Below are positions 1 through 64,000 of a stretch of DNA of 64,000 bases, piece after piece. The DNA lies in the NCBI RefSeq assembly GCF_002795825.1, contig NZ_CP018800.1, positions 2,106,001 through 2,170,000 of the forward strand, read 5' to 3'. Each line of letters opens with the position of its first letter. The first letter of the stretch is position 1. Origin of the DNA: Mariprofundus ferrinatatus. Lineage in GTDB: Bacteria; Pseudomonadota; Zetaproteobacteria; Mariprofundales; Mariprofundaceae. The notes below the pieces were generated by a model. The model made no database searches, was not told the origin of the DNA, and saw only the letters and a list, made by a program, of their open reading frames with translations. A program made the translations under genes and the position numbers.

Positions 1-1351
1 CCAGCGTTGTCCGGTTCATTGAGAGAAAATTGGCAGCACGGTTCTTATTCCAGTCAAATCGCTCAAGGGCCGACTGAATAAGGTGGTTTTCAAACTCATC
101 CACAGTGGCTTTCAGGTCAATATGGTCCACCTCGTTGATATCGATCTGGAAATTCTGCACCAGGCGTGCCTGTTCACTGATCATGCGTGAAGGCAAGTCA
201 TCGATCTCGACCACCCCCTCCCGCTTAAGCGTACAGACGCGCTCGATAAGATTGCGCAGCTCGCGCACATTGCCCGGCCACACATAGGAGAGCAGCACCT
301 GCTTGGCTTCACTGGAAAGACCTGTGACATTAGAACCCTTCTCGGTATTGAAATATCCCAGGAAATGGTTGGCCAGCAGCAGGATATCATCCCCCCGCTC
401 CCGAAGTGGGGGAAGATGCAATGGAATAACGTTTAGCCTGTAGTAGAGATCTTCCCTGAATCGTCCGGCTTCAATCTCCTCCTCCAGGTTCCGATGCGTC
501 GCTGCAATGACACGCACATCCACCTCGATGCTCTGCTGGCTGCCCACGGGTTCAAAGCAGCGCTCCTGCAAAACACGCAGCAGTTTCACCTGAAGTTTGG
601 GGCTCATATCTCCGATTTCGTCAAGGAAGATTGCCCCCCCATTGGCCAGCTCAAAACGGCCGGGGCGCGACTTGATAGCGCCGGTAAAAGCCCCCTTCAC
701 ATGACCAAACAGCTCAGACTCCAAAAGCTCCTCTGGAATAGCGCCGCAATTGATCGAAACCAGCGGCTTCTTTGAGCGCGAACCGCTGCTGTGCAGTGCC
801 TTGGCCAGCACCTCCTTGCCACTGCCGGACTCGCCAGAGATCAGAATGGTACTGTCGGAGTTGGCCAGCAATTTCACCGTTTCCTGCAGGTGTCGCATAG
901 CTGCGCAATGGCCTGTGAAACCGGTAAGGTTTTCTGCCGATCTAACCTGCTCCCGCAGTGTACGGTTATCCTTTTGCAGTTGCTGAGTTTTCAGGAACTC
1001 GCCAACACGCACCCCCAGCTCATCAAGGTCAAACGGCTTTTTAAGGAAATCATTTGCCCCCAGGCGAACCGCATCAATTGCCGTATCCACTTCGGCATAG
1101 CCGGTCATGATAATGATGCCCATTTCCGGATCAGAGCTGTGGAATTCACGCATCAACTCGATGCCATTACCATCTGGAAGGCGCACATCAAGAATACACA
1201 GATCAAATTTTCCGAGGTCGAGCGCCTCACGGGCCCGGGTTGCATTTGAGGCGCCAGTGACATGAAATCCTGATGCCTCCAGGTACTCCCTGAGGATTAG
1301 CCGAAACTCCTCATTATCTTCAACCAGTAATATAAACGCGGACTGCTCCAT
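1..1351 (-). CDS. sigma-54-dependent response regulator, NtrC/FlrC class (3' end cut by window edge)
   Basis: About 450 codons are visible from an ATG at 1351 preceded by AGAGGAG; the reading frame runs off the left edge. The N-terminus is a receiver domain (ILLVEDNEE, phosphoacceptor in CILDVRLPDGNG, then the K of FLKKPFD). A central AAA+ domain follows with Walker A GESGSGKE, the sigma-54 contact loop GAFTGA, Walker B AIFLDEIGD and the arginine-finger region. The last visible part is the start of a Fis-type helix-turn-helix (NKNRAANFLSMNRTTL). Being divergent from the fliQ operon, it is probably the FlrC/FleR-like activator of middle flagellar genes. That role is inferred from position; the family assignment is firm. 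Confidence 0.93.
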   Translation of the reverse strand, partial: MEQSAFILLVEDNEEFRLILREYLEASGFHVTGASNATRAREALDLGKFDLCILDVRLPDGNGIELMREFHSSDPEMGIIIMTGYAEVDTAIDAVRLGANDFLKKPFDLDELGVRVGEFLKTQQLQKDNRTLREQVRSAENLTGFTGHCAAMRHLQETVKLLANSDSTILISGESGSGKEVLAKALHSSGSRSKKPLVSINCGAIPEELLESELFGHVKGAFTGAIKSRPGRFELANGGAIFLDEIGDMSPKLQVKLLRVLQERCFEPVGSQQSIEVDVRVIAATHRNLEEEIEAGRFREDLYYRLNVIPLHLPPLRERGDDILLLANHFLGYFNTEKGSNVTGLSSEAKQVLLSYVWPGNVRELRNLIERVCTLKREGVVEIDDLPSRMISEQARLVQNFQIDINEVDHIDLKATVDEFENHLIQSALERFDWNKNRAANFLSMNRTTL

Positions 1352-1375
1352 TGATAGGACTCCTCTGCAGGCTGA

Positions 1376-1391
1376 GGCACTTTATTTGCCA
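1376..1391 (-). promoter_or_regulatory. weak sigma-54-like -24/-12 element upstream of the response regulator
   Basis: Reading the minus strand gives TGGCAAATAAAGTGCC: GG and GC are separated by the required 10 bases, but the -12 half is GTGCC rather than TTGCW. The start would fall near 1365, leaving a leader of about 13 bases that holds the ribosome site. This could be self-activation by the regulator or a chance match. Confidence 0.35.
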
Positions 1392-1507
1392 GTCAAAATA
1401 ATGACGCCCAAAACCCAAAAGGCAAGCATATATGTGAATGAATGCTGTCAAACAGGCAAACGGCCCAGATCTGGCAGGCACAAATACCGGCTCACATACG
1501 TCAGAGA

Positions 1508-1523
1508 TGGCCTGTAATTTGCT
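1508..1523 (+). promoter_or_regulatory. sigma-54 promoter for the fliQ operon
   Basis: TGGCCTGTAATTTGCT matches TGGCACG-N4-TTGCW at every position except two, with correct GG/GC spacing. It is the best promoter-like sequence in the short gap between the divergent activator gene and fliQ. The predicted +1 (about 1534) coincides with the fliQ ATG, which would make the mRNA leaderless; this is odd and lowers confidence. Confidence 0.55.
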
Positions 1524-1533
1524 CATTGGCAGC

Positions 1534-1803
1534 ATGGGAATAGACGGCGTTATCAATCTGGGCACTGAAGCCCTATACATGGTTCTTCAACTTTCACTGC
1601 CAACATTGGCCGTAGCCCTGATCGTTGGTGTAGCCATCTCCCTGTTTCAAGCAGTCACACAAATTCAGGAGATGACACTGACCTTCGTGCCAAAGATTGT
1701 TGCCGTTTTCCTCTGCATCGCTCTAACTGCCCCCTGGCTGATTGAGATCATGGTGGACTATACCAAGCATATTTTTTCACTTATCCCAACCATCACCAAT
1801 TAA
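1534..1803 (+). CDS. fliQ: flagellar export gate protein FliQ
   Basis: The 89-residue product has the family's usual length with this ATG (MGIDGVINLGTEA); an upstream in-frame ATG at 1438 would add 32 unrelated residues. Two hydrophobic hairpin segments (about residues 14-40 and 50-75) frame the conserved QEMTLTFVPKI stretch. FliQ forms the flagellar type III export gate with FliP and FliR in the inner membrane. It is the first gene of a packed operon and ends 1 base before fliR. No clear Shine-Dalgarno precedes the ATG. Confidence 0.93.
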   Translation: MGIDGVINLGTEALYMVLQLSLPTLAVALIVGVAISLFQAVTQIQEMTLTFVPKIVAVFLCIALTAPWLIEIMVDYTKHIFSLIPTITN

Positions 1804-1804
1804 C

Positions 1805-2587
1805 ATGGAGCTTCCCACCCTCAACATTGAAGATGTCATCGCTGCCATGCTTGTTCTGATAAGGGTTAGCTGCTTGTTGATTCTGATGCCCGTACTCGGG
1901 CACCGGCTGGTGCCTGCTCAGGTAAAAATCGGATTGAGCGCACTGCTTGCAATCCTGCTTTATCCTGCGGTGGCCAATTCCCTGCCCCAGATGCCCGCAA
2001 CACCGCTCGCCCTGATGCTCGTCGCGATACAGGAGATCCTGATTGCAGCCATGCTTGCCATGGTAGCTCAGCTGATATTCGCAGCCGCTCAATTTGCAGG
2101 ACAGGTCATGGGTTATCAGATGGGTCTGGCCATTGCCAATGTTTTTGATCCTACGACCAGTGCCCAGATCTCCATCGTCGGTCAATTCTCAATCGTACTC
2201 TCCATGCTGATCTGGCTTTCCGCAGGTGCCCATAACGCATTCCTGTTCGCACTGGCAGATTCATTCGACCTCCTTCCCATCGGTCAGCCACTGGATGTTT
2301 CCGGCTTCCTGGCGCTAAATGAGATGGCCAGCAGCATGTTCGTACTTGCCCTGCGACTTGTCGCCCCAATGCTGCTTTTGCTGTTCTTTCTCTATGTCGC
2401 CCTGGGCCTGCTCTCCCGAGCAGTACCCCAGATTCAGGTGTTTTTTGTCAGCTTCCCCCTCACAGTCGGGATCGGCTTTCTGGCATTTGCGCTTGCACTT
2501 CCCAGCATTATCTCACTGATGCACGATAGTTTTACCGGTATTTCAGAAAGCCTGCCGGTGCTGCTGCGGGCCTTATCCGGTGTGTAA
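1805..2587 (+). CDS. fliR: flagellar export gate protein FliR
   Basis: A 260-residue polytopic membrane protein starting MELPTLNIEDV, just after the fliQ stop. It shows several long hydrophobic segments and the family signature around QFAGQVMGYQMGLAIANVFDP. FliR joins FliP and FliQ in the export channel core. An upstream in-frame ATG at 1742 lies inside fliQ and is unlikely to be used, because FliR proteins normally start just before the first membrane helix. Confidence 0.95.
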   Translation: MELPTLNIEDVIAAMLVLIRVSCLLILMPVLGHRLVPAQVKIGLSALLAILLYPAVANSLPQMPATPLALMLVAIQEILIAAMLAMVAQLIFAAAQFAGQVMGYQMGLAIANVFDPTTSAQISIVGQFSIVLSMLIWLSAGAHNAFLFALADSFDLLPIGQPLDVSGFLALNEMASSMFVLALRLVAPMLLLLFFLYVALGLLSRAVPQIQVFFVSFPLTVGIGFLAFALALPSIISLMHDSFTGISESLPVLLRALSGV

Positions 2588-2615
2588 GCGATATGGCTTA
2601 CGACAGGTTTAACTA

Positions 2616-3704
2616 ATGGCTGACGATCAGGATCAGAGTCAAAAGACGGAAGAGGCCACCCCGAAGCGCCAAGAAGAGGCGCGCAAAAAGGGTCAGGTTG
2701 CCAACAGCAAAGAGCCATCAACAGCATTTGCTTTCCTGATACTGGCATCGCTCGGCATTACCGGGGCGGGTGAGTTTGTGATCGGGCGCATCATGTCCCT
2801 GATGCGCGACTCATTCTCAGGAAACCTGATTCTTGAAACCACCCCGAGCGGCATGCAAGATCTTATTCTCAGGGTATTCATAGACATTGCAGCCTTTGTC
2901 CTGCCCATTGTTATCCCGATTATGCTGATCGGCATTCTGGCCACGGTGATGGTTACGGGTCCGGTGTTTTCATTTGAAACACTGAAGCCGAAACTGGAAA
3001 AGATAAGCCCGATGAAGGGGATCAAGCGACTCTTCTCAACCCGCGCACTGTCAGAGTTCGTCAAATCTTTGTTGAAATTAACCGTCATTAGTTTGGCGTG
3101 CTGGGTCTGCATGGTCGATCTTCTTCCACTAACCATCTCCGCCGTAAGAAAGGATACCGCCTCAATTGCCAGTCTTGCAGTCGAAGGAAGCCTGACGCTG
3201 ATCGGCCTGGTGGCATTTATTTTTTTCTTTATCGCCCTGATGGATGTGATCTACCAGCGCTGGGAACACGCCAAATCCCAGCGCATGGCACAAAAAGAGA
3301 TTCGTGATGAACACAAGGAAAGTGAAGGCGATCCCCACCTTAAAGCCAAAATCAGGCAGATTCAGATGGAGCAGTCCAGGAACCGCATGATGTCAGATGT
3401 TCCCAAGGCAGATGTCATTATCACCAACCCTACCCATATCGCCATCGCTCTGTCCTACCCGCTTGGCAGTACCGGTGCGCCAAAGGTGCTGGCAAAAGGA
3501 AAAGGGAAAGTGGCTGAAAAAATAAGGGAAATCGCCCGCGAGAATGAGATCCCCATCAGGGAAAACAAACCTTTGGCGCGATCCTTGTTTAAGAGCGTCA
3601 GGATAGGAGATGAAATTCCTGAACATCTGTATGAGGCGGTCGCCGTCATCATCGCAGAAATTTACAGAATAAAGGCGGAAGAAAATGCCAGAGCTCAGGG
3701 TTAA
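2616..3704 (+). CDS. flhB: flagellar export substrate-specificity switch FlhB
   Basis: The 362-residue protein has a charged N-terminus, four membrane segments (about residues 30-210) and a cytoplasmic C-domain. The autocleavage motif NPTH is at residues 271-274, followed by the conserved KGKGKVAEKIREIARE region. FlhB switches export from rod/hook to filament substrates after cleavage between N and P. A second, separate FlhB-like C-domain is encoded at 10117-10395, as in other polarly flagellated proteobacteria. Confidence 0.97.
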   Translation: MADDQDQSQKTEEATPKRQEEARKKGQVANSKEPSTAFAFLILASLGITGAGEFVIGRIMSLMRDSFSGNLILETTPSGMQDLILRVFIDIAAFVLPIVIPIMLIGILATVMVTGPVFSFETLKPKLEKISPMKGIKRLFSTRALSEFVKSLLKLTVISLACWVCMVDLLPLTISAVRKDTASIASLAVEGSLTLIGLVAFIFFFIALMDVIYQRWEHAKSQRMAQKEIRDEHKESEGDPHLKAKIRQIQMEQSRNRMMSDVPKADVIITNPTHIAIALSYPLGSTGAPKVLAKGKGKVAEKIREIARENEIPIRENKPLARSLFKSVRIGDEIPEHLYEAVAVIIAEIYRIKAEENARAQG

Positions 3705-3731
3705 CGGGCAAACATCAGGCTTCTCACTACT

Positions 3732-3758
3732 GCAGCCCGCTGTCAGGCGGGAGACTGC
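3732..3758 (+). other. imperfect hairpin in the flhB-flhA gap
   Basis: CCCGC and GCGGG pair around a six-base loop, with GCAG/CTGC able to extend the stem past a bulge. No T-run follows, so it does not look like a terminator. The remaining gap (3705-3826) shows no promoter I can support; flhA is probably transcribed from the fliQ promoter. The hairpin might affect mRNA stability. Confidence 0.3.
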
Positions 3759-3826
3759 ATGCCTGTTCTTCTCATTACATTTCAGCAGCGACTCTGCATA
3801 TCAGCAGAACATGAGGGGTGCGTAAC

Positions 3827-5914
3827 ATGCAGGCTATAGCCTCGATGGCTTTCAAACGCCTGGCCGGACGCTCGGATGTTTTGCTTGCGATCGGTGTTCT
3901 CGGCGTATTGGCAATCATGATCGTGCCACTGCCCACGTTTCTTATGGACATGTTTCTTGCCATCAATATCTCCATTGGTGTCCTGATCCTGCTGACGTCA
4001 CTCTACGTCCTCAAGCCGCTTGATTTTTCCGTATTCCCATCGCTGCTGCTACTGACCACACTGTTCCGGCTGGCGCTGAACGTGGCCACCACCCGACTCA
4101 TTCTGCTCAACGGACAGGATGGCCCTTCTGCAGCCGGGCATGTCATCGAAGGCTTCGGGCAGTTTGTTGTCGGAGGCAATACCGTTGTCGGACTGATCAT
4201 CTTTCTCATTCTGGTGCTGATCAACTTTATCGTCATCACCAAAGGCTCCACCCGTATTGCTGAAGTATCCGCACGCTTCACGCTCGATGCCATGCCCGGC
4301 AAGCAGATGGCCATCGATGCCGATCTCAATGCCGGCCTGATTGATGATAACCAGGCCAGAGCACGCCGCGATGCGGTCTCCCGTGAAGCGGAATTTTACG
4401 GCTCCATGGATGGTGCTTCAAAATTTGTCCGCGGAGATGCGGTTGCCGGCCTGATTATTACGGCCATCAACATTCTGGGCGGACTCGTCATCGGCACCAT
4501 GCAGCAGGGAATGCCTCTGTCGGAAGCGATGTCGATTTACAGTATTTTGACGGTTGGTGACGGTCTTGTTTCTCAGATCCCCGCACTCGTCATCTCAACT
4601 GCGGCCGGTATTATTATTACCAGGGCCGGAGGCGACAAATCGCTGCCGGATGAGCTCAGCTTCCAGTTCACCCAGAGCCCGCGCCTCTTCCTAGTTGGCT
4701 CCGGTGCCATGCTGCTGCTCGGATTCATGCCCGGCCTCCCCTTCATTCCGTTCGCCATCCTCTCTGCAGGGGCCGGCATGGCCTGGTGGTACCTTAACGC
4801 AGAAGCTGAAAGCCGTGCCCTTGAAGCCGAATCGCTCACTCCCTCACAAGCAGTTGAAGGGGAGCCGCAGGAGGCGCCACTGACCGACCTGCTGATTGTA
4901 GATCCCATCAGGCTGGAAGTGGGCTATGGACTGATTGACCTGGTGGAATCAAGCCATGAGGGGAACCTGCTTGACCGGCTGAAAAGCGTGCGCAAGCAGA
5001 TTGCACAGGAAATTGGCTTTATCCTGCCCTTCGTTCATATCAAGGATAACCTTCAGCTCGGCGTCGGTGAGTATAAAGTTCTGATCCGTGGTGCTGAGGT
5101 TGGTCGTGGAGAGATGAAACCACGCAGCCTGCTGGCGCTGGAGAGCCAGGCAACCGGCCCAAGCATCGAGGGTGAGCCTACGCAGGAACCTGCATTCGGC
5201 CTTCCTGCCCTGTGGATATCAAATGAGAAACGGCAGCAGGCAGAGCTGTCCGGTTACACCGTAGTGGAACCGGCGACAGTCATCGCGACGCATGTGACCG
5301 AAATACTGCGCAAATACTCACACGAAATACTTGACCGGGCGCAGGTACGTAAAATGGTGGACACACTCTCCGAACAGCATGGCAAGGTCGTAGATGAGAT
5401 CATTCCATCACAGGTGTCCATAGGGTTGCTGCAGAATGTATTGCATCAGCTGCTTGCAGAGTGGGTGCCCATCCGCGACCTGCTCATGATCATTGAAACA
5501 CTTGCCGACAACAGCGGCCAGAATCTTAGTGTCACTGAATTGACGGCCAGGGTGCGAATTCGTCTGGGACGCAACATTGTGCAACAGCACCTGAACCAGG
5601 CAGGCGAACTGGGTGTGTTCACGATCAAGTCCGATATCGAGCAGGAGATGATGGAGAGACTGGAACAGTACAGTGAATGGACACTGCCGCTGAACATCAA
5701 CCGCTGGCAGAGTTTCCTGATGCGCCTGAATGATGCCGTATCAGGGCATGATATGAGCACAACAATCATCCTCACCACACCGGAATTAAGGGCGCCGCTC
5801 TCTGCCTCCCTTAGCAAGGCCATGGCGCGTATCGCAATACTTTCCATTGCCGAAATACCTTCCTATATCAAGGTTCAGACCTTAGGAAGCATCGGATTAC
5901 AAGATGCAAATTAA
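3827..5914 (+). CDS. flhA: flagellar export apparatus protein FlhA
   Basis: The 695-residue product has eight predicted membrane segments in its N-terminal half, including the FHIPEP-family signature region (RIAEVSARFTLDAMPGKQMA, around residue 145). A large cytoplasmic domain (about 340-695) docks chaperone-substrate complexes. I chose the ATG at 3827 (GAGGGG about nine bases upstream) over a GTG nine bases earlier. The 3' end overlaps flhF by 11 bases, suggesting translational coupling. Confidence 0.97.
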   Translation: MQAIASMAFKRLAGRSDVLLAIGVLGVLAIMIVPLPTFLMDMFLAINISIGVLILLTSLYVLKPLDFSVFPSLLLLTTLFRLALNVATTRLILLNGQDGPSAAGHVIEGFGQFVVGGNTVVGLIIFLILVLINFIVITKGSTRIAEVSARFTLDAMPGKQMAIDADLNAGLIDDNQARARRDAVSREAEFYGSMDGASKFVRGDAVAGLIITAINILGGLVIGTMQQGMPLSEAMSIYSILTVGDGLVSQIPALVISTAAGIIITRAGGDKSLPDELSFQFTQSPRLFLVGSGAMLLLGFMPGLPFIPFAILSAGAGMAWWYLNAEAESRALEAESLTPSQAVEGEPQEAPLTDLLIVDPIRLEVGYGLIDLVESSHEGNLLDRLKSVRKQIAQEIGFILPFVHIKDNLQLGVGEYKVLIRGAEVGRGEMKPRSLLALESQATGPSIEGEPTQEPAFGLPALWISNEKRQQAELSGYTVVEPATVIATHVTEILRKYSHEILDRAQVRKMVDTLSEQHGKVVDEIIPSQVSIGLLQNVLHQLLAEWVPIRDLLMIIETLADNSGQNLSVTELTARVRIRLGRNIVQQHLNQAGELGVFTIKSDIEQEMMERLEQYSEWTLPLNINRWQSFLMRLNDAVSGHDMSTTIILTTPELRAPLSASLSKAMARIAILSIAEIPSYIKVQTLGSIGLQDAN

Positions 5915-6959
5915 GATATTCTCAGCCCCCAAACTGCATGAAGCTCTGGCTAAAGTGCGTCAGGGATATGGTCCTGATGCGATTATCATGGATCGCCATA
6001 AAAGTGTCGATGAGAACGGGGAACCGGTCTGGCATGTCCATGCGGCGCGCGATGTCGGAGACAGCATGCAGGTCTCCAAGGCCTCTGCAGAGAACAGGTC
6101 TGTGGATTCTGAGAATGCCCATAAAAAACTATTAACTGCCATGAGTCAGCTGGAGCGTATTGTAGACGGCCTCGGCAGGCAGGAGTTTGAAGGGCTGCGG
6201 GCCTCACTCCCGGATCAACGCAGCAAACATGGCTTTGATACCCTGATAAAATTAGGCGTAGCCCCGAATTTCGCCTCTGACATCGCAGAGGACTTCGTTA
6301 ACAATGCGCCCGTGGCGGAAGAGCTGCTGACATGGGGAAGCGCCATTAACCCGACAGAGAAACGTGAAGTCGTGCTGCTCAGCGGCCCAAGCGGCTGCGG
6401 CAAAACCACGCTGGCCGCCAAACTTGCCGCGCACTTTATGATCAACGGTGCAAGTGTGGCGTTCCTTAGCACCGATACCGAACGCATCGGCGGCCTTAAT
6501 GACCTGCAAACGTTCGCCACCAGCCTCGGCGTACCTCTAGTCCCTGTCGCAAGGGCATCGGATATTGAGCCTGCTCTGCGCCAGGTAAAATCGGCACAGT
6601 TAGTGCTAGTAGATACCGAGAGCTACTCAAGGAACCAGCCAGTCAAACTGCGCAAGCAGTTTGACTTATGGAACCAGATTCCATGCAGCCGGAAGTTTGT
6701 TGTACTTCCAGCCAACATGGACGAGGCAGATGGAATGGAAACGCTTCTCAAGGCGCAGAAGATGGGTATCAATGAATTGGCATTCAGCAAGCTGGATGAA
6801 ACCTCCTATCCCGGGAAACTGATTAACTGGGCGGCTTCAGGCATTGCCATCTCTTACTGCAGCTTCGGCCCGGAGATTCCGGAACAGATGGGATGGCTTT
6901 CAGCCAAGGCGATTACAGCACTGCTGGACAGTCAGACAAAAACCAAGGAGTCATCATGA
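5904..6959 (+). CDS. flhF: polar flagellum placement GTPase FlhF (atypical G3)
   Basis: A 351-residue SRP-type GTPase. The N-terminal B-domain starts with the typical MQIKIFSAPKLHEALAKVR. The P-loop GPSGCGKTT is at residues 161-169, followed by STDTERIGGLNDLQTF. At the G3 position, where the family has DTAG, this protein reads DTES (237-240), and the G4 is SKLDE rather than TKLDE. FlhF sets the place of flagellar assembly at the pole with FlhG. It overlaps flhA upstream and flhG downstream (ATGA). The changed G3 could slow or abolish hydrolysis while allowing GTP binding. Confidence 0.93.
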   Translation: MQIKIFSAPKLHEALAKVRQGYGPDAIIMDRHKSVDENGEPVWHVHAARDVGDSMQVSKASAENRSVDSENAHKKLLTAMSQLERIVDGLGRQEFEGLRASLPDQRSKHGFDTLIKLGVAPNFASDIAEDFVNNAPVAEELLTWGSAINPTEKREVVLLSGPSGCGKTTLAAKLAAHFMINGASVAFLSTDTERIGGLNDLQTFATSLGVPLVPVARASDIEPALRQVKSAQLVLVDTESYSRNQPVKLRKQFDLWNQIPCSRKFVVLPANMDEADGMETLLKAQKMGINELAFSKLDETSYPGKLINWAASGIAISYCSFGPEIPEQMGWLSAKAITALLDSQTKTKESS

Positions 6960-7828
6960 ACAATTCCCCTGACGGGCTAATTACCCAGCGCTCACCGCAA
7001 GTTATTGCTGTCTCCAGTGGCAAGGGGGGTGTTGGCAAAACATTTATCTCTGTCCATCTGGCTGCACGGGCTGCCCAACAGGGCAAACGGGTACTGTTGA
7101 TTGATGCGGATCTGGGCATGGCCAATGTAGATATTATGCTGGGCCTGACTGCCAAAGGCTCCATCCTGCAAGTCATTGAGGGTCAGGCAGAGATTCATGA
7201 TATTCTGGTAAAAGGGGCAGAGCGACTGGATGTACTGCCTGGAGGCAGCGGTCTGCATGAACTGGCGCACCTCTCCTCTTCGCATCAGCATATCCTCCTC
7301 AGCGAACTGGATAACCTGACCCGCAACTATGATCTGGTTCTGGTTGATACGGGTGCGGGCATAGGTGAGAACGTCATGTTCTATGCCTCCAGCTCCGAAT
7401 CCGTCCTGATCGTACTGACACCGGATCCCACATCACTGACCGATGCCTATGCACTGATCAAAGTGCTTTCAACGCGACACAACACAACCCGCTTTATGGT
7501 TGCTGTAAATCAGGCCGATGAAGTTGCCGCCCAGGTTGTATTCCGCCGCCTCCTGGCCGTTTCGGACCGCTATCTGGATGTCATCCTCGACTATGTCGGC
7601 AATATGCCTGAGTGCAGTTCGGTCAGAACGGCTATCCAGTCGCAAAAGCTGCTGTACGCCTGCGGCAGCCAGAAGGATATCAACAATCTTAATAAACTTG
7701 CCGATTCCGCACTCTCCCGCCCCAGGCCCAGCTCCGGAGGCAGCGGCCTGCAGTTCTCCTGGCAGAGCACGCTGGCTGAAGGGCTGCATGCCAATGCCAT
7801 GCGTGCAGATGAGAGCATTTCATCATGA
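6956..7828 (+). CDS. flhG: flagellar number regulator FlhG/FleN (MinD-like ATPase)
   Basis: The 290-residue ParA/MinD-family ATPase has the deviant Walker A GKGGVGKT, the switch motif LIDADLGMANVD, and a Walker B (LVLVDTGAG). The start ATG at 6956 follows AAGGAG by five bases and overlaps the flhF stop (ATGA). The N-terminus is short and lacks an obvious FlhF-activating DQAxxLR motif, as in FleN-type proteins. It limits flagellar number and often restrains the master activator. The C-terminal 30 residues are less conserved. Confidence 0.95.
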   Translation: MNNSPDGLITQRSPQVIAVSSGKGGVGKTFISVHLAARAAQQGKRVLLIDADLGMANVDIMLGLTAKGSILQVIEGQAEIHDILVKGAERLDVLPGGSGLHELAHLSSSHQHILLSELDNLTRNYDLVLVDTGAGIGENVMFYASSSESVLIVLTPDPTSLTDAYALIKVLSTRHNTTRFMVAVNQADEVAAQVVFRRLLAVSDRYLDVILDYVGNMPECSSVRTAIQSQKLLYACGSQKDINNLNKLADSALSRPRPSSGGSGLQFSWQSTLAEGLHANAMRADESISS

Positions 7829-8037
7829 AAGCGCGTTATATCAGCGCCTACGGTGGCATTGCAGGTTTTCTTCTCGGAACAGTGATTACGCTCGTTTACA
7901 ACTTGCCATTTGCTGATGCCGCCTACCGGCTTCTCACCCTGAGTATCTGCGGAGCATGGATGGGGGCCATCATTGCCTGGCTGGATCATCTGCTGCCAAA
8001 AAACGAAGAGCGCGATTCAGTCGAAACAGAGAATTAA
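7825..8037 (+). CDS. small membrane protein between flhG and fliA
   Basis: A 70-residue protein starting MKARYISAYG with two hydrophobic segments (about residues 8-28 and 34-54) and an acidic tail. Its ATG overlaps the flhG stop (ATGA) and it ends 5 bases before fliA, so it is clearly part of the operon and very likely translated. I do not recognise a family. A role in anchoring or modulating FlhG or FliA at the membrane is possible but unsupported. Confidence 0.75.
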   Translation: MKARYISAYGGIAGFLLGTVITLVYNLPFADAAYRLLTLSICGAWMGAIIAWLDHLLPKNEERDSVETEN

Positions 8038-8042
8038 CCGCC

Positions 8043-8795
8043 ATGACAACACCGTATGACAAACAGGCATCCCCTCAATCCCAGACTCCCGAGCAGCTGC
8101 TTGAGGCACATCTGCCGCTGATTCGCTATCATGCCAACCAGCTGATCCGGCGCGTCCCGGACTCCATTGAGATGGATGATCTGATTGATGCCGGCGTACT
8201 CGGCCTTCTCGATGGGGCCGGCCGCTTCAACCCTGCAAAAAATGCACAGTTCAAAACCTTTATCTCCTACCGCATCCGGGGCTCCATGATCGATTACCTG
8301 CGAGCCTTCGACTGGATGCCGAGATCCCTGCGTGATTCATCGAAGGAGCTGCAGCAGGCAATGTCCATTCTGGAGCAGCAATACGATCGCCCGGTCGAGG
8401 AGGCCGATGTTGCCGACCATCTTGGCATCAGCCTCGAAGAGTACCGCAACCGCCTTATGGATGTGCGCAGCCTCTCCGTGATCTATTTCGATGACCTGCC
8501 TCAAATCCGAAATGATGATGATGCATCGAGTATTATCGATACCATTTCCGGCGATCCGGAACAGATGCCCGACTCGCTGTTGGAAATCTCAGATTTCACG
8601 CAAAGGCTGGCCGGGGCCATTATGGATCTCCCTGTGAGGGAGAAGGTGCTTATTTCCCTCTATTATTATGAAGAGCTGAACATGAAAGAGGTCGCGCTGG
8701 TTCTGGATATCACGGAATCCCGCGTCTCCCAGCTGCACAGCCAGATGGTTTTGCGACTCAGGAGCAAGCTCGGGCTGGACCTTCCCAATGGGTGA
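8043..8795 (+). CDS. fliA: RNA polymerase sigma-28 factor FliA
   Basis: The 250-residue product has sigma region 2 (EMDDLIDAGVLGLLDGAGRF, residues about 40-60, then FKTFISYRIRGSMIDYLR), region 3 and a region 4 helix-turn-helix (LNMKEVALVLDITESRVSQLHS). I chose the ATG at 8043 because FliA proteins start at this distance from region 2; a longer frame upstream overlaps the preceding gene. It should read the sigma-28 sites found before both flagellins and flgM, and be inhibited by FlgM encoded at 15043. Confidence 0.97.
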   Translation: MTTPYDKQASPQSQTPEQLLEAHLPLIRYHANQLIRRVPDSIEMDDLIDAGVLGLLDGAGRFNPAKNAQFKTFISYRIRGSMIDYLRAFDWMPRSLRDSSKELQQAMSILEQQYDRPVEEADVADHLGISLEEYRNRLMDVRSLSVIYFDDLPQIRNDDDASSIIDTISGDPEQMPDSLLEISDFTQRLAGAIMDLPVREKVLISLYYYEELNMKEVALVLDITESRVSQLHSQMVLRLRSKLGLDLPNG

Positions 8796-8976
8796 TTCGA
8801 CCAGAATCGCTCCGGTAGCCCCCGTCCCGGCTGTCCCGAGGGTTATCCAGCGAGACCCCAGAAAAAAAGAGCAGGATAACCATCCCGACTCCCCTGCGGT
8901 CAGGCGGGAGCTGGAAGAGCAGCAGAAGCCGATGGATGACAGTAAGAAAGAGGGGGGCCTGGACTGCTATGGCTGA
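8788..8976 (+). CDS. short Pro/charge-rich protein downstream of fliA
   Basis: A 62-residue frame whose ATG lies 8 bases inside the end of fliA and whose 3' end overlaps the next gene by 8 bases. The product is hydrophilic and low in complexity, with a proline/valine-rich start and a charged middle (QRDPRKKEQDN). No domain or signal is visible. Its tight packing favours real translation, but it could instead be a spacer that is not expressed. Confidence 0.5.
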   Translation: MGDSTRIAPVAPVPAVPRVIQRDPRKKEQDNHPDSPAVRRELEEQQKPMDDSKKEGGLDCYG

Positions 8977-9388
8977 GTTCGCCTCTGATGCGCTCCACTA
9001 TGGCATGCTTCTGGATCTGCTGCTCATCACAGCTGTCGCAGGCTTATGGCTGGCCTGGTGGCGAAACCTGAATCGACTAAAAAAAACCGAGAGCCTTCTG
9101 GTCGAAAGCATTCAACAGCTGGATCATGCATCCTCGCAGTTACAGCAGGCAATGGCTCACATCCGGGAATTTGAAAAAGAGAAGCGTTCTGAAAAAGAGG
9201 TTCGATCAAACAGGCAGCCGAGGAGCATCCCGACCCCAACTGCCAACCAGTCAGGTGATACCCTCCTCGTGCGCACACTTCTCCTGCAGCGTGAAGGAAA
9301 GTCAGATGAAGATATTGCGGGCTCGCTGAACATTCCGATAGATCAGGTTCGCCTGATGCTTAAGATGCATTCGACAAGGGGTAGTTAA
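8969..9388 (+). CDS. membrane-anchored DUF2802-like protein of flagellar operons
   Basis: About 139 residues from the ATG at 8969 (MAEFASDALHY). One membrane segment (about residues 12-32, LLDLLLITAVAGLWLAWW) is followed by a coiled-coil-prone stretch. The C-terminal helix-turn-helix-like region (EDIAGSLNIPIDQVRLMLKM) resembles DUF2802 proteins encoded after fliA and the chemotaxis genes in Pseudomonas-type operons. Function is unknown. The start is supported by a purine-rich AGGGGGG, although it sits about 13 bases upstream. Confidence 0.68.
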   Translation: MAEFASDALHYGMLLDLLLITAVAGLWLAWWRNLNRLKKTESLLVESIQQLDHASSQLQQAMAHIREFEKEKRSEKEVRSNRQPRSIPTPTANQSGDTLLVRTLLLQREGKSDEDIAGSLNIPIDQVRLMLKMHSTRGS

Positions 9389-9391
9389 CGG

Positions 9392-10120
9392 ATGTATTCC
9401 ATTATCATTCCACAGCTACTCAGCTTGCCGGAGACAGGTGCCACCAAGCAGGCAAACCAGCGACTTCCCTGGACAAATGGCAGCCTGATGGCTGCAAAGC
9501 TGAGTCCAACGGAGACTGCGGGTGTAGCCCAGCTTGTAGTCGGCGGCTACCGACTGACCGCGAAAGTTCCACCATCCACTCCGATGGGGGATATCTGGCT
9601 TCAGCTGATCAACCGTGACATGCCGGCACAACTGCGCCTGCTGAACAACGCCCAGGCTGAAACAGTGCTCACTAGAATGCTGCAGAAGTCAGCAGCCAGC
9701 TCGTCTGAACCCCAGCTATCAAAACAGACCTCCGAGCAGAGCTGGGGAAAACTGGATACCGGATCGCTGCCATTTAATGCAGAGGTTTCAGCGCATGGCC
9801 AGCATCTGACCATTCAGGATCGCGAACATAAGCACCGTGATGTGCTGCTGAGCAGTACGATTGAAGGCGATCAGTTCTCCCTGCTTGGACGTGTTGACCT
9901 TGAGCAGATTGGCCCTGTGGCATTCAATCTCCATGGTGGTGAAGCGTGTGACTGGTCATTGAAGCTCTTTTCCACCAATCCCCAGCTGCTCTCCTACCTG
10001 CGGGCCCATTTCAACATATGGCTGCAAGGGGAGCAGGAGAAGCATACAAAGCTGGATGGCGAGGTGCTCTACGGCATGCCGGAAAGCATGACAGCGCTTG
10101 CAGGTGGAGTTCAGGGATGA
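9392..10120 (+). CDS. putative FliK-related hook-length control protein
   Basis: A 242-residue soluble protein. The C-terminal third (from about residue 165: GRVDLEQIGPVAFNLHGG, then SLKLFSTNPQLLSYLRAHF) resembles the FliK C-terminal domain, which contacts FlhB to end hook growth. The N-terminal two thirds have no recognisable domain. It overlaps by 4 bases (ATGA) the following gene, a separate FlhB-like C-domain, which fits a FliK/FlhB partner pair. The similarity is weak, so treat the name as tentative. Confidence 0.45.
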   Translation: MYSIIIPQLLSLPETGATKQANQRLPWTNGSLMAAKLSPTETAGVAQLVVGGYRLTAKVPPSTPMGDIWLQLINRDMPAQLRLLNNAQAETVLTRMLQKSAASSSEPQLSKQTSEQSWGKLDTGSLPFNAEVSAHGQHLTIQDREHKHRDVLLSSTIEGDQFSLLGRVDLEQIGPVAFNLHGGEACDWSLKLFSTNPQLLSYLRAHFNIWLQGEQEKHTKLDGEVLYGMPESMTALAGGVQG

Positions 10121-10395
10121 GTGAACGGGAAGTGGCTATTGCCCTGGGTTACGACTCCGAGCTTGGCGATGCACCCAAGGTTCTGGCCGCCGGATATGGC
10201 CATATTGCCAGGCAGATTATGGCCATCGCCAGCAAGGAGGGCATACATATTCATCAGGACGATAACCTGGCCCAGATTCTCGCCCAGGTTCCAGTTGGAT
10301 ATGAAATACCGGAAACCGCCTATCAATTGGTCGCGGAAATTCTTGCCTTTCTTTACCAGACTGACCGGGCATTGAAGGAAAAGATTTCCAAGTAA
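10117..10395 (+). CDS. fhlB: FlhB C-terminal-domain homologue (FhlB type)
   Basis: The 92-residue protein aligns with the cytoplasmic domain of FlhB (ALGYDSELGDAPKVLAAGYGHIA, then VPVGYEIPETAYQLVAEILAFLY), but has no membrane part and lacks the NPTH cleavage motif. Such proteins accompany full-length FlhB in many polarly flagellated bacteria and can partly replace its cleaved C-fragment. The ATG overlaps the stop of the FliK-like gene, so the two are translationally coupled. It is the last gene of the fliQ operon. Confidence 0.85.
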   Translation: MSEREVAIALGYDSELGDAPKVLAAGYGHIARQIMAIASKEGIHIHQDDNLAQILAQVPVGYEIPETAYQLVAEILAFLYQTDRALKEKISK

Positions 10396-10484
10396 AGCGG
10401 AAAAAAATGCCGTTTGCACGACCTCATACTCAAGTGGCGATCGCAAACCCCATGTAAACAGGCCATTTCCGGGCAATACGACTT

Positions 10485-10500
10485 TGGCATGAGAGATGCG
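10485..10500 (+). promoter_or_regulatory. sigma-54 promoter for the flgF operon
   Basis: TGGCATGAGAGATGCG has the GG and GC doublets at the correct 10-base spacing and TGGCA-G in the -24 half. The -12 half is ATGCG instead of TTGCW. The start would fall near 10511, giving a leader of about 25 bases that contains AAAGGAG before the flgF ATG. The rest of the 10396-10535 gap shows nothing else. Confidence 0.6.
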
Positions 10501-10535
10501 TAAGGAACAAGAGTTCGCAATTGAAAGGAGATAAG

Positions 10536-11273
10536 ATGCAATCAGGTTTTTATTTGTCCGGTGTCGCCAGTCAGATGACTCAGCAGAAGCTTAATGACAT
10601 CAACCATAATCTGGCCAATGTGAACACGATTGGTTTCATGGCCAGCCGTTCGTCATTTTCCTCAACGCTGGCAGATCAGATTAACGGCCAAACAGTTGCA
10701 TCCCCAACCTCATATTCCAGTTATAACAACTCATTTGTTGACATGAAAGAGGGCAATATCAGAGCGACCGGCAATGACCTCGACTTTGCCATTCAGGGAA
10801 ACGCCTTCTTCAAGGTTCGCCTCGATAACGGAGAGGCTGCCTATACCAGAGCCGGAAACTTTAAGCTGGGTGCCAATGGCGGCCTGCTTACCCAGAGCGG
10901 ACAGCCGGTACTGGATCAGGGTGGTGCTGAAATTGTTTTGCCGGCAGGGAAGGTTACTGCCAGCCAGGATGGCACCCTCTCTGTGGATAATAATCCGGTA
11001 ACCCGATTCGGCATGGTAACCATTATGGATGCATCACTGCTGGACAGGCATGGCAACACACTGATGACAACCCCCGTAGAGAACACCGCGCCAGCTGAAG
11101 AGGGCGTGACTGTCCGTCAGGGCTCCGTGGAAGGGTCGAACGTCAACTCTATTCTTGCCATGACAGAAATGGTTGCCACCACACGCAGTTTTGAAGCAAC
11201 AATGAAAATAATCGAACAATACAATCAACAGACAAGCCAGCTCAATGACCGGGTTGGAATGGTCCAGGGTTAA
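10536..11273 (+). CDS. flgF: flagellar proximal rod protein FlgF
   Basis: The 245-residue product carries the N-terminal rod-family motif ([16 protein letters not shown]), the central [14 protein letters not shown] region and a C-terminal helix ending in the conserved [15 protein letters not shown]. It is a rod component exported through the type III gate. I use the ATG at 10536, eight bases after AAAGGAG; an in-frame TTG 15 bases upstream lies on top of that ribosome site. It heads the rod/ring operon. Confidence 0.95.
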
Positions 11274-11286
11274 CAGGAGAAAATAT

Positions 11287-12075
11287 ATGATGCGCGCTTT
11301 ATGGACTGCCGCCACAGGCATGTCGGCACAAAACCTTAACGTAGATGTGATTGCCAACAATCTTGCGAACGTCAACACGACCGGATTCAAGCGTGGGCGG
11401 GCAAATTTCCAGGACCTGATGTACCAGCAGATCAAGTCCCCTGGCGCCGATGCCAGCTCAGCTGGCACACAGGTTCCCACTGGTATTCAGGTGGGACTCG
11501 GTGTTAAAGCGGCGGGTGTGGAAAACATCTTCCTGGAAGGGAGCCTGAAACCCACCGGCAACCCCCTGGATTTTGCCATTGAAGGACGGGGGTTCTTCCA
11601 GATTCAGATGCCAGACGGCGAGCTTGCGTATACACGGGCAGGCGCTTTCAGCCTCGACAGCCAGGGTCAGATTGTTACATCCGACGGCAATATTCTACAG
11701 CCAGCCATCAACATCCCGGCCGATGCCGTATCCATCAGCGTGGGTGCGGATGGAACCGTTTCAGTGCTTCAGCCGGGTGGCGTCAGCTCAGTGCTGGGAC
11801 AGATTCAGCTGGCTGATTTCAGCAATCCTGCAGGCCTTGAGCTGCTTGGAAGCTCCCTCTACAGGCCCAGTAACTCCTCCGGAGAGGCGATCCTCGGCAC
11901 ACCGGGCAGCAACGGCATTGGCAGCATCGGCCAGAACATGCTGGAGATGTCCAACGTCAACATCGTAGAGGAGATGGTAAACCTGATCGCAGGACAGCGC
12001 GCCTACGAAATGAATTCAAAGGCCATCAAGGCCTCTGATGAAATGCTGCATACAGCCAACAACATCCGGGCATAA
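11287..12075 (+). CDS. flgG: flagellar distal rod protein FlgG
   Basis: The 262-residue protein is typical FlgG in length and sequence: [15 protein letters not shown], then [20 protein letters not shown] at the N-terminus, [15 protein letters not shown] in the middle, and [19 protein letters not shown] near the C-terminus. The start ATG at 11287 lies seven bases after AGGAG. An upstream in-frame ATG at 11245 is inside flgF and is not needed. FlgG forms the distal rod that crosses the P- and L-rings. Confidence 0.97.
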
Positions 12076-12077
12076 CC

Positions 12078-12767
12078 ATGCTGCGTAACGCTCTGTCCGC
12101 CCTTTTTCTCCTGTTTATGCTTCCTGCGGTTGCAGGTGCCGGACCGGACAGTGCCATGCAGGACTCCATCAGGAACTATTTTGCCCAGGGGGTGTTTCTG
12201 AAAGGAGCCAGAGCAGAACTGGTTGAAGTTTTGCACTGGCCTGATGCGACAGGAGAGCTGCGCTGGCGCATGCCGGAGCACAAAAACCATCCCGACCGCA
12301 TCTCCCTGATCGCAGAACAGGGGCACGGACAATCCCTGAAACGCTGGTATGTGCCGGTACGCCTGAACTGGTGGACGAAAACAGTTATCGCCAAAAAAGA
12401 TCTGCCTGTACGCACCAGACTATCAGCAGAGATGCTCGATATCGCCCGCACCAATATTGCCGGTCACTCCGGTTCATGGTGGAATAAATATGAGGGCCTG
12501 ACCGGCACAATGCTGACCCGCCCGCTGAAGGCTGGCGATGCCATCTACGCATCTTATGTGCGCCGCCCCAAGCTGATCAGCCGAGGCGATCAGGTCACCA
12601 TGATTGCCAGCTACGGTGATCTCAAAGTGACCGCAGTCGGTAAGGCCCTGCGATCTGCCGGAATGGGAGACCGCGTATCGATACGAAACCTTAAAAGCAA
12701 ACAGGTTGTTCAGGGCGTGGTCGTCAGCGCCTCCACAGTCCAAGTTATTACCGGAGAAACACTATGA
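12078..12767 (+). CDS. flgA: P-ring assembly chaperone FlgA
   Basis: A 229-residue exported protein with a signal peptide (MLRNALSALFLLFMLPAVAGAG, probable cleavage near residue 21). The SAF-domain region follows (VIAKKDLPVRTRLSAEML), then MLTRPLKAGDAI and a C-terminal VVVSASTVQVI strand typical of FlgA. It works in the periplasm to promote FlgI polymerisation. It follows flgG by 2 bases and overlaps flgH (ATGA), which places it beside its substrate's operon genes. Confidence 0.92.
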   Translation: MLRNALSALFLLFMLPAVAGAGPDSAMQDSIRNYFAQGVFLKGARAELVEVLHWPDATGELRWRMPEHKNHPDRISLIAEQGHGQSLKRWYVPVRLNWWTKTVIAKKDLPVRTRLSAEMLDIARTNIAGHSGSWWNKYEGLTGTMLTRPLKAGDAIYASYVRRPKLISRGDQVTMIASYGDLKVTAVGKALRSAGMGDRVSIRNLKSKQVVQGVVVSASTVQVITGETL

Positions 12768-13471
12768 AACTGATATGGATAATAGGATTGCTCGCGCTCC
12801 TTTCCGGCTGCATGCCTTCGGCAAGGTCTGTGACCACCGATGTCAATAAAGATAAAGTCGAAGCTGCGCTGCAGGCTCCCCTGCCCGACCCGTCAAAAAC
12901 CGGATCCCTATGGACAGGAAGCAGCCCGCTGCTGTTTACCGATGCCAAGGCGCACAGTGTCGGCGACCTCGTCACCGTACTCGTGCTCGAGCAGGCATCC
13001 GCCACCCGCAACCTCGGCACCAAGAAGAGTAAGAAATCGAGCCGGAAAACCGATCTCAATGCTGCATTCGGTGTTCTCGATGGCATCAATGCCGTCATTG
13101 CCAAAAACAGGGCATTAACCCCTCTGGATCCGAAAATCGGTATGGACATCAGTGATGCATCAAGTTTCGATGGCAGCGGTTCAACAAACAACTCGGATAC
13201 ACTTACCGCAAGCGTCACCGCCGTGGTCACCAAGGTCTATCCGAATGGCAATCTGGAGATTACCGGCCGCAGGCAGGTCTCCATCAACCACCAGCCTCAG
13301 GCCCTTGTCTTTACAGGGATTATTCGCCCCAGCGACATCAGTTCAGACAACACCATCGCCTCCGCCAAGGTGGCCCAGGCCATGGTCAGCTATGGCAGTG
13401 GCGGCGAACTTGCTGAAGTGGCACATCAGGGATGGCTCGCGCGCACACTTAATGAAGTATGGCCGTTCTAA
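12764..13471 (+). CDS. flgH: flagellar L-ring lipoprotein FlgH
   Basis: The 235-residue product has a lipoprotein signal with lipobox LLSGC (Cys at residue 16), the family's HSVGDLVTVLVLEQASA stretch, and the C-terminal GIIRPSDISSDNTIASAKVAQAMVSYGSGGELAE. FlgH forms the outer-membrane L-ring, which confirms a diderm cell envelope. Its ATG overlaps the flgA stop. Confidence 0.96.
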   Translation: MKLIWIIGLLALLSGCMPSARSVTTDVNKDKVEAALQAPLPDPSKTGSLWTGSSPLLFTDAKAHSVGDLVTVLVLEQASATRNLGTKKSKKSSRKTDLNAAFGVLDGINAVIAKNRALTPLDPKIGMDISDASSFDGSGSTNNSDTLTASVTAVVTKVYPNGNLEITGRRQVSINHQPQALVFTGIIRPSDISSDNTIASAKVAQAMVSYGSGGELAEVAHQGWLARTLNEVWPF

Positions 13472-13483
13472 AGGAGTATGAGT

Positions 13484-14638
13484 ATGCATCGGGACCATAA
13501 CGACCAAGCGACAATCGCAGAAGCCGGCGGCAAACTGACCACTGCACTGTTCATGATTACAGCGCTGCTGGTTGGCTTCTTAGCATCCTCTACTGCATAC
13601 GCAGAGCGCATTAAAGACCTGGCTACAGTACAGGGAGTGCGCAGCAATGAACTGATCGGCTACGGTCTTGTCGTTGGCCTGAATGGCACAGGCGACTCAT
13701 CCAATTCATCCCCATACACCATCAGTAGTATCAACGCGATGCTGGAACGGTTTGGCATCAACGTCCGCTCAAAAATCGCCACGATGAAGCCGAAAAACAT
13801 TGCCGCCGTGATGATCACGGCAACCCTGCCTCCGTTTGCAAGACCCGGGCAGAAACTGGATGTAACAGTTTCAAGCATGGGCGATTCAAAAAGCCTGCGC
13901 GGCGGCACACTACTTTTAACGCCGCTGCTGGCCGGAAACAATCAGGTTTACGCCGTTGCCCAGGGTGCACTCTCCGTGGGAGGCTTTACAGCTGGTGGCA
14001 ATGCTTCATCAAAAACAGTGGGACACCCGACAGTTGGACGCATTCCAAACGGAGCTAATATCGAAAGGGCTGCTCCAACCACCATGCACTCCGGTCAGGA
14101 GAAGATTACACTGCAGCTGAACAATCCCGATTTCAGCACCATCAAACGTATGCGTGATGCCATCAACAGCAATTTTGGCACCGACATGGCCAGAACCATC
14201 GATGCAGGCACCATCGAAGTATGGAATCCCGAGGCTGATGCCATTGAACTGATTGCCCGGCTGGAACAGATTGAACTGACCACCGACCACCACGCTATCG
14301 TGGTAATGGATGAGCGAACCGGAACCATCGTCATGGGTCAGGAGGTTCGCATCGACACCGTAGCTGTAGCCCACGGCACGATCAGCGTCTCTGTAACCGA
14401 ATCCCCGCAGGTTTCACAACCCAATGCATTTGCAGGTGGAGAGACCCAGACAGTTGACCGCACGGATGTTCAGGTCGATGAAGAGGAGGCCCAGCTTGTC
14501 GTGCTGCCACGACAGGTCTCGCTAAGCACACTGGTTGCCGCCTTGAACGCCGTCGGTGCCACCCCTAGCGATCTTATCGCTGTACTGCAGGCGATCAAAG
14601 CGGCAGGGGCACTGCATGCAGAGTTGAGGGTGATATGA
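13484..14638 (+). CDS. flgI: flagellar P-ring protein FlgI
   Basis: About 384 residues, close to the usual FlgI length. A long N-terminus precedes a signal peptide ending ASSTAYA; the mature protein begins ERIKDLATVQGVRSNELIGYG. Conserved stretches include GLNGTGDS and the C-terminal SDLIAVLQAIKAAGALHAEL. Two ATGs compete: 13478 is one base from AAGGAG and 13484 is seven bases from it, so I prefer 13484. FlgI forms the ring around the rod in the peptidoglycan layer with help from FlgA. Confidence 0.96.
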   Translation: MHRDHNDQATIAEAGGKLTTALFMITALLVGFLASSTAYAERIKDLATVQGVRSNELIGYGLVVGLNGTGDSSNSSPYTISSINAMLERFGINVRSKIATMKPKNIAAVMITATLPPFARPGQKLDVTVSSMGDSKSLRGGTLLLTPLLAGNNQVYAVAQGALSVGGFTAGGNASSKTVGHPTVGRIPNGANIERAAPTTMHSGQEKITLQLNNPDFSTIKRMRDAINSNFGTDMARTIDAGTIEVWNPEADAIELIARLEQIELTTDHHAIVVMDERTGTIVMGQEVRIDTVAVAHGTISVSVTESPQVSQPNAFAGGETQTVDRTDVQVDEEEAQLVVLPRQVSLSTLVAALNAVGATPSDLIAVLQAIKAAGALHAELRVI

Positions 14639-15036
14639 GTGACATGACGCTCTCCTCCGCCAGACTGGCCATGGCTCAGAATGCCCTGCAGGAGCATCCG
14701 CAGGTCGGCAGTGCCAAGAAAGCTGGTCAACCGGCAGGTCACGAAAAAGACCCCGCGCTTTGGGAGGTCAGCCTGAAATTTGAAGCCATGCTGATGCAGC
14801 AGATGATGTCAGCCATGCGCAAGACGGTACCGCAGGATGGCGTCTTATCAGCCGGCTTCGCCAATGACATCTACACTTCCATGTTTGATCAGGCCATTAC
14901 AGAGACCAGCAGTAAAAGTGGCAGCATGGGGATTGCTGAAAACATCTATCGGCAGATGAGCAGCAACCAGACTAATGCAAACCCAACATCTGCCGATAGA
15001 GATACAGGTAACATGCCTGCCAGGCCAGAGGAGTAA
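14635..15036 (+). CDS. flgJ: rod-binding protein FlgJ, single-domain form
   Basis: The 133-residue protein has only the FlgJ N-terminal rod-binding domain (SLKFEAMLMQQMMSAMRKTVP, then FANDIYTSMFDQAITE). The C-terminal muramidase domain of enteric FlgJ is absent. Peptidoglycan cutting must therefore come from another protein; the tandem transglycosylase at 19348, in the same gene cluster, is a good candidate. The ATG overlaps the flgI stop (ATGA). Its 3' end carries a probable sigma-28 promoter for flgM. Confidence 0.9.
   Translation: MSDMTLSSARLAMAQNALQEHPQVGSAKKAGQPAGHEKDPALWEVSLKFEAMLMQQMMSAMRKTVPQDGVLSAGFANDIYTSMFDQAITETSSKSGSMGIAENIYRQMSSNQTNANPTSADRDTGNMPARPEE
14973..14999 (+). promoter_or_regulatory. 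sigma-28 promoter for flgM inside the 3' end of flgJ
   Basis: TAATGCAA, an 11-base spacer and GCCGATAG resemble TAAAGTTT-N11-GCCGATAA. The -10 half matches 7 of 8 and the -35 half about 4 of 8. It starts RNA near 15006, shortly before flgM. A sigma-28-dependent flgMN is the rule in many bacteria. Confidence 0.55.
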
Positions 15037-15042
15037 GCGGAT

Positions 15043-15333
15043 ATGGTGCGGATTGATAAACCGACAGGGGTGAAAGCCCCGGCCTCCACAGGTTCAGCAA
15101 ATAAAAAACGTGCATCCAAAGGCAGTTCAACCTCAAAGGGTGGACAGATTCATGTCGGCGATGCATCCGCATTGCGGGAAAAAGCGAAAGTGATGTTATC
15201 CGACATCTCCGACGTTCGCATGGAACGCATCGAGGAGATTCGTGATGCTCTGGAAAGTGGCAGCTATCAGGTGAATGAGAAAGAAATTGCCGTGCAGATT
15301 GTAACCAACGCCCTGGGAGAAAAGCCATGGTAA
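15043..15333 (+). CDS. flgM: anti-sigma-28 factor FlgM
   Basis: The 96-residue, mostly disordered protein has a lysine/serine-rich N-terminus and the FliA-binding C-terminus (RMERIEEIRDALESGSYQVNEKEIAVQIV). It binds FliA until the hook is complete and is then exported through the flagellum, releasing FliA for flagellin transcription. It begins six bases after the flgJ stop and overlaps flgN. Confidence 0.95.
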   Translation: MVRIDKPTGVKAPASTGSANKKRASKGSSTSKGGQIHVGDASALREKAKVMLSDISDVRMERIEEIRDALESGSYQVNEKEIAVQIVTNALGEKPW

Positions 15334-15776
15334 TGCACCTCCAGACATCAGAAAGGCTGCAAGCTATTCTCAAGGAGATGGACGCCTGTATCGCTGCAAT
15401 CGAGGAGATCATTCCACTGGAAAAGATCGCCATTGATCAACTCAATGGCGAAGCAATTCATCAGCTGACCGAAAACAGGAGAGCACTCTGGCAGGAGCTT
15501 AATGACTGCAAATCTCAGTGCCAGCAGCTGTTCCAGCAGCACGATATGCCGCAGGAGAGTGACCTCAGCCAGCTTATTGATACCTGTCTGGCAGAGGATG
15601 CCACCGACCTTCACAAACAGCGTCAGGAACTGAATGTACGAATCATAAATATCAGCAGGGAGAATGAGCTTAACGCCATTCGCCTCAAGGCCGCAGTTCA
15701 GGCTATTTCCAGCACCCTGCAGGGCCTTGGCCTGCAGAAAGCAAAGACTACGTACAGCCAGGATGGTACGCTGTGA
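15327..15776 (+). CDS. flgN: FlgK/FlgL export chaperone FlgN
   Basis: A 149-residue all-helical protein with the FlgN pattern: N-terminal amphipathic helices around ERLQAILKEMDACIAAIEE and ALWQELNDCKSQCQQLFQQ, and a coiled-coil C-terminus. It holds FlgK and FlgL before export. The ATG at 15327 overlaps flgM; a second ATG six bases on is equally possible. Its stop overlaps the GTG start of flgK (GTGA), matching the chaperone-client relationship. Confidence 0.85.
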   Translation: MVMHLQTSERLQAILKEMDACIAAIEEIIPLEKIAIDQLNGEAIHQLTENRRALWQELNDCKSQCQQLFQQHDMPQESDLSQLIDTCLAEDATDLHKQRQELNVRIINISRENELNAIRLKAAVQAISSTLQGLGLQKAKTTYSQDGTL

Positions 15777-17494
15777 TCGTCCGGACTCTTCAGATCGCAT
15801 CCAAAAGCCTGACAACGCAACAGCAGGCCATGGATACGGTTTCGCAGAATATTGCGAACGTCAATACGGCAGGTTATTCGCGCCAGTCGGCCAACCTTAC
15901 AACCTCCCAGCCCGACCGTATTGGACTGCATAACTTCGGAAACGGCGTTGAACTGGCGAGCATTTCCCGATCCATGGATCCTCTGGTGGCCAATGCCCAG
16001 ATTTCTAACAGCACTCAGTCAGCCTATGCCAATACGATAAGGGATGGATTGACCAGTGTTGAAGCTACATTCGGTAATCTTGGAGCCCCGGGCTTAACCT
16101 CCTCTCTCGACGCATTCTTTACGGCCCAACAGCTGCTTACCAACTCACCTGACGACCCGATCACCCGCACTGATATGGTCGCCAAAGCCACCGACTTTAC
16201 CAACCTGGCTTCCAGCATGCAGCAGCAGCTGGTCTCAAGGCAGCTGAGTGCCGATCAGGAAGTAGCCGTTCAGGTTGACACAGCCAATGCACTGCTTGAT
16301 AAAATTGCTCAACTGAACACACAAATTATCCGCAATGAAGTGGGTGGACAGGTTTCAGGTGCCGCGAACGATCTGAGGGATCAGCGGGATCTTGCGGTCA
16401 TGGAGCTGGCGGCAATTATTCCCGTCCAGAAGGTCGCCACCAAAAACGGCGGACTGATGTTACAGACACCAGGCGGTGATCTTCTTGTCCAGGATGGGCT
16501 GGTGCGCCAGCTGAAAACAGGACCGATTCCCGGCTCATCCTTTAACGAGGTGCAGTTTGCTGACACCGGACTGCCAGCAACAGGTATTGAAAGCGGGGGG
16601 AAAATTGGCGGTCTCGTCACCATCAGGGACACTCAAATTTCCAACTATATCGATGCACTCGATGGCATAGCACGGAACATTATATTCTCCGTCAATCAGC
16701 TGCATGCGAGCGGCACAGGCACAACTGCCGTAACCAGCTACACATCCGGCTTGGCCACTTCCAACTCTGCCGGAGCTGTAAATGCTGCTCCGGAGGTTCC
16801 ATTTGCAGCCAACATTGTGGACGGGTCGTTCACTATACATGTTCTCGATGGCAACCCGCCAACCAACCCTGGTGGTACCGCCATCAACATTACTGCCGGC
16901 ACTACCAGCCTGAATCAGATTGCCGCCGACATATCAGCCGTTGCAGGCGTCACAGCCTCTGTCAACGCAGCCGGTGCCCTGGTCATTGATGGCGGGGCCA
17001 ACCGCATTGTATTTTCAAATGACAGCAGCAACTTCCTGGCCGCCTATGAAATTAACACCTTCTTCCAGGGTGGAGGCGCTGCCGACATCACTGTTGATGC
17101 TGCCATTTTGCGTGATCCAGGACGAATCGCTACCGCTACTGCAGACCCTGCAACTTCCGCTGTAGCAATCACGGATAATAGTGCTGCCATGGGAATGCTG
17201 GCCCTTCGCGACCAGGCCCTGAACGTGGATGGCGACACCCCTTTAAGCCTGACGCAACGCGCCGGCAATCTGGCGGGTCAGTTCGGCCTGGACATTGCCA
17301 CGGCCACTCAGGATAGCGTTTTCCGCGAAGCTCAGGCGACCTCTCTTTCCGCCCAGCGCGAGGCAGTTTCCGGCGTGAATCTGGATGAGGAGATGATCAA
17401 TATGATGATTTTTCAACGTAGTTATGAGGCTTCGGCCAAGGTGATCCAGACTGCCAACCAGATGCTTACTACACTGATGGGAATACTGCGATGA
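15773..17494 (+). CDS. flgK: hook-filament junction protein FlgK
   Basis: The 573-residue product uses a GTG start coupled to flgN. It shows N-terminal D0/D1 (TVSQNIANVNTAGYSRQSAN) and C-terminal SGVNLDEEMINMMIFQRSYEASAKVIQTAN typical of HAP1. A variable insert at about residues 310-440 contains a repeated Ig-like or IN-motif stretch (TTSLNQIAADISAVAGVTAS), probably a surface-exposed D2/D3 domain. FlgK sits between hook and filament with FlgL. Confidence 0.96.
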   Translation: MIVRTLQIASKSLTTQQQAMDTVSQNIANVNTAGYSRQSANLTTSQPDRIGLHNFGNGVELASISRSMDPLVANAQISNSTQSAYANTIRDGLTSVEATFGNLGAPGLTSSLDAFFTAQQLLTNSPDDPITRTDMVAKATDFTNLASSMQQQLVSRQLSADQEVAVQVDTANALLDKIAQLNTQIIRNEVGGQVSGAANDLRDQRDLAVMELAAIIPVQKVATKNGGLMLQTPGGDLLVQDGLVRQLKTGPIPGSSFNEVQFADTGLPATGIESGGKIGGLVTIRDTQISNYIDALDGIARNIIFSVNQLHASGTGTTAVTSYTSGLATSNSAGAVNAAPEVPFAANIVDGSFTIHVLDGNPPTNPGGTAINITAGTTSLNQIAADISAVAGVTASVNAAGALVIDGGANRIVFSNDSSNFLAAYEINTFFQGGGAADITVDAAILRDPGRIATATADPATSAVAITDNSAAMGMLALRDQALNVDGDTPLSLTQRAGNLAGQFGLDIATATQDSVFREAQATSLSAQREAVSGVNLDEEMINMMIFQRSYEASAKVIQTANQMLTTLMGILR

Positions 17495-18372
17495 GAATTA
17501 CATCACAAACGATCTATGACACACTCATGGCTGGCATCCGCAACCAGATGCAGACACAGCGAGAGGGCACTGAGCAGATTAGCTCAGGCAGACGTTTTTC
17601 CCGCCCGAGCCAGGATGGTGTTGCCTATAAGACATCACTGGACATTCGCCATGTTCAAAGCGGTATCGATTCAAGCCTTAGCGCTATCGGTGTGGCAAAG
17701 CTGCGGCTGGGCGTTAGTGAAAATGCCCTAGCGCAATTCACTCCAATCATGCAGAGAGCCCAAGTTCTTGCCGTTCAGCAAGCGAACTCAGGGCTTACTG
17801 CCAGCGAGCGCCAGACAGCTGCTGTGGAGGTCGCGGCACTGGAAAACCAGCTGATCTCTCTGGCAAACACTGCCTTTGAAGGCAAGGCATTGTTTGCCGG
17901 CACAGCTACGGACGTACAACCCATTCAGATAGATGGTCTTGGAAATGCCGTCTATCAGGGCAATACTCAGGATAGGAGTGTAGCCATTACGCCGTCAGAG
18001 AGTATCGTCAGCAATGTGCGGGCAGATCACACTGCATTCACTCAGGTGTTCTCATCCATCAAGGCACTTAAAGACGCCCTTACTGGCAACAATGTGCCTG
18101 GCATTCAGGCCTCTATCGACCTGCTATCCAGCGCCACCGCTGCAATGGTTGGCCTCAACGCGGAGGTTGGCGGTAAACTGAACTCCATTAATTTGCGCGA
18201 AGAGACGCTTCTTAGCATGAAAACACAGATGCAGATTAAGCTTAACCAGCATGAAAGCGTGGATATTGCAGAGGTGGCCACAAACCTGAAACAGTCAGAG
18301 GTATCCCTGCAGGCGGCCTATGCTGAAGTTTCCAACTTTAATAAACTGAGCCTGGTAAACTTCCTGAGATGA
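17491..18372 (+). CDS. flgL: hook-filament junction protein FlgL
   Basis: A 293-residue flagellin-like protein: N-terminal RITSQTIYDTLMAGIRNQM and SSGRRFSRPSQDGVAYKTSL, and a C-terminal helix (VATNLKQSEVSLQAAYAEVS). FlgL follows FlgK at the base of the filament. It overlaps flgK upstream and csrA downstream, each by an ATGA, so flgK, flgL and csrA are translationally chained. Confidence 0.95.
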   Translation: MRITSQTIYDTLMAGIRNQMQTQREGTEQISSGRRFSRPSQDGVAYKTSLDIRHVQSGIDSSLSAIGVAKLRLGVSENALAQFTPIMQRAQVLAVQQANSGLTASERQTAAVEVAALENQLISLANTAFEGKALFAGTATDVQPIQIDGLGNAVYQGNTQDRSVAITPSESIVSNVRADHTAFTQVFSSIKALKDALTGNNVPGIQASIDLLSSATAAMVGLNAEVGGKLNSINLREETLLSMKTQMQIKLNQHESVDIAEVATNLKQSEVSLQAAYAEVSNFNKLSLVNFLR

Positions 18373-18596
18373 TAGTCCTGCGCAGGACACTTGGGCAGGC
18401 AATTCATATAGGCGATGATATCCGAATTGTTGTAACTGAAACCGAAAAAAATGGTCGTGTTCATCTGGGCATAGAAGCACCAGATGAAATCAGTATTCAC
18501 CGCCTGGAAATTTACGAGAAGATTCAGGCTGAAAACTTCGCAGCCATCAACGGCAACATCTTGGATTGGCTCAAGGAGATATCAAATGAAGAGTGA
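18369..18596 (+). CDS. csrA: carbon storage regulator CsrA, copy 1
   Basis: The 75-residue protein has the CsrA fold: MIVLRRTLGQAIHIGDDIRI, then VHLGIEAPDEISIHRLEIYEKIQ, with both RNA-contact regions (R6 area and the arginine of IHRLEIY) kept. It is longer than most CsrA proteins by an extra helix at the C-terminus, an extension associated with FliW-responsive CsrA. It sits between flgL and fliW, overlapping both. It probably represses flagellin translation until FliW binds it. Confidence 0.95.
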   Translation: MIVLRRTLGQAIHIGDDIRIVVTETEKNGRVHLGIEAPDEISIHRLEIYEKIQAENFAAINGNILDWLKEISNEE

Positions 18597-19041
18597 ATTA
18601 AAAGGCTGGAAAGCGGAAATCGAAATTGATGACGCAAAAACACTCTGCTTCCCTAACGGCATGGTTGGTTTTCCAGAAGCCAAAAAGTATGTTGTTCTTA
18701 ATTCGGGCCGTGGAGACATTGTCTGCTTCCAGTCTACGGAGCAGACGGAGGCCTCTTTTCTGATGACGCCATGGGATGAGGATCGCCTTGGCCCGACACC
18801 TTCTCTGTCACCGGATCAAAAGGCTGCGCTGAAATATTCCGACAAACATAATATTCTCTGGCTGCTGGTGTTAAACCCATTTGCTGACAAGGACTGGGTA
18901 CTGGCCAACCTGAAAGCTCCTGTTGCTCTGAACCAGAATACAGGATTTGGTATGCAGTGCATTCAGGCGAATACAAATCTTGAGCTTCGCCACCAATGGA
19001 TGCCACAGCCACCTAAGGCTGATGACAAGAAAGCGGCTTGA
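18586..19041 (+). CDS. fliW: flagellar assembly factor FliW (CsrA antagonist)
   Basis: The 151-residue product has the FliW pattern: FPNGMVGFPEAKKYVVLN, FLMTPWDEDRLGP, WLLVLNPFADKDWVLANLKAPVALN and a Q-rich end. FliW binds either flagellin or CsrA, linking flagellin export to flagellin translation. The ATG at 18586 follows AAGGAG by seven bases and lies within the end of csrA-1. It is flanked by two different csrA genes. Confidence 0.94.
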   Translation: MKSELKGWKAEIEIDDAKTLCFPNGMVGFPEAKKYVVLNSGRGDIVCFQSTEQTEASFLMTPWDEDRLGPTPSLSPDQKAALKYSDKHNILWLLVLNPFADKDWVLANLKAPVALNQNTGFGMQCIQANTNLELRHQWMPQPPKADDKKAA

Positions 19042-19083
19042 TGCAGTCGGCAATACTATTAACTCAGGGGCGATAATTTATTT

Positions 19084-19311
19084 ATGCTCATCCTCTCTCG
19101 CATGGCTGGTGAAACTATCATGATCGGCAATGATATTCGCATACAAGTCCTCTCCAATAAGAACGGCCAAGTACGCATTGGCATCAATGCTCCCAGAAGT
19201 ATCTCCGTTAAACGTGAAGAGATAATTAATCACGAAAAAACTGAGATGCCGGATGACTTACCCGCAATCGAGACGCCTTCTTCATCTAAACAGGGTTCAG
19301 AACCGATCTAG
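19084..19311 (+). CDS. csrA: carbon storage regulator CsrA, copy 2
   Basis: A 75-residue CsrA whose core ([38 protein letters not shown]) is closer to the textbook protein than copy 1. The tail after residue 55 is different: acidic and serine-rich, with no extra helix evident. R6 and the KREEI arginine are present. It lies 42 bases after fliW; CAGGGGCG is the only ribosome-site candidate and is rather distant, so expression may be low. Copies 1 and 2 may differ in FliW response or RNA targets. Confidence 0.92.
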
Positions 19312-19322
19312 CCCATCAAGTT

Positions 19323-19338
19323 TGGCATGGTCAATGCT
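19323..19338 (+). promoter_or_regulatory. sigma-54 promoter for the tandem transglycosylase gene
   Basis: TGGCATGGTCAATGCT agrees with the -24/-12 consensus apart from two positions and has the exact GG/GC spacing. As at fliQ, the predicted +1 (about 19349) lies at the annotated ATG. Either the mRNA is leaderless or translation starts at a later codon. Confidence 0.5.
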
Positions 19339-19347
19339 TAGTAATAA

Positions 19348-20520
19348 ATGATGAGTCCGCCAACTATAGCCCAACCGATTGCTCAAGAAGCGCATCTGCG
19401 TACAAACAACCGTATGCGCCCGGTTGCAAATGGCCAGGCAGATGCATTTCGTCAATCACTGAGAACCCATGTCAACAACCACGAAACCGACGAAGCGAAC
19501 CTGAAGCGAATCATTCACAAGGCAGCGCAATTCAATGATCTTGATCCGGGATTGATAAGGGCTGTGATTCAGGCGCAGAGTAATTGTGATCCCAAAGCTG
19601 TATCTCCGGCAGGAGCACAGGGTTTAATGCAGCTGATGCCAGAAACAGCGGCCGAGCTCGGCATCAAGGATGCATTTGATCCGGAACAGAATGTTATGGG
19701 TGCCAGCCGCTATCTGAAAAGCCTCGTTGACCGGTACGATGGTGATATGGGTCGAGCCCTCAGGGCTTATACATGGGGCATGGGAAATGTGGATAGGAAT
19801 CCGAATCCACCACCGCTGGAGGTTGAAAGGTTTGTGGCAAAGGTTTCCGCCGCCGCATCTCTGGAAATCGCAACTTCCACAGCTGTCCGGCCATCCACCA
19901 GTACCCTGTTGGCCGAGATGTCAGCTACTATCCAAATCAGGCCAGAACAACCATTTGGGATGGATGCGGTTCAATACAAAGCGAAGCGAAGTGGTGTGGA
20001 TGGCATTATTCATCAGGCGGCCCAACACTATAACCTGAACCCAGATCTGATTGCTGCTGTTATCCATACCGAAAGTAATTTTGATAAAAATGCCGTGTCA
20101 CACGCAGGAGCTCAGGGGCTGATGCAGTTGATGCCAGCTACGGCAGCGGAACTCGGCGTCACAAACCCTTATGATCCAGAGCAGAACATCATGGGTGCCA
20201 GTCGCTACCTGAAGGGGCTTGTTGACCGTTACGATGGTGACCTGCGCCTTGCTCTTGCCGCTTATAACTGGGGAATGGGGAACCTTGAACGCCAACCCGG
20301 CAGGCTACCTGCAGAGACATCAAACTACATTGCAAAGGTACTGGCCTTGATTCCGGCAGAGGTGGAATATGCCGTGACTACAGGTGAAATGACTCCTGCG
20401 GAGCAGATTTTGCAACAGGCGGGGCAAGAGGCAATATCCCCTGACAAAATAGCACCAACCATTGGGCAGGCGACACAGACTTATGCTCGCGACGCACTTC
20501 GGATAAAAACCAGCACCTGA
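19348..20520 (+). CDS. flagellar-cluster lytic transglycosylase with two SLT domains, first one inactive-looking
   Basis: The 390-residue protein contains two tandem Slt70-type (GH23) catalytic domains. Domain 1 covers about residues 50-150 and domain 2 about 215-315. In domain 2 the catalytic Glu is in IHTESNF (E242), followed by GAQGLMQLMP and the AYNWGMGN motif. In domain 1 the same position is Gln (IQAQSNC, Q77), while GAQGLMQLMP is kept, so it should bind but not cut. No signal peptide is visible, so it may leave by the flagellar export gate. It plausibly replaces the muramidase missing from FlgJ. The start has no clear ribosome site. Confidence 0.85.
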   Translation: MMSPPTIAQPIAQEAHLRTNNRMRPVANGQADAFRQSLRTHVNNHETDEANLKRIIHKAAQFNDLDPGLIRAVIQAQSNCDPKAVSPAGAQGLMQLMPETAAELGIKDAFDPEQNVMGASRYLKSLVDRYDGDMGRALRAYTWGMGNVDRNPNPPPLEVERFVAKVSAAASLEIATSTAVRPSTSTLLAEMSATIQIRPEQPFGMDAVQYKAKRSGVDGIIHQAAQHYNLNPDLIAAVIHTESNFDKNAVSHAGAQGLMQLMPATAAELGVTNPYDPEQNIMGASRYLKGLVDRYDGDLRLALAAYNWGMGNLERQPGRLPAETSNYIAKVLALIPAEVEYAVTTGEMTPAEQILQQAGQEAISPDKIAPTIGQATQTYARDALRIKTST

Positions 20521-20588
20521 TTCTAAGGGGATGAAAGCGGATCTACTAACTGCGAATTGGCACTACGCTTGGTGGCAGGTCGGGGCTG

Positions 20589-20906
20589 TCAGCTCAAAAT
20601 AGAGGCCACCTGACTGGAGGTGTTTAGTCTTTTGCTGGCGCCTTCAACAGCAGAAAGTTTTTCAGCTGTTTCTTTTAATCTATGCGACACAAGCCTCTGC
20701 AGCCGACGGTGCTGCTGATCAAGGTGTACCATGGCCTGCAGGGCAGTATTATCCATATCGTCTGCAGCAACCCCCGCTTTCAGCTGCATGAAGGTTTGCT
20801 CATATTCAGACTCAAGCGTTGACAGTTTCTGCCACTTATCTGCCCGTATAAAGCGCTGCATGCTTTCTATCAGGCGCAGGCAATGTGAAATATGATGATC
20901 AATCAT
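20589..20906 (-). CDS. fliT: FliD chaperone FliT
   Basis: A 105-residue helical protein starting MIDHHISHCLRLIESMQRF, overlapping the fliS stop by one base. Length, helical content and place directly after fliD-fliS identify it as FliT, which escorts FliD. It is convergent with the transglycosylase gene. A decayed second copy lies after fliS2 at 25280-25412. Confidence 0.78.
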   Translation of the reverse strand: MIDHHISHCLRLIESMQRFIRADKWQKLSTLESEYEQTFMQLKAGVAADDMDNTALQAMVHLDQQHRRLQRLVSHRLKETAEKLSAVEGASKRLNTSSQVASILS

Positions 20907-21307
20907 TAATAGCCATTAACCTGTCTTGACTGGGAGGATGAATCACCGTCAGCCAGCCCCTGCCATCCTTCGCGAAGGGTGTTTGCAAGTGCCAACACCT
21001 CATCAATGGCTCCTGCAATATCACCGCCAGTACTAGCTTCCATTAGCCTTCGGTTCATATAGGCATAAAGACTGCCCAGGCTGCTAGCGATTGTTCCGCC
21101 ATTTTCTGAATCTAGGCTTGTAATAAGCTCGACAAGTGCTTCTATTGCGCGAGAAAGGTGTTGTGCCTCAGCGACATAGTTTTTCTCCTTACCTGCGAAC
21201 TTGGCAAGGTTCAGTGACTTGATCAAAACATCATAAGTCAAAAGCACTAACTCAAGTGGGCTGGCGCCCTCTACCTGAACACCGCGATATTTTTGATACC
21301 CTGTCAT
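20906..21307 (-). CDS. fliS: flagellin chaperone FliS, copy 1
   Basis: The 133-residue product starts MTGYQKYRGVQVEGASP with AGGAG seven bases upstream, and has the family's LLTYDVLIKSL and LREGWQGLA stretches. It binds flagellin's C-terminus before export. A longer frame reaching 21364 would enter fliD and is unlikely. It is about three quarters identical to copy 2 at 25415, far less than the near-identity of the flagellin and FlaG pairs. Confidence 0.95.
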   Translation of the reverse strand: MTGYQKYRGVQVEGASPLELVLLTYDVLIKSLNLAKFAGKEKNYVAEAQHLSRAIEALVELITSLDSENGGTIASSLGSLYAYMNRRLMEASTGGDIAGAIDEVLALANTLREGWQGLADGDSSSQSRQVNGY

Positions 21308-21318
21308 AGAATTCTCCT

Positions 21319-23703
21319 CTATCTCTGGTTCGCACTCATTGCAGTGATCTGCTGACTTAACCACGCTCCTGTGGCATTGGATTGAGACATAAACCGTTCC
21401 ATCGCCAAGAACTGGCTCATAAGGCGCTCCCGCTCCTTGTCCAACTGCAAGGTAAGGCTGTCAATCTGTGATTGTAGACTGTCATATGTACTAACTGATG
21501 AATCAACACTCATCTGAGTTAGACCGGTAACAGGAAACGTATAAGCCTCCAGAGTGCTGCTCATTTGGGCTGCAAGCCCAAGGTTCACGGACATAGTACC
21601 AACAGCCCCTGTGGCTGTTCCGGAGTAGGCCAGCAATAAGCCATCAATATTTCCGCTGCTTCCGGTAAGTACCTGTCCATTTCCTGTGGCAGCAATGCCA
21701 CCAATTGTTCCAGCTACATCCTGACCAGCATATGTCTGGTCAATAATGCCCAGGTTATTGGCGGACTGTGCAACCGTGAAGCTCTCCGCAGATCCATAAT
21801 CATTGCTCTGCAGCTGCAGGAAGTTTCCGGAAGCGGAAGCGCTAAGCTGCATGGCATGACGCCCCTCCTGAACAACCGTATCAGCTCCGAATGCAAGGGA
21901 TCCCCCGCCTTCATTGTTAGCGGTCATAGAGAGTGTAAGATTACTATCCCCAGACTGATTGTCAGTAATGGTGACCTGTCCTGATGCATTCAAACTGGCC
22001 GCAACATTCTGACCAAATTCCACCTGAATGGAGGCCAAAAGATCCGCAATAGTGTCAGTTGCCGGATCCGCAACAGTAAAAGTATAGTTAACTGCAGAGC
22101 CGAATCGGTTTGTGCCGCCAATAGTAATGGTGTCTCCCGCCACAATTCCAAGGCTGCCACCGGCGCCATCGGTCAAATCCTGCAACAGCGAAGCGCTGGT
22201 GGCAGGCGTACCAAGGCCGGTGACCAGAGCCGTGCTCATCTGGCGCTGCTCTGTATAGGTTGCAGTAAACTCAGCATTAAGAGCTGAAACAATACTACTC
22301 AAACTCTGACCATTGGTAAGGTTCACTACAGCCTGGCGAGCTGATCCATCTGTAATGGTCACCTGCTCGGCTCCGGCAAGTCCGCCCGAAAGGTCCGTTG
22401 TGCCAGTGACTGTCGCCTGCAGGGCAGCAGCTGTAATATTCACTGCATAGCTGCCAGCTACTGTGTTCGCTCCATATGTTAGGAATTCCAAGGCAGAATT
22501 GTTGCTCGTACCGCTTGCTGCGAAAAGATCCCGTACGGAGTTAGGATCTGTGCTCAGAAGGTTATCCAGTCTGGATGAATTGATGCCAAGATGTCCTTTG
22601 CTGTCCGGCTCTACGCCGATCATGGCCAGGCTATTTCTGTCGCTGGCCAGACCCGAAACAGTGCTAAGCAGGCTTCCAGCTAGCTGAGACTTGACCTGGC
22701 GTAATAAGGACTCATTGGCAAGGGGGCCGCTTGTCTTGGTATCAGGGTTGAAAGTCATTTGCGTATTGATGAAGTCCATGACCTCATTGTAGCTATCTAC
22801 AACCGCTTGAACCTTCCCCTTCACCGCCGCCGTATCAACAGACGTATTCACTGTGATGGTTGTAGCTGGGTCGGCACTTTTCAAATCAAGCGTATAGCCG
22901 GCAAGGGCATCACTGATCGAGTTGCTTTCACGGCTAATTGTAAGGTTGTCCACATCGATAGAGGCATCAGCCGCAGCCTGCAGGGTTTGCCTTGCATTAC
23001 CCTGGGCAGCAGCACCAAGCTGCAGGTTGGCAAGACCTCCAGCCGCATCCAGATCTGTACCGGCAAGATTTACCACACCATTGGTCAAGCCGGTATCATC
23101 GGCGGCCAGAATCAGACGGAAATCACTGGCTCCAACCTTGAGAATGCTTGCGCTCACGCCAGTGGCATCACTGCCCGTATTCAACTGGTTGATTTTATCC
23201 CTTATGTCTCGAAGTGAGTCCGTACTTGCCACATTGATGGTTTTTGCACTCGCGGATTTACCCTGAATGGTAAAAGTGCCAGCTGTATAGCCTAGCCCAG
23301 CCGTATCACTGGTAATAGCAGTGCCTGTAGAGTCTTTGACGGCTGAGCTTGAGCCCAGTTTCTCAGCGGCAGCCAGCTGATTTACCTTAATGGTGTGACT
23401 GCCCGCTGCAGCGCTTGATGAAGGTGTTACAGTCAGTAGTGAATCTGCACTGGTAGCGGTATTGCTTCCAAGCGTTGACTGGTTTACCAGAAAATTAGCT
23501 TGGTTAGCCAGTTCGAGAAACTTGGAACGCAGTGATGAGAGTGATGAGTCCAATTGACTAATGAGCCTCTGCTTGATCAACTCATCAGCCTGCTTGTCTT
23601 GCAAGAGGGTTACCTTTCTACCCTCAATCTTCATTAGCTGATCGACAATGTTTGCCGAGTCAATGCCTGACGATAATCCTGATATGCTACTGCTACTCAC
23701 CAT
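21319..23703 (-). CDS. fliD: filament cap protein FliD, long form
   Basis: The 794-residue cap protein starts MVSSSSISGLSSGIDSANIV after AGGAG. N-terminal coiled coil (residues about 20-70) and C-terminal helix (SLTLQLDKERERLMSQFLAMERFM) are typical. It is longer than most FliD proteins; residues about 400-700 look like repeated beta-rich inserts with hook IN-like motifs (QSLSSIVSALNAEF; DTIADLLASIQVEF). It caps the filament and folds flagellin subunits. It is the only fliD in the window although flagellin, FlaG and FliS occur twice. Confidence 0.96.
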   Translation of the reverse strand: MVSSSSISGLSSGIDSANIVDQLMKIEGRKVTLLQDKQADELIKQRLISQLDSSLSSLRSKFLELANQANFLVNQSTLGSNTATSADSLLTVTPSSSAAAGSHTIKVNQLAAAEKLGSSSAVKDSTGTAITSDTAGLGYTAGTFTIQGKSASAKTINVASTDSLRDIRDKINQLNTGSDATGVSASILKVGASDFRLILAADDTGLTNGVVNLAGTDLDAAGGLANLQLGAAAQGNARQTLQAAADASIDVDNLTISRESNSISDALAGYTLDLKSADPATTITVNTSVDTAAVKGKVQAVVDSYNEVMDFINTQMTFNPDTKTSGPLANESLLRQVKSQLAGSLLSTVSGLASDRNSLAMIGVEPDSKGHLGINSSRLDNLLSTDPNSVRDLFAASGTSNNSALEFLTYGANTVAGSYAVNITAAALQATVTGTTDLSGGLAGAEQVTITDGSARQAVVNLTNGQSLSSIVSALNAEFTATYTEQRQMSTALVTGLGTPATSASLLQDLTDGAGGSLGIVAGDTITIGGTNRFGSAVNYTFTVADPATDTIADLLASIQVEFGQNVAASLNASGQVTITDNQSGDSNLTLSMTANNEGGGSLAFGADTVVQEGRHAMQLSASASGNFLQLQSNDYGSAESFTVAQSANNLGIIDQTYAGQDVAGTIGGIAATGNGQVLTGSSGNIDGLLLAYSGTATGAVGTMSVNLGLAAQMSSTLEAYTFPVTGLTQMSVDSSVSTYDSLQSQIDSLTLQLDKERERLMSQFLAMERFMSQSNATGAWLSQQITAMSANQR

Positions 23704-23714
23704 TTTGAAAGCTC

Positions 23715-24083
23715 CTAGGCATTCCTATCAAGGATCATGCCAATCATCTCACTCATGGCGGCCTGCTGCTCAATGAGCTTCTTGGGCGGTATTTCCCGCA
23801 CGACTTCGCCTGTTGCGTTATCCTTGATCTGCACATAGAGCCTGTTCAAACGCTCTTCATAACCAAAGCTCAACCGCTCGCTTGAAGCTGCTGTTAATCT
23901 GGCATTCGCTTGCGCAACAGCCTCCTTAACAGCCTCACTATCAACAGGTGCGTCTTGCTTCTGTACCGTTTTATCCAAATCTTTCGAATTGCTTACAACA
24001 AGGGGCTTTTGCTGCGCCGCTGTCCCTATGGCACTAGAAGTAGCTGTTGATGAAGCAATATTATTAATATTGATTGCACTCAT
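23715..24083 (-). CDS. flaG: FlaG protein, copy 1
   Basis: A 122-residue protein with a variable Ser/Thr-rich N-terminus and the FlaG domain in the C-terminal half (FGYEERLNRLYVQIKDNATGEVVREIPPKKLIE). FlaG influences filament length in polar flagella. A strong AAAGGAGG precedes the ATG. It lies between fliC1 and fliD and differs from copy 2 only in the last residues (DRNA versus DKSV). The fliC1 terminator just upstream implies that FlaG is expressed by read-through. Confidence 0.93.
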   Translation of the reverse strand: MSAININNIASSTATSSAIGTAAQQKPLVVSNSKDLDKTVQKQDAPVDSEAVKEAVAQANARLTAASSERLSFGYEERLNRLYVQIKDNATGEVVREIPPKKLIEQQAAMSEMIGMILDRNA

Positions 24084-24110
24084 AACAATTTACCTCCTTT
24101 TGGGTTTTGA

Positions 24111-24151
24111 AAGAAAAGAGGCCGGCAAAGGTTTTCGCCTCAACCGGCCTC
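24111..24151 (-). terminator. Rho-independent terminator after fliC1
   Basis: On the minus strand a perfect 8-bp stem (GAGGCCGG / CCGGCCTC) closes an 18-base loop and is followed by TTTTCTTT. It stands between the flagellin stop and flaG, so it should separate abundant flagellin mRNA from the downstream flaG-fliD-fliS-fliT message. An identical copy follows fliC2. Confidence 0.85.
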
Positions 24152-24180
24152 TCCTTCTACTCATGGATCAAGCTGATTGA

Positions 24181-25017
24181 TTACCTGAACAGTGAAAGAA
24201 CGTTCTGCGAAGACTGGTTGGCCTGAGCCAGCATCGATGTGCCGGCCTGCACCAGAACCTGAGACTTCGTGAAGTCAGCCATCTCCTTCGCCATGTCGGC
24301 ATCCTTGATGGTTGAGATCGAGGCACTTACCTGCTCCATCTGAGTCGCCAGATTAGCACTTACGTAGCTCAACTGGTTCACAGCAGCACCAAACGAAGCA
24401 CGGTCTGTAGTCAGGCCGTCCAGTGCAGTATTGAGGGTGTCAATAGCTGTAGCTGCACCCGATGCAGTAGTGAGGTCAATAGCAGCAATACCCAGGCCGG
24501 TTGTGGCTGTGGTAAAGTCTGCACTGAAATCAACCGCCACCTGGTCATTAGCACTGTTTGCAGCGCCAACCTGGAAGGTGGTAGTTGAAGCCCCGGAACC
24601 GTCGAGCAGCTTGGTACCGTTGTAGTTAACACCGTTGGCGATTTTGTCGATCTGACCAAGAAGGTTAGCGGCCTCGCCAGCCAGCTTGGTGCGCTCATTT
24701 GCACCGTTGTTCGCACTTGCAGCCTGAGTTGCCAGAACCTGCAAACGACGAACCATGTTCTCAATCTCATTTACACCAGATTCAGCAGTTTTCACCATGG
24801 CGGTTGCCTGAAGTGAATTCTGAGAAGCTGCTTCCAGTTTACCCTTCTCGCCCTGAAGCTTGGCTGAAATCGCATAACCTGCTGCATCGTCTGATGCAGA
24901 GTTAATCCGGAAGCCCGAAGACAGGCGCTCCAGTGACTTGTTCATGTTTGACGAGTTGATGTTCATGTTCTTCAGGGCTGAAATGGAACCCATATTGGTT
25001 TGTACGGACATTGGCAT
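24181..25017 (-). CDS. fliC: flagellin, copy 1
   Basis: The 278-residue flagellin has conserved D0/D1 ends (SLERLSSGFRINSASDDAAG; ADFTKSQVLVQAGTSMLAQA, ending LSLFR) and a short, Ser/Thr/Ala-rich middle (about residues 135-200) instead of large D2/D3 domains. Those residues are plausible O-glycosylation sites given the neighbouring island. Copy 2 differs in the protein only at residue 2 (Pro here, Ala there). It has its own sigma-28 promoter, a CsrA-type leader and a terminator. Confidence 0.97.
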   Translation of the reverse strand: MPMSVQTNMGSISALKNMNINSSNMNKSLERLSSGFRINSASDDAAGYAISAKLQGEKGKLEAASQNSLQATAMVKTAESGVNEIENMVRRLQVLATQAASANNGANERTKLAGEAANLLGQIDKIANGVNYNGTKLLDGSGASTTTFQVGAANSANDQVAVDFSADFTTATTGLGIAAIDLTTASGAATAIDTLNTALDGLTTDRASFGAAVNQLSYVSANLATQMEQVSASISTIKDADMAKEMADFTKSQVLVQAGTSMLAQANQSSQNVLSLFR

Positions 25018-25119
25018 AATATTCTCTCCTTAGTATGTATAATAGGTTACGTAAACGACATCATGCCCTGTTACGTTCGAGCCTCTGAGCTCTTCCGGGA
25101 AGATTCTTTCCTCCGGTAC
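25018..25119 (-). promoter_or_regulatory. fliC1 leader with GGA motifs (probable CsrA target) and hairpins
   Basis: The roughly 100-base leader holds GGA motifs near its 5' end (CCGGAGGAAAG), in the middle (CCCGGAAGAG) and over the ribosome site (CTAAGGAGAG). A stem CGTAA/TTACG lies between them. This is the layout of CsrA-repressed flagellin leaders. The same elements recur in the fliC2 leader although intervening sequence has drifted. Confidence 0.55.
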
Positions 25120-25125
25120 AGATAT

Positions 25126-25152
25126 CTATCGCCAGAGAAATCTCCAACTTTA
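25126..25152 (-). promoter_or_regulatory. sigma-28 promoter of fliC1
   Basis: Minus strand reads TAAAGTTG, an 11-base spacer, then GGCGATAG: -35 matches 7 of 8 and -10 matches 6 of 8 of TAAAGTTT-N11-GCCGATAA, with exact spacing. RNA should start near 25119. Confidence 0.85.
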
Positions 25153-25279
25153 AATTTTTTCAGAAATTTCTGGCAGCTTGTATCGCGATACTTTTTGGGG
25201 TTATGGAGTAACCTGATACTTTATTGCAAATGCAGGCTTACCATTGGACGCTGCCTGCAGGAAACGCTTGGCACTTCTC

Positions 25280-25412
25280 TTGTCACCTTCAGCTGTGTGA
25301 AGGTTTGGTCATATTCGTACTATAGCGTTGATAGCTTCTGCCTCTTTCCTTGCCGTATAAGTCGACACATGCTCTTTATCAGAAGCAGGCAGCGTGAAAA
25401 GTGTTGATTATC
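25280..25412 (-). pseudogene. decayed second fliT after fliS2
   Basis: This stretch aligns base for base with the 5' part of fliT (20776-20906): shared words include CAGCTG-TGAAGGTTTG, TCATATTC and GCCGTATAA in plus-strand reading. Substitutions and small indels have removed the start codon and broken the frame. It follows fliS2 exactly as fliT follows fliS1, so it is a relic of an older duplication of the whole filament block. The adjoining 25153-25279 region matches 27355-27465 loosely and holds no gene. Confidence 0.7.
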
Positions 25413-25414
25413 TT

Positions 25415-25810
25415 TTAGCCATTAACCTGTCTTCGCTGGGGGGCTGAATTGGCGTCGGCTAGGCCCTGCCACCCTTCCCGCAGGGTGTTTGCCAATGACA
25501 GCACCTCATCAATGGCAGCGGCTGTGTCACCGGCGCTACCTTCCAGGATTCTGCGGCTCATATAGGTGTAGAGGCTGCCCAGACTGGCTGCTATTGCGCC
25601 TCCATTCTCCATGTCGAGGCTGGTGACAAGCTCAACCAGCGCTGCAATCGCACGTGAAAGCTGGTCCGCCTCTGCTGCTTTATTGTTCTCTTTCCCTGCC
25701 AGTTTGGCCAGACTCAGGGATTTAATCATAACATCATAAGTCAAAAGAATAAGCTCCAGAGGGCTTGCCCCTTCTACCTGTACTCCGCGATATTGCTTAT
25801 AGCCTGTCAT
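25415..25810 (-). CDS. fliS: flagellin chaperone FliS, copy 2
   Basis: The 131-residue FliS starts MTGYKQYRGVQVEGASP. It has the same landmarks as copy 1 (LLTYDVMIKSL, LREGWQGLA) but many substitutions and a shorter tail. It follows flaG2 directly, with no fliD in between. Divergence from copy 1, set against the near-identity of the flaG-fliC cassettes, shows that the duplication is old and the cassettes were later homogenised. Confidence 0.94.
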   Translation of the reverse strand: MTGYKQYRGVQVEGASPLELILLTYDVMIKSLSLAKLAGKENNKAAEADQLSRAIAALVELVTSLDMENGGAIAASLGSLYTYMSRRILEGSAGDTAAAIDEVLSLANTLREGWQGLADANSAPQRRQVNG

Positions 25811-25917
25811 GATAGTCTCCTCTTATTCCTGATTTGAAGGCGCTACTTTTCTTTGTTGTCCTGAGCATGAACCTGCCATCAAGCCAGACATTCTTCTTGA
25901 GCTATCCATGCTTTCTC

Positions 25918-26286
25918 TTAAACACTCTTGTCAAGGATCATGCCAATCATCTCACTCATGGCGGCCTGCTGCTCAATGAGCTTCTTGGGCGGTATTTCCC
26001 GCACGACTTCGCCTGTTGCGTTATCCTTGATCTGCACATAGAGCCTGTTCAAACGCTCTTCATAACCAAAGCTCAACCGCTCGCTTGAAGCTGCTGTTAA
26101 TCTGGCATTCGCTTGCGCAACAGCCTCCTTAACAGCCTCACTATCAACAGGTGCGTCTTGCTTCTGTACCGTTTTATCCAAATCTTTCGAATTGCTTACA
26201 ACAAGGGGCTTTTGCTGCGCCGCTGTCCCTATGGCACTAGAAGTAGCTGTTGATGAAGCAATATTATTAATATTGATTGCACTCAT
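25918..26286 (-). CDS. flaG: FlaG protein, copy 2
   Basis: Identical to copy 1 over the first 118 of 122 residues, including the whole FlaG domain, and ending DKSV. It is preceded by the same AAAGGAGG and lies downstream of fliC2 and its terminator. The 3' end marks the edge of the near-identical repeat; beyond it the two loci diverge (fliD in one, fliS2 in the other). Confidence 0.92.
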   Translation of the reverse strand: MSAININNIASSTATSSAIGTAAQQKPLVVSNSKDLDKTVQKQDAPVDSEAVKEAVAQANARLTAASSERLSFGYEERLNRLYVQIKDNATGEVVREIPPKKLIEQQAAMSEMIGMILDKSV

Positions 26287-26313
26287 AACAATTTACCTCC
26301 TTTTGGGTTTTGA

Positions 26314-26354
26314 AAGAAAAGAGGCCGGCAAAGGTTTTCGCCTCAACCGGCCTC
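26314..26354 (-). terminator. Rho-independent terminator after fliC2
   Basis: An exact copy of the terminator at 24111-24151: 8-bp stem GAGGCCGG/CCGGCCTC followed, on the minus strand, by TTTTCTTT. Confidence 0.85.
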
Positions 26355-26383
26355 TCCTTCTACTCATGGATCAAGCTGATTGA

Positions 26384-27220
26384 TTACCTGAACAGTGAAA
26401 GAACGTTCTGCGAAGACTGGTTGGCCTGAGCCAGCATCGATGTGCCGGCCTGCACCAGAACCTGAGACTTCGTGAAGTCAGCCATCTCCTTCGCCATGTC
26501 GGCATCCTTGATGGTTGAGATCGAGGCACTTACCTGCTCCATCTGAGTCGCCAGATTAGCACTTACGTAGCTCAACTGGTTCACAGCAGCACCAAACGAA
26601 GCACGGTCTGTAGTCAGGCCGTCCAGTGCAGTATTGAGGGTGTCAATAGCTGTAGCTGCACCCGATGCAGTAGTGAGGTCAATAGCAGCAATACCCAGGC
26701 CGGTTGTGGCTGTGGTAAAGTCTGCACTGAAATCAACCGCCACCTGGTCATTAGCACTGTTTGCAGCGCCAACCTGGAAGGTGGTAGTTGAAGCCCCGGA
26801 ACCGTCGAGCAGCTTGGTACCGTTGTAGTTAACACCGTTGGCGATTTTGTCGATCTGACCAAGAAGGTTAGCGGCCTCGCCAGCCAGCTTGGTGCGCTCA
26901 TTTGCACCGTTGTTCGCACTTGCAGCCTGAGTTGCCAGAACCTGCAAACGACGAACCATGTTCTCAATCTCATTTACACCAGATTCAGCAGTTTTCACCA
27001 TGGCGGTTGCCTGAAGTGAATTCTGAGAAGCTGCTTCCAGCTTACCCTTCTCGCCCTGAAGCTTGGCTGAAATCGCATAACCTGCTGCATCGTCTGATGC
27101 AGAGTTAATCCGGAAGCCCGAAGACAGGCGCTCCAGTGACTTGTTCATGTTTGACGAGTTGATGTTCATGTTCTTCAGGGCTGAGATTGAACCCATGTTG
27201 GTTTGTACGGACATTGCCAT
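26384..27220 (-). CDS. fliC: flagellin, copy 2
   Basis: A 278-residue flagellin identical to copy 1 except for Ala at residue 2; the genes differ at only a handful of mostly silent bases. D0/D1 ends are conserved and the middle is short and Ser/Thr-rich. It has its own sigma-28 promoter (27328-27354). It is the flagellin nearest to the giant glycosyltransferase, which is transcribed away from it. Confidence 0.97.
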   Translation of the reverse strand: MAMSVQTNMGSISALKNMNINSSNMNKSLERLSSGFRINSASDDAAGYAISAKLQGEKGKLEAASQNSLQATAMVKTAESGVNEIENMVRRLQVLATQAASANNGANERTKLAGEAANLLGQIDKIANGVNYNGTKLLDGSGASTTTFQVGAANSANDQVAVDFSADFTTATTGLGIAAIDLTTASGAATAIDTLNTALDGLTTDRASFGAAVNQLSYVSANLATQMEQVSASISTIKDADMAKEMADFTKSQVLVQAGTSMLAQANQSSQNVLSLFR

Positions 27221-27321
27221 AATATTCTCTCCTTAGTGTTTCTTATATATTTTTCGTAACGACATCATGCCCTGTTACGTTCGAGCCTTGGCTCTTCCGG
27301 GAAGGTTCTTTCTCCCGGCAC
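27221..27321 (-). promoter_or_regulatory. fliC2 leader with GGA motifs (probable CsrA target) and hairpins
   Basis: GGA motifs occur at GCCGGGAGAAAG, CCCGGAAGAG and the ribosome site CTAAGGAGAG, as in the fliC1 leader. Two stems are clear: GAGCC-AA-GGCTC, and CGTAAC/GTTACG around AGGGCATGATGTC. The second stem is CGTAA/TTACG in fliC1, so the pairing is kept while the flanking bases changed. Confidence 0.55.
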
Positions 27322-27327
27322 AAATAT

Positions 27328-27354
27328 CTATCGCCAGAGAAATTTTTAACTTTA
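27328..27354 (-). promoter_or_regulatory. sigma-28 promoter of fliC2
   Basis: Minus strand reads TAAAGTTA, an 11-base spacer, then GGCGATAG, the same quality and spacing as at fliC1. RNA should start near 27321. Confidence 0.85.
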
Positions 27355-27498
27355 ATTTTTTATGGATTCCTGTGGCAACTTGTATCGTGATGCTTATTGA
27401 TAGAGCTATGAGGACAGCCTGGTGCTTTAGTGCATATTCAAATGGTAGCCACTGATCGGCAAGGGCACTCCGGCTTCAGTAGCCAATGCCACAAAGGG

Positions 27499-27514
27499 TG
27501 GCCCTTCTCTTGCT
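27499..27514 (+). promoter_or_regulatory. sigma-54 promoter of the giant glycosyltransferase gene
   Basis: TGGCCCTTCTCTTGCT fits TGGCACG-N4-TTGCW with two mismatches and exact spacing. RNA should start near 27525, leaving a leader of about 50 bases with GGGAG before the ATG at 27576. The rest of the 27355-27575 gap shows only drifted similarity to the fliC1 upstream region. Confidence 0.65.
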
Positions 27515-27575
27515 TTGTGTTTTCGCAACAGTGCCTAAGGGATTGGGCTGACTGCCACCTGTGGGAGATATACAC

Positions 27576-30500
27576 ATGACCAAAACCAACTCATTGTCCG
27601 CACTGAAGCTGACGAAAAAAATTCGCAAATACATGGAGAGTGGTGACATCAACAATGCAGAACTGGTCTGTGATAATGCACTCCCCAAAAACAAAGAAGA
27701 CCCTGACTTTCTATTCCAAGTTGGATACGTGTACTATGTTCGCAAGCGTTATAGCGAAGCTGCAGAGGCTCTCAGAAAAGTTCTACAAGTGCGGCCTCGG
27801 GATCCTAGTGCGCGCCTGACATTGTGGGGCGTCTATAGAGATGCAGAGGATTTCGATCAGATGCTAACACTTGCCCATGAGTTTGCCCGTGCTCCCCTGA
27901 GTGCCGATGAACTGCTTCTGGCTTTCAGGAGCTATCTTGCTGTCTTAGATTGGAAGCGTGCGGAAAAAATACAAGCCCAGGTCATCGAGCTTCTTCATCA
28001 TGGTAAAATGACCCCCACGCTAGCTTCAGCCGTGTTCATTGAATTATGCACTATCCCAAGTCTATCGTCAGAAATAGTATATAATATCCATAGGAACTGG
28101 GGAGACAACCTGGTTGGAAGCGTGCAGCCGTTCTACACCTCTAACACCCCTGCACCTTCAGTCAACGAACGCTTAAAAATTGCATACGTATCAGCTGATT
28201 TTAATGCACATCCTGTTGGCATGTTTATGCATCAGCTCATTCGCCTGCACGACAAAACAAAGTTTGAGGTCTATTGCTACGCCCATATAGAAAAAGAAGA
28301 TTCAATGACTAGATATTTCCGTACACATGCTGAGCATTTCATCGATATCACAGACCTAAACGATGGGCAATTGGCAAAGCATATTCATACTGACGGAGTC
28401 CATATTCTTATTGATCTAGGTGGGTTCACGAGCAACTCGAGGGTGGGTTCCCTGGCTTACAAACCGGCCCCGGTACAGATCTCCTACCTTGGTTATCCAA
28501 ATACAACTGGCCTGCCGACAGTTGACTATCGTATTACAGACAGATTTGCAGAGTGTGATGAGGGAACACGATATGTGGAAAAACTTCTCTACATGCCACA
28601 AAGCTTTCTCTGCTACAGCGCACAACTGGCTCCACCACCAGCCAATGGTGCTCCTGTTGAACGTAATGGTTTTATTACCTTCGGTTCTCTAAATCATTTA
28701 AGAAAATTGACACCTCAGACCATTGAGGCTTGGAGCAGAATCCTGAACCGTGTTCCCGGTTCAAAGTTCGTAATGAAAGCAAGAAGTGTCGAGTCCGGAG
28801 GTGCTATCATCCTGGACAATATCTTGCGTGAGTTCGCGAGCCACGGCATTGAAGCGGAACGCATTTTGTTCCTTCCATATGTGGATAGCCACAAGGAACA
28901 CATGCTACAGTACAATGAGATCGACATTGTACTTGATACCTTCCCCTACAACGGCACGACGACCACCTGCGACTCCCTGATTATGGGCGCACCTGTTGTA
29001 ACAATCATCGGCAAAACACATGCACAGCGCGTCTCCTACTCTATTCTGAAAAACATCGGCTATGAGGAGACGATTACCGACAGTGTAGACTCCTATGTTG
29101 AAAAGGCCGTACAGTTAGCGGGGCAACCGGAAAATCTTTCCATGCTGAGGAAAGTTTTACCTGCCCTGTTCAAGCACTCCAGCCTTCATCAGCCGGATCA
29201 GTTTACCCGGCAGATGGAAGACCTTTTTCTACAGGCCTGGCAGGAGAAAATGGGGGAGGCGGCCTTTACGAAGGCGGTCGCAGCCACCATGAACGATGAT
29301 ATTTCTATCATGGTGCCTCAGGACCTTAACGAGATAACAACGTATGTACTATCTGAGCAGGGTGATTGGTATGAAGATGAATTGCGCTTTTTGCGCCTGA
29401 TCACCAAGCCGGGTATGCGAGTACTGGACTTAAGTCCGGAGTATGGCTGTTTCTGCTTAAGCCTGGCGAAACAGGTAGGGGAAGCAGGCAAAGTACTGGC
29501 GCTGCAGAGCGATGCCAGTAAGCGTAAACTCCTGGAAGAGAGCACAAGACTAAATGAATTTGATTGGCTGCAAATCGAAAGCGGCAACAACATGTCTGCC
29601 GTCTTGCAGGGCGGCATCGATATCATCATTCACCCATCAGGTGGGGTCGATTCTATATCTCACAAGCTGGATATCCCGGCTGACAGCTCTCCGGTTGTGA
29701 TGCTCCATGGCATCGACAAGGGGGGCATTAACACCTCCCTTATCATGCATATGCAACAACTTGGATATATTCCCTATCGCCTGCTGCCAGGGTTGAACAC
29801 TCTAATAGCTATAACGGAGGATTATTCACCTGGGTCGTGGCATCAACAGCTGTTTTTCTGTAAGCCGGAGAGAGCTGATGCGCTTGCCTCGGAAGGGTTC
29901 CTGATCCAACAGGAGCTGGAATCAATTGAGTTGCCTGATGACCAGTCATACTGGATCAACGCCATCGAACACCGCCCTTTCGCCGACGGGCTATTACCTC
30001 GCTGGATAGAGCAGGTTAAGGCGCAACAGGTTTCTAAAGAGTGGGAGTTGGTGCAAGCCGCATTATGCGCCTACGCCATGGCAAACCAAAGTGATACCAC
30101 GACAGAGCAACGCTATGCCTTTCTGTCAGCATCCCTGAACATTCTGCTGAATACGGAAGGGCTCCTATCCAACACGGCACGTTTATCCACCGTTGTACGT
30201 ATTGCCTCTGAACTAGGAAATTATAATGCCGCCAAGCAGGCATCAGAGATGGTCGCAGAAGGCATAAAAACCCTCCAAGAATTCACGGCCAGTGAGCCTT
30301 TCCTGCCAATGTCGAAGAAACACGACAGTGAGACTGTGCACAACAACCTTGCCGAATGGATGCTGGCCCAAGCACTCGCGCAAGCAGAGTTGTTAATAAA
30401 CCCAACATCGTTCTCTTCGAGCCTCGAACACCTGACTCAGCTTAATGCTGAGCTTTCCAATCTAGGGCTCCCGAACGAAGAGTTAAAATATAGAGAGAAA

Positions 30501-31772
30501 CTTCTGGCCGCCAAGAATGCGGGTGAGTTCAAAAGCTTTGAGACCCTGAGAGCACCGAGGTTTTCCATTATCATTCCTACTAGGGAACGCCACGACACGT
30601 TGCAGTCAGCGATTGAGAGTGCGTTGAATCAGCAGGAGTTCGATGATTATGAGATCATCGTCATGGACAACCTCAGTTCAGAGGATACCTATAATGTAGT
30701 TTCCTCCTTCAGCGATGATAAAATCAAGTACTTCCGCTCATCGGAAAGGTTACCGATGAATGAGAACTGGGAGCTAGGATTTAGTCATAGCCAAGGCGAA
30801 TATGTATTTTTTCTCGGCGACGATGATGCCATCATGCCGGATGCTCTCGTCATTGCAGATGCATTAATCAGAAAATATCAAAGTGACATTGTGACATGGA
30901 GAAAAGCAGTCTATTGGTGGTCTAACTCTATCGTCCCCTTCCAGCGGGGAAGGCTTCACGCCTCTCTGAGAGAGAAAAGCATCAGCCTGATGAACTCTAG
31001 GGAGATGCTAAAGAAGTACTGTGCTCACAAAATTGTCTATGATGACCTCCCTGGCCTCTACAACTCTTTCGTACATCGAAAGATAATTGACAAGATAAAA
31101 TCGATGCATGGGCGCTATTTTATAACCCAGAACCCAGATGCATCCTCAGCAATTCTAAATGCATATTTTTCAGACCAATACTGCTACACCGATAGAGCCC
31201 TATCTCTATCTGGCAACTCCAAAAACAGTGCTGGGTCTAGCTATATGTGGTCGCATTTGCTGAATAAAGACCAAAAAGAAAAATTAACGCAATGGAATGC
31301 AGAACTTCCCCAGCAGATAGAGTTTACGCAAAATGGCTGCAAACGAACCATCGACTATGGAAAATTCTGTAAAGAACAGATAACAGACTCAACAATGCTG
31401 CCTGTGCTAATGGCGAGAGAATTGCTTGTGAATAAAGAAATATTCTTTCCAGATGACGCAGAGATCAACTTCGATCCCCCTGCCCTTTTGAATGCCATGG
31501 CTGGGAGCATAAATATAAATCCTCATAGATATGAACAAACTCTCACGGAGATAAAGGAACTAGCAAAAATTCATAGCCTAAGCATCGACTTCTCTAAGAT
31601 TCCAGAAAAGATTGCTTTCGATCACGCTCCACTTCAGGGGTTCAACCCCAATTCAATGATGATAAGTATCAACTGTGCTCAGTGCGGCATTGAGACCGCT
31701 GCACATGCAGCCAAAGCATTGCAAAGCATCTGGACCGATTGGCATGCTTGGCTTGCAGAAATCAATCGATAA
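27576..31772 (+). CDS. giant fused glycosyltransferase: TPR + GT41/SPINDLY type + methyltransferase-like + GT2
   Basis: A 1398-residue cytoplasmic protein. TPR-like helices occupy about residues 10-130. A GT41 (O-GlcNAc-transferase/SPINDLY-like) catalytic region spans about 199-560, with RLKIAYVSADFNAHPVGMF, DILIDLGG-type and PYNGTTTTCDSLIMGAPVVT (around 456) signatures. A degenerate Rossmann methyltransferase-like part lies at about 605-760 (MRVLDLSPEYGCF). A helical linker leads to a GT2 domain from about 991 (FSIIIPTRERHDTLQSAIES) with the DxD-type GDDDA near 1078. The ATG at 27576 follows GGGAG by eight bases. Position beside flagellin and a sigma-54 site suggest flagellin O-glycosylation, with GT41 adding the first sugar and GT2 extending it (inference). 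Confidence 0.88.
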   Translation: MTKTNSLSALKLTKKIRKYMESGDINNAELVCDNALPKNKEDPDFLFQVGYVYYVRKRYSEAAEALRKVLQVRPRDPSARLTLWGVYRDAEDFDQMLTLAHEFARAPLSADELLLAFRSYLAVLDWKRAEKIQAQVIELLHHGKMTPTLASAVFIELCTIPSLSSEIVYNIHRNWGDNLVGSVQPFYTSNTPAPSVNERLKIAYVSADFNAHPVGMFMHQLIRLHDKTKFEVYCYAHIEKEDSMTRYFRTHAEHFIDITDLNDGQLAKHIHTDGVHILIDLGGFTSNSRVGSLAYKPAPVQISYLGYPNTTGLPTVDYRITDRFAECDEGTRYVEKLLYMPQSFLCYSAQLAPPPANGAPVERNGFITFGSLNHLRKLTPQTIEAWSRILNRVPGSKFVMKARSVESGGAIILDNILREFASHGIEAERILFLPYVDSHKEHMLQYNEIDIVLDTFPYNGTTTTCDSLIMGAPVVTIIGKTHAQRVSYSILKNIGYEETITDSVDSYVEKAVQLAGQPENLSMLRKVLPALFKHSSLHQPDQFTRQMEDLFLQAWQEKMGEAAFTKAVAATMNDDISIMVPQDLNEITTYVLSEQGDWYEDELRFLRLITKPGMRVLDLSPEYGCFCLSLAKQVGEAGKVLALQSDASKRKLLEESTRLNEFDWLQIESGNNMSAVLQGGIDIIIHPSGGVDSISHKLDIPADSSPVVMLHGIDKGGINTSLIMHMQQLGYIPYRLLPGLNTLIAITEDYSPGSWHQQLFFCKPERADALASEGFLIQQELESIELPDDQSYWINAIEHRPFADGLLPRWIEQVKAQQVSKEWELVQAALCAYAMANQSDTTTEQRYAFLSASLNILLNTEGLLSNTARLSTVVRIASELGNYNAAKQASEMVAEGIKTLQEFTASEPFLPMSKKHDSETVHNNLAEWMLAQALAQAELLINPTSFSSSLEHLTQLNAELSNLGLPNEELKYREKLLAAKNAGEFKSFETLRAPRFSIIIPTRERHDTLQSAIESALNQQEFDDYEIIVMDNLSSEDTYNVVSSFSDDKIKYFRSSERLPMNENWELGFSHSQGEYVFFLGDDDAIMPDALVIADALIRKYQSDIVTWRKAVYWWSNSIVPFQRGRLHASLREKSISLMNSREMLKKYCAHKIVYDDLPGLYNSFVHRKIIDKIKSMHGRYFITQNPDASSAILNAYFSDQYCYTDRALSLSGNSKNSAGSSYMWSHLLNKDQKEKLTQWNAELPQQIEFTQNGCKRTIDYGKFCKEQITDSTMLPVLMARELLVNKEIFFPDDAEINFDPPALLNAMAGSININPHRYEQTLTEIKELAKIHSLSIDFSKIPEKIAFDHAPLQGFNPNSMMISINCAQCGIETAAHAAKALQSIWTDWHAWLAEINR

Positions 31773-31898
31773 CCCTAGATAAGTGGCGACAAGAAAGTAC
31801 TGGGCGAGTGCAAAGGCTCTGAAAAGAGCATAAATTTGCAGCAAGCTGGAGTAAGCGTAAACGCATGCGATAAAATCCAACACTGCACACAAGATACT

Positions 31899-32285
31899 TT
31901 ATGGCGCATTAACTTCGCCGAGGACAGGCAGAAGAACGAATACAGGCTTCAGGATCTATTGGTAAAGGATGAGGTTTTGTCTTCTGTATCGGCTCGCCAC
32001 TGGAGCCATCATTCAAGGTTATGGATGGTGAACGGAACCTACTCGCAATGGTGTTGGAGCGTGGTAGCCAATTCACTGCTTTCGTAGCTTAGCTGCATGA
32101 AAATAAGCACTTCCCTGGTGGCCCGCATTGATCCAGACAAGACTTGGCAGAATGGATAGGCCGAAAGCTTCATCGCTGCGTATCTCAAGGAAGTACTAAA
32201 TGCCAACTGTTCTTCTCGATCCATAAGGGCCAGTTCATTACGGGCTAATGGTGCAAGCATCACAAAGAAAGAGCTCACAGCTGAT
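31899..32285 (+). pseudogene. decayed IS3-like transposase (orfB) fragment
   Basis: One frame gives LWRINFAEDRQKNEYRLQD, resembling the W-x-DFV-D start of IS3-type integrase cores. Further on in the same frame comes IDPDKTWQNG, a stop, then AESFIAAYLKEVLNANC, matching the family's PGKPWQNGxxESFNGKLRxExLN block. The middle is scrambled by frameshifts and no complete frame or terminal repeat remains. It fills most of the otherwise gene-free 31773-32387 gap and separates the giant transferase from the sugar operon, a mark of past mobile DNA. Confidence 0.55.
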
Positions 32286-32387
32286 TAAACTATAATCCAC
32301 TTGATAACGAAAAATTAAAGCTGCCTATGGAGCGATTTCTCGGCGCCAATCATCATTCAATCTATAAACAGGCAAGCATAAAGAGCC

Positions 32388-33185
32388 TTAATCAATTCGT
32401 TTTAGAAAACCGTCCCACGATGCCGATAAGACAATTTTGTGCTCGATCTGCTTGTCGATTTCAAAACGGATGTTACCCCCCCGGCGTTCACAACGGTCAA
32501 GGTATTCAAGCAACGCAGTCTTTGGGTTATTACCCTTACCCCATGGGCGGTCGATCACGAAATCCTCCGGCATATCCTCCAGCCCTGAGTCCCAGACTAC
32601 ACAATAGCTTCCTACAGTTGTCAGCTCCGCATAAGCCTCTAATTCTGCCAACACGTGCTCATGGGTATGGTTTGAATCCAGAAACACCATGATCCGTTTA
32701 TATTTCGAGGCCAGATTCTTGACTTGGGTCACCACTTCAGGGTCGATAGAAGAACCCTGGATCATTTCAATTTTATGTGCCATTGGATGTGCTTCAATAG
32801 CCTTACGATTATGTGCCCGAATATCAATATCGACACCCACCACCTTGCGCCCAACCACTTTCGGATCAAGTACTGTTCCAGCTTCCACAGCATCACAGTA
32901 GTCCAATAAAGCCAGCATCGAAGCGCTCATGATCAATGAGCCACCATGGGCAATTCCCGTTTCAATGATAAGATCAGGTTTTACTCGCCAAACCAGCTCC
33001 TGAACAGCGTAAATATCCTGAGGGATCTGAATAATAGGACGTCCGAGCCAACTAAAATTATATGCATATTGGTGCCCACCCGCTTCTCGAATCCAGTTAT
33101 TTGAGAGATTCATAAAAGATAGGTCTTCCCCTATTTTCTTGACATTATTCTGCACAAATAGCTCGAACTTCCTGTTCTCATCCAT
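32388..33185 (-). CDS. CmcI/cephalosporin-hydroxylase-family methyltransferase
   Basis: The 265-residue protein matches the family of SAM-dependent O-methyltransferases annotated as cephalosporin hydroxylase or rhamnosyl O-methyltransferase. Signatures are LIIETGIAHGGSLIMSASML (SAM site, about residue 72), GVDIDIRAHN and the metal-binding VFLDSNHTHEHVLAELE. It overlaps the FkbM gene upstream by 8 bases and is the last gene of the operon. Likely methylates a hydroxyl on the sugar made or attached by this island. Confidence 0.85.
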   Translation of the reverse strand: MDENRKFELFVQNNVKKIGEDLSFMNLSNNWIREAGGHQYAYNFSWLGRPIIQIPQDIYAVQELVWRVKPDLIIETGIAHGGSLIMSASMLALLDYCDAVEAGTVLDPKVVGRKVVGVDIDIRAHNRKAIEAHPMAHKIEMIQGSSIDPEVVTQVKNLASKYKRIMVFLDSNHTHEHVLAELEAYAELTTVGSYCVVWDSGLEDMPEDFVIDRPWGKGNNPKTALLEYLDRCERRGGNIRFEIDKQIEHKIVLSASWDGFLKRID

Positions 33186-34374
33186 AATTAATCTCCTTTG
33201 TTTTCATAGAAGCCGGAACTGCATAACAGACAGTTTCCCACAACGAACCAGCTGCATGATGCCTGATGAATAGATCATAAAAAGAAAAATGATCGTGAAT
33301 GAATAAAGGGATATCCAACAAGTGGCTAGTCTGATGGTAAATACAAACCGCCAATTTCGGCTTGCATCGTTTGATGACCTCCCTCGCCCCATCCAATGCA
33401 TCCAGTTCAGCGCCTTCGATATCCATTTTGATCATTGTCGGGCAACTATTTACGAGGAAATCATCCAGGCTTATTGATGGAACGTCTCCTTCGACAGCCT
33501 GATCCCTACAGTTATGAAAATCCGAACCTTTGGATCGACCCACTGTGTTACCGACTGCAGAGTGAATAACCTCCACATCCTCAAACCCGTATTTATTCAA
33601 CGATTGAATCGCCCCGGCGATATTCACCTTATCAACATCAAAGCCGATGGCGCTAAATGCCCCTATTCCGGAATCCTGCATGAAGGAAAAATAGGAAAGC
33701 AGAGTATCGCCATCAAAACTGCCGCAATCAATCAACAACTCCCCTTCTGAAAAGCTGAATATATCTTTCTGGAAGTATTGCGGATAGCAGGCGGAGTTCG
33801 CCAGCAACACGTTTCCTGGCATTGAGAAATGAAATTGCTGGAACATGCGGGCCTTTGCGACATCCATTAAGATCTTACGTGATGCACTGTCTGCGAGCAG
33901 ATGAAACAATTCAGAAAACTTGCCCCTGTTCCGATACAGCCAGTGACCGGAAAAATACCCGACAGAACCATCCTGTTCTGCAAATAGATAGGAAAACCCT
34001 TGGGCATCAAGCATATCCTGGATTCCAGAGGTAATCATCGCAGCAATCACTACAAGCGGAGCATGTTGATCGGAGAACAGACTGTCAGGGCTGCAAACCG
34101 GAATACCTGCAATCTCACCACCCCACTTTTCCTCATTGCTATCGACGCAATAGGCAGGCGCTATTCCATAGCGCGCTTTCCAGGCATTGATAACACTTAG
34201 GGCAAAACGACCCGCGCCATAAAGAACGATATTTTCCGAATGAACGAGCAATGAATCAGGGTCGTTCTTTACGAACAACGGATGCTGCATGGCCATACTA
34301 TCACACACTTGCCATAGCTCTTCCGGACTGCCGGCTCTCCGAAGCTGTAAATAGCAGTTAGCAAAATCCATCAA
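33178..34374 (-). CDS. FkbM-family methyltransferase with N-terminal nucleotide-binding-like domain, copy A
   Basis: The 398-residue product has an N-terminal Rossmann-like region (IVLYGAGRFALSVINAW, then AYCVDSNEEKWGGEIAGIPV). The FkbM methyltransferase domain follows from about residue 215 (LLIDCGSFDGDTLLSYF; later MIKMDIEGAELDALDGA). The same two-part layout occurs in the gene at 37716. It overlaps the radical SAM gene by four bases (ATGA). FkbM enzymes O-methylate sugars or related hydroxyls; the substrate here is unknown. Confidence 0.85.
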   Translation of the reverse strand: MMDFANCYLQLRRAGSPEELWQVCDSMAMQHPLFVKNDPDSLLVHSENIVLYGAGRFALSVINAWKARYGIAPAYCVDSNEEKWGGEIAGIPVCSPDSLFSDQHAPLVVIAAMITSGIQDMLDAQGFSYLFAEQDGSVGYFSGHWLYRNRGKFSELFHLLADSASRKILMDVAKARMFQQFHFSMPGNVLLANSACYPQYFQKDIFSFSEGELLIDCGSFDGDTLLSYFSFMQDSGIGAFSAIGFDVDKVNIAGAIQSLNKYGFEDVEVIHSAVGNTVGRSKGSDFHNCRDQAVEGDVPSISLDDFLVNSCPTMIKMDIEGAELDALDGAREVIKRCKPKLAVCIYHQTSHLLDIPLFIHDHFSFYDLFIRHHAAGSLWETVCYAVPASMKTKEINYG

Positions 34375-36077
34375 TGGCTACTCCACGATGGCAGGACGGC
34401 GAACGATTCGATCATCCCTTCAATGTTCTGCCTGTATGTCTCGAACATCTGTTTTGACAATGATTCTGTCGCTACAAGCTTGGGAATCCTGTTTACGTAT
34501 TCCTGGGCTAAATCATCCATACCCAGTTCGTGATAACATTTTGCAATACAAGCAACGGCAACGATATGCCATGGATGGTTGTTCACTATCTTATCCAGCT
34601 TGGGAACAATTGTATCGTAGTGGCCATGCTCGATATTATAGTTATGGAAGAAATTCAGTTTGATATTGTAATCATACACAAGTTCAAAAAGTTCTTTGCC
34701 CGAAATCTCTTCGGTATCGAAAGGCCGCTCCCTGAACCCCTGAGTCGAGCTATCCCAGACCTCGATTAACTTCTCCTCAGAAATCTCTCCTTTTTCAATC
34801 AACACATCCGTCATCGTCGTTCCTGGATACGGGTATGCAATAAAGAAGGTAATCCAGTCTACAGGCGCCGTCCTCAAAAACTCAAATGTCTCATCCATCA
34901 ACTCTCGCGTTTCTCCCGGCGATCCAATGACAATATTCACCCCGGTAAAGACGCCGCGACTACGGGTGAAATCAAGGAGTCTCAATGCCTTTTCGATATC
35001 TACCCGTTTTTTTATAATCTTTTGCTGAACATATTTCGAGCCCGACTCAAGTGGAATCGTCACTGCTTCCAACCCGTGATCGACAAGAGTGTCGATCATC
35101 TCTTCATTGAACACGGAGACCGCCAATCCTGCGGGCACACTCAAATCAAACTTTAGCTCCTTTCTTTTCACTTCTTTGAAAAAGTCGAAGAAATATTCTT
35201 TATTCGAACCAAAGAGATCGTCCACAATATTAATCTGGTTCACGCCATATTCGTTGATCAGATATTCAATTTCTCTCATCATGTATGCGATGCTATTAAA
35301 ATAAATTTTCTTGCCGTGAACCTTGCTTGCAGAGCAGTAGGTGCAGGGATACGGACAACCCCGGGACATAAATATTGTAGCAATTCTGGCCCCTTCCTTT
35401 TTGATCGGAGCGGTGGACTCATGCGCCATCAAATAATCCATATCGAGCAATTCGTACGGGTATCTCGGAATCCGGTCCAGATCGTAGAGGACCTGTCCCA
35501 TATTCATGATATTGTGCAAACCGGTCACTATTCCTGGAACGGAACTGATATCATCACCATTTTCAAGACATGTCAGCAATTGAGGGAATGAGAGGTCTCC
35601 CGGACCTCTGATCAGAAAGTCGATACTGTCATTAACAATGATGTGTGAACTAAACGTCGTAGCATGCATGCCGCCAACAATAATTTTCGTTTCTGGCCAC
35701 CTCGCTTTGCACATTTCAGCAACTTTCAATGTGATCGAATGACCATTGGAGAAGTTCAAGGACAATCCAATAAAGTCGGGAGCACAGCCAACCGCATCCA
35801 GTTTCATCGAGATAAACTCTTCAATGGTTGTGCCATGAATCCGATCACGCTTTACCGCTTTATGAAGCTCCATCATCAGATCGAGGATCTGCAGATCGTG
35901 ATGCGGCAACTCCTGTTTGCACCACGCGGCAAGTGTCATCACCCCGAGTGGATAGGATATATATATCGGAACATCTCTCGCCTTGCCATCGAGCATCTCT
36001 TCCATAATTTTCAAAGGGACACCAAATGAATTAATGAGCAGCGTCTTCTTCGACTTCGTATCTCTGTTTATCACCAA
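34371..36077 (-). CDS. B12-binding-type radical SAM protein, copy A
   Basis: A 568-residue protein with an N-terminal cobalamin-binding-like Rossmann domain (PDFIGLSLNFSNGH, KIIVGGMHATTF; the usual DxHxxG histidine loop is not obvious). The radical SAM core carries CPYPCTYC (about residues 240-248) and the SAM-contact MSRGC region. A C-terminal TPR-like tail (WHIVAVACIAKCYHELGMDDLAQEY) completes it. Family members perform C- or P-methylation or ring rearrangements. It sits 4 bases downstream of a second protein with the same layout; the pair is flanked by FkbM genes. Confidence 0.88.
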   Translation of the reverse strand: MVINRDTKSKKTLLINSFGVPLKIMEEMLDGKARDVPIYISYPLGVMTLAAWCKQELPHHDLQILDLMMELHKAVKRDRIHGTTIEEFISMKLDAVGCAPDFIGLSLNFSNGHSITLKVAEMCKARWPETKIIVGGMHATTFSSHIIVNDSIDFLIRGPGDLSFPQLLTCLENGDDISSVPGIVTGLHNIMNMGQVLYDLDRIPRYPYELLDMDYLMAHESTAPIKKEGARIATIFMSRGCPYPCTYCSASKVHGKKIYFNSIAYMMREIEYLINEYGVNQINIVDDLFGSNKEYFFDFFKEVKRKELKFDLSVPAGLAVSVFNEEMIDTLVDHGLEAVTIPLESGSKYVQQKIIKKRVDIEKALRLLDFTRSRGVFTGVNIVIGSPGETRELMDETFEFLRTAPVDWITFFIAYPYPGTTMTDVLIEKGEISEEKLIEVWDSSTQGFRERPFDTEEISGKELFELVYDYNIKLNFFHNYNIEHGHYDTIVPKLDKIVNNHPWHIVAVACIAKCYHELGMDDLAQEYVNRIPKLVATESLSKQMFETYRQNIEGMIESFAVLPSWSSH

Positions 36078-36081
36078 CTGA

Positions 36082-37731
36082 TTACCCCTCTACCGGCGAC
36101 TTAAGCAAACCATATTTCACAGCCTTGGACCTCCACCACTCATCACTGGCAACAATCTCGTTGAACTTTTTCATACACTTGTCTGCAGAGGCCAAATCCA
36201 TACCGGACAATTTACAGGCCATCCCCAGAAAATATTGGCCAAATGCGTGATCTGGATATTTCTCACAAACATTCTTGAAGTACTTAATCGCGGTAGAGTA
36301 ATTCTCAATTTTCATATTGTGATTTTCAACGAAGTTCGCGACCAAGTTCATATGATAGGCGATATCGGCAATTGCATCCGGGTCAACGCCAGGCGCCCTA
36401 ATCACCGATTTGGTATTGATAAAATCGAGTGGGTTGCTGTTCTCGATGTAGCCGTTATCAGCACAGATATCGTAGAGTCTGCTACCGAAGATCGGAATTG
36501 CACAATAGATATGTGCCCAATCGAAACCGCTGTCAATCATCATCTCGAGCGTCTCCTGCCGATGCTCATCCATCTCGCCAGGCAAACCAATCACAATAAA
36601 GACATGGCTCTGCACGCCATGCCTGCGAAGGGCCTCCACAGCTGGCTTAATCAGCTTCTTCTTCAACGGCTTCTTAATCAGGTGATCGAGCACATAATCG
36701 GAACCTGACTCTACGGCTAATGCCACGGTTGAAACCCCGGCTTTAGCAAACAGTTCGGCCACCTCATCGTCGATGGCATAGACTGCCACCCCATTGGGGA
36801 ACTCGATTCGAATATCGAGGTCAATCAAGCGCCGCAGAACATCCTTGGCGCGTTCCTTATCATGAAAGAAGTGGTCATCCTCGATCATCAACACAGTCAG
36901 CCCGAACTCGTCGCGCATGCGTTTGACCTCCGCCTCCACACGATCAACTGACATTGTGCGCACCGCCCGCCCGTGCAGCGATGGATTAGAGCAGAAGACA
37001 CAGAGAAACGGGCAACCGCGAGAGGTATGGATCGCCATCTCCCGCTTCTTCATGCCGATATAGCGCTTATCGATTGAGCGGGAGTTGTAGTGGTTGAGAT
37101 CGATCGTCCGGTAATCAAGCGGTGGAATATCATCAAGATTCTGCACAAAGGTATGACCCGGCTGTTTACCAACAGCTAGGCCGCTACGGGTAATCCAAGA
37201 TTGGTGCGATTCCAGCAGTGCACTGCGGTCATCAGTATCAATTAAATCGGCTAGCGGGATCTCTCCCTCACCCTTGCAAACCGCATCGATCGAAGGGCAA
37301 TAGCCCAACATGCGATCGAATGCGGCGGAAGGCAGTCCTCCTCCAGCTGTCACCAAGACATTCGGTAACGCCTGTTTTACCACAGTGGCTATATCCTCGA
37401 TATAGCGAAAGGAGGAGTTGAACAGTGCTGACACCCCTACGATATCGGCTTGAAAACAAGTTAAAGCCTTCGCCACTTCATTATTCAGCATCGCCAATAC
37501 CTGATCCTGACTTACTCCTGGCTGCCCGAGTATCTGTGCCAGAGGCACATTCAGATCAAGAATCGCGGTTTCAACTGATGCTTCGCAACGCGCTTTGATA
37601 TAGGCATCCAGCGATAACACGCCATAGGGCATGGTAAAAGCAGGCAGAACATTTGTACGATCCTTGCTGATAAAATCATCCAGATTGAAATAGGGCGGAA
37701 TGACAAATAGGACATTTACTTGCTTTGGCAT
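36082..37731 (-). CDS. B12-binding-type radical SAM protein, copy B
   Basis: The 549-residue product starts MPKQVNVLFVIPPYFNLDD, nine bases after GGAGC; a longer frame upstream would lie inside the FkbM gene. It has a cobalamin-binding-like domain (ADIVGVSALFNSSFRYI, VLVTAGGGLPS), the radical SAM cluster CPFLCVFC near residue 240, and a C-terminal TPR-like repeat (AIKYFKNVCEKYPDHAFGQY). Distant similarity to copy A over the full length suggests an old tandem duplication. Substrate unknown. Confidence 0.88.
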   Translation of the reverse strand: MPKQVNVLFVIPPYFNLDDFISKDRTNVLPAFTMPYGVLSLDAYIKARCEASVETAILDLNVPLAQILGQPGVSQDQVLAMLNNEVAKALTCFQADIVGVSALFNSSFRYIEDIATVVKQALPNVLVTAGGGLPSAAFDRMLGYCPSIDAVCKGEGEIPLADLIDTDDRSALLESHQSWITRSGLAVGKQPGHTFVQNLDDIPPLDYRTIDLNHYNSRSIDKRYIGMKKREMAIHTSRGCPFLCVFCSNPSLHGRAVRTMSVDRVEAEVKRMRDEFGLTVLMIEDDHFFHDKERAKDVLRRLIDLDIRIEFPNGVAVYAIDDEVAELFAKAGVSTVALAVESGSDYVLDHLIKKPLKKKLIKPAVEALRRHGVQSHVFIVIGLPGEMDEHRQETLEMMIDSGFDWAHIYCAIPIFGSRLYDICADNGYIENSNPLDFINTKSVIRAPGVDPDAIADIAYHMNLVANFVENHNMKIENYSTAIKYFKNVCEKYPDHAFGQYFLGMACKLSGMDLASADKCMKKFNEIVASDEWWRSKAVKYGLLKSPVEG

Positions 37732-38879
37732 AATCGCTCCCTCGGAATGGCATAGACTACTGCTCCAGTGCCGCACCAGCTGTGCAGCCTGAACAGCATC
37801 TGGTAGTTCTCCAGCTGCTCGTCTAACAAGTATGGCAAAGCCCATAAGCCGAGCCGATTATGATATGCCGTTGCAGCCACAATAGGCCGCTGAATCTTTA
37901 ACATCTCTATTGCTCCCTTAAGTGCGGAAAACTCTCCACCCTCCAGATGCAGCTTCAGGTAATTCACCTCAGGAATAGCCAAGTCATCCAGTCGTACGAC
38001 TTCTACTTCATCGCTGCCAAGCACATTGAGTTGAGAAACGTAATCCAATCCCGCACTGAATGCAGACCTGCCTTTAAATTCTGCTACTGCCAGGCAGTAC
38101 GAACTGATTCTAACATCTGTGTCGGCCAATTCGGCACAAGCCTGGTAGTTCAACGGGTCAGCCTCAATCATAGTAATAGAACGAACATCCCCCATACGAT
38201 CCAGCCACTGCCGGCTCACTTCACCGAGGTGTGCCCCCACATCGACCAGTGATTCGTTCGGCCTCAGGCGCGACATCAGTTCGGGAATGAAATAGCGGTC
38301 GCCGGTCGTTACCGGTGCCCCTTCAAAGCTCCACTCCTCGCGCAGCGAATGCCAAGCGATAAACTGCAGGTGATGTGCCCGTGAAATATCATCATCCCAA
38401 CGTGCAAGTATGGTGGTGATTTTGGCCACATCGCCTTCCAATGGCCCCGAAAACCACCCGTTGCCGAGCGGATGTCGATCCCTGTATGCCTCGCAGATAT
38501 CGTAAAACGGCACCACATCCCGCCAGCCGGCTGCATGCAGTGCCAGCTCAAGCGGAACAATGGGAAGCGTGGCGATACAGACTGCAAGCATCGCTTCCCG
38601 CTTAAGTGTTTCAGGTACCGCATCAGCACTATAGAGCGAGACGCCTAGCCAGAAGGGATCGTTCTTATGCGCAGCAACATCGGCATCGACGACTGCCTCG
38701 ACCGGTATGCCGAGATAATTGAAATAGGATCTGGCCATGCGCCCAAGATTGCCGGCGCCGTAGAGCACCAGCGGAGACTCAACCGGGCGCGGTGCCACCA
38801 CCGGCTCTGCCTCAGCTATCCTCTTCAGCAAGACATTTGAAGCCGCCGGATCAGGCAGAGGAAAATGACGCTCGATCAC
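37716..38879 (-). CDS. FkbM-family methyltransferase with N-terminal nucleotide-binding-like domain, copy B
   Basis: A 387-residue protein: N-terminal LVLYGAGNLGRMARSYFNYLG Rossmann motif, then an FkbM domain from about residue 205 (SLVDVGAHLGEVSRQWLDRM, YLKLHLEGGEFSALKGAIE). In place of the KxDIEGxE block of copy A it reads KLHLEGGE, so the usual acidic residue is changed. It overlaps the GT4 gene (ATGA) and the radical SAM gene by 16 bases. Same architecture as the gene at 33178. Confidence 0.82.
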   Translation of the reverse strand: MIERHFPLPDPAASNVLLKRIAEAEPVVAPRPVESPLVLYGAGNLGRMARSYFNYLGIPVEAVVDADVAAHKNDPFWLGVSLYSADAVPETLKREAMLAVCIATLPIVPLELALHAAGWRDVVPFYDICEAYRDRHPLGNGWFSGPLEGDVAKITTILARWDDDISRAHHLQFIAWHSLREEWSFEGAPVTTGDRYFIPELMSRLRPNESLVDVGAHLGEVSRQWLDRMGDVRSITMIEADPLNYQACAELADTDVRISSYCLAVAEFKGRSAFSAGLDYVSQLNVLGSDEVEVVRLDDLAIPEVNYLKLHLEGGEFSALKGAIEMLKIQRPIVAATAYHNRLGLWALPYLLDEQLENYQMLFRLHSWCGTGAVVYAIPRERLCQSK

Positions 38880-40162
38880 TGTAGCCGCTTCTCAGTTGCA
38901 TGCCGCCAACTCTCCAGCTGTGCATCTTCAGGGAATGCCGAAGCAAAGTGGAATACACTCCCCTTCTTCTGTTCGAGCATTGCATGACGAAGATATCCTT
39001 GTGGTAACGCAATGCTTCCATCATCACTGTATATGGCGGAATCTGCAACAAAGGCATGGAACCACTCTGCCGGAGTAGCACCAAAGGCCTCTCGATAATC
39101 GAAGCGCTGCTTAGGCATCATGATCACCTCTTCGTAGAGCGCGGTAAACGACTCTCGCTGATGGGGAAATGAAAAGCGCTCGCGCACATCCTTTGCGGCA
39201 CGCACAGCCATCTCCAGTCGCACCTCGTCATTCTCCTGAATCCAGGCAATGCGCTCGGCTAGCTCATTACCATCATGCACGACGAACCCGTTCACACCAT
39301 CTTCGACTATCTCTCGCTCACACGGATGATCGAGCACGATTGGTACAACCCCCAGTGCCATTGCCTCCAGCAGGGCAATCTCGGCGGTGCCGTAGTGGGT
39401 CGGGTTGAGCAGATAGAGAAACAGATCCATTTCAGCAAGTTCAGCTGTCACATTAGTGGAGTAGCCAGCCACATTCAGCAATGCCGGTCGTCCGACTTCC
39501 CTGCAGCGCCTCTCGAGAATCTCCCGATTGGCCACATCACCGACCATGCGTACGGAAAATGTCGGATCATCAACTGAAGCCAGTAGCGAAATATAGTCAG
39601 GGTGCAGCTTGCTGAAGTTCAATGTGCCGAGATAGCCAGCCCGTAGAGAGGTCCGCGATTTGCGACGGATCGCAGGCATCTGCTCCATGCCTGCAGCGCT
39701 CGAGATGACCGCGAGCTTCCTCTGCACCTCGGCATCCAGCTGCGATATATTTTCAGCTTGAAGCGAGCAGGCGGAGGTCATCACAAAACGATGGCAAAGA
39801 TCAACCAAACCGGCAGGAATCACAGGGAAGTGAAGCCCCGATGTGTGACACCACACCACCACCCGCGCAGGAGGCAGTGGCTCACCGCAGATATATCGGA
39901 GCAGCGTCGGATGGTTCCAGAACTCCAGTTGTACAATATCTGCATCGGTGATCAGTAAGCGCAGACTCTTCTCATCCGGCGCGGTAGTGACCTTGCATCC
40001 GGCATGCACAAGAGGATCGAGAAACTGCTGCTTTTCAGGCTTTTCCAGGCAGACCAGATGATGCTCATGTAACGACTGCTGTTTTGCATCGATGAGGAGT
40101 CCAGATAGTGCCCGGCCGACTCCGCCTCCCATGTGTGCGGCGATATGGAGAATTCGGCTCAT
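38876..40162 (-). CDS. glycosyltransferase, GT4-like
   Basis: The 428-residue GT-B protein starts MSRILHIAAHMGGGVGRALSG. The C-terminal Rossmann half has RAGYLGTLNFSKLHPDYI and the donor-site block GTAEIALLEAMALGVVPIVLDHPCEREIVEDGVNGFVV, typical of GT4. A roughly 80-residue C-terminal extension (after ALYEEV) has no clear domain. It overlaps genes on both sides by four bases. It probably transfers a sugar made in this operon. Confidence 0.85.
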   Translation of the reverse strand: MSRILHIAAHMGGGVGRALSGLLIDAKQQSLHEHHLVCLEKPEKQQFLDPLVHAGCKVTTAPDEKSLRLLITDADIVQLEFWNHPTLLRYICGEPLPPARVVVWCHTSGLHFPVIPAGLVDLCHRFVMTSACSLQAENISQLDAEVQRKLAVISSAAGMEQMPAIRRKSRTSLRAGYLGTLNFSKLHPDYISLLASVDDPTFSVRMVGDVANREILERRCREVGRPALLNVAGYSTNVTAELAEMDLFLYLLNPTHYGTAEIALLEAMALGVVPIVLDHPCEREIVEDGVNGFVVHDGNELAERIAWIQENDEVRLEMAVRAAKDVRERFSFPHQRESFTALYEEVIMMPKQRFDYREAFGATPAEWFHAFVADSAIYSDDGSIALPQGYLRHAMLEQKKGSVFHFASAFPEDAQLESWRHATEKRLQ

Positions 40163-41229
40163 GAAGCAACTGACTGAACTGCAGCGCCTCCGGGCGCCCG
40201 ATCGTCGATTTCACTGCCTGCATAACTCAGCAATTTCGGCAACAACTCATCGCGATAGGCATCAATATTATCTGGCAGACAATGGGTCAGCTGGCCGCAT
40301 TTACTGCATACGCCGTTATCGCAGCGCCGACCCTCTAGATGTTGTCTACGTAGCGCGTTCATCGCACCGGAATTCCAGATCTCCTGTAAACTCTGCTTAT
40401 TGGCGTCACCGATCAGCAACTTCCGACCCCAATCGAGGAAACAGGAGCTCACCAGCCCATCGGCGTTAACCGACATCGAGTAGAAGATATAGGGGCAGGT
40501 ATCGGTTGGCGTCACCGGCTGCTGATAGATTCCCTCACGGATCGTAACACCTGTAAAGGCCTCAACATCAAATTCAGGCCAGCAGGGAGCAAAATTCTCA
40601 ATAAAGATTCGATCGCAATAGTTGCCAAATGTGTCGTAAAAATCCTGCTTCTGCGCTTCGCTGATCAGTTCGCCCGGAATCTTGATCGCCACCTCGCAAT
40701 CGCCCCTGTTTGCGTCCAGCCACTTCACGTTTTCAACAAACGCATCAAAGTCAAAGTCGAATCCAGTGAAGCGCTTATACTGTTCGTTGCTCATGCCGTC
40801 GACCGAGATATTGATCTTATCCAGCCCTGCCTCCAGAACCGGCCCAAGCCGCTCGGGCGTCATCAGAGATCCGTTTGTGGTGGTGTCGATGTAACCGATC
40901 TGGCCGCTCTGTTTGGCATAGGCCACCATGCGTGCCAGGTTCTTGTTAAGAAACGGTTCACCATCCTTATACATACGCAGCACCTTGACCGGCTCAGCAA
41001 ACCCATCCAGCTCATCAATCACCTTACAAAACAGGTCGAACTTCATCACCCCCTGAAAACGACCGGTCTGCTCGATAAGATCGCGATGGCCGGTCGGGCA
41101 AAACGGGCAGAGAAAATTGCATGCACTGGCCGGATCAACAAACAGTACGAATGGCGTAGCTAGCGGAATAACCTCCTGCAAAGGTGTCCGGTCATCCAGG
41201 TTGATACGTGGCTTGATTGCCGCTTTCAT
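40159..41229 (-). CDS. radical SAM/SPASM-domain protein
   Basis: The 356-residue product has the radical SAM cluster C37-x3-C41-x2-C44 (ACNFLCPFC). A C-terminal SPASM-type region with many cysteines (CPYIF, SSCFLDWG, GVCSKCGQLTHC) would hold auxiliary iron-sulfur clusters. SPASM enzymes commonly modify peptides, sugars or aminoglycosides, e.g. by dehydrogenation or epimerisation. It has its own AAGGAG and follows the sugar genes after a 28-base gap, the only real gap in the operon. Confidence 0.88.
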   Translation of the reverse strand: MKAAIKPRINLDDRTPLQEVIPLATPFVLFVDPASACNFLCPFCPTGHRDLIEQTGRFQGVMKFDLFCKVIDELDGFAEPVKVLRMYKDGEPFLNKNLARMVAYAKQSGQIGYIDTTTNGSLMTPERLGPVLEAGLDKINISVDGMSNEQYKRFTGFDFDFDAFVENVKWLDANRGDCEVAIKIPGELISEAQKQDFYDTFGNYCDRIFIENFAPCWPEFDVEAFTGVTIREGIYQQPVTPTDTCPYIFYSMSVNADGLVSSCFLDWGRKLLIGDANKQSLQEIWNSGAMNALRRQHLEGRRCDNGVCSKCGQLTHCLPDNIDAYRDELLPKLLSYAGSEIDDRAPGGAAVQSVAS

Positions 41230-41257
41230 CTATGGCTCCTTGGTGCCACGGCATTAT

Positions 41258-42124
41258 TCATATGCCATGGGTATCTTTATGCCCTAGCAAGCAGGACTCC
41301 AACTTTGCTGTCGACCCCCAGAATGCCATCGGCTCATAGTCAGGATAAGGATAATGGCCAAGGTTAAGCGCCATCGATGCACCCTGTTCACGCAGGCGCT
41401 TCTCAATCAGATCGCGCACCCTTACCGGGCTTCCGGAACAGACATTCACAATTCCAAAATCCTCTTTTCTTTCAATAAGTTCAGAGAGAATAAGCGCTGC
41501 TTTCTCGACCGGAAGATAGTCGCGCAACTGCTCGCCTCCGGACATGTTAAATCTCTTATCGCCACTCGCAACCGCACGATCAAGCTGTGCCAGCAGACTG
41601 TTGGGATTCTGCCCCTCACCGAAGAGATAGAAGAGTCGCGCCCAAACCAACTGAAACGGCACTTTTTGCTGCAACTGCTGCAAGAACTTCCGCAACACAT
41701 CCTTGGCCAGCGGATAGGAGAGTTGCGGATCACTCACCAACGACTCATCCAGACACCCTTCTCGCATGCCGTATTCGAGACAGGTGCCGCTTACCAGTAC
41801 CTGCTTCAACCCCTGACTGACCAGCCTCTTGATAAAACGGTAATCGCCCTGAAGGTTAATTTCGTAATGGAATGGCTCGCGATAATTGGGCAATCCGTCC
41901 CAGGCCAGATGCACCAACACATCGGGCTCGCCCAACTCGGTAAGCAAAGGCGTCTGGCTGCCATGGATATCGCAACAGACAAATCGAACGGCATTGCGCC
42001 ACGGCATCTCCTCGATTCGGGCCGGATCGCGTCCGAGAACGATCGGCTCATGCCCTCGCTCCAGTAACCGCGTCACCACATGACGACCCACAAAACCTGA
42101 GCCGCCAGTCACCAGCACCTTCAC
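41258..42124 (-). CDS. NAD-dependent epimerase/dehydratase or 4-ketoreductase
   Basis: About 288 residues from a GTG at 42124, which overlaps the upstream stop (GTGA) and follows GGAG by eight bases. Extended SDR features: VLVTGGSGFVGRHVVTRLLE at the N-terminus and a Y-x3-K catalytic pair (SYPLAKDVL). Length and context suit a sugar 4-ketoreductase that would finish a CDP-deoxysugar after dehydration and C-methylation. An upstream ATG (42172) would add 16 residues inside the previous gene. Confidence 0.8.
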   Translation of the reverse strand: MKVLVTGGSGFVGRHVVTRLLERGHEPIVLGRDPARIEEMPWRNAVRFVCCDIHGSQTPLLTELGEPDVLVHLAWDGLPNYREPFHYEINLQGDYRFIKRLVSQGLKQVLVSGTCLEYGMREGCLDESLVSDPQLSYPLAKDVLRKFLQQLQQKVPFQLVWARLFYLFGEGQNPNSLLAQLDRAVASGDKRFNMSGGEQLRDYLPVEKAALILSELIERKEDFGIVNVCSGSPVRVRDLIEKRLREQGASMALNLGHYPYPDYEPMAFWGSTAKLESCLLGHKDTHGI

Positions 42125-43347
42125 CCGATTATCTCCAGCTTTGGCACCCCCACCACGAAACAACCACCCCAACCTCTGATCTGCTGCTGACGTTCGATAA
42201 TCTCCTCACAAATATTCCATGGGAGAATCAACAGGTAATCGGGTTTCACCTCGGCGATATGATCCGGATGCAAAATCGGGATATGGCTCCCTGGCATAAA
42301 TTTATCCTGCTTGGATGGCGCGGCATCACAAACAAAAGGTAACAGATCGGGGGTAACCCCGGCGAAATTAAGCAGCGTATTGCCCTTGGCCGCCGCTCCG
42401 TAAGCTGCCACCATCTTCCCTGCCCTCTTCTGCTCATGCAGGAAGGCCAACAGCTCCTCCCTGATCCTCTCCACCCGAGACTGCATGGCTCGATAGGTCT
42501 CGATATCCAGCAATCCGGCCTGCCGCTCCTCCTGCAGAACACTATTCACAGCTTCCGCCAACGCATGGGCAGAGCCGGTATGGGCTGCATAAACACGCAG
42601 GCTACCACCGTGGGTTGGCAGCTTTTCGACGTCGTAGAGTCGCAATCCAGCCAGCTGTAACACCGACTGTACCGCATGCAGCGACAGATAGGAGTAGTGC
42701 TCATGATAGATGGTATCGAACTGGGTAAACTCGATCAGGTTCTTCAAATGTGGAAATTCAAGGGTGATGGTTCCTTCAGGCTGAAGCAAGCGCACCAAGC
42801 CCAGCGCGAAGTCATTGATATCGGGCACATGCGCAAAGACATTGTTTCCTACAATCAGATCAGCCTTGTACCCATCGGAAACCAGTTCATCAGCCAGTTG
42901 CTCACCAAAGAATCGGCGCAGTACTGGCACTCCCAAAGCCTCGGAAGCTGCCGCCGTACTGTCAGTCGGCTCAATACCGAGACAGGGAATACCAGCTGCA
43001 ACGAAATTTCTCAGCAGGTATCCATCGTTGGAAGCGACCTCAACCACCCTCGACTCTGTTCCCAGACCCAACCGCTTGCCAATCATCCGGCAATAGTCTG
43101 CCGCATGCTTCAGCCAGCTATCCGACACAGAAGAGAAATAAGCGTAATCACTGGTAAAAAGCTCATCACAGCGGGAGAAGTCTTCGGTCTGCACCAGCCA
43201 GCACGATTCGCAAACAAAGATTCGCAACGGATAGGCTGGCTCAGGCTTATCAAGCTGGTCTGCGCTCAAATAGGCGTTGGATGGCGGCATGCTGCCAAGA
43301 TCGAGAAAAAGCGACTTCAGCTCACTGCCGCAATGGCGACACTTCAT
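42121..43347 (-). CDS. NDP-hexose C-methyltransferase (TylC3/TcaB9 type)
   Basis: A 408-residue protein with the three-part layout of sugar C-methyltransferases. These are an N-terminal zinc-binding CRHCG ... CESCW region (residues 3-50), a SAM domain (VVEVASNDGYLLRNFVAAGI, near 100; IYHEHYSYLSL) and a C-terminal Rossmann domain (AAYGAAAKGNTLLNFAG). These enzymes methylate C3 of 4-keto-6-deoxysugars. It lies between the 3,5-epimerase-like and the reductase genes, overlapping both by four bases. This implies a branched-chain deoxysugar. Confidence 0.88.
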   Translation of the reverse strand: MKCRHCGSELKSLFLDLGSMPPSNAYLSADQLDKPEPAYPLRIFVCESCWLVQTEDFSRCDELFTSDYAYFSSVSDSWLKHAADYCRMIGKRLGLGTESRVVEVASNDGYLLRNFVAAGIPCLGIEPTDSTAAASEALGVPVLRRFFGEQLADELVSDGYKADLIVGNNVFAHVPDINDFALGLVRLLQPEGTITLEFPHLKNLIEFTQFDTIYHEHYSYLSLHAVQSVLQLAGLRLYDVEKLPTHGGSLRVYAAHTGSAHALAEAVNSVLQEERQAGLLDIETYRAMQSRVERIREELLAFLHEQKRAGKMVAAYGAAAKGNTLLNFAGVTPDLLPFVCDAAPSKQDKFMPGSHIPILHPDHIAEVKPDYLLILPWNICEEIIERQQQIRGWGGCFVVGVPKLEIIG

Positions 43348-43901
43348 ATCATTAATCCTTGGAAGCTCTTATCCAGCAGGGGATGGTTGCGATCACGCTC
43401 CGACAACTCTGAAACCGGCAACGGCCAGACAATAGCCACGGCGGGATCATCAAAGCGTACCGCACCTTCGGACTCAGGCGTATAGGCAGCAGTATGCAGA
43501 TAGAGCAACTCTGAATCGGGCTCGAGCACCTGAAAGCCGTGCGCGCACCCCTCCTGGATGACCATCATCCTGCCGTTCTCCGGTGACAGTTCGCAGGCAG
43601 TCCATTTCAGGAAGGTTGGTGAACCGGCACGCAGATCAACGGCGACATCCCATACCCTCCCTTTAAGGCAGCGAACCAGCTTCATCTCCGCATGCGGCGG
43701 ATACTGAAAATGAAGGCCTCGAACTGCTCCGCATTTGTGGGTCAGTGAACGGTTGACCTGTACGATTTTGCGTTGCATCAAAACAGCAGCCAGTTCATCT
43801 TCGCAATAGAGTCTGGCAAAACGACCACGGCTGTCAGCCACAACCGATGACTCGACCTGATATACTCCATCAATCTCACACGCAAGGATGCGCATGCTCA
43901 T
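43344..43901 (-). CDS. rfbC: dTDP-4-dehydrorhamnose 3,5-epimerase-like protein
   Basis: The 185-residue cupin of the RmlC family has the active-site stretches GAVRGLHFQYPPHAEMKLVR (catalytic His) and IQEGCAHGFQVLEPDSELLY. In this operon it would act on a CDP-4-keto-6-deoxysugar rather than the dTDP form, so the family name may not describe its substrate. ATGs at 43901 and 43895 are both possible. Confidence 0.85.
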   Translation of the reverse strand: MSMRILACEIDGVYQVESSVVADSRGRFARLYCEDELAAVLMQRKIVQVNRSLTHKCGAVRGLHFQYPPHAEMKLVRCLKGRVWDVAVDLRAGSPTFLKWTACELSPENGRMMVIQEGCAHGFQVLEPDSELLYLHTAAYTPESEGAVRFDDPAVAIVWPLPVSELSERDRNHPLLDKSFQGLMI

Positions 43902-44992
43902 ATCCAGACAGCCCCTTTAGCATGGGCATCGTCTAAGAAAGTATCCAACTGCTTGGCACTAAGGACTTCACCGTTCTCAAGATACGCGCTATACCACTCT
44001 GCTGTATTGGCAATCGCCTGCTCAAGAGCCCAGACAGGCTGCCATTGCAGCTCGCGAACCGCCTTACCGATATCCAGCTGCAGTATCACCGCCTCATGCA
44101 GCTGCACCTCTTGGCCCACATGCCAGCTGAATCCCGGCCAGTAGACCTGCATGCGGCTCAGCAGTTCGCGTACACTGCATGTCCCTGTCGAATCTGGGCC
44201 GAAATTCCAGGCAGCAGCACAACCCCGCTCGCCGAGCAACAGGCGCTGACCCAGCAGCAGGTAACCCGAGAGCGCATCCAACACGTGCTGCCAAGGGCGA
44301 GTGGCATCTGGTGAGCGAATCTCTAGTTCACTGCCAGCTGCAACCGCCCGATAGAGATCGGGGATGAGACGATCCTCACTCCAGTCGCCACCACCGATCA
44401 CATTGCCGGCCCGCGCCGTCGCCAATAGCGGCGCCTCAGCCTCCGAAAAGAAGGAGCGACGATAACTGGAAGCGACCAACTCCGTAGCGGCCTTCGATGC
44501 TGAATAGGGATCATGCCCTCCAAGGGCATCCTCTTCGTTATAACCACGATCTAGGGATCTGTTGTCGTAACATTTATCCGAAGTGACCACCACGATCGCC
44601 TTCAATCCGGGCACGCTCCTGCACACCTCCAGCACATTCACCGTGCCGATTACATTCGTAGTCCAGGTTTCAACCGGCATATTGTAGGAGCGACGCACCA
44701 ATGGCTGGGCTGCCAGGTGAAAGACAACCTCGGGCTCGAATGCTCCAACAATCCGCCGCACCGCCTCAATATCGGCAATATCAATCCGATGATCCTCAAT
44801 TTCACCATCTAATAGCGCTTGGCAAAATTGCCAGTGCTCCGGGTCGGTATCGGGATCCAAACCAATTCCGGCCACCTTGGCGCCTAGTCGGTTCAACCAG
44901 ACAGAAAGCCAGCTGCCCTTGAAGCCAGTATGACCGGTAATCAATACCCGTTTGCCTTGATAGATGTCGCCAAACGACACTGCTGTCACCAT
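43898..44992 (-). CDS. rfbG: CDP-glucose 4,6-dehydratase
   Basis: About 364 residues from the ATG at 44992 (MVTAVSFGDIYQGKRVLITGHTGF split here at the motif GHTGFKGSW); ten more residues are possible from 45022. SDR features: GHTGFKGSWLSVWL glycine loop, VTSDKCYDN, and the catalytic YSASKAATE. RfbG converts CDP-glucose to CDP-4-keto-6-deoxyglucose using bound NAD. It overlaps rfbF by 7 bases. Confidence 0.92.
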   Translation of the reverse strand: MVTAVSFGDIYQGKRVLITGHTGFKGSWLSVWLNRLGAKVAGIGLDPDTDPEHWQFCQALLDGEIEDHRIDIADIEAVRRIVGAFEPEVVFHLAAQPLVRRSYNMPVETWTTNVIGTVNVLEVCRSVPGLKAIVVVTSDKCYDNRSLDRGYNEEDALGGHDPYSASKAATELVASSYRRSFFSEAEAPLLATARAGNVIGGGDWSEDRLIPDLYRAVAAGSELEIRSPDATRPWQHVLDALSGYLLLGQRLLLGERGCAAAWNFGPDSTGTCSVRELLSRMQVYWPGFSWHVGQEVQLHEAVILQLDIGKAVRELQWQPVWALEQAIANTAEWYSAYLENGEVLSAKQLDTFLDDAHAKGAVWI

Positions 44993-45756
44993 ACCATCCA
45001 AGGTGCCTCGCCACTCTCCCATAGTCCTTCAAGCCGTACCTTATCGCGCAGGGTATCCATCGGCTGCCAGAACCCTGCATGGCGATAGGCTGAAAGCTGA
45101 CCCTGTTCAGAGAGGCGCTGCAGTGGCTCCTTCTCCCAGACCGTTGCGTCACCTTTTATCAGCTTAAGCACTTCCGGCGACAGCACAAAATAGCCCCCAT
45201 TAATCCAGCCACCATCACCCTTTGGCTTCTCATTAAAGTGGTTGATGCGATCACCAGAGATCTCCAGTGAGCCAAAGCGTCCGGGTGGCTGCACTGCTGT
45301 CACCGTAGCCAGTAAGCCTTGCGCATTATGGAAGTCGATCAGTTTTCTGATATCAACATCACACAAACCATCGCCATAGGTGAAACAGAAGGGCTGATCT
45401 GGCTTCAAATGGTCAGCGACTCGTCGCATACGGCCACCCGTCTGTGTATTCTCACCGGTATCAACCAGCGTTACCCGCCACGGCTCAGCCATATTCTGAT
45501 GAACCTGCATAGAGTTATTTTGCATATCAAAGGTGACATCTGACATGTGCAGGAAGTAGTTGGCAAAATACTCCTTGATTAGATAACCCTTGTAGCCAAG
45601 GCAGATAATGAAATCGTTGATCCCATATGCACTGTAACTCTTCATAATATGCCAAAGAATCGGTTTGCTTCCAACATCCACCATCGGTTTTGGCCTCAAG
45701 TGAGTCTCCTCACTGATCCGCGTCCCGAGTCCTCCAGCCAGTATTACCGCTTGCAT
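44986..45756 (-). CDS. rfbF: glucose-1-phosphate cytidylyltransferase
   Basis: The 256-residue product starts MQAVILAGGLGTRISEETHL, the usual RfbF start and length; an upstream in-frame ATG (45813) adds 19 unrelated residues. Nucleotidyltransferase motifs are clear: GGLGTR, RPKPMV, FCFTYGDGLCDVD. It makes CDP-glucose from glucose-1-phosphate and CTP, the entry step of the pathway. It is the first gene of the 12-gene operon, downstream of a near-perfect sigma-54 promoter. Confidence 0.95.
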   Translation of the reverse strand: MQAVILAGGLGTRISEETHLRPKPMVDVGSKPILWHIMKSYSAYGINDFIICLGYKGYLIKEYFANYFLHMSDVTFDMQNNSMQVHQNMAEPWRVTLVDTGENTQTGGRMRRVADHLKPDQPFCFTYGDGLCDVDIRKLIDFHNAQGLLATVTAVQPPGRFGSLEISGDRINHFNEKPKGDGGWINGGYFVLSPEVLKLIKGDATVWEKEPLQRLSEQGQLSAYRHAGFWQPMDTLRDKVRLEGLWESGEAPWMVW

Positions 45757-45860
45757 ATGCCCATCCTTCGCCAGTTTCCGGAAGAAACTTGTGGTTCCAA
45801 CTTCATCCAGCAATAAAACTGGAATCTGCGAACAAACATTTACCTAATTCAAATAGATAG

Positions 45861-45876
45861 AGCAATTAAAGTGCCA
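45861..45876 (-). promoter_or_regulatory. sigma-54 promoter of the rfbF-led modification operon
   Basis: The minus strand reads TGGCACTTTAATTGCT, differing from TGGCACG-N4-TTGCW at one position only; spacing is exact. RNA should start near 45850, giving a leader of about 93 bases. It is the strongest sigma-54 match in the window and ties the sugar operon to the flagellar class of promoters. The rest of 45757-45967 shows nothing else clear. Confidence 0.75.
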
Positions 45877-45967
45877 AAGTTGAACGAACTTTTCCTACTC
45901 ATCGGATCAAATGCATCTCAGAAAAAACTATTACCACTTCTCACCCTAGAATGGTCCGGCAGTTACC

Positions 45968-46450
45968 CTACCCGAGGTAATGCCAGAGGGTAAACATTGC
46001 CGCCTGACCGCGGTAGTTGCCACCCTTGTCGATCAGGTTCCAGACCGTGGCATCCTGAATACGGAAGCGCCGGCCGCTGCTGGCAATCCGCACACCGGAG
46101 TAGTCGTCGATATAGCCGTTCTCCGTGACCCTTTTCAACAGCGCATTTCGCTCAGCCTGCACACCCGCTTCTGCCGACAGCCTTGATGGCAGCTGCGTAA
46201 ACTCATGCCAATCCATCTCGAACAGTTGTTGGGCAGTATGGTTGGCGTAGTTGATGACCGGATCCTCCCCGGTTCCGTGTGAAAGCAGTGCGTATGGTGC
46301 GAAGTAGACCCTGCGGGCAGCAACTGCAGGATCGGAATCATCATCAAGCAGGCCGCAGCCGCTCCATCGTTTCAGGCTGTCACTGAGCAGCCGCAGCTGC
46401 TCAAGCTGATAGTCATTCGTTTCAGATGGCGGGTCAGTGCACTGCTTCAT
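45968..46450 (-). CDS. MEKHLA-domain protein
   Basis: The 160-residue product matches the MEKHLA domain, a PAS-like module: YFAPYALLSHGTGEDPVINY, LFEMDWHEFTQLPSRLSAE, then YSGVRIASSGRRFRI and TVWNLIDKGGNYRGQAAMF. In bacteria such proteins stand alone and their role is unknown. The ATG is one base after the permease stop, so the two are co-translated, suggesting that it senses or uses the transported compound. Confidence 0.85.
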   Translation of the reverse strand: MKQCTDPPSETNDYQLEQLRLLSDSLKRWSGCGLLDDDSDPAVAARRVYFAPYALLSHGTGEDPVINYANHTAQQLFEMDWHEFTQLPSRLSAEAGVQAERNALLKRVTENGYIDDYSGVRIASSGRRFRIQDATVWNLIDKGGNYRGQAAMFTLWHYLG

Positions 46451-46451
46451 T

Positions 46452-47978
46452 TCAGGCAGCCTCCCTTTTCAGTGACTGCAGCCGGAAGAAGCCGCCGATC
46501 AGCATATATCCGATCACAAACGGCCAGTTTCCGGCAGGGCCATAACTGTTCACGATCGCAGAGCCGGTCACCTCATAGCCATGGATGATGCCTGTGGCAC
46601 TGAAGATGGCCGCGGCAAAGGCCCAGTTGGCGGCAACCCTGTACCTGCCATCCAGCAGTGCGGCAGTCATCGCAGCCAGCAACATTGAGGTGAAGATAAA
46701 GCCGCGCTCCAGCGCAATCATGCCGGCAACGGGGAACTGCATGGCCAGTGCATCGATCCCCACTGCGCCAATGGTGGTACCGGCAGCACGCAGCCCGCTC
46801 TCCAGCATCAGCAGCCCCCACGCGGCGATGGCCGGGATCAGACCGACAACCACCGCTGCGGCATGGTGGTGCGGCGTATCGCGGAACGCCTGTGCGGCAA
46901 TGATAATGCCGATCCAGAGCAGGATCGCCGCCCCCGCCTCGATCGGAATCAGGGAAGCCGCGAAACCGACAAGACCAAGCGTACAGAGCAGCGTTATGAC
47001 AATGCCGTTGGCAACCGAGTAACCGGCTCCGGCTCCCATATCCTTCCAGGCCGGGTGGCCGATATAGATGGTGGTGGGAAAACAGCTGCCGAAACAGGCT
47101 GCAGCAATAGTACCGATACCATTGGCAGCCAGTGACGGCTTCACGGCGTAGCTGTCGCCTGCCGCCTCGGCGCTCTCGAGGTTCTGCAGCGACCCGATCA
47201 GGTTGAACAGCCCCATCGGCAGGATCACGGCGATAGAACCGATCAGTTCAGGTGATGTGAACGCCGTAAGCAGCTCGAAGAGTTGTGGTGTTGGCAGCTG
47301 CAGCGAGATCGTCATGGCCGCAGAAAGTGCGGATGCATCCATACGCCCCAGCCCCCAGGCCAGAACGGTTCCGACAATAACCGCAGCAAACCCTGCTGGA
47401 ATGCCGCGCGGCAGCGGCATGCGACCGATATACTGCATAAAGATCAGCGCCAGCGGAGCGAAACCGATCAGCGGATCGGCAAAGATGCGGAAGGCGAAAT
47501 CCATCGAGATAAAGGTGATGGCGATACCGGCCAGCGTAGCCAGAAGGGCCGCACGCGGCGTCACCTTTTTCACCCGCGCTCCGATCCAAGCTCCGGCCAG
47601 TTCGATCAACCCCGAACCGAGACAGGCGGCGAGTCCCATCTGCCAGGCAAGCCGGGCATCACCTGTGCTTTTCACCACCGGCAGCATCACGAAGAGCACA
47701 TAGGCGAAGAGTGAGACGGTGTTGACGCCATAGGGAAGCGCGGTTGCCGGTTTGCCGGTGGCAAGGCTCAGGTTTCGAGCCTGCCATGCGTAGAAGAGAT
47801 TGCCGATCAGCAGGCTTACGGCAACGCCGGGCAGAATGTTCCCGTACAGAAGCTCGGCCGGAAAAGCGAGCAGCTGCGTGCAGAGCACGGAGATCAGGAT
47901 CAGCTGGATCAGGTTGTCGACGAAGAGGCCGAAAAAGCCGTCGAGATCGCCCCGTCGCCACCAGCTGAAGCTGTTCAT
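46452..47978 (-). CDS. NCS2-family permease (purine/pyrimidine type)
   Basis: A 508-residue inner-membrane protein with about 12-14 hydrophobic segments. The pattern is NCS2/AzgA-like: N-terminal DGFFGLFVDNLIQLILISVL, then LSLATGKPATALPYGVNTVS and CFGSCFPTTIYIGHPAWKDM. This subgroup is uncharacterised; substrate is probably a nucleobase or related heterocycle. It starts an operon with the MEKHLA gene. Confidence 0.85.
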   Translation of the reverse strand: MNSFSWWRRGDLDGFFGLFVDNLIQLILISVLCTQLLAFPAELLYGNILPGVAVSLLIGNLFYAWQARNLSLATGKPATALPYGVNTVSLFAYVLFVMLPVVKSTGDARLAWQMGLAACLGSGLIELAGAWIGARVKKVTPRAALLATLAGIAITFISMDFAFRIFADPLIGFAPLALIFMQYIGRMPLPRGIPAGFAAVIVGTVLAWGLGRMDASALSAAMTISLQLPTPQLFELLTAFTSPELIGSIAVILPMGLFNLIGSLQNLESAEAAGDSYAVKPSLAANGIGTIAAACFGSCFPTTIYIGHPAWKDMGAGAGYSVANGIVITLLCTLGLVGFAASLIPIEAGAAILLWIGIIIAAQAFRDTPHHHAAAVVVGLIPAIAAWGLLMLESGLRAAGTTIGAVGIDALAMQFPVAGMIALERGFIFTSMLLAAMTAALLDGRYRVAANWAFAAAIFSATGIIHGYEVTGSAIVNSYGPAGNWPFVIGYMLIGGFFRLQSLKREAA

Positions 47979-48002
47979 CTCAACCGGCGTCCTGAACCGC
48001 CA

Positions 48003-50068
48003 TCAGAGGCGGGAGATATCCGCCAGCCGCAGGAAGAGTCCCCGCAGCCGGGCCAGCAGCGCCAGACGGTTGGCGCGCAGCTTCTCCTCCTCGGCCATCA
48101 CCATCACATCATCAAAGAAACCGTCCACCGCTTCACGCAGATCGGCCAGCACATTGAGCTGGTGCTCAGGTACTTCGGGGAACTCCTGCTCCGCCTCGCA
48201 CAACTTGTCGTACAGATTCTGCTCGGCCACCTCGATGAGCAGCGATCTATCGATTTCAAGAGAAACCGCTCCCGCCTTCTTGAGGATATTGGCAATGCGT
48301 TTGTTGGCCGCAGCCGCAGCCTGGCCCGCCTCGGAGTCGGCAAAGCCGGTCAGCAGTTGTGCCACGGCAACGCTCTGGTGGAACGGCAGTTCAACGGCAG
48401 CATGCAGTGCCGCCTCCAGAGCCTGTCTTGAGTAGCCGCTGCCAGTCATGCCAAGCCAGCGCTCACGCACAAATTCGGCCACTGCCGATTTGGTCTCCTT
48501 GGTGATATGGATCGTTACACGCTGCTGGTTCCACTGTTTGGCAGCCTCATCGAGCACCTTTGAAAGGGTGAGGTCTACTGCGATTCCATCATCTGCCAGC
48601 AGCCGGATCAGGCCAATGGCGGCTCGGCGCAGGCCGAACGGATCGGCGCTGGCGGTCGGGATACGGCCGATATGGAAATAACCGAGCAGTTTGTCTGCCC
48701 GCTCGGCAATCGCCAGTGCGCGTGAAATGGTGTTTGGCGACAGATCATCATCGGCACCTGCCGGTGCATAATGAAACGCGATCGCTTCCGCCACCTCGGC
48801 ACTCTCGCCATCCATGCGGGCATAGATGCCGCCCATATACCCCTGCAGCTCCGGAAACTCGCCGACCAGTCCCGTGGTAAGGTCCGATTTGCAGAGATAG
48901 GCGGCGCGCTGTGCACTGTTGGCATCCACACCCAGGGCGGTGGCGTTGTCGAGCACAAAACCGCGCATACGGCGCACCTGGTCACCAACCATGCCTAGAC
49001 CATCCTGGAAAACGATCTCGGAGAGCCTCTCAACACGCGCATCCAATGTCTCTTTCGGATCGCGGTCAAAATAGAAGGCGGCATCGGCAAGGCGCGCATT
49101 CACCACGCGCTCGTTGCCCGTAGCCACTGCAGATGGGTCTTTGGAAGCGATATTGGCTACCGCAAAGAAGACATTACTCATCTTTCCATCCGCATCCCGC
49201 GTGGAGAAGCAGCGCTGGTGATGCTTAAGTTCGATACGGCTCACCTCTTCAGGCAGGCGCAGGAAGTCCTCATCATAGCGGCCTGTAATCACATGCGGCC
49301 ACTCGGTCAGGTCGGCGACCTCCTCAAGCAGATCGGCATCCTCGACAAGTTCGACGCCTGCTGCATCGGCAGCTTTATTCAGCTGACTGGAGATATCGGT
49401 CAGGCGCTTGGCACGATCCGCGACAACAGATTGTGACTCAAGCCATGCAAAAGGATCATTCACATCGATCTCACCGGAGCTGCCGTGGACACGATGGCCG
49501 CGGCTGATCTTGCCGGATGTAACACCGGCGAAGGAGAAATCGATCACCTCGCCGCCAATTCTGGCTGCGATCCAGCGGATCGGACGGATAAAGGCATCAT
49601 CGCGATGTTCGCCATCGTTCCACTTCATCTGTTTCGGGCTCGGCAGCTTGCGCAGGATCGCAGGCATCGCCTCAGCGATAATCGCGGCCACAGGGCGACC
49701 CGCAACACTGCGAACCGCCTTCATGTAACGTGCCTTGCCATCGCCTTTGTCGGCCAGCTCGAAATCATCCAGCGACATACCTGATTTTTTGGCAAAACCG
49801 ATCGCTGCCCCGGTCGGCTCACCATCCTTGTAGGCAACATGTTCGGGTGGTCCCCAGACCACCTCTTCGCGATCCTCCTGCATGACAGGGCATGCTGCCA
49901 CATGCAGCAGCAGACGACGCGGTGTCACGCCAAGCTGGAGCGTATCGACAGCCACATTGGCGTCCGCCAAAAGTTTTTCGACCGCCTCTTTCAGGGCGGC
50001 ACCCATGCGCGGCGCAACGCCTGCAGGGATCTCTTCGGTTCCAATCTCGATCAGCAAAGGTTTCAGGC

Positions 50069-50072
<4 letters not shown>
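48003..50072 (-). CDS. glyS: glycyl-tRNA synthetase beta subunit
   Basis: The 689-residue protein is of standard GlyS length and starts [19 protein letters not shown]. Conserved blocks include [28 protein letters not shown] and the C-terminal [19 protein letters not shown]. It forms the alpha2-beta2 enzyme with GlyQ, encoded just upstream with an ATGA overlap. Confidence 0.97.
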
Positions 50073-50926
<854 letters not shown>

Positions 50927-51007
50927 GGCAATCGCCCTCCCGAAAAATCGAGCTCGAAACCTAGCCTCGCTTTGCGCTGCTTGCCAGAAGCCTATTTTCT
51001 CAGGGGA

Positions 51008-51931
51008 TCAATTGCGTTTGCTTTTGAGCTTCAGCGCCCGGAACACCTCGTCGGCGTGGAAGGATGAACGCACCAGCGGCCCTGACGCGACCATGCCGAA
51101 ACCCTTCTTCTCGGCGAGGTATTTGAGCTCGTCGAACTCTTCGGGCGACCAGTACTTCATCACAGGATGATGTTTGGCGCTCGGCCTGAGATACTGGCCA
51201 ATGGTGAGAATATCGATATTCGCCTCGCGCATATCGTCGAGTACCTGCAGCACCTCGTCGCGCTCCTCACCCAGACCAACCATGATGCCGGACTTGGTCA
51301 CCACGCCCGGATCAAGCTCCTTGGCGCGCTGCAGCAGACGCAGGGATGTAAAGTAGCGTGCCCCGGGACGCACCGAGCGGTAGAGGCGCGGTACGGTCTC
51401 CAGATTATGATTGAAGATATCCGGACCCGCTTCGATGATCGTGTTCAGGCAGCTCTCCGGCTTGCGTTGGAAATCGGGGGTGAGAATCTCGATCGTCACA
51501 TCGGGCTGGCGCGCTTTCAGCTCGCGGATCACTTCAGCATAGTGGCCGGCACCGCCATCCCTGAGGTCGTCGCGATCCACCGAGGTGATCACCACATGTT
51601 TAAGGCCGATCTCCGCCACAGCTTTCGCCAGATTCACCGGCTCGTCGGCATCGACCGGGTCGGGCCTGCCTGTTGCCACATCGCAGAAGGCGCAGGTGCG
51701 GGTACAGACGCGCCCCAGGATCATGAAGGTGGCTGAACCCTGCTTCCAGCAGCCGCCGATATTGGGGCAGGATGCCTCCTCGCATACCGTATTGAGTTTC
51801 AGCTTGCGCATCATCTCGGCAATTGATTTGTACTCTTTGGACATCGGCGCGCGAACCTTGAGCCATTTCGGCTTGCCGGCCATCGGCTGTGCCTCGCCCT
51901 CAACCTGGATCGGAATCACTTTTCTGCTCAT
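51008..51931 (-). CDS. lipA: lipoyl synthase
   Basis: A 307-residue radical SAM enzyme with both clusters: auxiliary C-x4-C-x5-C ([12 protein letters not shown]) and the SAM cluster CTRTCAFC. The C-terminal [10 protein letters not shown] serine motif is present. It inserts sulfur into octanoyl groups on lipoyl domains. No lipB is adjacent, so the gene stands alone, with an empty 80-base gap before glyQ. Confidence 0.97.
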
Positions 51932-52070
51932 CGCGGCATGCTAGCGAATGAGATGCCTGCGTACATCCGCCATCTTTTATGGATAATCGTTTGCCCGTAC
52001 GTGCGTTTGTGAAACTTTGTTGGCAGTGTTCGCGCTGATTTTTTGTTCGAATCAGATATGGAGTCAATGA

Positions 52071-52532
52071 ATGAGTGTTTCATGTTTTGCAAAACTGTTT
52101 GCGGCGGCCATCGCCGTTTCCGTGGTCGGCAGTTACGCCATCCAGCTGGTCGGCCTTGATAGCATACACCCCTCTTCCCTGTTCGCCAGCGGCCTGACGC
52201 TCGGCACCATCTTCGGGGGCCTGCTGGTCGCGCTCTACCCGTCAGAGAAGGGCGAAGGCAGCAAGAGGGATAGCGGCACCAGCAACATCTATGTCGGCAA
52301 CCTGCCTTTCAATGTCGGCAAGGAGGAGATCGGCAACATCTTCGCCCCGTTCGGCAAGGTGGAGGATATCCGGCTGGTCAAGGATCGCAGAAGCCGCCGT
52401 TTCAAGGGCTACGCCTTTGTCGAGATGGAGAGCGGTGCAGCCAAAGCGGCAATCGATCATCTCAACGATACCGACTACGCCGGCCGTACCCTGCGTGTTA
52501 ACGAGGCGCAGAAGCGGGATTCAAGATCGTAG
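52071..52532 (+). CDS. RRM RNA-binding protein with two N-terminal membrane segments
   Basis: A 153-residue protein with two hydrophobic segments (about residues 7-28 and 37-60), then a single RRM domain (72-148) with RNP2 IYVGNLPF and RNP1 KGYAFVEM. Bacterial RRM proteins are normally small and soluble; a membrane-anchored form would place RNA binding at the inner membrane. A bidirectional terminator follows. Function unknown. Confidence 0.85.
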   Translation: MSVSCFAKLFAAAIAVSVVGSYAIQLVGLDSIHPSSLFASGLTLGTIFGGLLVALYPSEKGEGSKRDSGTSNIYVGNLPFNVGKEEIGNIFAPFGKVEDIRLVKDRRSRRFKGYAFVEMESGAAKAAIDHLNDTDYAGRTLRVNEAQKRDSRS

Positions 52533-52551
52533 GGAATTTCCCCTGCATCAT

Positions 52552-52582
52552 AAAAAAAGCGCGGCAGTTGCCGCGCTTTTTT
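52552..52582. terminator. bidirectional terminator between the RRM gene and aroG
   Basis: An 8-bp perfect stem GCGCGGCA/TGCCGCGC with a 2-base drawn loop (GT) is flanked by A-run and T-run, so it can end transcription from both convergent genes. Confidence 0.92.
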
Positions 52583-52602
52583 ATTTTTCCGGTTATCGCG
52601 GT

Positions 52603-53673
52603 TTAGTCGGTAGCAACCTCGCGACGTTTACGCACCGCTTCGGCCAGCGTGTTGAGCAGCGCCTCGGTATCTTCCCAGCCAAGGCAGGCATCGGTGATGC
52701 TGATGCCGAAATCGGGCTTCTCGCCCGGATTAACATCCTGGCGCCCCTCATGAAGATGGCTCTCGATCATCACGCCTGAGATGCAGCGGTTGCCGGCTGC
52801 AATCTGGCTGGCAAGATCCTCACCCACCTCTATCTGGCGCTTGAACTGTTTACGGCTGTTGGCGTGGCTGCAGTCGACCATCAGGCTACAGGAGAGTTTG
52901 GCCGCCTGCAGTTCACTGACGGCGCGCGCAACACTCGCCGCATCGTAGTTCGGCTCTTTGCCACCGCGCAGGATGATATGGCAGTCGTCATTGCCGGCGG
53001 TCGAGAAGATCGCAGATGTACCCTCCTTGGTCAGCGAGATGAATACATGCGGATGTTTGGCGGCATGAATGGCATCGATAGCGATCTGGAAGCCGCCCTC
53101 GGTGCTGTTCTTGAAACCGACCGGACATGAGAGGCCGCTGGCCAGCTCACGATGACCCTGTGATTCGGTGGTGCGTGCGCCGATGGCGCCCCAGCTGACC
53201 AGGTCTGCAATATACTGCGGCGTGATCAGATCGAGGAATTCGGTGCCGGCAGGGACCCCCATCTCGTTGACATCAAGCAGCAGCTTACGGGCAAGGCGGA
53301 TGCCCTTATTGATCTCGAAAGAGCCATCAAGGTTGGGATCGTTGATCAGCCCCTTCCAGCCGACGGTGGTGCGCGGCTTCTCGAAGTAGACGCGCATCAC
53401 GATCAGCAGATCCTTGCCCAGCTCCCCCCGCATACGCTTGATATGCCTGGCATATTCGAGCGCGGCATCGGGATTGTGGATGGAGCATGGGCCGACAACC
53501 ACCAGCAGGCGGTCATCTTCGCCATGCAGAATCTCATGGATAGAGACACGGGTATCATGGGTGGTGCGGGCAGCCGTTTCGGTGATCGCATGCTCGGCGT
53601 GCACCTGTTTAGGCGCTGCAATTTCACTCATGCCGCTGATGCGCAGATCGTCTGTATTGTACTTCATAGCCAT
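52603..53673 (-). CDS. aroG: 3-deoxy-7-phosphoheptulonate (DAHP) synthase, AroG type
   Basis: About 356 residues from the ATG at 53673; another ATG lies six bases on and one 24 bases upstream. Class I alpha motifs: VVVGPCSIHN, RVYFEKPRTTVGWKG, GARTTESQGHRELASG and DCSHANSRKQ. It makes DAHP from PEP and erythrose-4-phosphate, the first shikimate-pathway step. Transaldolase and aroK lie a few kilobases away, a loose link to the same pathway. Confidence 0.96.
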   Translation of the reverse strand: MAMKYNTDDLRISGMSEIAAPKQVHAEHAITETAARTTHDTRVSIHEILHGEDDRLLVVVGPCSIHNPDAALEYARHIKRMRGELGKDLLIVMRVYFEKPRTTVGWKGLINDPNLDGSFEINKGIRLARKLLLDVNEMGVPAGTEFLDLITPQYIADLVSWGAIGARTTESQGHRELASGLSCPVGFKNSTEGGFQIAIDAIHAAKHPHVFISLTKEGTSAIFSTAGNDDCHIILRGGKEPNYDAASVARAVSELQAAKLSCSLMVDCSHANSRKQFKRQIEVGEDLASQIAAGNRCISGVMIESHLHEGRQDVNPGEKPDFGISITDACLGWEDTEALLNTLAEAVRKRREVATD

Positions 53674-53846
53674 GACTGTCAGGCCCCCGAATCCCACTCT
53701 ATCTGGTGCGGCTGCCGCCGACCGCGGCGCAGTATCGCAGAAAATTCACAAAACTGTTAGCCCTGTACCGTTTCCGCTGTTTCCTTATGCGCCGATGGAC
53801 CATTTCCAGCATTGAGAATTTTCTTCAATGGATGGATATTTGCACG

Positions 53847-54419
53847 ATGTATGATCACAAAGCCGTTATCGGTGGCGAACTGGAGGATGGGGAGCAGCGG
53901 CTCTGGAGCGCGCAGCCCCGGCAGGGGTTTCTCCTGCACCCCTCCGATGCCTTCATGATCCCCTTCAGCCTGATATGGGGCGGATTTTCCATTATCTGGG
54001 AGTATCAGGTGCTGGTAAGCGATGCGCCGCTGCTGATGGCGCTGATCGGCCTGCCGTTTGTCGCCATCGGCCTCTACCTGATCGCCGGACGTTTCTACTA
54101 CGATGCAAAACTTCGCGAAAAGACCTTCTACGGCATCACTGATCGCCGCATCATTATCCTATCCGGCATCCGCAAAAAACAGGCGCACTACCTTGCTATC
54201 GGCGAGATCGAGAATCTGCAGAAGTTCGAGAACAGGGATGGTTCAGGCTCCATCGTGCTCGGTTTCGAGGCGATCACCACCGCCTACCAGAGCCAGATGC
54301 CAATCCCCGGCCAGATGGAGTCCACGCCGCGCATGAATAACCTCGCCGACGTCCACACCCCGTTCGGGATCATCGACAGGCTCAGGCGCACTACATCCCG
54401 CGCAGATAGCTCGGCCTGA
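53847..54419 (+). CDS. membrane PH-like domain protein
   Basis: About 190 residues from the ATG at 53847 (MYDHKAVIGGELEDGEQRLW); starts further upstream give a non-conserved basic extension. Two hydrophobic segments (about 40-60 and 65-85) precede a bacterial PH-like core (KTFYGITDRRIIILSG). The 3' end overlaps the convergent radical SAM gene by 29 bases. Function unknown. Confidence 0.72.
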   Translation: MYDHKAVIGGELEDGEQRLWSAQPRQGFLLHPSDAFMIPFSLIWGGFSIIWEYQVLVSDAPLLMALIGLPFVAIGLYLIAGRFYYDAKLREKTFYGITDRRIIILSGIRKKQAHYLAIGEIENLQKFENRDGSGSIVLGFEAITTAYQSQMPIPGQMESTPRMNNLADVHTPFGIIDRLRRTTSRADSSA

Positions 54420-55284
54420 GCCCTACCTCGCCGTGCAGCGCACCCTCGACCTGCGCCAGCAGTCGCGCGCGGTCACGCGGCAGGTTCCCGGCCAGCGCCA
54501 GCGCATTGGATGCATGATTGGAACGGAAGATCAGCGGCTTTGGCGGATTCAGGCCCGCAAGCAGCCGCAGCTGCTCCTCCAGCATCGATCGGTCGTCCGG
54601 CATCTCGAACGGCTCACCCCCCTCTGCAGCAAACTTTTCCATGAATTCGCCTGAAATCCCCGCATCGAGATAGAGCTGCAGCGTGGAGAGGTAGGTGACG
54701 GGTGCTGCGTTGAGAAGCGCGATGGTGCCGTCAATATGCTCATCTGCACGACGCTTGCCGCCAAGCCCCAGAATCACCGTGGCCGACACCTTCAGTCCCG
54801 CCTCATCTGCCCGCTGCATCGCCCTGGCGATTCCGCGGCTGCTGGCCCCCTTGGTGATCCTCCTGAGTATGCTGTCTGAACCCGATTCGATGCCGAGATA
54901 GAGAAGCGTCAGCCCCTGCTCCCTGAGCTGCGCCAGCTCCGCATCACTCTTCTGCAGGATATTGGCAGGGGTGGCGTAACAGGAGATGCGGGCAAGGTTC
55001 GGCAGCCGCTCATGCAGCGCATCCAGAACGGCCGACAGCTGAGCGGTCGGCAGACCCAGGGCATCGCCGTCGGCCAGGAAGACGCGGCGCGCATCCGGCC
55101 AGCTTCGCGCCGCCCTGTCGATATCGGCAACCAGATCCGCCAGTGGCCGCTGCTGGTAAGCCTTTTCGCGGTACATCGAGCAGAAGCTGCAGCGGTTGAA
55201 GCTGCAGCCGAGTGTAACCTGGATAATCAGGTTATCCCCCTCGCTCGGCGGCCGGTAGAGCGGCATGTGGTAGTTCAATGGCAT
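54391..55284 (-). CDS. radical SAM protein with C-x4-C-x2-C cluster
   Basis: The 297-residue protein has LIIQVTLGCSFNRCSFCSMY, where three cysteines are spaced x4 and x2 rather than the classic x3 and x2. Further radical SAM core features are VFLADGDALGLP and LYLGIESGSDSILRRITKG. Proteins with this spacing form a widespread family close to the Elp3/HemN group, with no settled function. No partner gene is evident. Confidence 0.82.
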   Translation of the reverse strand: MPLNYHMPLYRPPSEGDNLIIQVTLGCSFNRCSFCSMYREKAYQQRPLADLVADIDRAARSWPDARRVFLADGDALGLPTAQLSAVLDALHERLPNLARISCYATPANILQKSDAELAQLREQGLTLLYLGIESGSDSILRRITKGASSRGIARAMQRADEAGLKVSATVILGLGGKRRADEHIDGTIALLNAAPVTYLSTLQLYLDAGISGEFMEKFAAEGGEPFEMPDDRSMLEEQLRLLAGLNPPKPLIFRSNHASNALALAGNLPRDRARLLAQVEGALHGEVGLRPSYLRGM

Positions 55285-55382
55285 GGCTGCAACTTTGCAT
55301 GCAATACGCCTGCACGGGCAACCTGAAAATCAGCGAGACGCCGCAGACCGTCGGGTATCGCAGGGGCGTCAGTGAAGGCCTG

Positions 55383-56333
55383 TCAGACCCTGGCTGAAAG
55401 CAACTTCTCCAGCCTGAGTTGATCGGCCGTGAAACTGCGAATCCCCTCGCCCAGCTTTTCGCTGGCCATGGCATCCTCATTGAGCTGCCAGCGCATCTCG
55501 GACTCCTTCAGCGGTGGCTCGCGTTCAAGGCGCGCGCCATCGTCGAACAGCCTGCGCTCCACATGCTCATCCGATGCCTCCAGCTCCTGCATCAGTGCCG
55601 GGCTGATCGTCAGCCGGTCACAGCCGGCCAGCTCCAGAATCTCGCCGATATTGCGGAAGCTGGCCCCCATCACCTCGGTCGGATAACCGCAGCGCTTGTA
55701 ATAGCGGTAGATACGCTGCACGGAGTGTACTCCGGGATCCTCCGCGGCCGCGAAATCATGCCCCTCTTTCGCCTTGTACCAGTCGAGAATCCGGCCGACA
55801 AAGGGGGAGATCAGGAAGACGCCGGCATCGGCGCAGGCGCGCGCCTGTGCCATCGAGAAGAGCAGCGTCAGGTTGCAGTTGATGCCATCGCGCTGCAGCC
55901 GTTCTGCGGCGCGTATCCCCTCCCAGGTCGAGGCAATCTTGATCAGGATACGCTCGACCCCGACACCGTGGCCGGCATAGAGATCGATCAGCCTGTGAAC
56001 GCGGGCAACCGTCGCCTCGCTGTCGAAGGAGAGGCGTGCATCCACCTCGGTGGAGATCCGCCCGGGGATGATCTCAAGCACCTCTCGGCCGACCATGACA
56101 GCCAGCATATCGCCGGCATCCTCGATCAGCCGCGACGGATCACTCCCCTGCTTCCCGGCCCAGGCAAGCGCATCGTCAATAAAATGTTCGTACTCCGGCT
56201 GACTTACCGCCTTGAGCAGAAGGGATGGATTGGTGGTGGCATCGACGGGACGCCACTTGCGTATCGCCTCGATGTCGCCGGTATCGGCGACAACGGTTGT
56301 CATGCGGCGCAGTTGTTCAAGTCTGGTTTGCAT
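55383..56333 (-). CDS. tal: transaldolase
   Basis: The 316-residue product from the ATG at 56333 ([20 protein letters not shown]) has the TalB length. Catalytic features: [12 protein letters not shown], the Schiff-base lysine in [11 protein letters not shown], and NCNLTLLFS. It interconverts sedoheptulose-7-P and glyceraldehyde-3-P with erythrose-4-P and fructose-6-P. Erythrose-4-P feeds DAHP synthase encoded nearby. Confidence 0.96.
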
Positions 56334-56486
56334 AGGATCCTCACATTCACCGGCAGCAGAGAGCAGCAATGCCTGCCGGGCATCATCCTATTATAGCAAC
56401 TCGACGCCGTTTTCGCTGCGATGGCATCAGGGGGAAAACGCCGGAGGCGCGGCTCTGCCGTATCAGGCCCTGATCAAGGCTGACAG

Positions 56487-57116
56487 TTACTCGTCCAGAA
56501 TAGTCGTATCGTCTTGCGCAAGCAGGGCTGCCGCATCGTGCCGGGGAGCATTGGCGAAGCCCTCGCTGTGTTCGAACTTCCACTGCCGCAGATACTCGAT
56601 CACCGCATGCAGTGATTGCGCCTTGTTCATCTCGCCGCGGTGGAGGATGTAGTCGGCGCACTGCGTGTAATAGGGATAGCGGATCTCCGCCAGCTGCTGC
56701 AGCACCGTCAGGGCATCGCGGCCGGCAGTCAGCGGCCGGTTCTCATCGCCCTGGATACGGCCAGCCAGGAAGTGGAGCGACGATTTCAGCCAGATCACCG
56801 GCGCATGCGCTGCAAGCATCGCCCTGTTCTCCGCACGCATCACCACGCCGCCGCCGCTGGCAAGCACTACAGGCGTTCCCAGCACCTCTCTGAGCGCCTT
56901 CGTCTCAAGATCGCGGAAACCCTCCTCGCCAACTTCAGCGAAGATCTCGGGGATCGTTCTGCCCGCCTTTTCAACGATATAATGATCCAGATCGAGAAAG
57001 GTGATTCCAAGCTCAGCAGCCAGCAGCTTGCCGATGCTGCTTTTACCGCAACCCATCAGCCCGATCAGGACGGGGTAGATCTGACAAATGCCCTCTTCAG
57101 CCATGATTACTTCCAT
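56487..57116 (-). CDS. aroK: shikimate kinase
   Basis: A 209-residue kinase with P-loop GLMGCGKSS, shikimate-binding FLDLDHYIVEKAGRTIPEIF, SGGGVV and the lid region GDENRPL. It phosphorylates shikimate at O3. The C-terminal 35 residues exceed the usual AroK length and have no known domain. An alternative ATG at 57104 is 12 bases downstream. It is not followed by aroB, which often accompanies aroK. Confidence 0.93.
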   Translation of the reverse strand: MEVIMAEEGICQIYPVLIGLMGCGKSSIGKLLAAELGITFLDLDHYIVEKAGRTIPEIFAEVGEEGFRDLETKALREVLGTPVVLASGGGVVMRAENRAMLAAHAPVIWLKSSLHFLAGRIQGDENRPLTAGRDALTVLQQLAEIRYPYYTQCADYILHRGEMNKAQSLHAVIEYLRQWKFEHSEGFANAPRHDAAALLAQDDTTILDE

Positions 57117-57268
57117 TGCCCGACTCTAGCCCCGGCAGGCCAATCCTTCACCACTAAAAACAGCAGGGATAGCGCAGCGAGGCCGCAAATCGCCCGGTTC
57201 CGCTCAATACTTTTACAAATATGCACATCTACCTAGTCTCCACGCCATAGAGGGCATGGTTATCGCGA

Positions 57269-58387
57269 ATGGGATTAAGTGAGCTTGGTTTGGATTGCTG
57301 GTTTGAGGAGCACGCGCAAAAGCTGTGCGGCAGCGGGCAGAGTATCGCCCGCGTGGTGGCCATCGATCGCGGCCGTATCGTGGTGCATGACGGAGCGCGC
57401 GAGCTCTCCGCCGAACTGCTGGGCAAGTTCTTTTACGCGGCCGAATCCGCGGCCAGGTTCCCCTGCGTGGGCGACTGGGTATGCCTCGATCATCACGGCA
57501 GCGAGAGCGATGATCCGGCCAGTCAGTTCCTCTCCATTCACAGTATCCTGCCGCGCAGAACCCTGCTCAAGCGCAAGACCGTCGGCTACGATGAAGAGTT
57601 CCAGATTCTGGCATCCAATATCGATGTCGCCTTTATCGTCATGGCCTGCAATTACGATTTCCATGTCGCCAAGCTCGAACGCTTCCTGGTGATGATTCAC
57701 GAAGCGCATATCAGGCCGGTACTGCTGTTCACCAAAACCGACCTGATCGCAGCTGATGCGCTGCAGCAGCTGATCGATAATATCCGCGCTGCCGGCATCG
57801 GGATCGAGATCCTCTGCATCAGCAACAGCACGGGCGAGGGGCTGGATCGGGTGCGTCGCTTTATCGAAGCTGAGAAAACCTACTGCCTGCTCGGCTCCTC
57901 CGGTGTCGGCAAAAGCACGCTGATGAACCGGCTTATTGGCGAGGAGACCTTTGCCACTCAGGAGGTGAGTGAGTCGGGGCAGGGTCGCCATACCACCGTA
58001 CGCCGCCACCTGATTCTGCTCAGGCAGGGAGGCCTGGTGGTGGATATGCCAGGCATGCGCGAACTGGCCATCTCCGAGGTGAAGGAGGGTATTGAGGAGA
58101 GCTTTGCCGATATTATCGAGCTTACGCAGAGCTGCCGCTTCTCCAACTGCACCCATCACAGCGAACCCGGCTGTGCGATTCTGGCGGCCCTGAAAAGCGG
58201 GGAACTGCGCAGCGATCACTATAAAAATTATCTGAAAATCCAGAGCGAGGCGCGCCACCATAAAAAGCAGACCGGCTATGTGGAGAAACGGCGAAAGGGA
58301 AAAAATGCCAGCCGCATTGCCCCCTCCAAAACAAGGCAGCGGAAACTGCGCCAGATCGATCCCGAACAGGAAGAGGACGCGGACTAA
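57269..58387 (+). CDS. rsgA: small-subunit ribosome biogenesis GTPase RsgA
   Basis: The 372-residue circularly permuted GTPase has the order G4 (LLFTKTDLI), G5 (CISNSTGEG), G1 (GSSGVGKSTLMNRL), G3 (DMPGM). An N-terminal OB fold precedes this, and a zinc site follows (CRFSNCTHHSEPGC). It checks 30S maturation. A lysine/arginine-rich tail (KKQTGYVEKRRKGK) follows the zinc knuckle. Confidence 0.95.
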   Translation: MGLSELGLDCWFEEHAQKLCGSGQSIARVVAIDRGRIVVHDGARELSAELLGKFFYAAESAARFPCVGDWVCLDHHGSESDDPASQFLSIHSILPRRTLLKRKTVGYDEEFQILASNIDVAFIVMACNYDFHVAKLERFLVMIHEAHIRPVLLFTKTDLIAADALQQLIDNIRAAGIGIEILCISNSTGEGLDRVRRFIEAEKTYCLLGSSGVGKSTLMNRLIGEETFATQEVSESGQGRHTTVRRHLILLRQGGLVVDMPGMRELAISEVKEGIEESFADIIELTQSCRFSNCTHHSEPGCAILAALKSGELRSDHYKNYLKIQSEARHHKKQTGYVEKRRKGKNASRIAPSKTRQRKLRQIDPEQEEDAD

Positions 58388-58474
58388 GCAACGGCGACCC
58401 GGCTACCGCCATTTTTTCATTTATCATCTATACTATAGCAGGGATGGGAAGCAACAAACATCGAGGATGCCGCC

Positions 58475-59449
58475 ATGCTTAATCGCTCAAAACCGATCAC
58501 TGCTTCTCTCTTTCTCTCACTACTCCCCCTCTTCGCCTTTCCCGTTTTCGCGCAGGATATCCAGTGGGCCTCCGATATCACCCTGCGGCCGCAATCGCCG
58601 GTAGCAGGAGAGCGGGCCACCTTTCAGGTCACGGTCAGGGCAGGCAGAGAGGCCGCCACCGGCTTTGCCGTGGTTGGCGGCATTGATGGCAAACAGCTGT
58701 TCAAAAAAGAGCTCGGAGAGCTGAGGGCTGATCGCAGCCGCAACATGCGATTCAGCTGGAGAGCGACCGCGGGATCGCACAAGGTCTATTTCAGGATTGT
58801 GACCACCACCCACTCACGCGCAGCGGTTCCACCGGAGCTGAGCAGGGAGTTCACGGTTCAAGGCGGCAGTGCAGGGGCTGCAGGGGTTCAGGCCACCGCC
58901 CCTGCCCGGAGCAGGGTTGTTCAGCATGATACACGCAGCGTCAGGAAGCCGGAGCTAAGAACCAGGCCTGTGCAGGCCACGACTGCGATATCACCCCAGA
59001 CCCTCAGCTCGGCAAGTTTTCAGCAGCCGACGTGTGAAGGCGCCCCGCTGCCGGATATCGAAGCGCTCTACGGATCCGGCATTCAGGGTGGCGCCGTTCT
59101 CAACAGCTCCGGAGGCATCACGGTCACACTGCCATTCAGCGTCCCTGTTATCGTCGTGAACAGAGGCCAGTGCGATACGGGCATCTTCTCGGTTAAGGCA
59201 GAGATGCGGGTGCAGGCGCAGGGGGTTGATAAGGTGGTGCAGCTCGGCTCCAAAAGCATCCACTCACTGCCGCCATGCAGAAGCAAGGGGTGCGGGGAGG
59301 CCAAAGAGAGCGTCCGCTTTGACTTCACGCCGCAGTACAACCATGCGCTCTACAGCTTCACCATTGAAGCCGATGCCACCCACTCCATTGATGAGTTTAA
59401 TGAGGATAACAATGAAATTGAACCGGAACTCAGGATAGACGAGTACTAA
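58475..59449 (+). CDS. secreted protein with CARDB-like beta domains
   Basis: The 324-residue product has a clear signal peptide (hydrophobic residues 10-25, cleavage after VFAQ-type site). Two beta-rich regions resemble CARDB/Ig-like modules: residues about 30-130 (TLRPQSPVAGERATFQVTVR) and 200-320, ending in the typical DEFNEDNNEI. A Pro/Arg/Ala linker joins them. Role unknown, probably periplasmic or exported. It stands alone. Confidence 0.72.
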   Translation: MLNRSKPITASLFLSLLPLFAFPVFAQDIQWASDITLRPQSPVAGERATFQVTVRAGREAATGFAVVGGIDGKQLFKKELGELRADRSRNMRFSWRATAGSHKVYFRIVTTTHSRAAVPPELSREFTVQGGSAGAAGVQATAPARSRVVQHDTRSVRKPELRTRPVQATTAISPQTLSSASFQQPTCEGAPLPDIEALYGSGIQGGAVLNSSGGITVTLPFSVPVIVVNRGQCDTGIFSVKAEMRVQAQGVDKVVQLGSKSIHSLPPCRSKGCGEAKESVRFDFTPQYNHALYSFTIEADATHSIDEFNEDNNEIEPELRIDEY

Positions 59450-59532
59450 TCCGAACCGTCACTCCACCCCAGCCACGCAAAAGGCAGCCATGGGATAACC
59501 AGTTGCCAAGGAGCTTACGCGAAGTCATCTAT

Positions 59533-60459
59533 TCAATGCCTCTTCATTCCCAAAGTTATGACCCCTCCCACAACAAAGAGGGCCCCTATTATCTGCATTA
59601 CTGATACAGGTTCGTTTAATATCAATGCTGCCATGATTATTGTCGCAACCGGGCCAAGGGCACCTATGATGGAGGTGCTGCTGGCGCCTATGCGATGAAT
59701 AGCTTCAGCCAGCAGGAATGCCGGAATGACAGTAGAGACCACTGCCAACATAAAGCCGTATCCATATACAGTAAGAGGCTGGTCTAAGTAGCTGGCGTCC
59801 CGCATCAATGCAAACTGAATAATCACAGCAACACATGACACTATCATTGCATATGCAGTGAAACGTTTGGCTCCTACCTTTGGAATTATCTCTCCACTTC
59901 CGACTAAGAATAGTGAATAAGTCAATGTTGCCCCAAGTATCAACAAACACCCGAACAAGACATGCTCGCCAGTGAAATGAAGATCATGAAACACTGCAAA
60001 TGCAATGCCGATGTAACAAAGGAACAATGCAATGGTAGCTTCTTTGCCGATCTTCTTATTAAAAAAGATTGAAGAAATGATCACGACGAAGGTGGGATAT
60101 ATGAACAATATCAATCGCTCTAACCCAGCTGAAACATATTGAAGCCCAATAAAATCGAGTAAGCTGGAAAAGTAGTAACCAATCATTCCCAACATGCATA
60201 TAACCAGCGTGTTCCGTGCTCCTAAAGGAACACTTGCCTTACGTTCTTCGGCTATCGCAATTACGACAAAGAACGGTAAAGCAAAAGCCATACGAAACAT
60301 TAACAATGTAATTGCATCTGCTTCATAGTTGTATGCAAGCTTGATGAATATAGCCTTTACAGAAAAGCCAAGCGCAGCCCCGATAGCCAACAACAGGCCA
60401 TACATTATGTGTGAATTTAATGCTTTTATATTTGATATTGAACGAATAATTGCGTTCAT
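59533..60459 (-). CDS. EamA/DMT-family transporter
   Basis: A 308-residue protein with ten hydrophobic segments in two EamA repeats (LLAIGAALGFSVKAIFIKLA; LLILGATLTYSLFLVGSGEI). DMT transporters export or import small metabolites; the substrate is not predictable. The gene is visibly richer in A and T than its neighbours, which hints at horizontal acquisition. ATG 60459 or the later ATG at residue 19 may be used. Confidence 0.88.
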   Translation of the reverse strand: MNAIIRSISNIKALNSHIMYGLLLAIGAALGFSVKAIFIKLAYNYEADAITLLMFRMAFALPFFVVIAIAEERKASVPLGARNTLVICMLGMIGYYFSSLLDFIGLQYVSAGLERLILFIYPTFVVIISSIFFNKKIGKEATIALFLCYIGIAFAVFHDLHFTGEHVLFGCLLILGATLTYSLFLVGSGEIIPKVGAKRFTAYAMIVSCVAVIIQFALMRDASYLDQPLTVYGYGFMLAVVSTVIPAFLLAEAIHRIGASSTSIIGALGPVATIIMAALILNEPVSVMQIIGALFVVGGVITLGMKRH

Positions 60460-60576
60460 TTTTTACTCCCTATTAAGGAGCAAAGCAGAAGTAATCTTGT
60501 AGTGAATGAGGAGAGACCTGAGCAAAACGCGACTAACTTCCGCGATTGCTCTGTAATGTTTTAAATCAGGTAAAAA

Positions 60577-60838
60577 TCAGACAATAGAAATCGCAGGCGA
60601 TGGGATTAGTAGCCATAGCCAAACGATGGATTTTGAAACCTGTATCTTCATAAGGCGTTGAACTATGGTGCTTTGGACCCTGAAGTCCAGAAATTCAATT
60701 TCTGAGGTCAATTCATCGTCTTTTCGAACGATATTGATTGGCCGGTTTTCAACAGTCGTGTAATGGCCAATAGCATCGGTAATAGTGAAATTCGAGCCCC
60801 TTAGCGTTCCCCGTGCAGAGCTCGTCGAAGAAATGAGC
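60577..60838 (-). other. open frame without start codon in the 60460-60846 gap
   Basis: An 87-codon stop-free minus-strand frame fills most of this gap. It includes GSNFTITDAIGHYTTVENRP and ends in a hydrophobic stretch (SIVWLWLLIPSPAISIV). I find no ATG or GTG near its start, and no family match. It could be a truncated gene remnant or chance. Nothing else is apparent in the gap. Confidence 0.25.
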
Positions 60839-60846
60839 GGTTAAGC

Positions 60847-61380
60847 TCAGCTCTCTTCCATCATCATGAAGAGTAGATCTGTTGGGCCGGGGTCGATACC
60901 TGCCTGAAAGAGCAGGGTCGTGGCCTGGCCGCGGTGGTGGGTCTGGTGGTTGAAGAGGTGCTGCAACAGATCACCCAAAGCACGCTCCTGCTTCTCCCCC
61001 TTCATCGTGCGGTAGCGGACCGGCTCATTCAGCAGCCTGTCCGTCCATGTTTCGGAAAATTCGAGGATCAGCCCGTCGAGGCTGCGGCGGTTCTCGGTCA
61101 GCTCGGCGAAGTCATCGAAAAGAATCTCGTTAAGCCTTGCCGGCGTGGGGTACTCGGTGAGCGGATGCGCCAGCGCATCGCGGCAACCGGAGCTTGCGGC
61201 GAAGCGGTGCAGCCAGAGAATGTCTGCAATCAGGATATGGTTGAGGGTGCCGAGGATCGATCCGAAAAAGGCATCGCGATCCTCAGCAATCGCATCGGCG
61301 GGCAGCTCCTTAACCCTGGCAAAGAGCCTCTCATTCATCCACCGGTTGTATCGCGCCATGCGCTGGAGATATTCGACCAT
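60847..61380 (-). CDS. DinB-family protein
   Basis: The 177-residue four-helix protein starts MVEYLQRMARYNRWMNERLF after GGAGG. It has the metal-ligand histidines of the DinB/YfiT fold: one in LNHILIADILWLHRF and two in LFNHQTHHRGQATTLL. Members are often thiol-dependent transferases; the substrate is unknown. A truncated, frameshifted relative of its 5' end lies at 62048-62216. Confidence 0.88.
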   Translation of the reverse strand: MVEYLQRMARYNRWMNERLFARVKELPADAIAEDRDAFFGSILGTLNHILIADILWLHRFAASSGCRDALAHPLTEYPTPARLNEILFDDFAELTENRRSLDGLILEFSETWTDRLLNEPVRYRTMKGEKQERALGDLLQHLFNHQTHHRGQATTLLFQAGIDPGPTDLLFMMMEES

Positions 61381-61523
61381 ATGTCCTCCGATGGAGAGAG
61401 CATAGCAGATTATCCGCTCTCTGTGGCTAAAGTATTCATGCGGCTGCCCGATAAACTGTCCATGATCTGATTGCAATATCGGCATCGCGAACGAAGCTGA
61501 AGTTAGCCATGGAGGTGAAGGTT

Positions 61524-61604
61524 ATGGGCCTGCTGGAAACTGTTCTTGTAGTTCTGGCCACAGCAGTGGTGGCTGCCCTGCATTTTCTGACCCGGAACAT
61601 CTGA
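61524..61604 (+). CDS. tiny single-span membrane protein (26 residues)
   Basis: MGLLETVLVVLATAVVAALH plus six more residues, one predicted membrane helix. GGAGG lies about eight bases upstream of the ATG at 61524. No homologue is known to me. The good ribosome site and uniformly hydrophobic product support translation, but a frame this short may be chance. Confidence 0.4.
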   Translation: MGLLETVLVVLATAVVAALHFLTRNI

Positions 61605-61633
61605 CTGCCCCGCTCCTGCTCACCACTGCATGA

Positions 61634-62011
61634 TCAGCTGTTCTCCAGAAACAGGGCTGCCTCTTCAATCGACTTGAAAGCCCGGGTATTACAGCGCATC
61701 TTATTCGAGGCCATAATCTCCCACATGCGGCCGAATCCGTAGTGCTTCGGATGAACCACAACGATGAAATTTCTAAGCATCAAAGAGTCGAACACCTTTG
61801 ACTTTTCAGTCAGCGCATTGACCTGGCGGTAATCGAGCTTGTCGGGAAAACTTTCTGAATGGTCAATCACCAGCGCCCACCCTTCAGTTCCCTCAAGATG
61901 CAACATAATGGAGGCGCGAATCGCATCAAAGCGATCGGCACCCAGCACACAGTTCGATTTAATCGTGAGTAGCTTTCTTCCTCTGTCGAGGGTCGCCTTA
62001 AAAATCAACAC
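61634..62011 (-). CDS. hypothetical protein, possible STAS-like fold
   Basis: About 125 residues from a GTG at 62011. Alternating strands and helices (ALVIDHSESFPDKLDYRQVN, FIVVVHPKHYGFGRM) are reminiscent of small STAS-like or SpoIIAA-like proteins, but no motif is decisive. The start is uncertain since AAGGG nearly touches the GTG. It lies between dinB and the dinB relic. Confidence 0.55.
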   Translation of the reverse strand: MLIFKATLDRGRKLLTIKSNCVLGADRFDAIRASIMLHLEGTEGWALVIDHSESFPDKLDYRQVNALTEKSKVFDSLMLRNFIVVVHPKHYGFGRMWEIMASNKMRCNTRAFKSIEEAALFLENS

Positions 62012-62047
62012 CCTTAGCTGAAAATCGGCCAGCGGGCAGGAGGCCTG

Positions 62048-62216
62048 TCAGGCGGGAATACTGACCGCCAGCAGTGCGTGCTCATCCGGTTTTACAAGCA
62101 ACGGGATCGCAGCGAAAAAGGCCTCGCGATCCTGCTCCTTTACCCCGACATAGAGCCCCTCATTCATGCAGCGGTGGTAACGCGCCATGCACTGTAGATT
62201 GGAGATATTCGACCAT
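62048..62216 (-). pseudogene. truncated duplicate of the dinB 5' end
   Basis: The minus strand starts ATGGTCGAATATCTCCA like dinB, then has a small insertion that shifts frame. MARYHRCMNEGLYVGVKE and DREAFF then match MARYNRWMNERLFARVKE and DRDAFF of the intact gene, and the frame ends after about 46 residues. The upstream sequence also resembles that before dinB. It is a relic of a local duplication; the rest of the gene is gone. Confidence 0.65.
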
Positions 62217-62279
62217 ATGACCTCCGCCAGAGAGCGAATAGCAGATGATCTCGGCTTTGCCGTCCGGCCGACAACAGGT

Positions 62280-64000
62280 TCAGGAGAGCATTTGTTGAAT
62301 ATAGTTCCCCAGCCTCTCGAACGAATAGGGTTTGGTCAAAAAGCGGCAGTTCTCTATCACCCTCTTTCTGGAGGCGCTATTATCCTGATCATAGCCCGAG
62401 GCGAGAATAACCGGAATCTCCGGATCGATCCTGCGAATTGCCTCCACCAGCTCAGGGCCGCCCATCTTTGGCATAATAACATCAGAGAGAAGCAGATCGA
62501 TCTCATCGGCGTGCTCTTGATAGAGCGCAAGCGCCTGTTCGCCATCACCTGCCTCAAACACCCGGTAGCCAAGATCGCGCAACACCTCCGCAGTTGTGCT
62601 TCGCACATGCTCCTCATCATCAACAAGCAGGATTCCCTCCTGATTGCCGGAGGCCAAGACGGGTTCCGTTTCCGCTGCGGGCTCAATCTGTGACGATTGC
62701 GAAAGAGGGAGGTAGACCTCAAACGTAGTGCCCCTGCCCGGCATACTATCAACTTCGATCACTCCACCAAATCTCTGCACGGTGGAGAAAGATATCGCCA
62801 GACCCAGGCCTGTCCCCTTGCCCTCCTCCTTGGTGGTATAAAACGGATCGAAGATCGAACCCAGCCTTTCTCTCTCAATACCGGATCCATTATCGCTGAC
62901 CGAGATTTTTGCCAACTCTCGGGAGTTGATGTCCGGATGAATGTTCATAAATGGTTCATCCGCCACATAGTGCTCAAGACGCCACTCGATCAGCGGCTGA
63001 TCCGCCCCCTCAAGTGCATCCCGTGCATTGTTGGACAGGTTGATCATCACCTGCTGCAGCTGCACGGGATCGACCTCGATGTTTAGCTGCTCCTCACAAA
63101 TCTGCAGCTTGTGCTGAATATTCTCGGGAATCGTGCTGCGGGCCAGGCTGAAACCCTCCTCGATCAGGCGATTCAGATTGATCACCTCGGCTTCAGTGAT
63201 ATCCCTCTTGGCAAAGGAGAGAAGCTGCCGGACAACCCCGGCAGCATGGCCAACAAGTGTCTCAATATTCTCCAGCTTTTCGGCGATGGTCAGCTTATCA
63301 TCGATTGCCTTCTTGGCGACATAGAGGTTGCCCTGCACCGCAGCCAGCATGTTATTGAAATCATGGGCGATGCCGCCCACCAGTGTGCCAACCGCTTCCA
63401 TCTTCTGGATCTGAACCAACTGCTGCTCCAGCTGCTTGAGTTCGGTGACATCCTTGATAATGGCAACATAGTGGGCAATCTCCCGCTCATCATTGAATAC
63501 CGGGGCGATCGATATCATGGCAGGGAAGAAGCTGCCATCCTTGCGACGATTGATCAGATTCCCCTCCCACTTGCGCCCTGCGGTGATCGTCTGCCACAAC
63601 TCACGATAAAAGGATGCATCCTGCTGGTTGCTTTTGAGCAGTGAAGTTTTTCTGCCCATCACCTCATCATAGGTGTAGCCGGTGATTTCACTGAAAGCGG
63701 GATTCACATACTCAATCTCCGCATCGGGCGAGGTGATGATGATGCACTCTCCCGCCTGCTGCAGCGCCTGTGACAATCTGGACAACTCCTGCTGCTGGGC
63801 CAGAATCTCATCCTGCGCCTGTTTTCGCTCGGTGATATTCCTGGCAATGCCGAGCACCCCGATAAGGCTGCCGTGGTTGTCATACATGGGGGTCTTGATG
63901 GTCTCGAACAGGCCGCGATAGCTGTCATCCGCAAAGGTGAGCCACTCCTCGTTGATGCGACTTCCTTTCGTCTCCATCGCTGCCAGATCATGCTGGCGGA
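62280..64000 (-). CDS. PAS-containing hybrid sensor histidine kinase (5' end cut by window edge)
   Basis: At least 570 codons; the frame is open to the right edge (in-frame QHDLAA precedes [12 protein letters not shown]), so the true start is outside. Order of domains: end of one PAS domain ([18 protein letters not shown]), a second PAS with PAC, a HisKA region with [10 protein letters not shown] (phospho-His), and an HATPase ([27 protein letters not shown]). A C-terminal receiver follows ([24 protein letters not shown]). No output domain is attached. A cytoplasmic or membrane sensor whose signal is unknown. Confidence 0.93.

Follow-up and report, generated by a model that had tools for sequence, protein, structure and literature searches.

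A TPR-GT41-GT2 fusion protein with a degenerate methyltransferase core, encoded beside flagellin in Mariprofundus ferrinatatus, as a candidate one-chain flagellin glycan assembler

Several systems of flagellin glycosylation provide the closest described counterparts of the protein analyzed here. FlmG of Caulobacter, a flagellin O-glycosyltransferase of 596 aa that combines TPR repeats with a GT-B transferase, uses pseudaminic acid (PMC7591256). The flagellin islands of Enterobacteriaceae encode, in the fliC region, GT41 proteins with a methyltransferase domain, and GT41 and GT2 are mutually exclusive in each strain (PMC4875605). For the type B flagellin of C. difficile, the transferases GT1, GT2, and GT3 have been described, with initiation by GlcNAc and extension by rhamnose, one of these transferases carrying a methyltransferase domain (PMC5207246).

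The window, that is, the whole stretch of 64,000 nucleotides of the Mariprofundus ferrinatatus genome that was analyzed, contains one open frame on the plus strand (27576-31772) that, by open-reading-frame analysis, encodes a protein of 1398 aa from an ATG start (an alternative GTG start is possible 15 bases upstream), in agreement with the original prediction of a single frame of ~1400 residues. The combination of TPR repeats, a SPINDLY/OGT-type GT41, and a GT2 transferase in this frame, also predicted, was recovered by Pfam, with matches to Glyco_transf_41 (PF13844, E 1.2e-63) and, at residues 997-1103, Glycos_transf_2 (PF00535, E 1.6e-20), along with weak matches to TPR repeats. The reading that we favor, with a probability of about 0.6, is that this protein is a cytoplasmic one-chain assembler of a flagellin glycan, which GT41 would initiate and GT2 would extend, the latter probably using a CDP-linked branched deoxysugar; we infer the acceptor and the sugars. 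The gene comprises the following parts:

27576-31772, plus strand: whole gene, fused protein TPR-GT41-(probable) pseudoFkbM-helical-GT2-CTD (frame, Pfam, full-length orthologue in genome G011)
27624-27818, plus strand: TPR repeats, residues ~17-81 (Pfam TPR_19/ANAPC3, E ~2e-5)
28068-29249, plus strand: GT41 catalytic part, residues ~165-558 (Pfam, SPINDLY match, OGT-aligned residues)
29283-29855, plus strand: degenerate FkbM-type methyltransferase core, residues ~570-760 (alignment, predicted fold)
29868-30530, plus strand: helical domain after the FkbM module, residues ~765-985 (alignment, predicted fold)
30555-31280, plus strand: GT2 (GT-A) domain, residues ~994-1235 (DxD at 1082-1084, PD at 1187-1188)
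31281-31769, plus strand: C-terminal domain (CTD) of the GT2 subfamily, also present on standalone GT2 proteins (loci L122, L170, L171)

The fused frame is not an assembly artefact because a full-length orthologue, 85% identical, is encoded in a second genome available as a single contig (G011); the exact five-part architecture is known from these two sister genomes only. The G+C content of the gene is 47%, compared to 53% in the window, and that of the GT2 end is lower still (43-45%), which suggests that parts of the gene are of foreign origin.

The best solved relative of the 1398-aa protein is Arabidopsis SPINDLY (residues 165-558, E 6e-83). Alignment with human OGT and SPINDLY revealed no loss of GT41 catalytic or donor-binding residues: His212, His276, Lys377, His442, and Asp466 match OGT His498, His558, Lys842, His901, and Asp925, respectively, which are the catalytic or donor-binding positions. 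The protein shares the GT41 family and its key residues with plant SPINDLY and human OGT but differs from both in the extra C-terminal modules and the bacterial flagellin context. SPINDLY is a fucosyltransferase; the GT41 part scores best against SPINDLY, a score from which the donor class cannot be read. In the complete M. ferrinatatus genome, this protein is the sole GT41, and neither the Maf-core domain (PF01973) nor NeuB (PF03102) gave a match. With FlmG, the protein has in common the N-terminal TPR arm (weakly matched here), a GT-B transferase, and solubility, and FlmG acts on flagellin; however, FlmG lacks the methyltransferase and GT2 parts, and, given the absence of a NeuB match in the genome, the GT41 part is unlikely to use pseudaminic acid as FlmG does.

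A distance of 355 bp separates the start of the gene from a divergent flagellin gene, and transferase and sugar genes adjoin fliC, with the following features on the minus strand:

21319-23703, minus strand: fliD-like filament cap gene with flaG- and fliS-like neighbours (named by resemblance and gene order)
26384-27220, minus strand: flagellin gene, the divergent neighbour (near-identical copy at 24181-25017)
32391-33185, minus strand: CmcI/rhamnosyl O-methyltransferase (PF04989, E 1.4e-86)
38879-40162, minus strand: group 1 (GT-B) glycosyltransferase (PF00534)
41261-42172, minus strand: NAD-dependent sugar epimerase/reductase (PF01370)
42124-43347, minus strand: sugar C-methyltransferase (PF08421 and PF08484)
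43347-43901, minus strand: RmlC-type 3,5-epimerase (TIGR01221, above cutoff)
43901-45022, minus strand: CDP-glucose 4,6-dehydratase, RfbG (TIGR02622, above cutoff)
44989-45813, minus strand: glucose-1-phosphate cytidylyltransferase, RfbF (TIGR02623, above cutoff)

The last five genes (41261-45813) make up the CDP-glucose/C-methyl-deoxysugar set of the island. The flaG-like and flagellin genes lie in a segment of ~1.47 kb that is duplicated with 97.6% identity (23728-25197 and 25931-27399), and genome G011 carries three flagellin copies. The flagellin island also encodes two B12-binding radical SAM enzymes (34371-37845), close to a CmcI O-methyltransferase and two FkbM-like proteins, and upstream of the flagellar genes, a protein with two putative lysozyme-like (SLT) repeats was noticed by eye (19348-20520). 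A search of plasmids for near matches to the flagellar region found none.

Across Zetaproteobacteria, a GT41 of the window type (E below 1e-50) was detected in 17 of the 78 genomes of the class. A clear FliC is present in 15 of these 17 genomes, the remaining two being incomplete assemblies, and in all 15 the FliC and GT41 genes are neighbours, so that the association with flagellin anticipated across homologues was borne out (Fisher p 0.002 for co-occurrence, not corrected for relatedness). FliC is found also in 28 of the 61 GT41-negative genomes, which implies that a cell does not need the enzyme to have a flagellum. These 28 genomes could be taken to indicate that the substrate is not flagellin and that the adjacency marks an insertion hotspot, but the adjacency in 15 of 15 testable genomes, together with flagellin genes next to the FkbM-helical module in other phyla (L085, L147), makes this explanation most improbable. 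Under the favored reading, the TPR arm is presumed, by analogy with FlmG, to bind flagellin and would hold it before export, and the GT41 part, with its catalytic positions kept, should transfer the first sugar to Ser/Thr of flagellin, gene adjacency pointing to the acceptor.

The core between the two transferases produced no Pfam match to the FkbM methyltransferase. Nevertheless, residues ~570-985 align over the full length with the FkbM-plus-helical module of sister proteins that match PF05050, and AlphaFold2 confidently predicts a class I methyltransferase fold (model of residues 561-985, pLDDT 90), with structural matches reaching Z 15.7 over 170-176 residues; the family profile of the core also matches solved methyltransferases, including an FkbM protein. 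This alignment and fold vindicate the label of a degenerate SAM-like Rossmann motif. Residues 561-985 were modelled separately; when residues 561-1398 were modelled as one piece, the GT2 and CTD parts were poor and the Foldseek matches uninformative. The description of a methyltransferase-like core applies to the fold but not to the activity: the FkbM SAM motifs (DIGAN.G, FEP, D.EG.E) are lost, with DIGANYG changed to DLSPEYG, FEP to LQS, and the ELN block and LDAEGEE gone along with a block of ~41 residues. DIGANYG, FEP, and LDAEGEE are intact in four sister proteins and lost in the window protein, its orthologue, and loci L022, L028, and L024. Judging from the motifs, the core is probably a relic FkbM module, an inactive pseudo-enzyme.

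A scan of the collection with the alignment of the FkbM-helical module identified 71 loci in many phyla, including Mariprofundus and other Zetaproteobacteria; a contig scan with a single protein as the query found no match. Most of these loci encode standalone proteins of ~470 aa, to which the module of the window protein is homologous although fused and devoid of the motifs; many contain a GT41 gene, and some are near flagellin. This widespread and apparently unnamed family (for example, L085, L092, L096, L147, and L149), in which an FkbM methyltransferase is followed by a C-terminal helical domain, often shares its locus with SPINDLY-type GT41 genes. Small variations aside, the motifs are kept in all 52 standalone copies but are lost in 6 of the 17 GT41-fused copies (Fisher p 1e-4, ignoring relatedness), and the copy in locus L122 (Myxococcales), in addition to these six, is partly degenerate. 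In a quick tree with long branches, the degenerate copies form two supported, separate groups, one from Mariprofundales and the other combining L112 with L122; thus, on the sequences compared, the degeneracy is restricted to GT41 fusions and arose in two lineages. We also considered that the degeneracy might occur only where GT2 follows, but rejected this because degenerate copies with no GT2 fused to them are found in L028/L084 and L112. The confidently kept fold and the invariance of a single Asp and a single Gly in motif I could indicate that the core still works, binding SAM or another ligand through altered motifs and methylating the glycan; this is very unlikely given that the core lacks four elements retained in the 52 standalone copies: GAN in motif I, the acidic FEP loop, the ELN block, and LDAEGEE. 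On the relic reading, the FkbM module presumably methylates the glycan in the sister proteins where it is intact, and the window core has most likely lost SAM binding and would act, together with the helical domain, as a spacer or scaffold.

In the GT2 domain, the catalytic Asp residues are kept: both DDD (1082-1084) and Asp1188 are conserved across the subfamily, apart from DDD in L173 and L035. The AlphaFold model has low confidence over the GT2 and CTD parts, and the domain geometry is not readable from it. The nearest relatives of the GT2-CTD module are standalone proteins. Locus L122 encodes, in an ORF truncated where the contig ends, a stretch that, as we read the sequence, is the C-terminal end of a GT41, followed by the MT-helical module and a TGA; the GT2-CTD gene starts in the same frame at the codon right after this TGA (41% identity overall) and is in turn followed by the RfbF, RfbG, CMT, and RmlC genes. 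Probably, the fused gene originated by the joining of a GT41-FkbM gene to a following GT2-CTD gene. In one case (fla-fliD-fliS-Maf, given as G374 and L173), GT2-CTD is a separate gene inside a Maf flagellin island. These two arrangements support the role of GT2 as the extender, and the original interpretation, an initiating plus an extending transferase acting on flagellin, accordingly finds partial support in the GT41 residues, the flagellin link, and the gene context of GT2.

Alternatively, GT41 might modify flagellin while the fused GT2 extends another acceptor (a surface polysaccharide or lipid carrier), being merely tethered or in the course of loss. Two close standalone relatives (G019, G020) belong to sugar-gene clusters with no flagellin within the stretch seen, and most of the remaining GT2 relatives lie away from flagellin genes. 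We regard this alternative as unlikely because the GT2 catalytic residues are kept, two species have the fusion beside fliC, this GT2 type is also present in the Maf flagellin island and beside the GT41-like end, and G016, G038, and G009 have GT41 fused to a different GT2 type beside fliC.

The RfbF-RfbG-RmlC-CMT set is found near GT2-CTD in 8 of the 15 sampled loci (the window, G011, G019, G020, L122, G374, G232, and G332), lying in the same island 9-17 kb from GT2 in the window and G011, and the full CDP pathway is not nearby in the other 7. Because this set recurs beside GT2-CTD, the likeliest donor of GT2 is a CDP-linked C-methyl 6-deoxyhexose. One could instead assign the CDP-branched sugar to GT41, with GT2 adding a common sugar on top, given that the pathway is inside the flagellin island and that a genome without a nonulosonate synthase leaves the initiating sugar unspecified; yet the pathway tracks the GT2 subfamily even where GT41 is not adjacent (the Maf island, L174, and L175), and several GT41-positive genomes lack the C-methyltransferase, so that this assignment appears doubtful. 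In the one-chain assembler that we favor, the second sugar, added by GT2, would most likely be a C-methylated 6-deoxyhexose that is CDP-activated, produced via the RfbF-RfbG-RmlC-CMT-epimerase route, and possibly decorated by the O-methyltransferases of the island.

If this reading is correct, the protein is a naturally occurring synthase that carries out two steps of protein O-glycan assembly within one chain, and a CDP-linked branched-sugar pathway would be tied to flagella. C. difficile GT1/GT2/GT3 follow the order proposed here, initiation and then extension by dedicated transferases, but are encoded as separate chains, all of which contain a PF00535 (GT2-superfamily) domain. The Enterobacteriaceae proteins also combine, in the fliC region, a SPINDLY-type GT41 with a methyltransferase domain (the likeness of the latter being one of domain type), whereas the window protein adds a GT2 in the same chain and has a degenerate methyltransferase. 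The original prediction identified the extension as the new part. As GT41-methyltransferase fusions beside fliC have already been reported, novelty is confined to the putative GT2 extender and the probably dead core; neither an initiator plus extender in one chain nor a decayed methyltransferase core was found in the open-access literature searched, which is weak evidence of novelty.

After the same GT41, beside flagellin, relatives carry an FkbM methyltransferase (L023, L029, L030, L032), and further C-terminal modules include a sulfotransferase (L029), a second methyltransferase type (Methyltransf_11; L030 and, by sequence, L025-L028), and GT2 (the window, L021, L022, L024, L031). GT41 and GT2 share one frame in five genomes of the class (G000, G011, G016, G038, and G009), with two GT2 types. 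Given this swapping of end modules, the 1398-aa protein can be viewed as an assembly line for flagellum sugars within a single chain. More tentatively, and with less confidence than in the assembler itself, one polypeptide may initiate and extend a cytoplasmic protein O-glycan around a pseudo-methyltransferase scaffold in which catalysis was lost twice independently after fusion to GT41, on a modular GT41 platform that would set the flagellin glycan of each species through its terminal module (methyl cap, sulfate, or second sugar). The domain swaps (methyl, sulfate, sugar) could be used in glyco-engineering and in studies of the handover from GT41 to a second active site, and the core provides an example, open to testing, of a methyltransferase domain retained for its structure after loss of the cofactor site. 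Other arrangements were also observed: in Cyanobium/Synechococcus (L097, L106, L107), the order is reversed, with the MT-helical module first and GT41 last, and locus L074 (2760-19999) encodes five long TPR-GT41 proteins in tandem, some exceeding 1200 aa and one with an intact MT-helical module.

Follow-up and report, generated by a model that had tools for sequence, protein, structure and literature searches.

The rfbF gene of Mariprofundus ferrinatatus, which heads a nucleotide-sugar operon, is preceded by a -24/-12 element that is conserved in its clade and occurs there in association with flagellar genes. This element is very probably an RpoN promoter of the flagellar middle tier, its operon supplying a sugar that a neighbouring TPR-GT41 protein would place on flagellin. 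The window analysed is a 64-kb stretch (G000:C1:2106001-2170000) of the single 2,301,665-base contig of this probably iron-oxidising bacterium.

The site ahead of rfbF and its conservation

The predicted site, TGGCACTTTAATTGCT, lies on the minus strand and departs from the consensus TGGCACGNNNNTTGCW solely at position 7 (G to T), retaining the GG and GC dinucleotides at -24/-12 spacing (TGGCAC-N5-TTGCT). Its 3' end is 104 nt from the rfbF ATG at 45756, a start backed by a full-length TIGR02623 match from residue 1. It is the sole match to the consensus with at most one mismatch in the window and also tops the ranking there by a sigma-54 weight matrix, an approximate one with weights set from general base preferences rather than fitted. 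The sequence-only reading, which had given one mismatch, the best match in the window and a distance of about 105 bases, was thus borne out on all three. The consensus match by itself is not significant, since one match was found against 1.04 expected from shuffled windows (61 of 100 shuffles reach one), and significance from the window alone was accordingly rejected; a scan of the window at up to three mismatches (121 matches, 124 expected) was uninformative. Within the 300 nt 5' of rfbF, the score of 16.65 was reached by none of 500 dinucleotide shuffles. Genome-wide, TGGCAYN5TTGCW occurs eight times and a reversed control pattern five times, the eight including the rfbF site, one about 65 nt 5' of flgB, and one at TGGCATTAAATTTGCT (L057 1501-1516), 38 nt before a small pentapeptide-repeat-like gene that is itself downstream of a response-regulator gene. 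The predicted leader between promoter and rfbF could house an activator site; no sigma-70-like promoter was found and no terminator recognised in 45700-46050, nor was a sigma-28 promoter found for rfbF (best candidate 10/16, reached by 154 of 200 shuffles).

Comparison of the site among related genomes, which the sequence-only reading had suggested, was carried out across 74 Mariprofundaceae genomes holding 22 rfbF genes of at least 46% identity, 21 of them scored (all but the second G026 copy). Scores of 15.0-16.7 were obtained before four rfbF genes (G000, the genome under study, and G043, G057 and G053), which group together in the tree (94/88), and scores of at most 9.06 before the remaining 17, so that a strong site is present in 4/4 members of one clade and 0/17 others. 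TGGCAY-N5-TTGCT is retained 82-142 nt upstream in G043, G057 and G053 (each p 0.002 in shuffles of the 300-nt upstream stretch), and all four sites are beyond chance (each p <= 0.002). Outside the element, the upstream regions of the four align poorly and the genes further upstream differ, which implies that the element was either kept by selection or newly placed. At three of these four loci, the longest ORF adjoining on the upstream side runs opposite to the operon, which argues that the operon requires a promoter of its own.

These data bear on whether the match is fortuitous, the operon being expressed from a sigma-70 promoter or by read-through from a MEKHLA-domain gene 211 nt upstream in the same orientation. 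The chance level of such matches in the window and the lack of a recognised terminator would permit this. We hold it to be very improbable, as the four clade members share the element at comparable distances although their flanks are unrelated, the interval holds no sigma-70-like site, and the relatives have other genes upstream; on the 4/4 conservation, a chance origin was rejected.

The neighbourhoods point to the flagellum. In G000, G043 and G053, flagellin lies 17-20 kb from the operon, which has the GT41 gene beside it. In G057, only about 0.6 kb of contig follows rfbF, so that flagellar linkage could not show, and a search of this 87% complete genome gave no true flagellin. No flagellar genes were found in 15 stretches fetched around the 17 site-less rfbF genes (all but those of G027 and G067).

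The sugar operon, the transferase and the flagellar cascade

The operon comprises 12 genes in 13.4 kb, from rfbF down to 32388 (Table 1), most of them overlapping by 4 nt and with a largest gap of 28 nt; the larger overlaps (37, up to 43 nt) hinge on the chosen starts. In CDP-3,6-dideoxyhexose pathways of the rfbFGH type, the PLP-dependent 3-dehydrase RfbH follows rfbG. No RfbH-type (DegT/DnrJ/EryC1-type) 3-dehydrase was found among the 12 operon genes, which have a C-methyltransferase instead, so that a 3,6-dideoxyhexose is unlikely and the predicted product is likely a C-methyl-branched 6-deoxyhexose. Odd radical chemistry on the glycan also appears likely from the gene content. Of the three radical SAM proteins encoded in 34371-41229, two are B12-binding; the counterpart cluster of G053 encodes four proteins of radical SAM type.

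Table 1. Predicted features of the sugar operon, its promoter region and the flagellar surroundings
Feature	Position	Strand	Evidence or remark
sigma-54 -24/-12 promoter (predicted), TGGCACTTTAATTGCT	45876 to 45861	minus	consensus match, weight matrix, conservation
predicted leader, promoter to rfbF start, 104 nt	45757..45860	minus	
rfbF, glucose-1-phosphate cytidylyltransferase	44986..45756	minus	TIGR02623 465 bits, cut-off 300
rfbG, CDP-glucose 4,6-dehydratase	43898..45022	minus	TIGR02622 455 bits, cut-off 278
RmlC-type 3,5-epimerase	43344..43901	minus	PF00908, TIGR01221
sugar C-methyltransferase	42121..43347	minus	PF08421/PF13489/PF08484
SDR-type epimerase/reductase	41258..42124	minus	PF01370
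radical SAM/SPASM protein	40159..41229	minus	PF04055, PF13186
GT4-type glycosyltransferase	38876..40162	minus	PF00534
FkbM-type methyltransferase	37716..38879	minus	PF05050
B12-binding radical SAM protein	36082..37731	minus	PF02310, PF04055; start chosen at ATG 37731
B12-binding radical SAM protein	34371..36077	minus	PF02310, PF04055
FkbM-type methyltransferase	33178..34374	minus	PF05050
CmcI/rhamnosyl O-methyltransferase-like, last operon gene	32388..33185	minus	PF04989
TPR + GT41 + GT2 protein, candidate flagellin glycosyltransferase	27561..31772	plus	PF13844, TPR families, PF00535; FlmG-like layout
sigma-54-like site TGGCCCTTCTCTTGCT, 46 nt before GT41 ORF	27499..27514	plus	also in relatives
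flagellin copy	26384..27220	minus	sigma-28-like box ~107 nt upstream
second flagellin copy, nearly identical	24181..25017	minus	sigma-28-like box ~108 nt upstream
NtrC-type activator	contig 2098695-2099186		genome search
NtrC-type activator, response-regulator type	window 419-913		genome search
FliA	7956-8795		

The operon and a candidate glycosyltransferase gene adjoin the flagellin genes (24181-27220). The transferase gene, convergent to the operon and divergent from the flagellins, encodes 1403 residues with TPR-type matches near residues 25-94 (under the Pfam cut-offs save TPR_19), GT41 from residue 195 and an additional GT2 at 1002-1108; the C-terminal part is shorter or different in relatives. 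A sigma-54-like site precedes this gene in 8 of the 11 relatives with a complete N-terminus (scores 11.2-15.1, p <= 0.013), G000 and G043, with near-identical flanks there, being counted as one observation; G050 and G054 have the weaker TGGTCTCATACTTGCT (score 8.76), and no such site was found upstream of the gene in G066. This comparison began from 15 rows, four of which (L116-L119) were left out because their matches start too far inside the gene, while L111 was left out of the scoring. Every one of the 11 genomes in which the N-terminus is complete has the gene within 10 kb of flagellin.

The boxes ahead of the two flagellins consist of a TAAAGTT-type element followed by GGCGATAG, with 13/16 matches to the sigma-28 consensus; as good a match arose in 2 and 1 of 200 shuffles. 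Both flagellins belong to a duplicated flagellin-flaG-fliS block at 20906-27220 that holds two near-identical flagellins along with copies of FlaG; G043 carries three flagellins of this kind. The genome encodes RpoN and six full NtrC-type activators, two in the flagellar region and four outside it. One of the six immediately precedes flgB, and the end of this activator gene holds a sigma-54 site some 65 nt from flgB; further sigma-54 sites occur before a motA-like gene and before a flagellar rod/hook gene at 10521. Taken at face value, the predicted promoters give a layout with sigma-54 for middle and sigma-28 for late flagellar genes. In Helicobacter pylori and Campylobacter jejuni, according to a review, the RpoN-dependent class includes flagellin glycosylation enzymes (PMC3930126).

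A different activator could act on the rfbF promoter, one answering to nitrogen or another nutrient signal, in which case RpoN would tie glycan supply to nutrition and not to flagellar assembly. The four full activators outside the flagellar region would be available for this; it is nevertheless improbable, given that clear sites of the same kind stand before flagellar genes and that the associated cluster is flagellar. A minor observation in the same region is a sigma-54-like site at 19323-19338, TGGCATGGTCAATGCT, identical in G043; it leaves only 10 nt to the earliest possible start of a lytic transglycosylase, whose true start is probably further downstream.

Flagellar and non-flagellar rfbF loci

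Named genomes provided at least 585 rfbF loci, of which the best 80 were taken and 78 kept (L152 and L190 had too little upstream sequence; L156 and L145 were scored over shorter stretches of 197 and 233 nt). Flagellar linkage was judged by tblastn with seven proteins of the window (E <= 1e-6, coverage 30%, up to 10 kb on each side), which classed 23 of these 78 loci as flagellar-linked and 55 as unlinked. A site scoring at least 12.6 precedes rfbF in 14/23 linked loci and 0/55 others (Fisher 8e-10 before kinship correction), the threshold having been picked after the scores were seen (lowering it to 12 gives 14 and 1, and to 11 gives 14 and 4); the best score among the 55 is 12.5, as against 16.65 for the G000 site. 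All 14 site-bearing loci, with flagellar genes beside them, are titled Pseudomonas and hence represent few independent events, and a kinship-corrected pair test had only three usable pairs. In an rfbF tree with 18 of the 21 family genes (all but L016, whose contig is also L131, L021 and the second G045 copy), the Mariprofundus-type sites fall among site-less family members, apart from the Pseudomonas ones, and gain and loss of the site amount to four changes, at least two of them forced by supported branches. Tree and counts are consistent with, though not proof of, at least two separate gains.

The site is absent from 9 of the 23 flagellar-linked loci (L142, L143, L153, L156, L157, L178, L189, L200 and L201), of which L142 and L153 are Pseudomonadales and five are presumably Betaproteobacteria, whose flagella are commonly under FlhDC control. 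Four of these nine (L142, L143, L153 and L157) have a stretch resembling GT41 on the strand of rfbF, 1.5-1.7 kb ahead of it, so another gene may come first at these loci.

Both surveys bear out the premise that operons of this type seldom have a sigma-54 promoter, the site being absent from all 55 non-flagellar named loci and from the 17 other family genes. Sigma-54 by itself is no proof of a flagellar destination, because it has been linked also to LPS and exopolysaccharide genes, as reported by Francke et al. (2011; PMC3162934). A genuine sigma-54 promoter might therefore drive synthesis of an LPS or capsule sugar, with RpoN acting through this general surface-polysaccharide link and the flagellar neighbourhood being incidental; the same cassette does occur in relatives' clusters that resemble O-antigen clusters, and the genome has one true rfbF only, so that its product could also supply LPS. 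We nonetheless consider an envelope destination unlikely, for non-flagellar rfbF genes lack the site and Pfam detected no flippase (Wzx), polymerase (Wzy) or ABC exporter domains in the 12 operon proteins or in 10 further ORFs scanned from the G043 and G053 clusters. Among six non-flagellar rfbF clusters sampled (one to three ORFs scanned in each), a PF01943 flippase is encoded in five and a Wzy_C protein in the remaining one (G050), and the genome's own Wzy_C genes lie elsewhere, at 571-573 kb of the 2.30-Mb contig. The proposal that sigma-54 signals a flagellar destination draws support from the joint presence of the site and flagellar neighbours in both Mariprofundus-type operons and Pseudomonas, and further from the sigma-54 site at the TPR-GT41 gene and the lack of flippase or polymerase genes in the operon.

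Proposed mechanism and related systems

In the mechanism that we favour, RpoN polymerase would sit at the -24/-12 element until a flagellar NtrC-type activator opens it for transcription of the whole operon. The encoded enzymes would make CDP-glucose and, from it, CDP-4-keto-6-deoxyglucose; an epimerase, a C-methyltransferase and a reductase would turn this into a branched 6-deoxyhexose that is then methylated further. The TPR-GT41 protein, its own gene under a sigma-54 site, would put the sugar on flagellin in the cytoplasm. Flagellin would be made later, from sigma-28 promoters, so that sugar and transferase would be ready ahead of their substrate. The suggested order thus has sugar and transferase in the sigma-54 tier and flagellin in the sigma-28 tier, and the scheme predicts a methylated CDP-derived flagellin glycan in iron-oxidising Zetaproteobacteria.

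RpoN control of flagellin glycosylation genes is already published (PMC8657755, PMC5368276), and the present operon is a well-supported further example. The GigX1-10 flagellin glycosylation island of Xanthomonas oryzae pv. oryzae, which a review (PMC8657755) places under RpoN2 and the flagellar activator FleQ, is alike in its regulation, whereas the cassette described here is CDP-glucose based and includes radical SAM enzymes. In H. pylori, transcription of the flagellin-modification gene jhp0106 from an RpoN promoter is reported to have been shown by mutation of the RpoN site (PMC5368276); that gene shares an operon with flaB and comes after it, while the sugar operon here has its own promoter and flagellin seems to be sigma-28 dependent. 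The Caulobacter protein FlmG, described as modifying flagellin in the cytoplasm, has a TPR N-terminal domain and a glycosyltransferase domain (PMC7591256), and the transferase next to the operon resembles it in domain layout (TPR plus GT-B-type transferase); FlmG works with pseudaminic acid and is under CtrA control, whereas the Mariprofundus protein adds a C-terminal GT2 and has a sigma-54 site. Our literature search returned no paper on flagellin glycosylation in Zetaproteobacteria and, for CDP-glucose with flagellin glycosylation, nothing but a review of dehydratases. What is new is modest: an example from Zetaproteobacteria based on a CDP-sugar, and a contrast, within one cassette, between copies in flagellar and in other settings.

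That contrast involves two sets of relatives. Pseudomonas flagellar islands (L137, L139, L144 and others) carry the same core, rfbF-rfbG-rfbC-CMT-SDR-CmcI, near flgK/flgL and, as in the Mariprofundus-type operon, a sigma-54-like site before rfbF, at 112-141 nt; they differ in the place of their rfbF in the tree and in the site sequence, mostly TGGCGCGTTTCCTGCA. The O-antigen-type clusters of the family (G045, G046, G048, G050 and others) share rfbF, rfbG and mostly the epimerase and C-methyltransferase, but have no sigma-54 site, no nearby flagellar genes, and a flippase or Wzy_C where scanned. It is an evenly balanced possibility that the Mariprofundus line and Pseudomonas each took over for the flagellum a CDP-sugar cassette that seems, in most relatives, to serve surface polysaccharides. 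There would then have been two or more such recruitments, and in each the cassette would have gained a sigma-54 promoter along with a location next to flagellar genes. If so, promoter class would predict the destination of a sugar pathway where its enzymes cannot, giving a testable rule by which nucleotide-sugar operons could be assigned to flagellum or cell envelope. Separately, the sugar cluster of G053 contains a second strong sigma-54-like site, TGGCACTAAGCATGCT (L035 6514-6529; score 14.7), 48 nt before a radical SAM gene.
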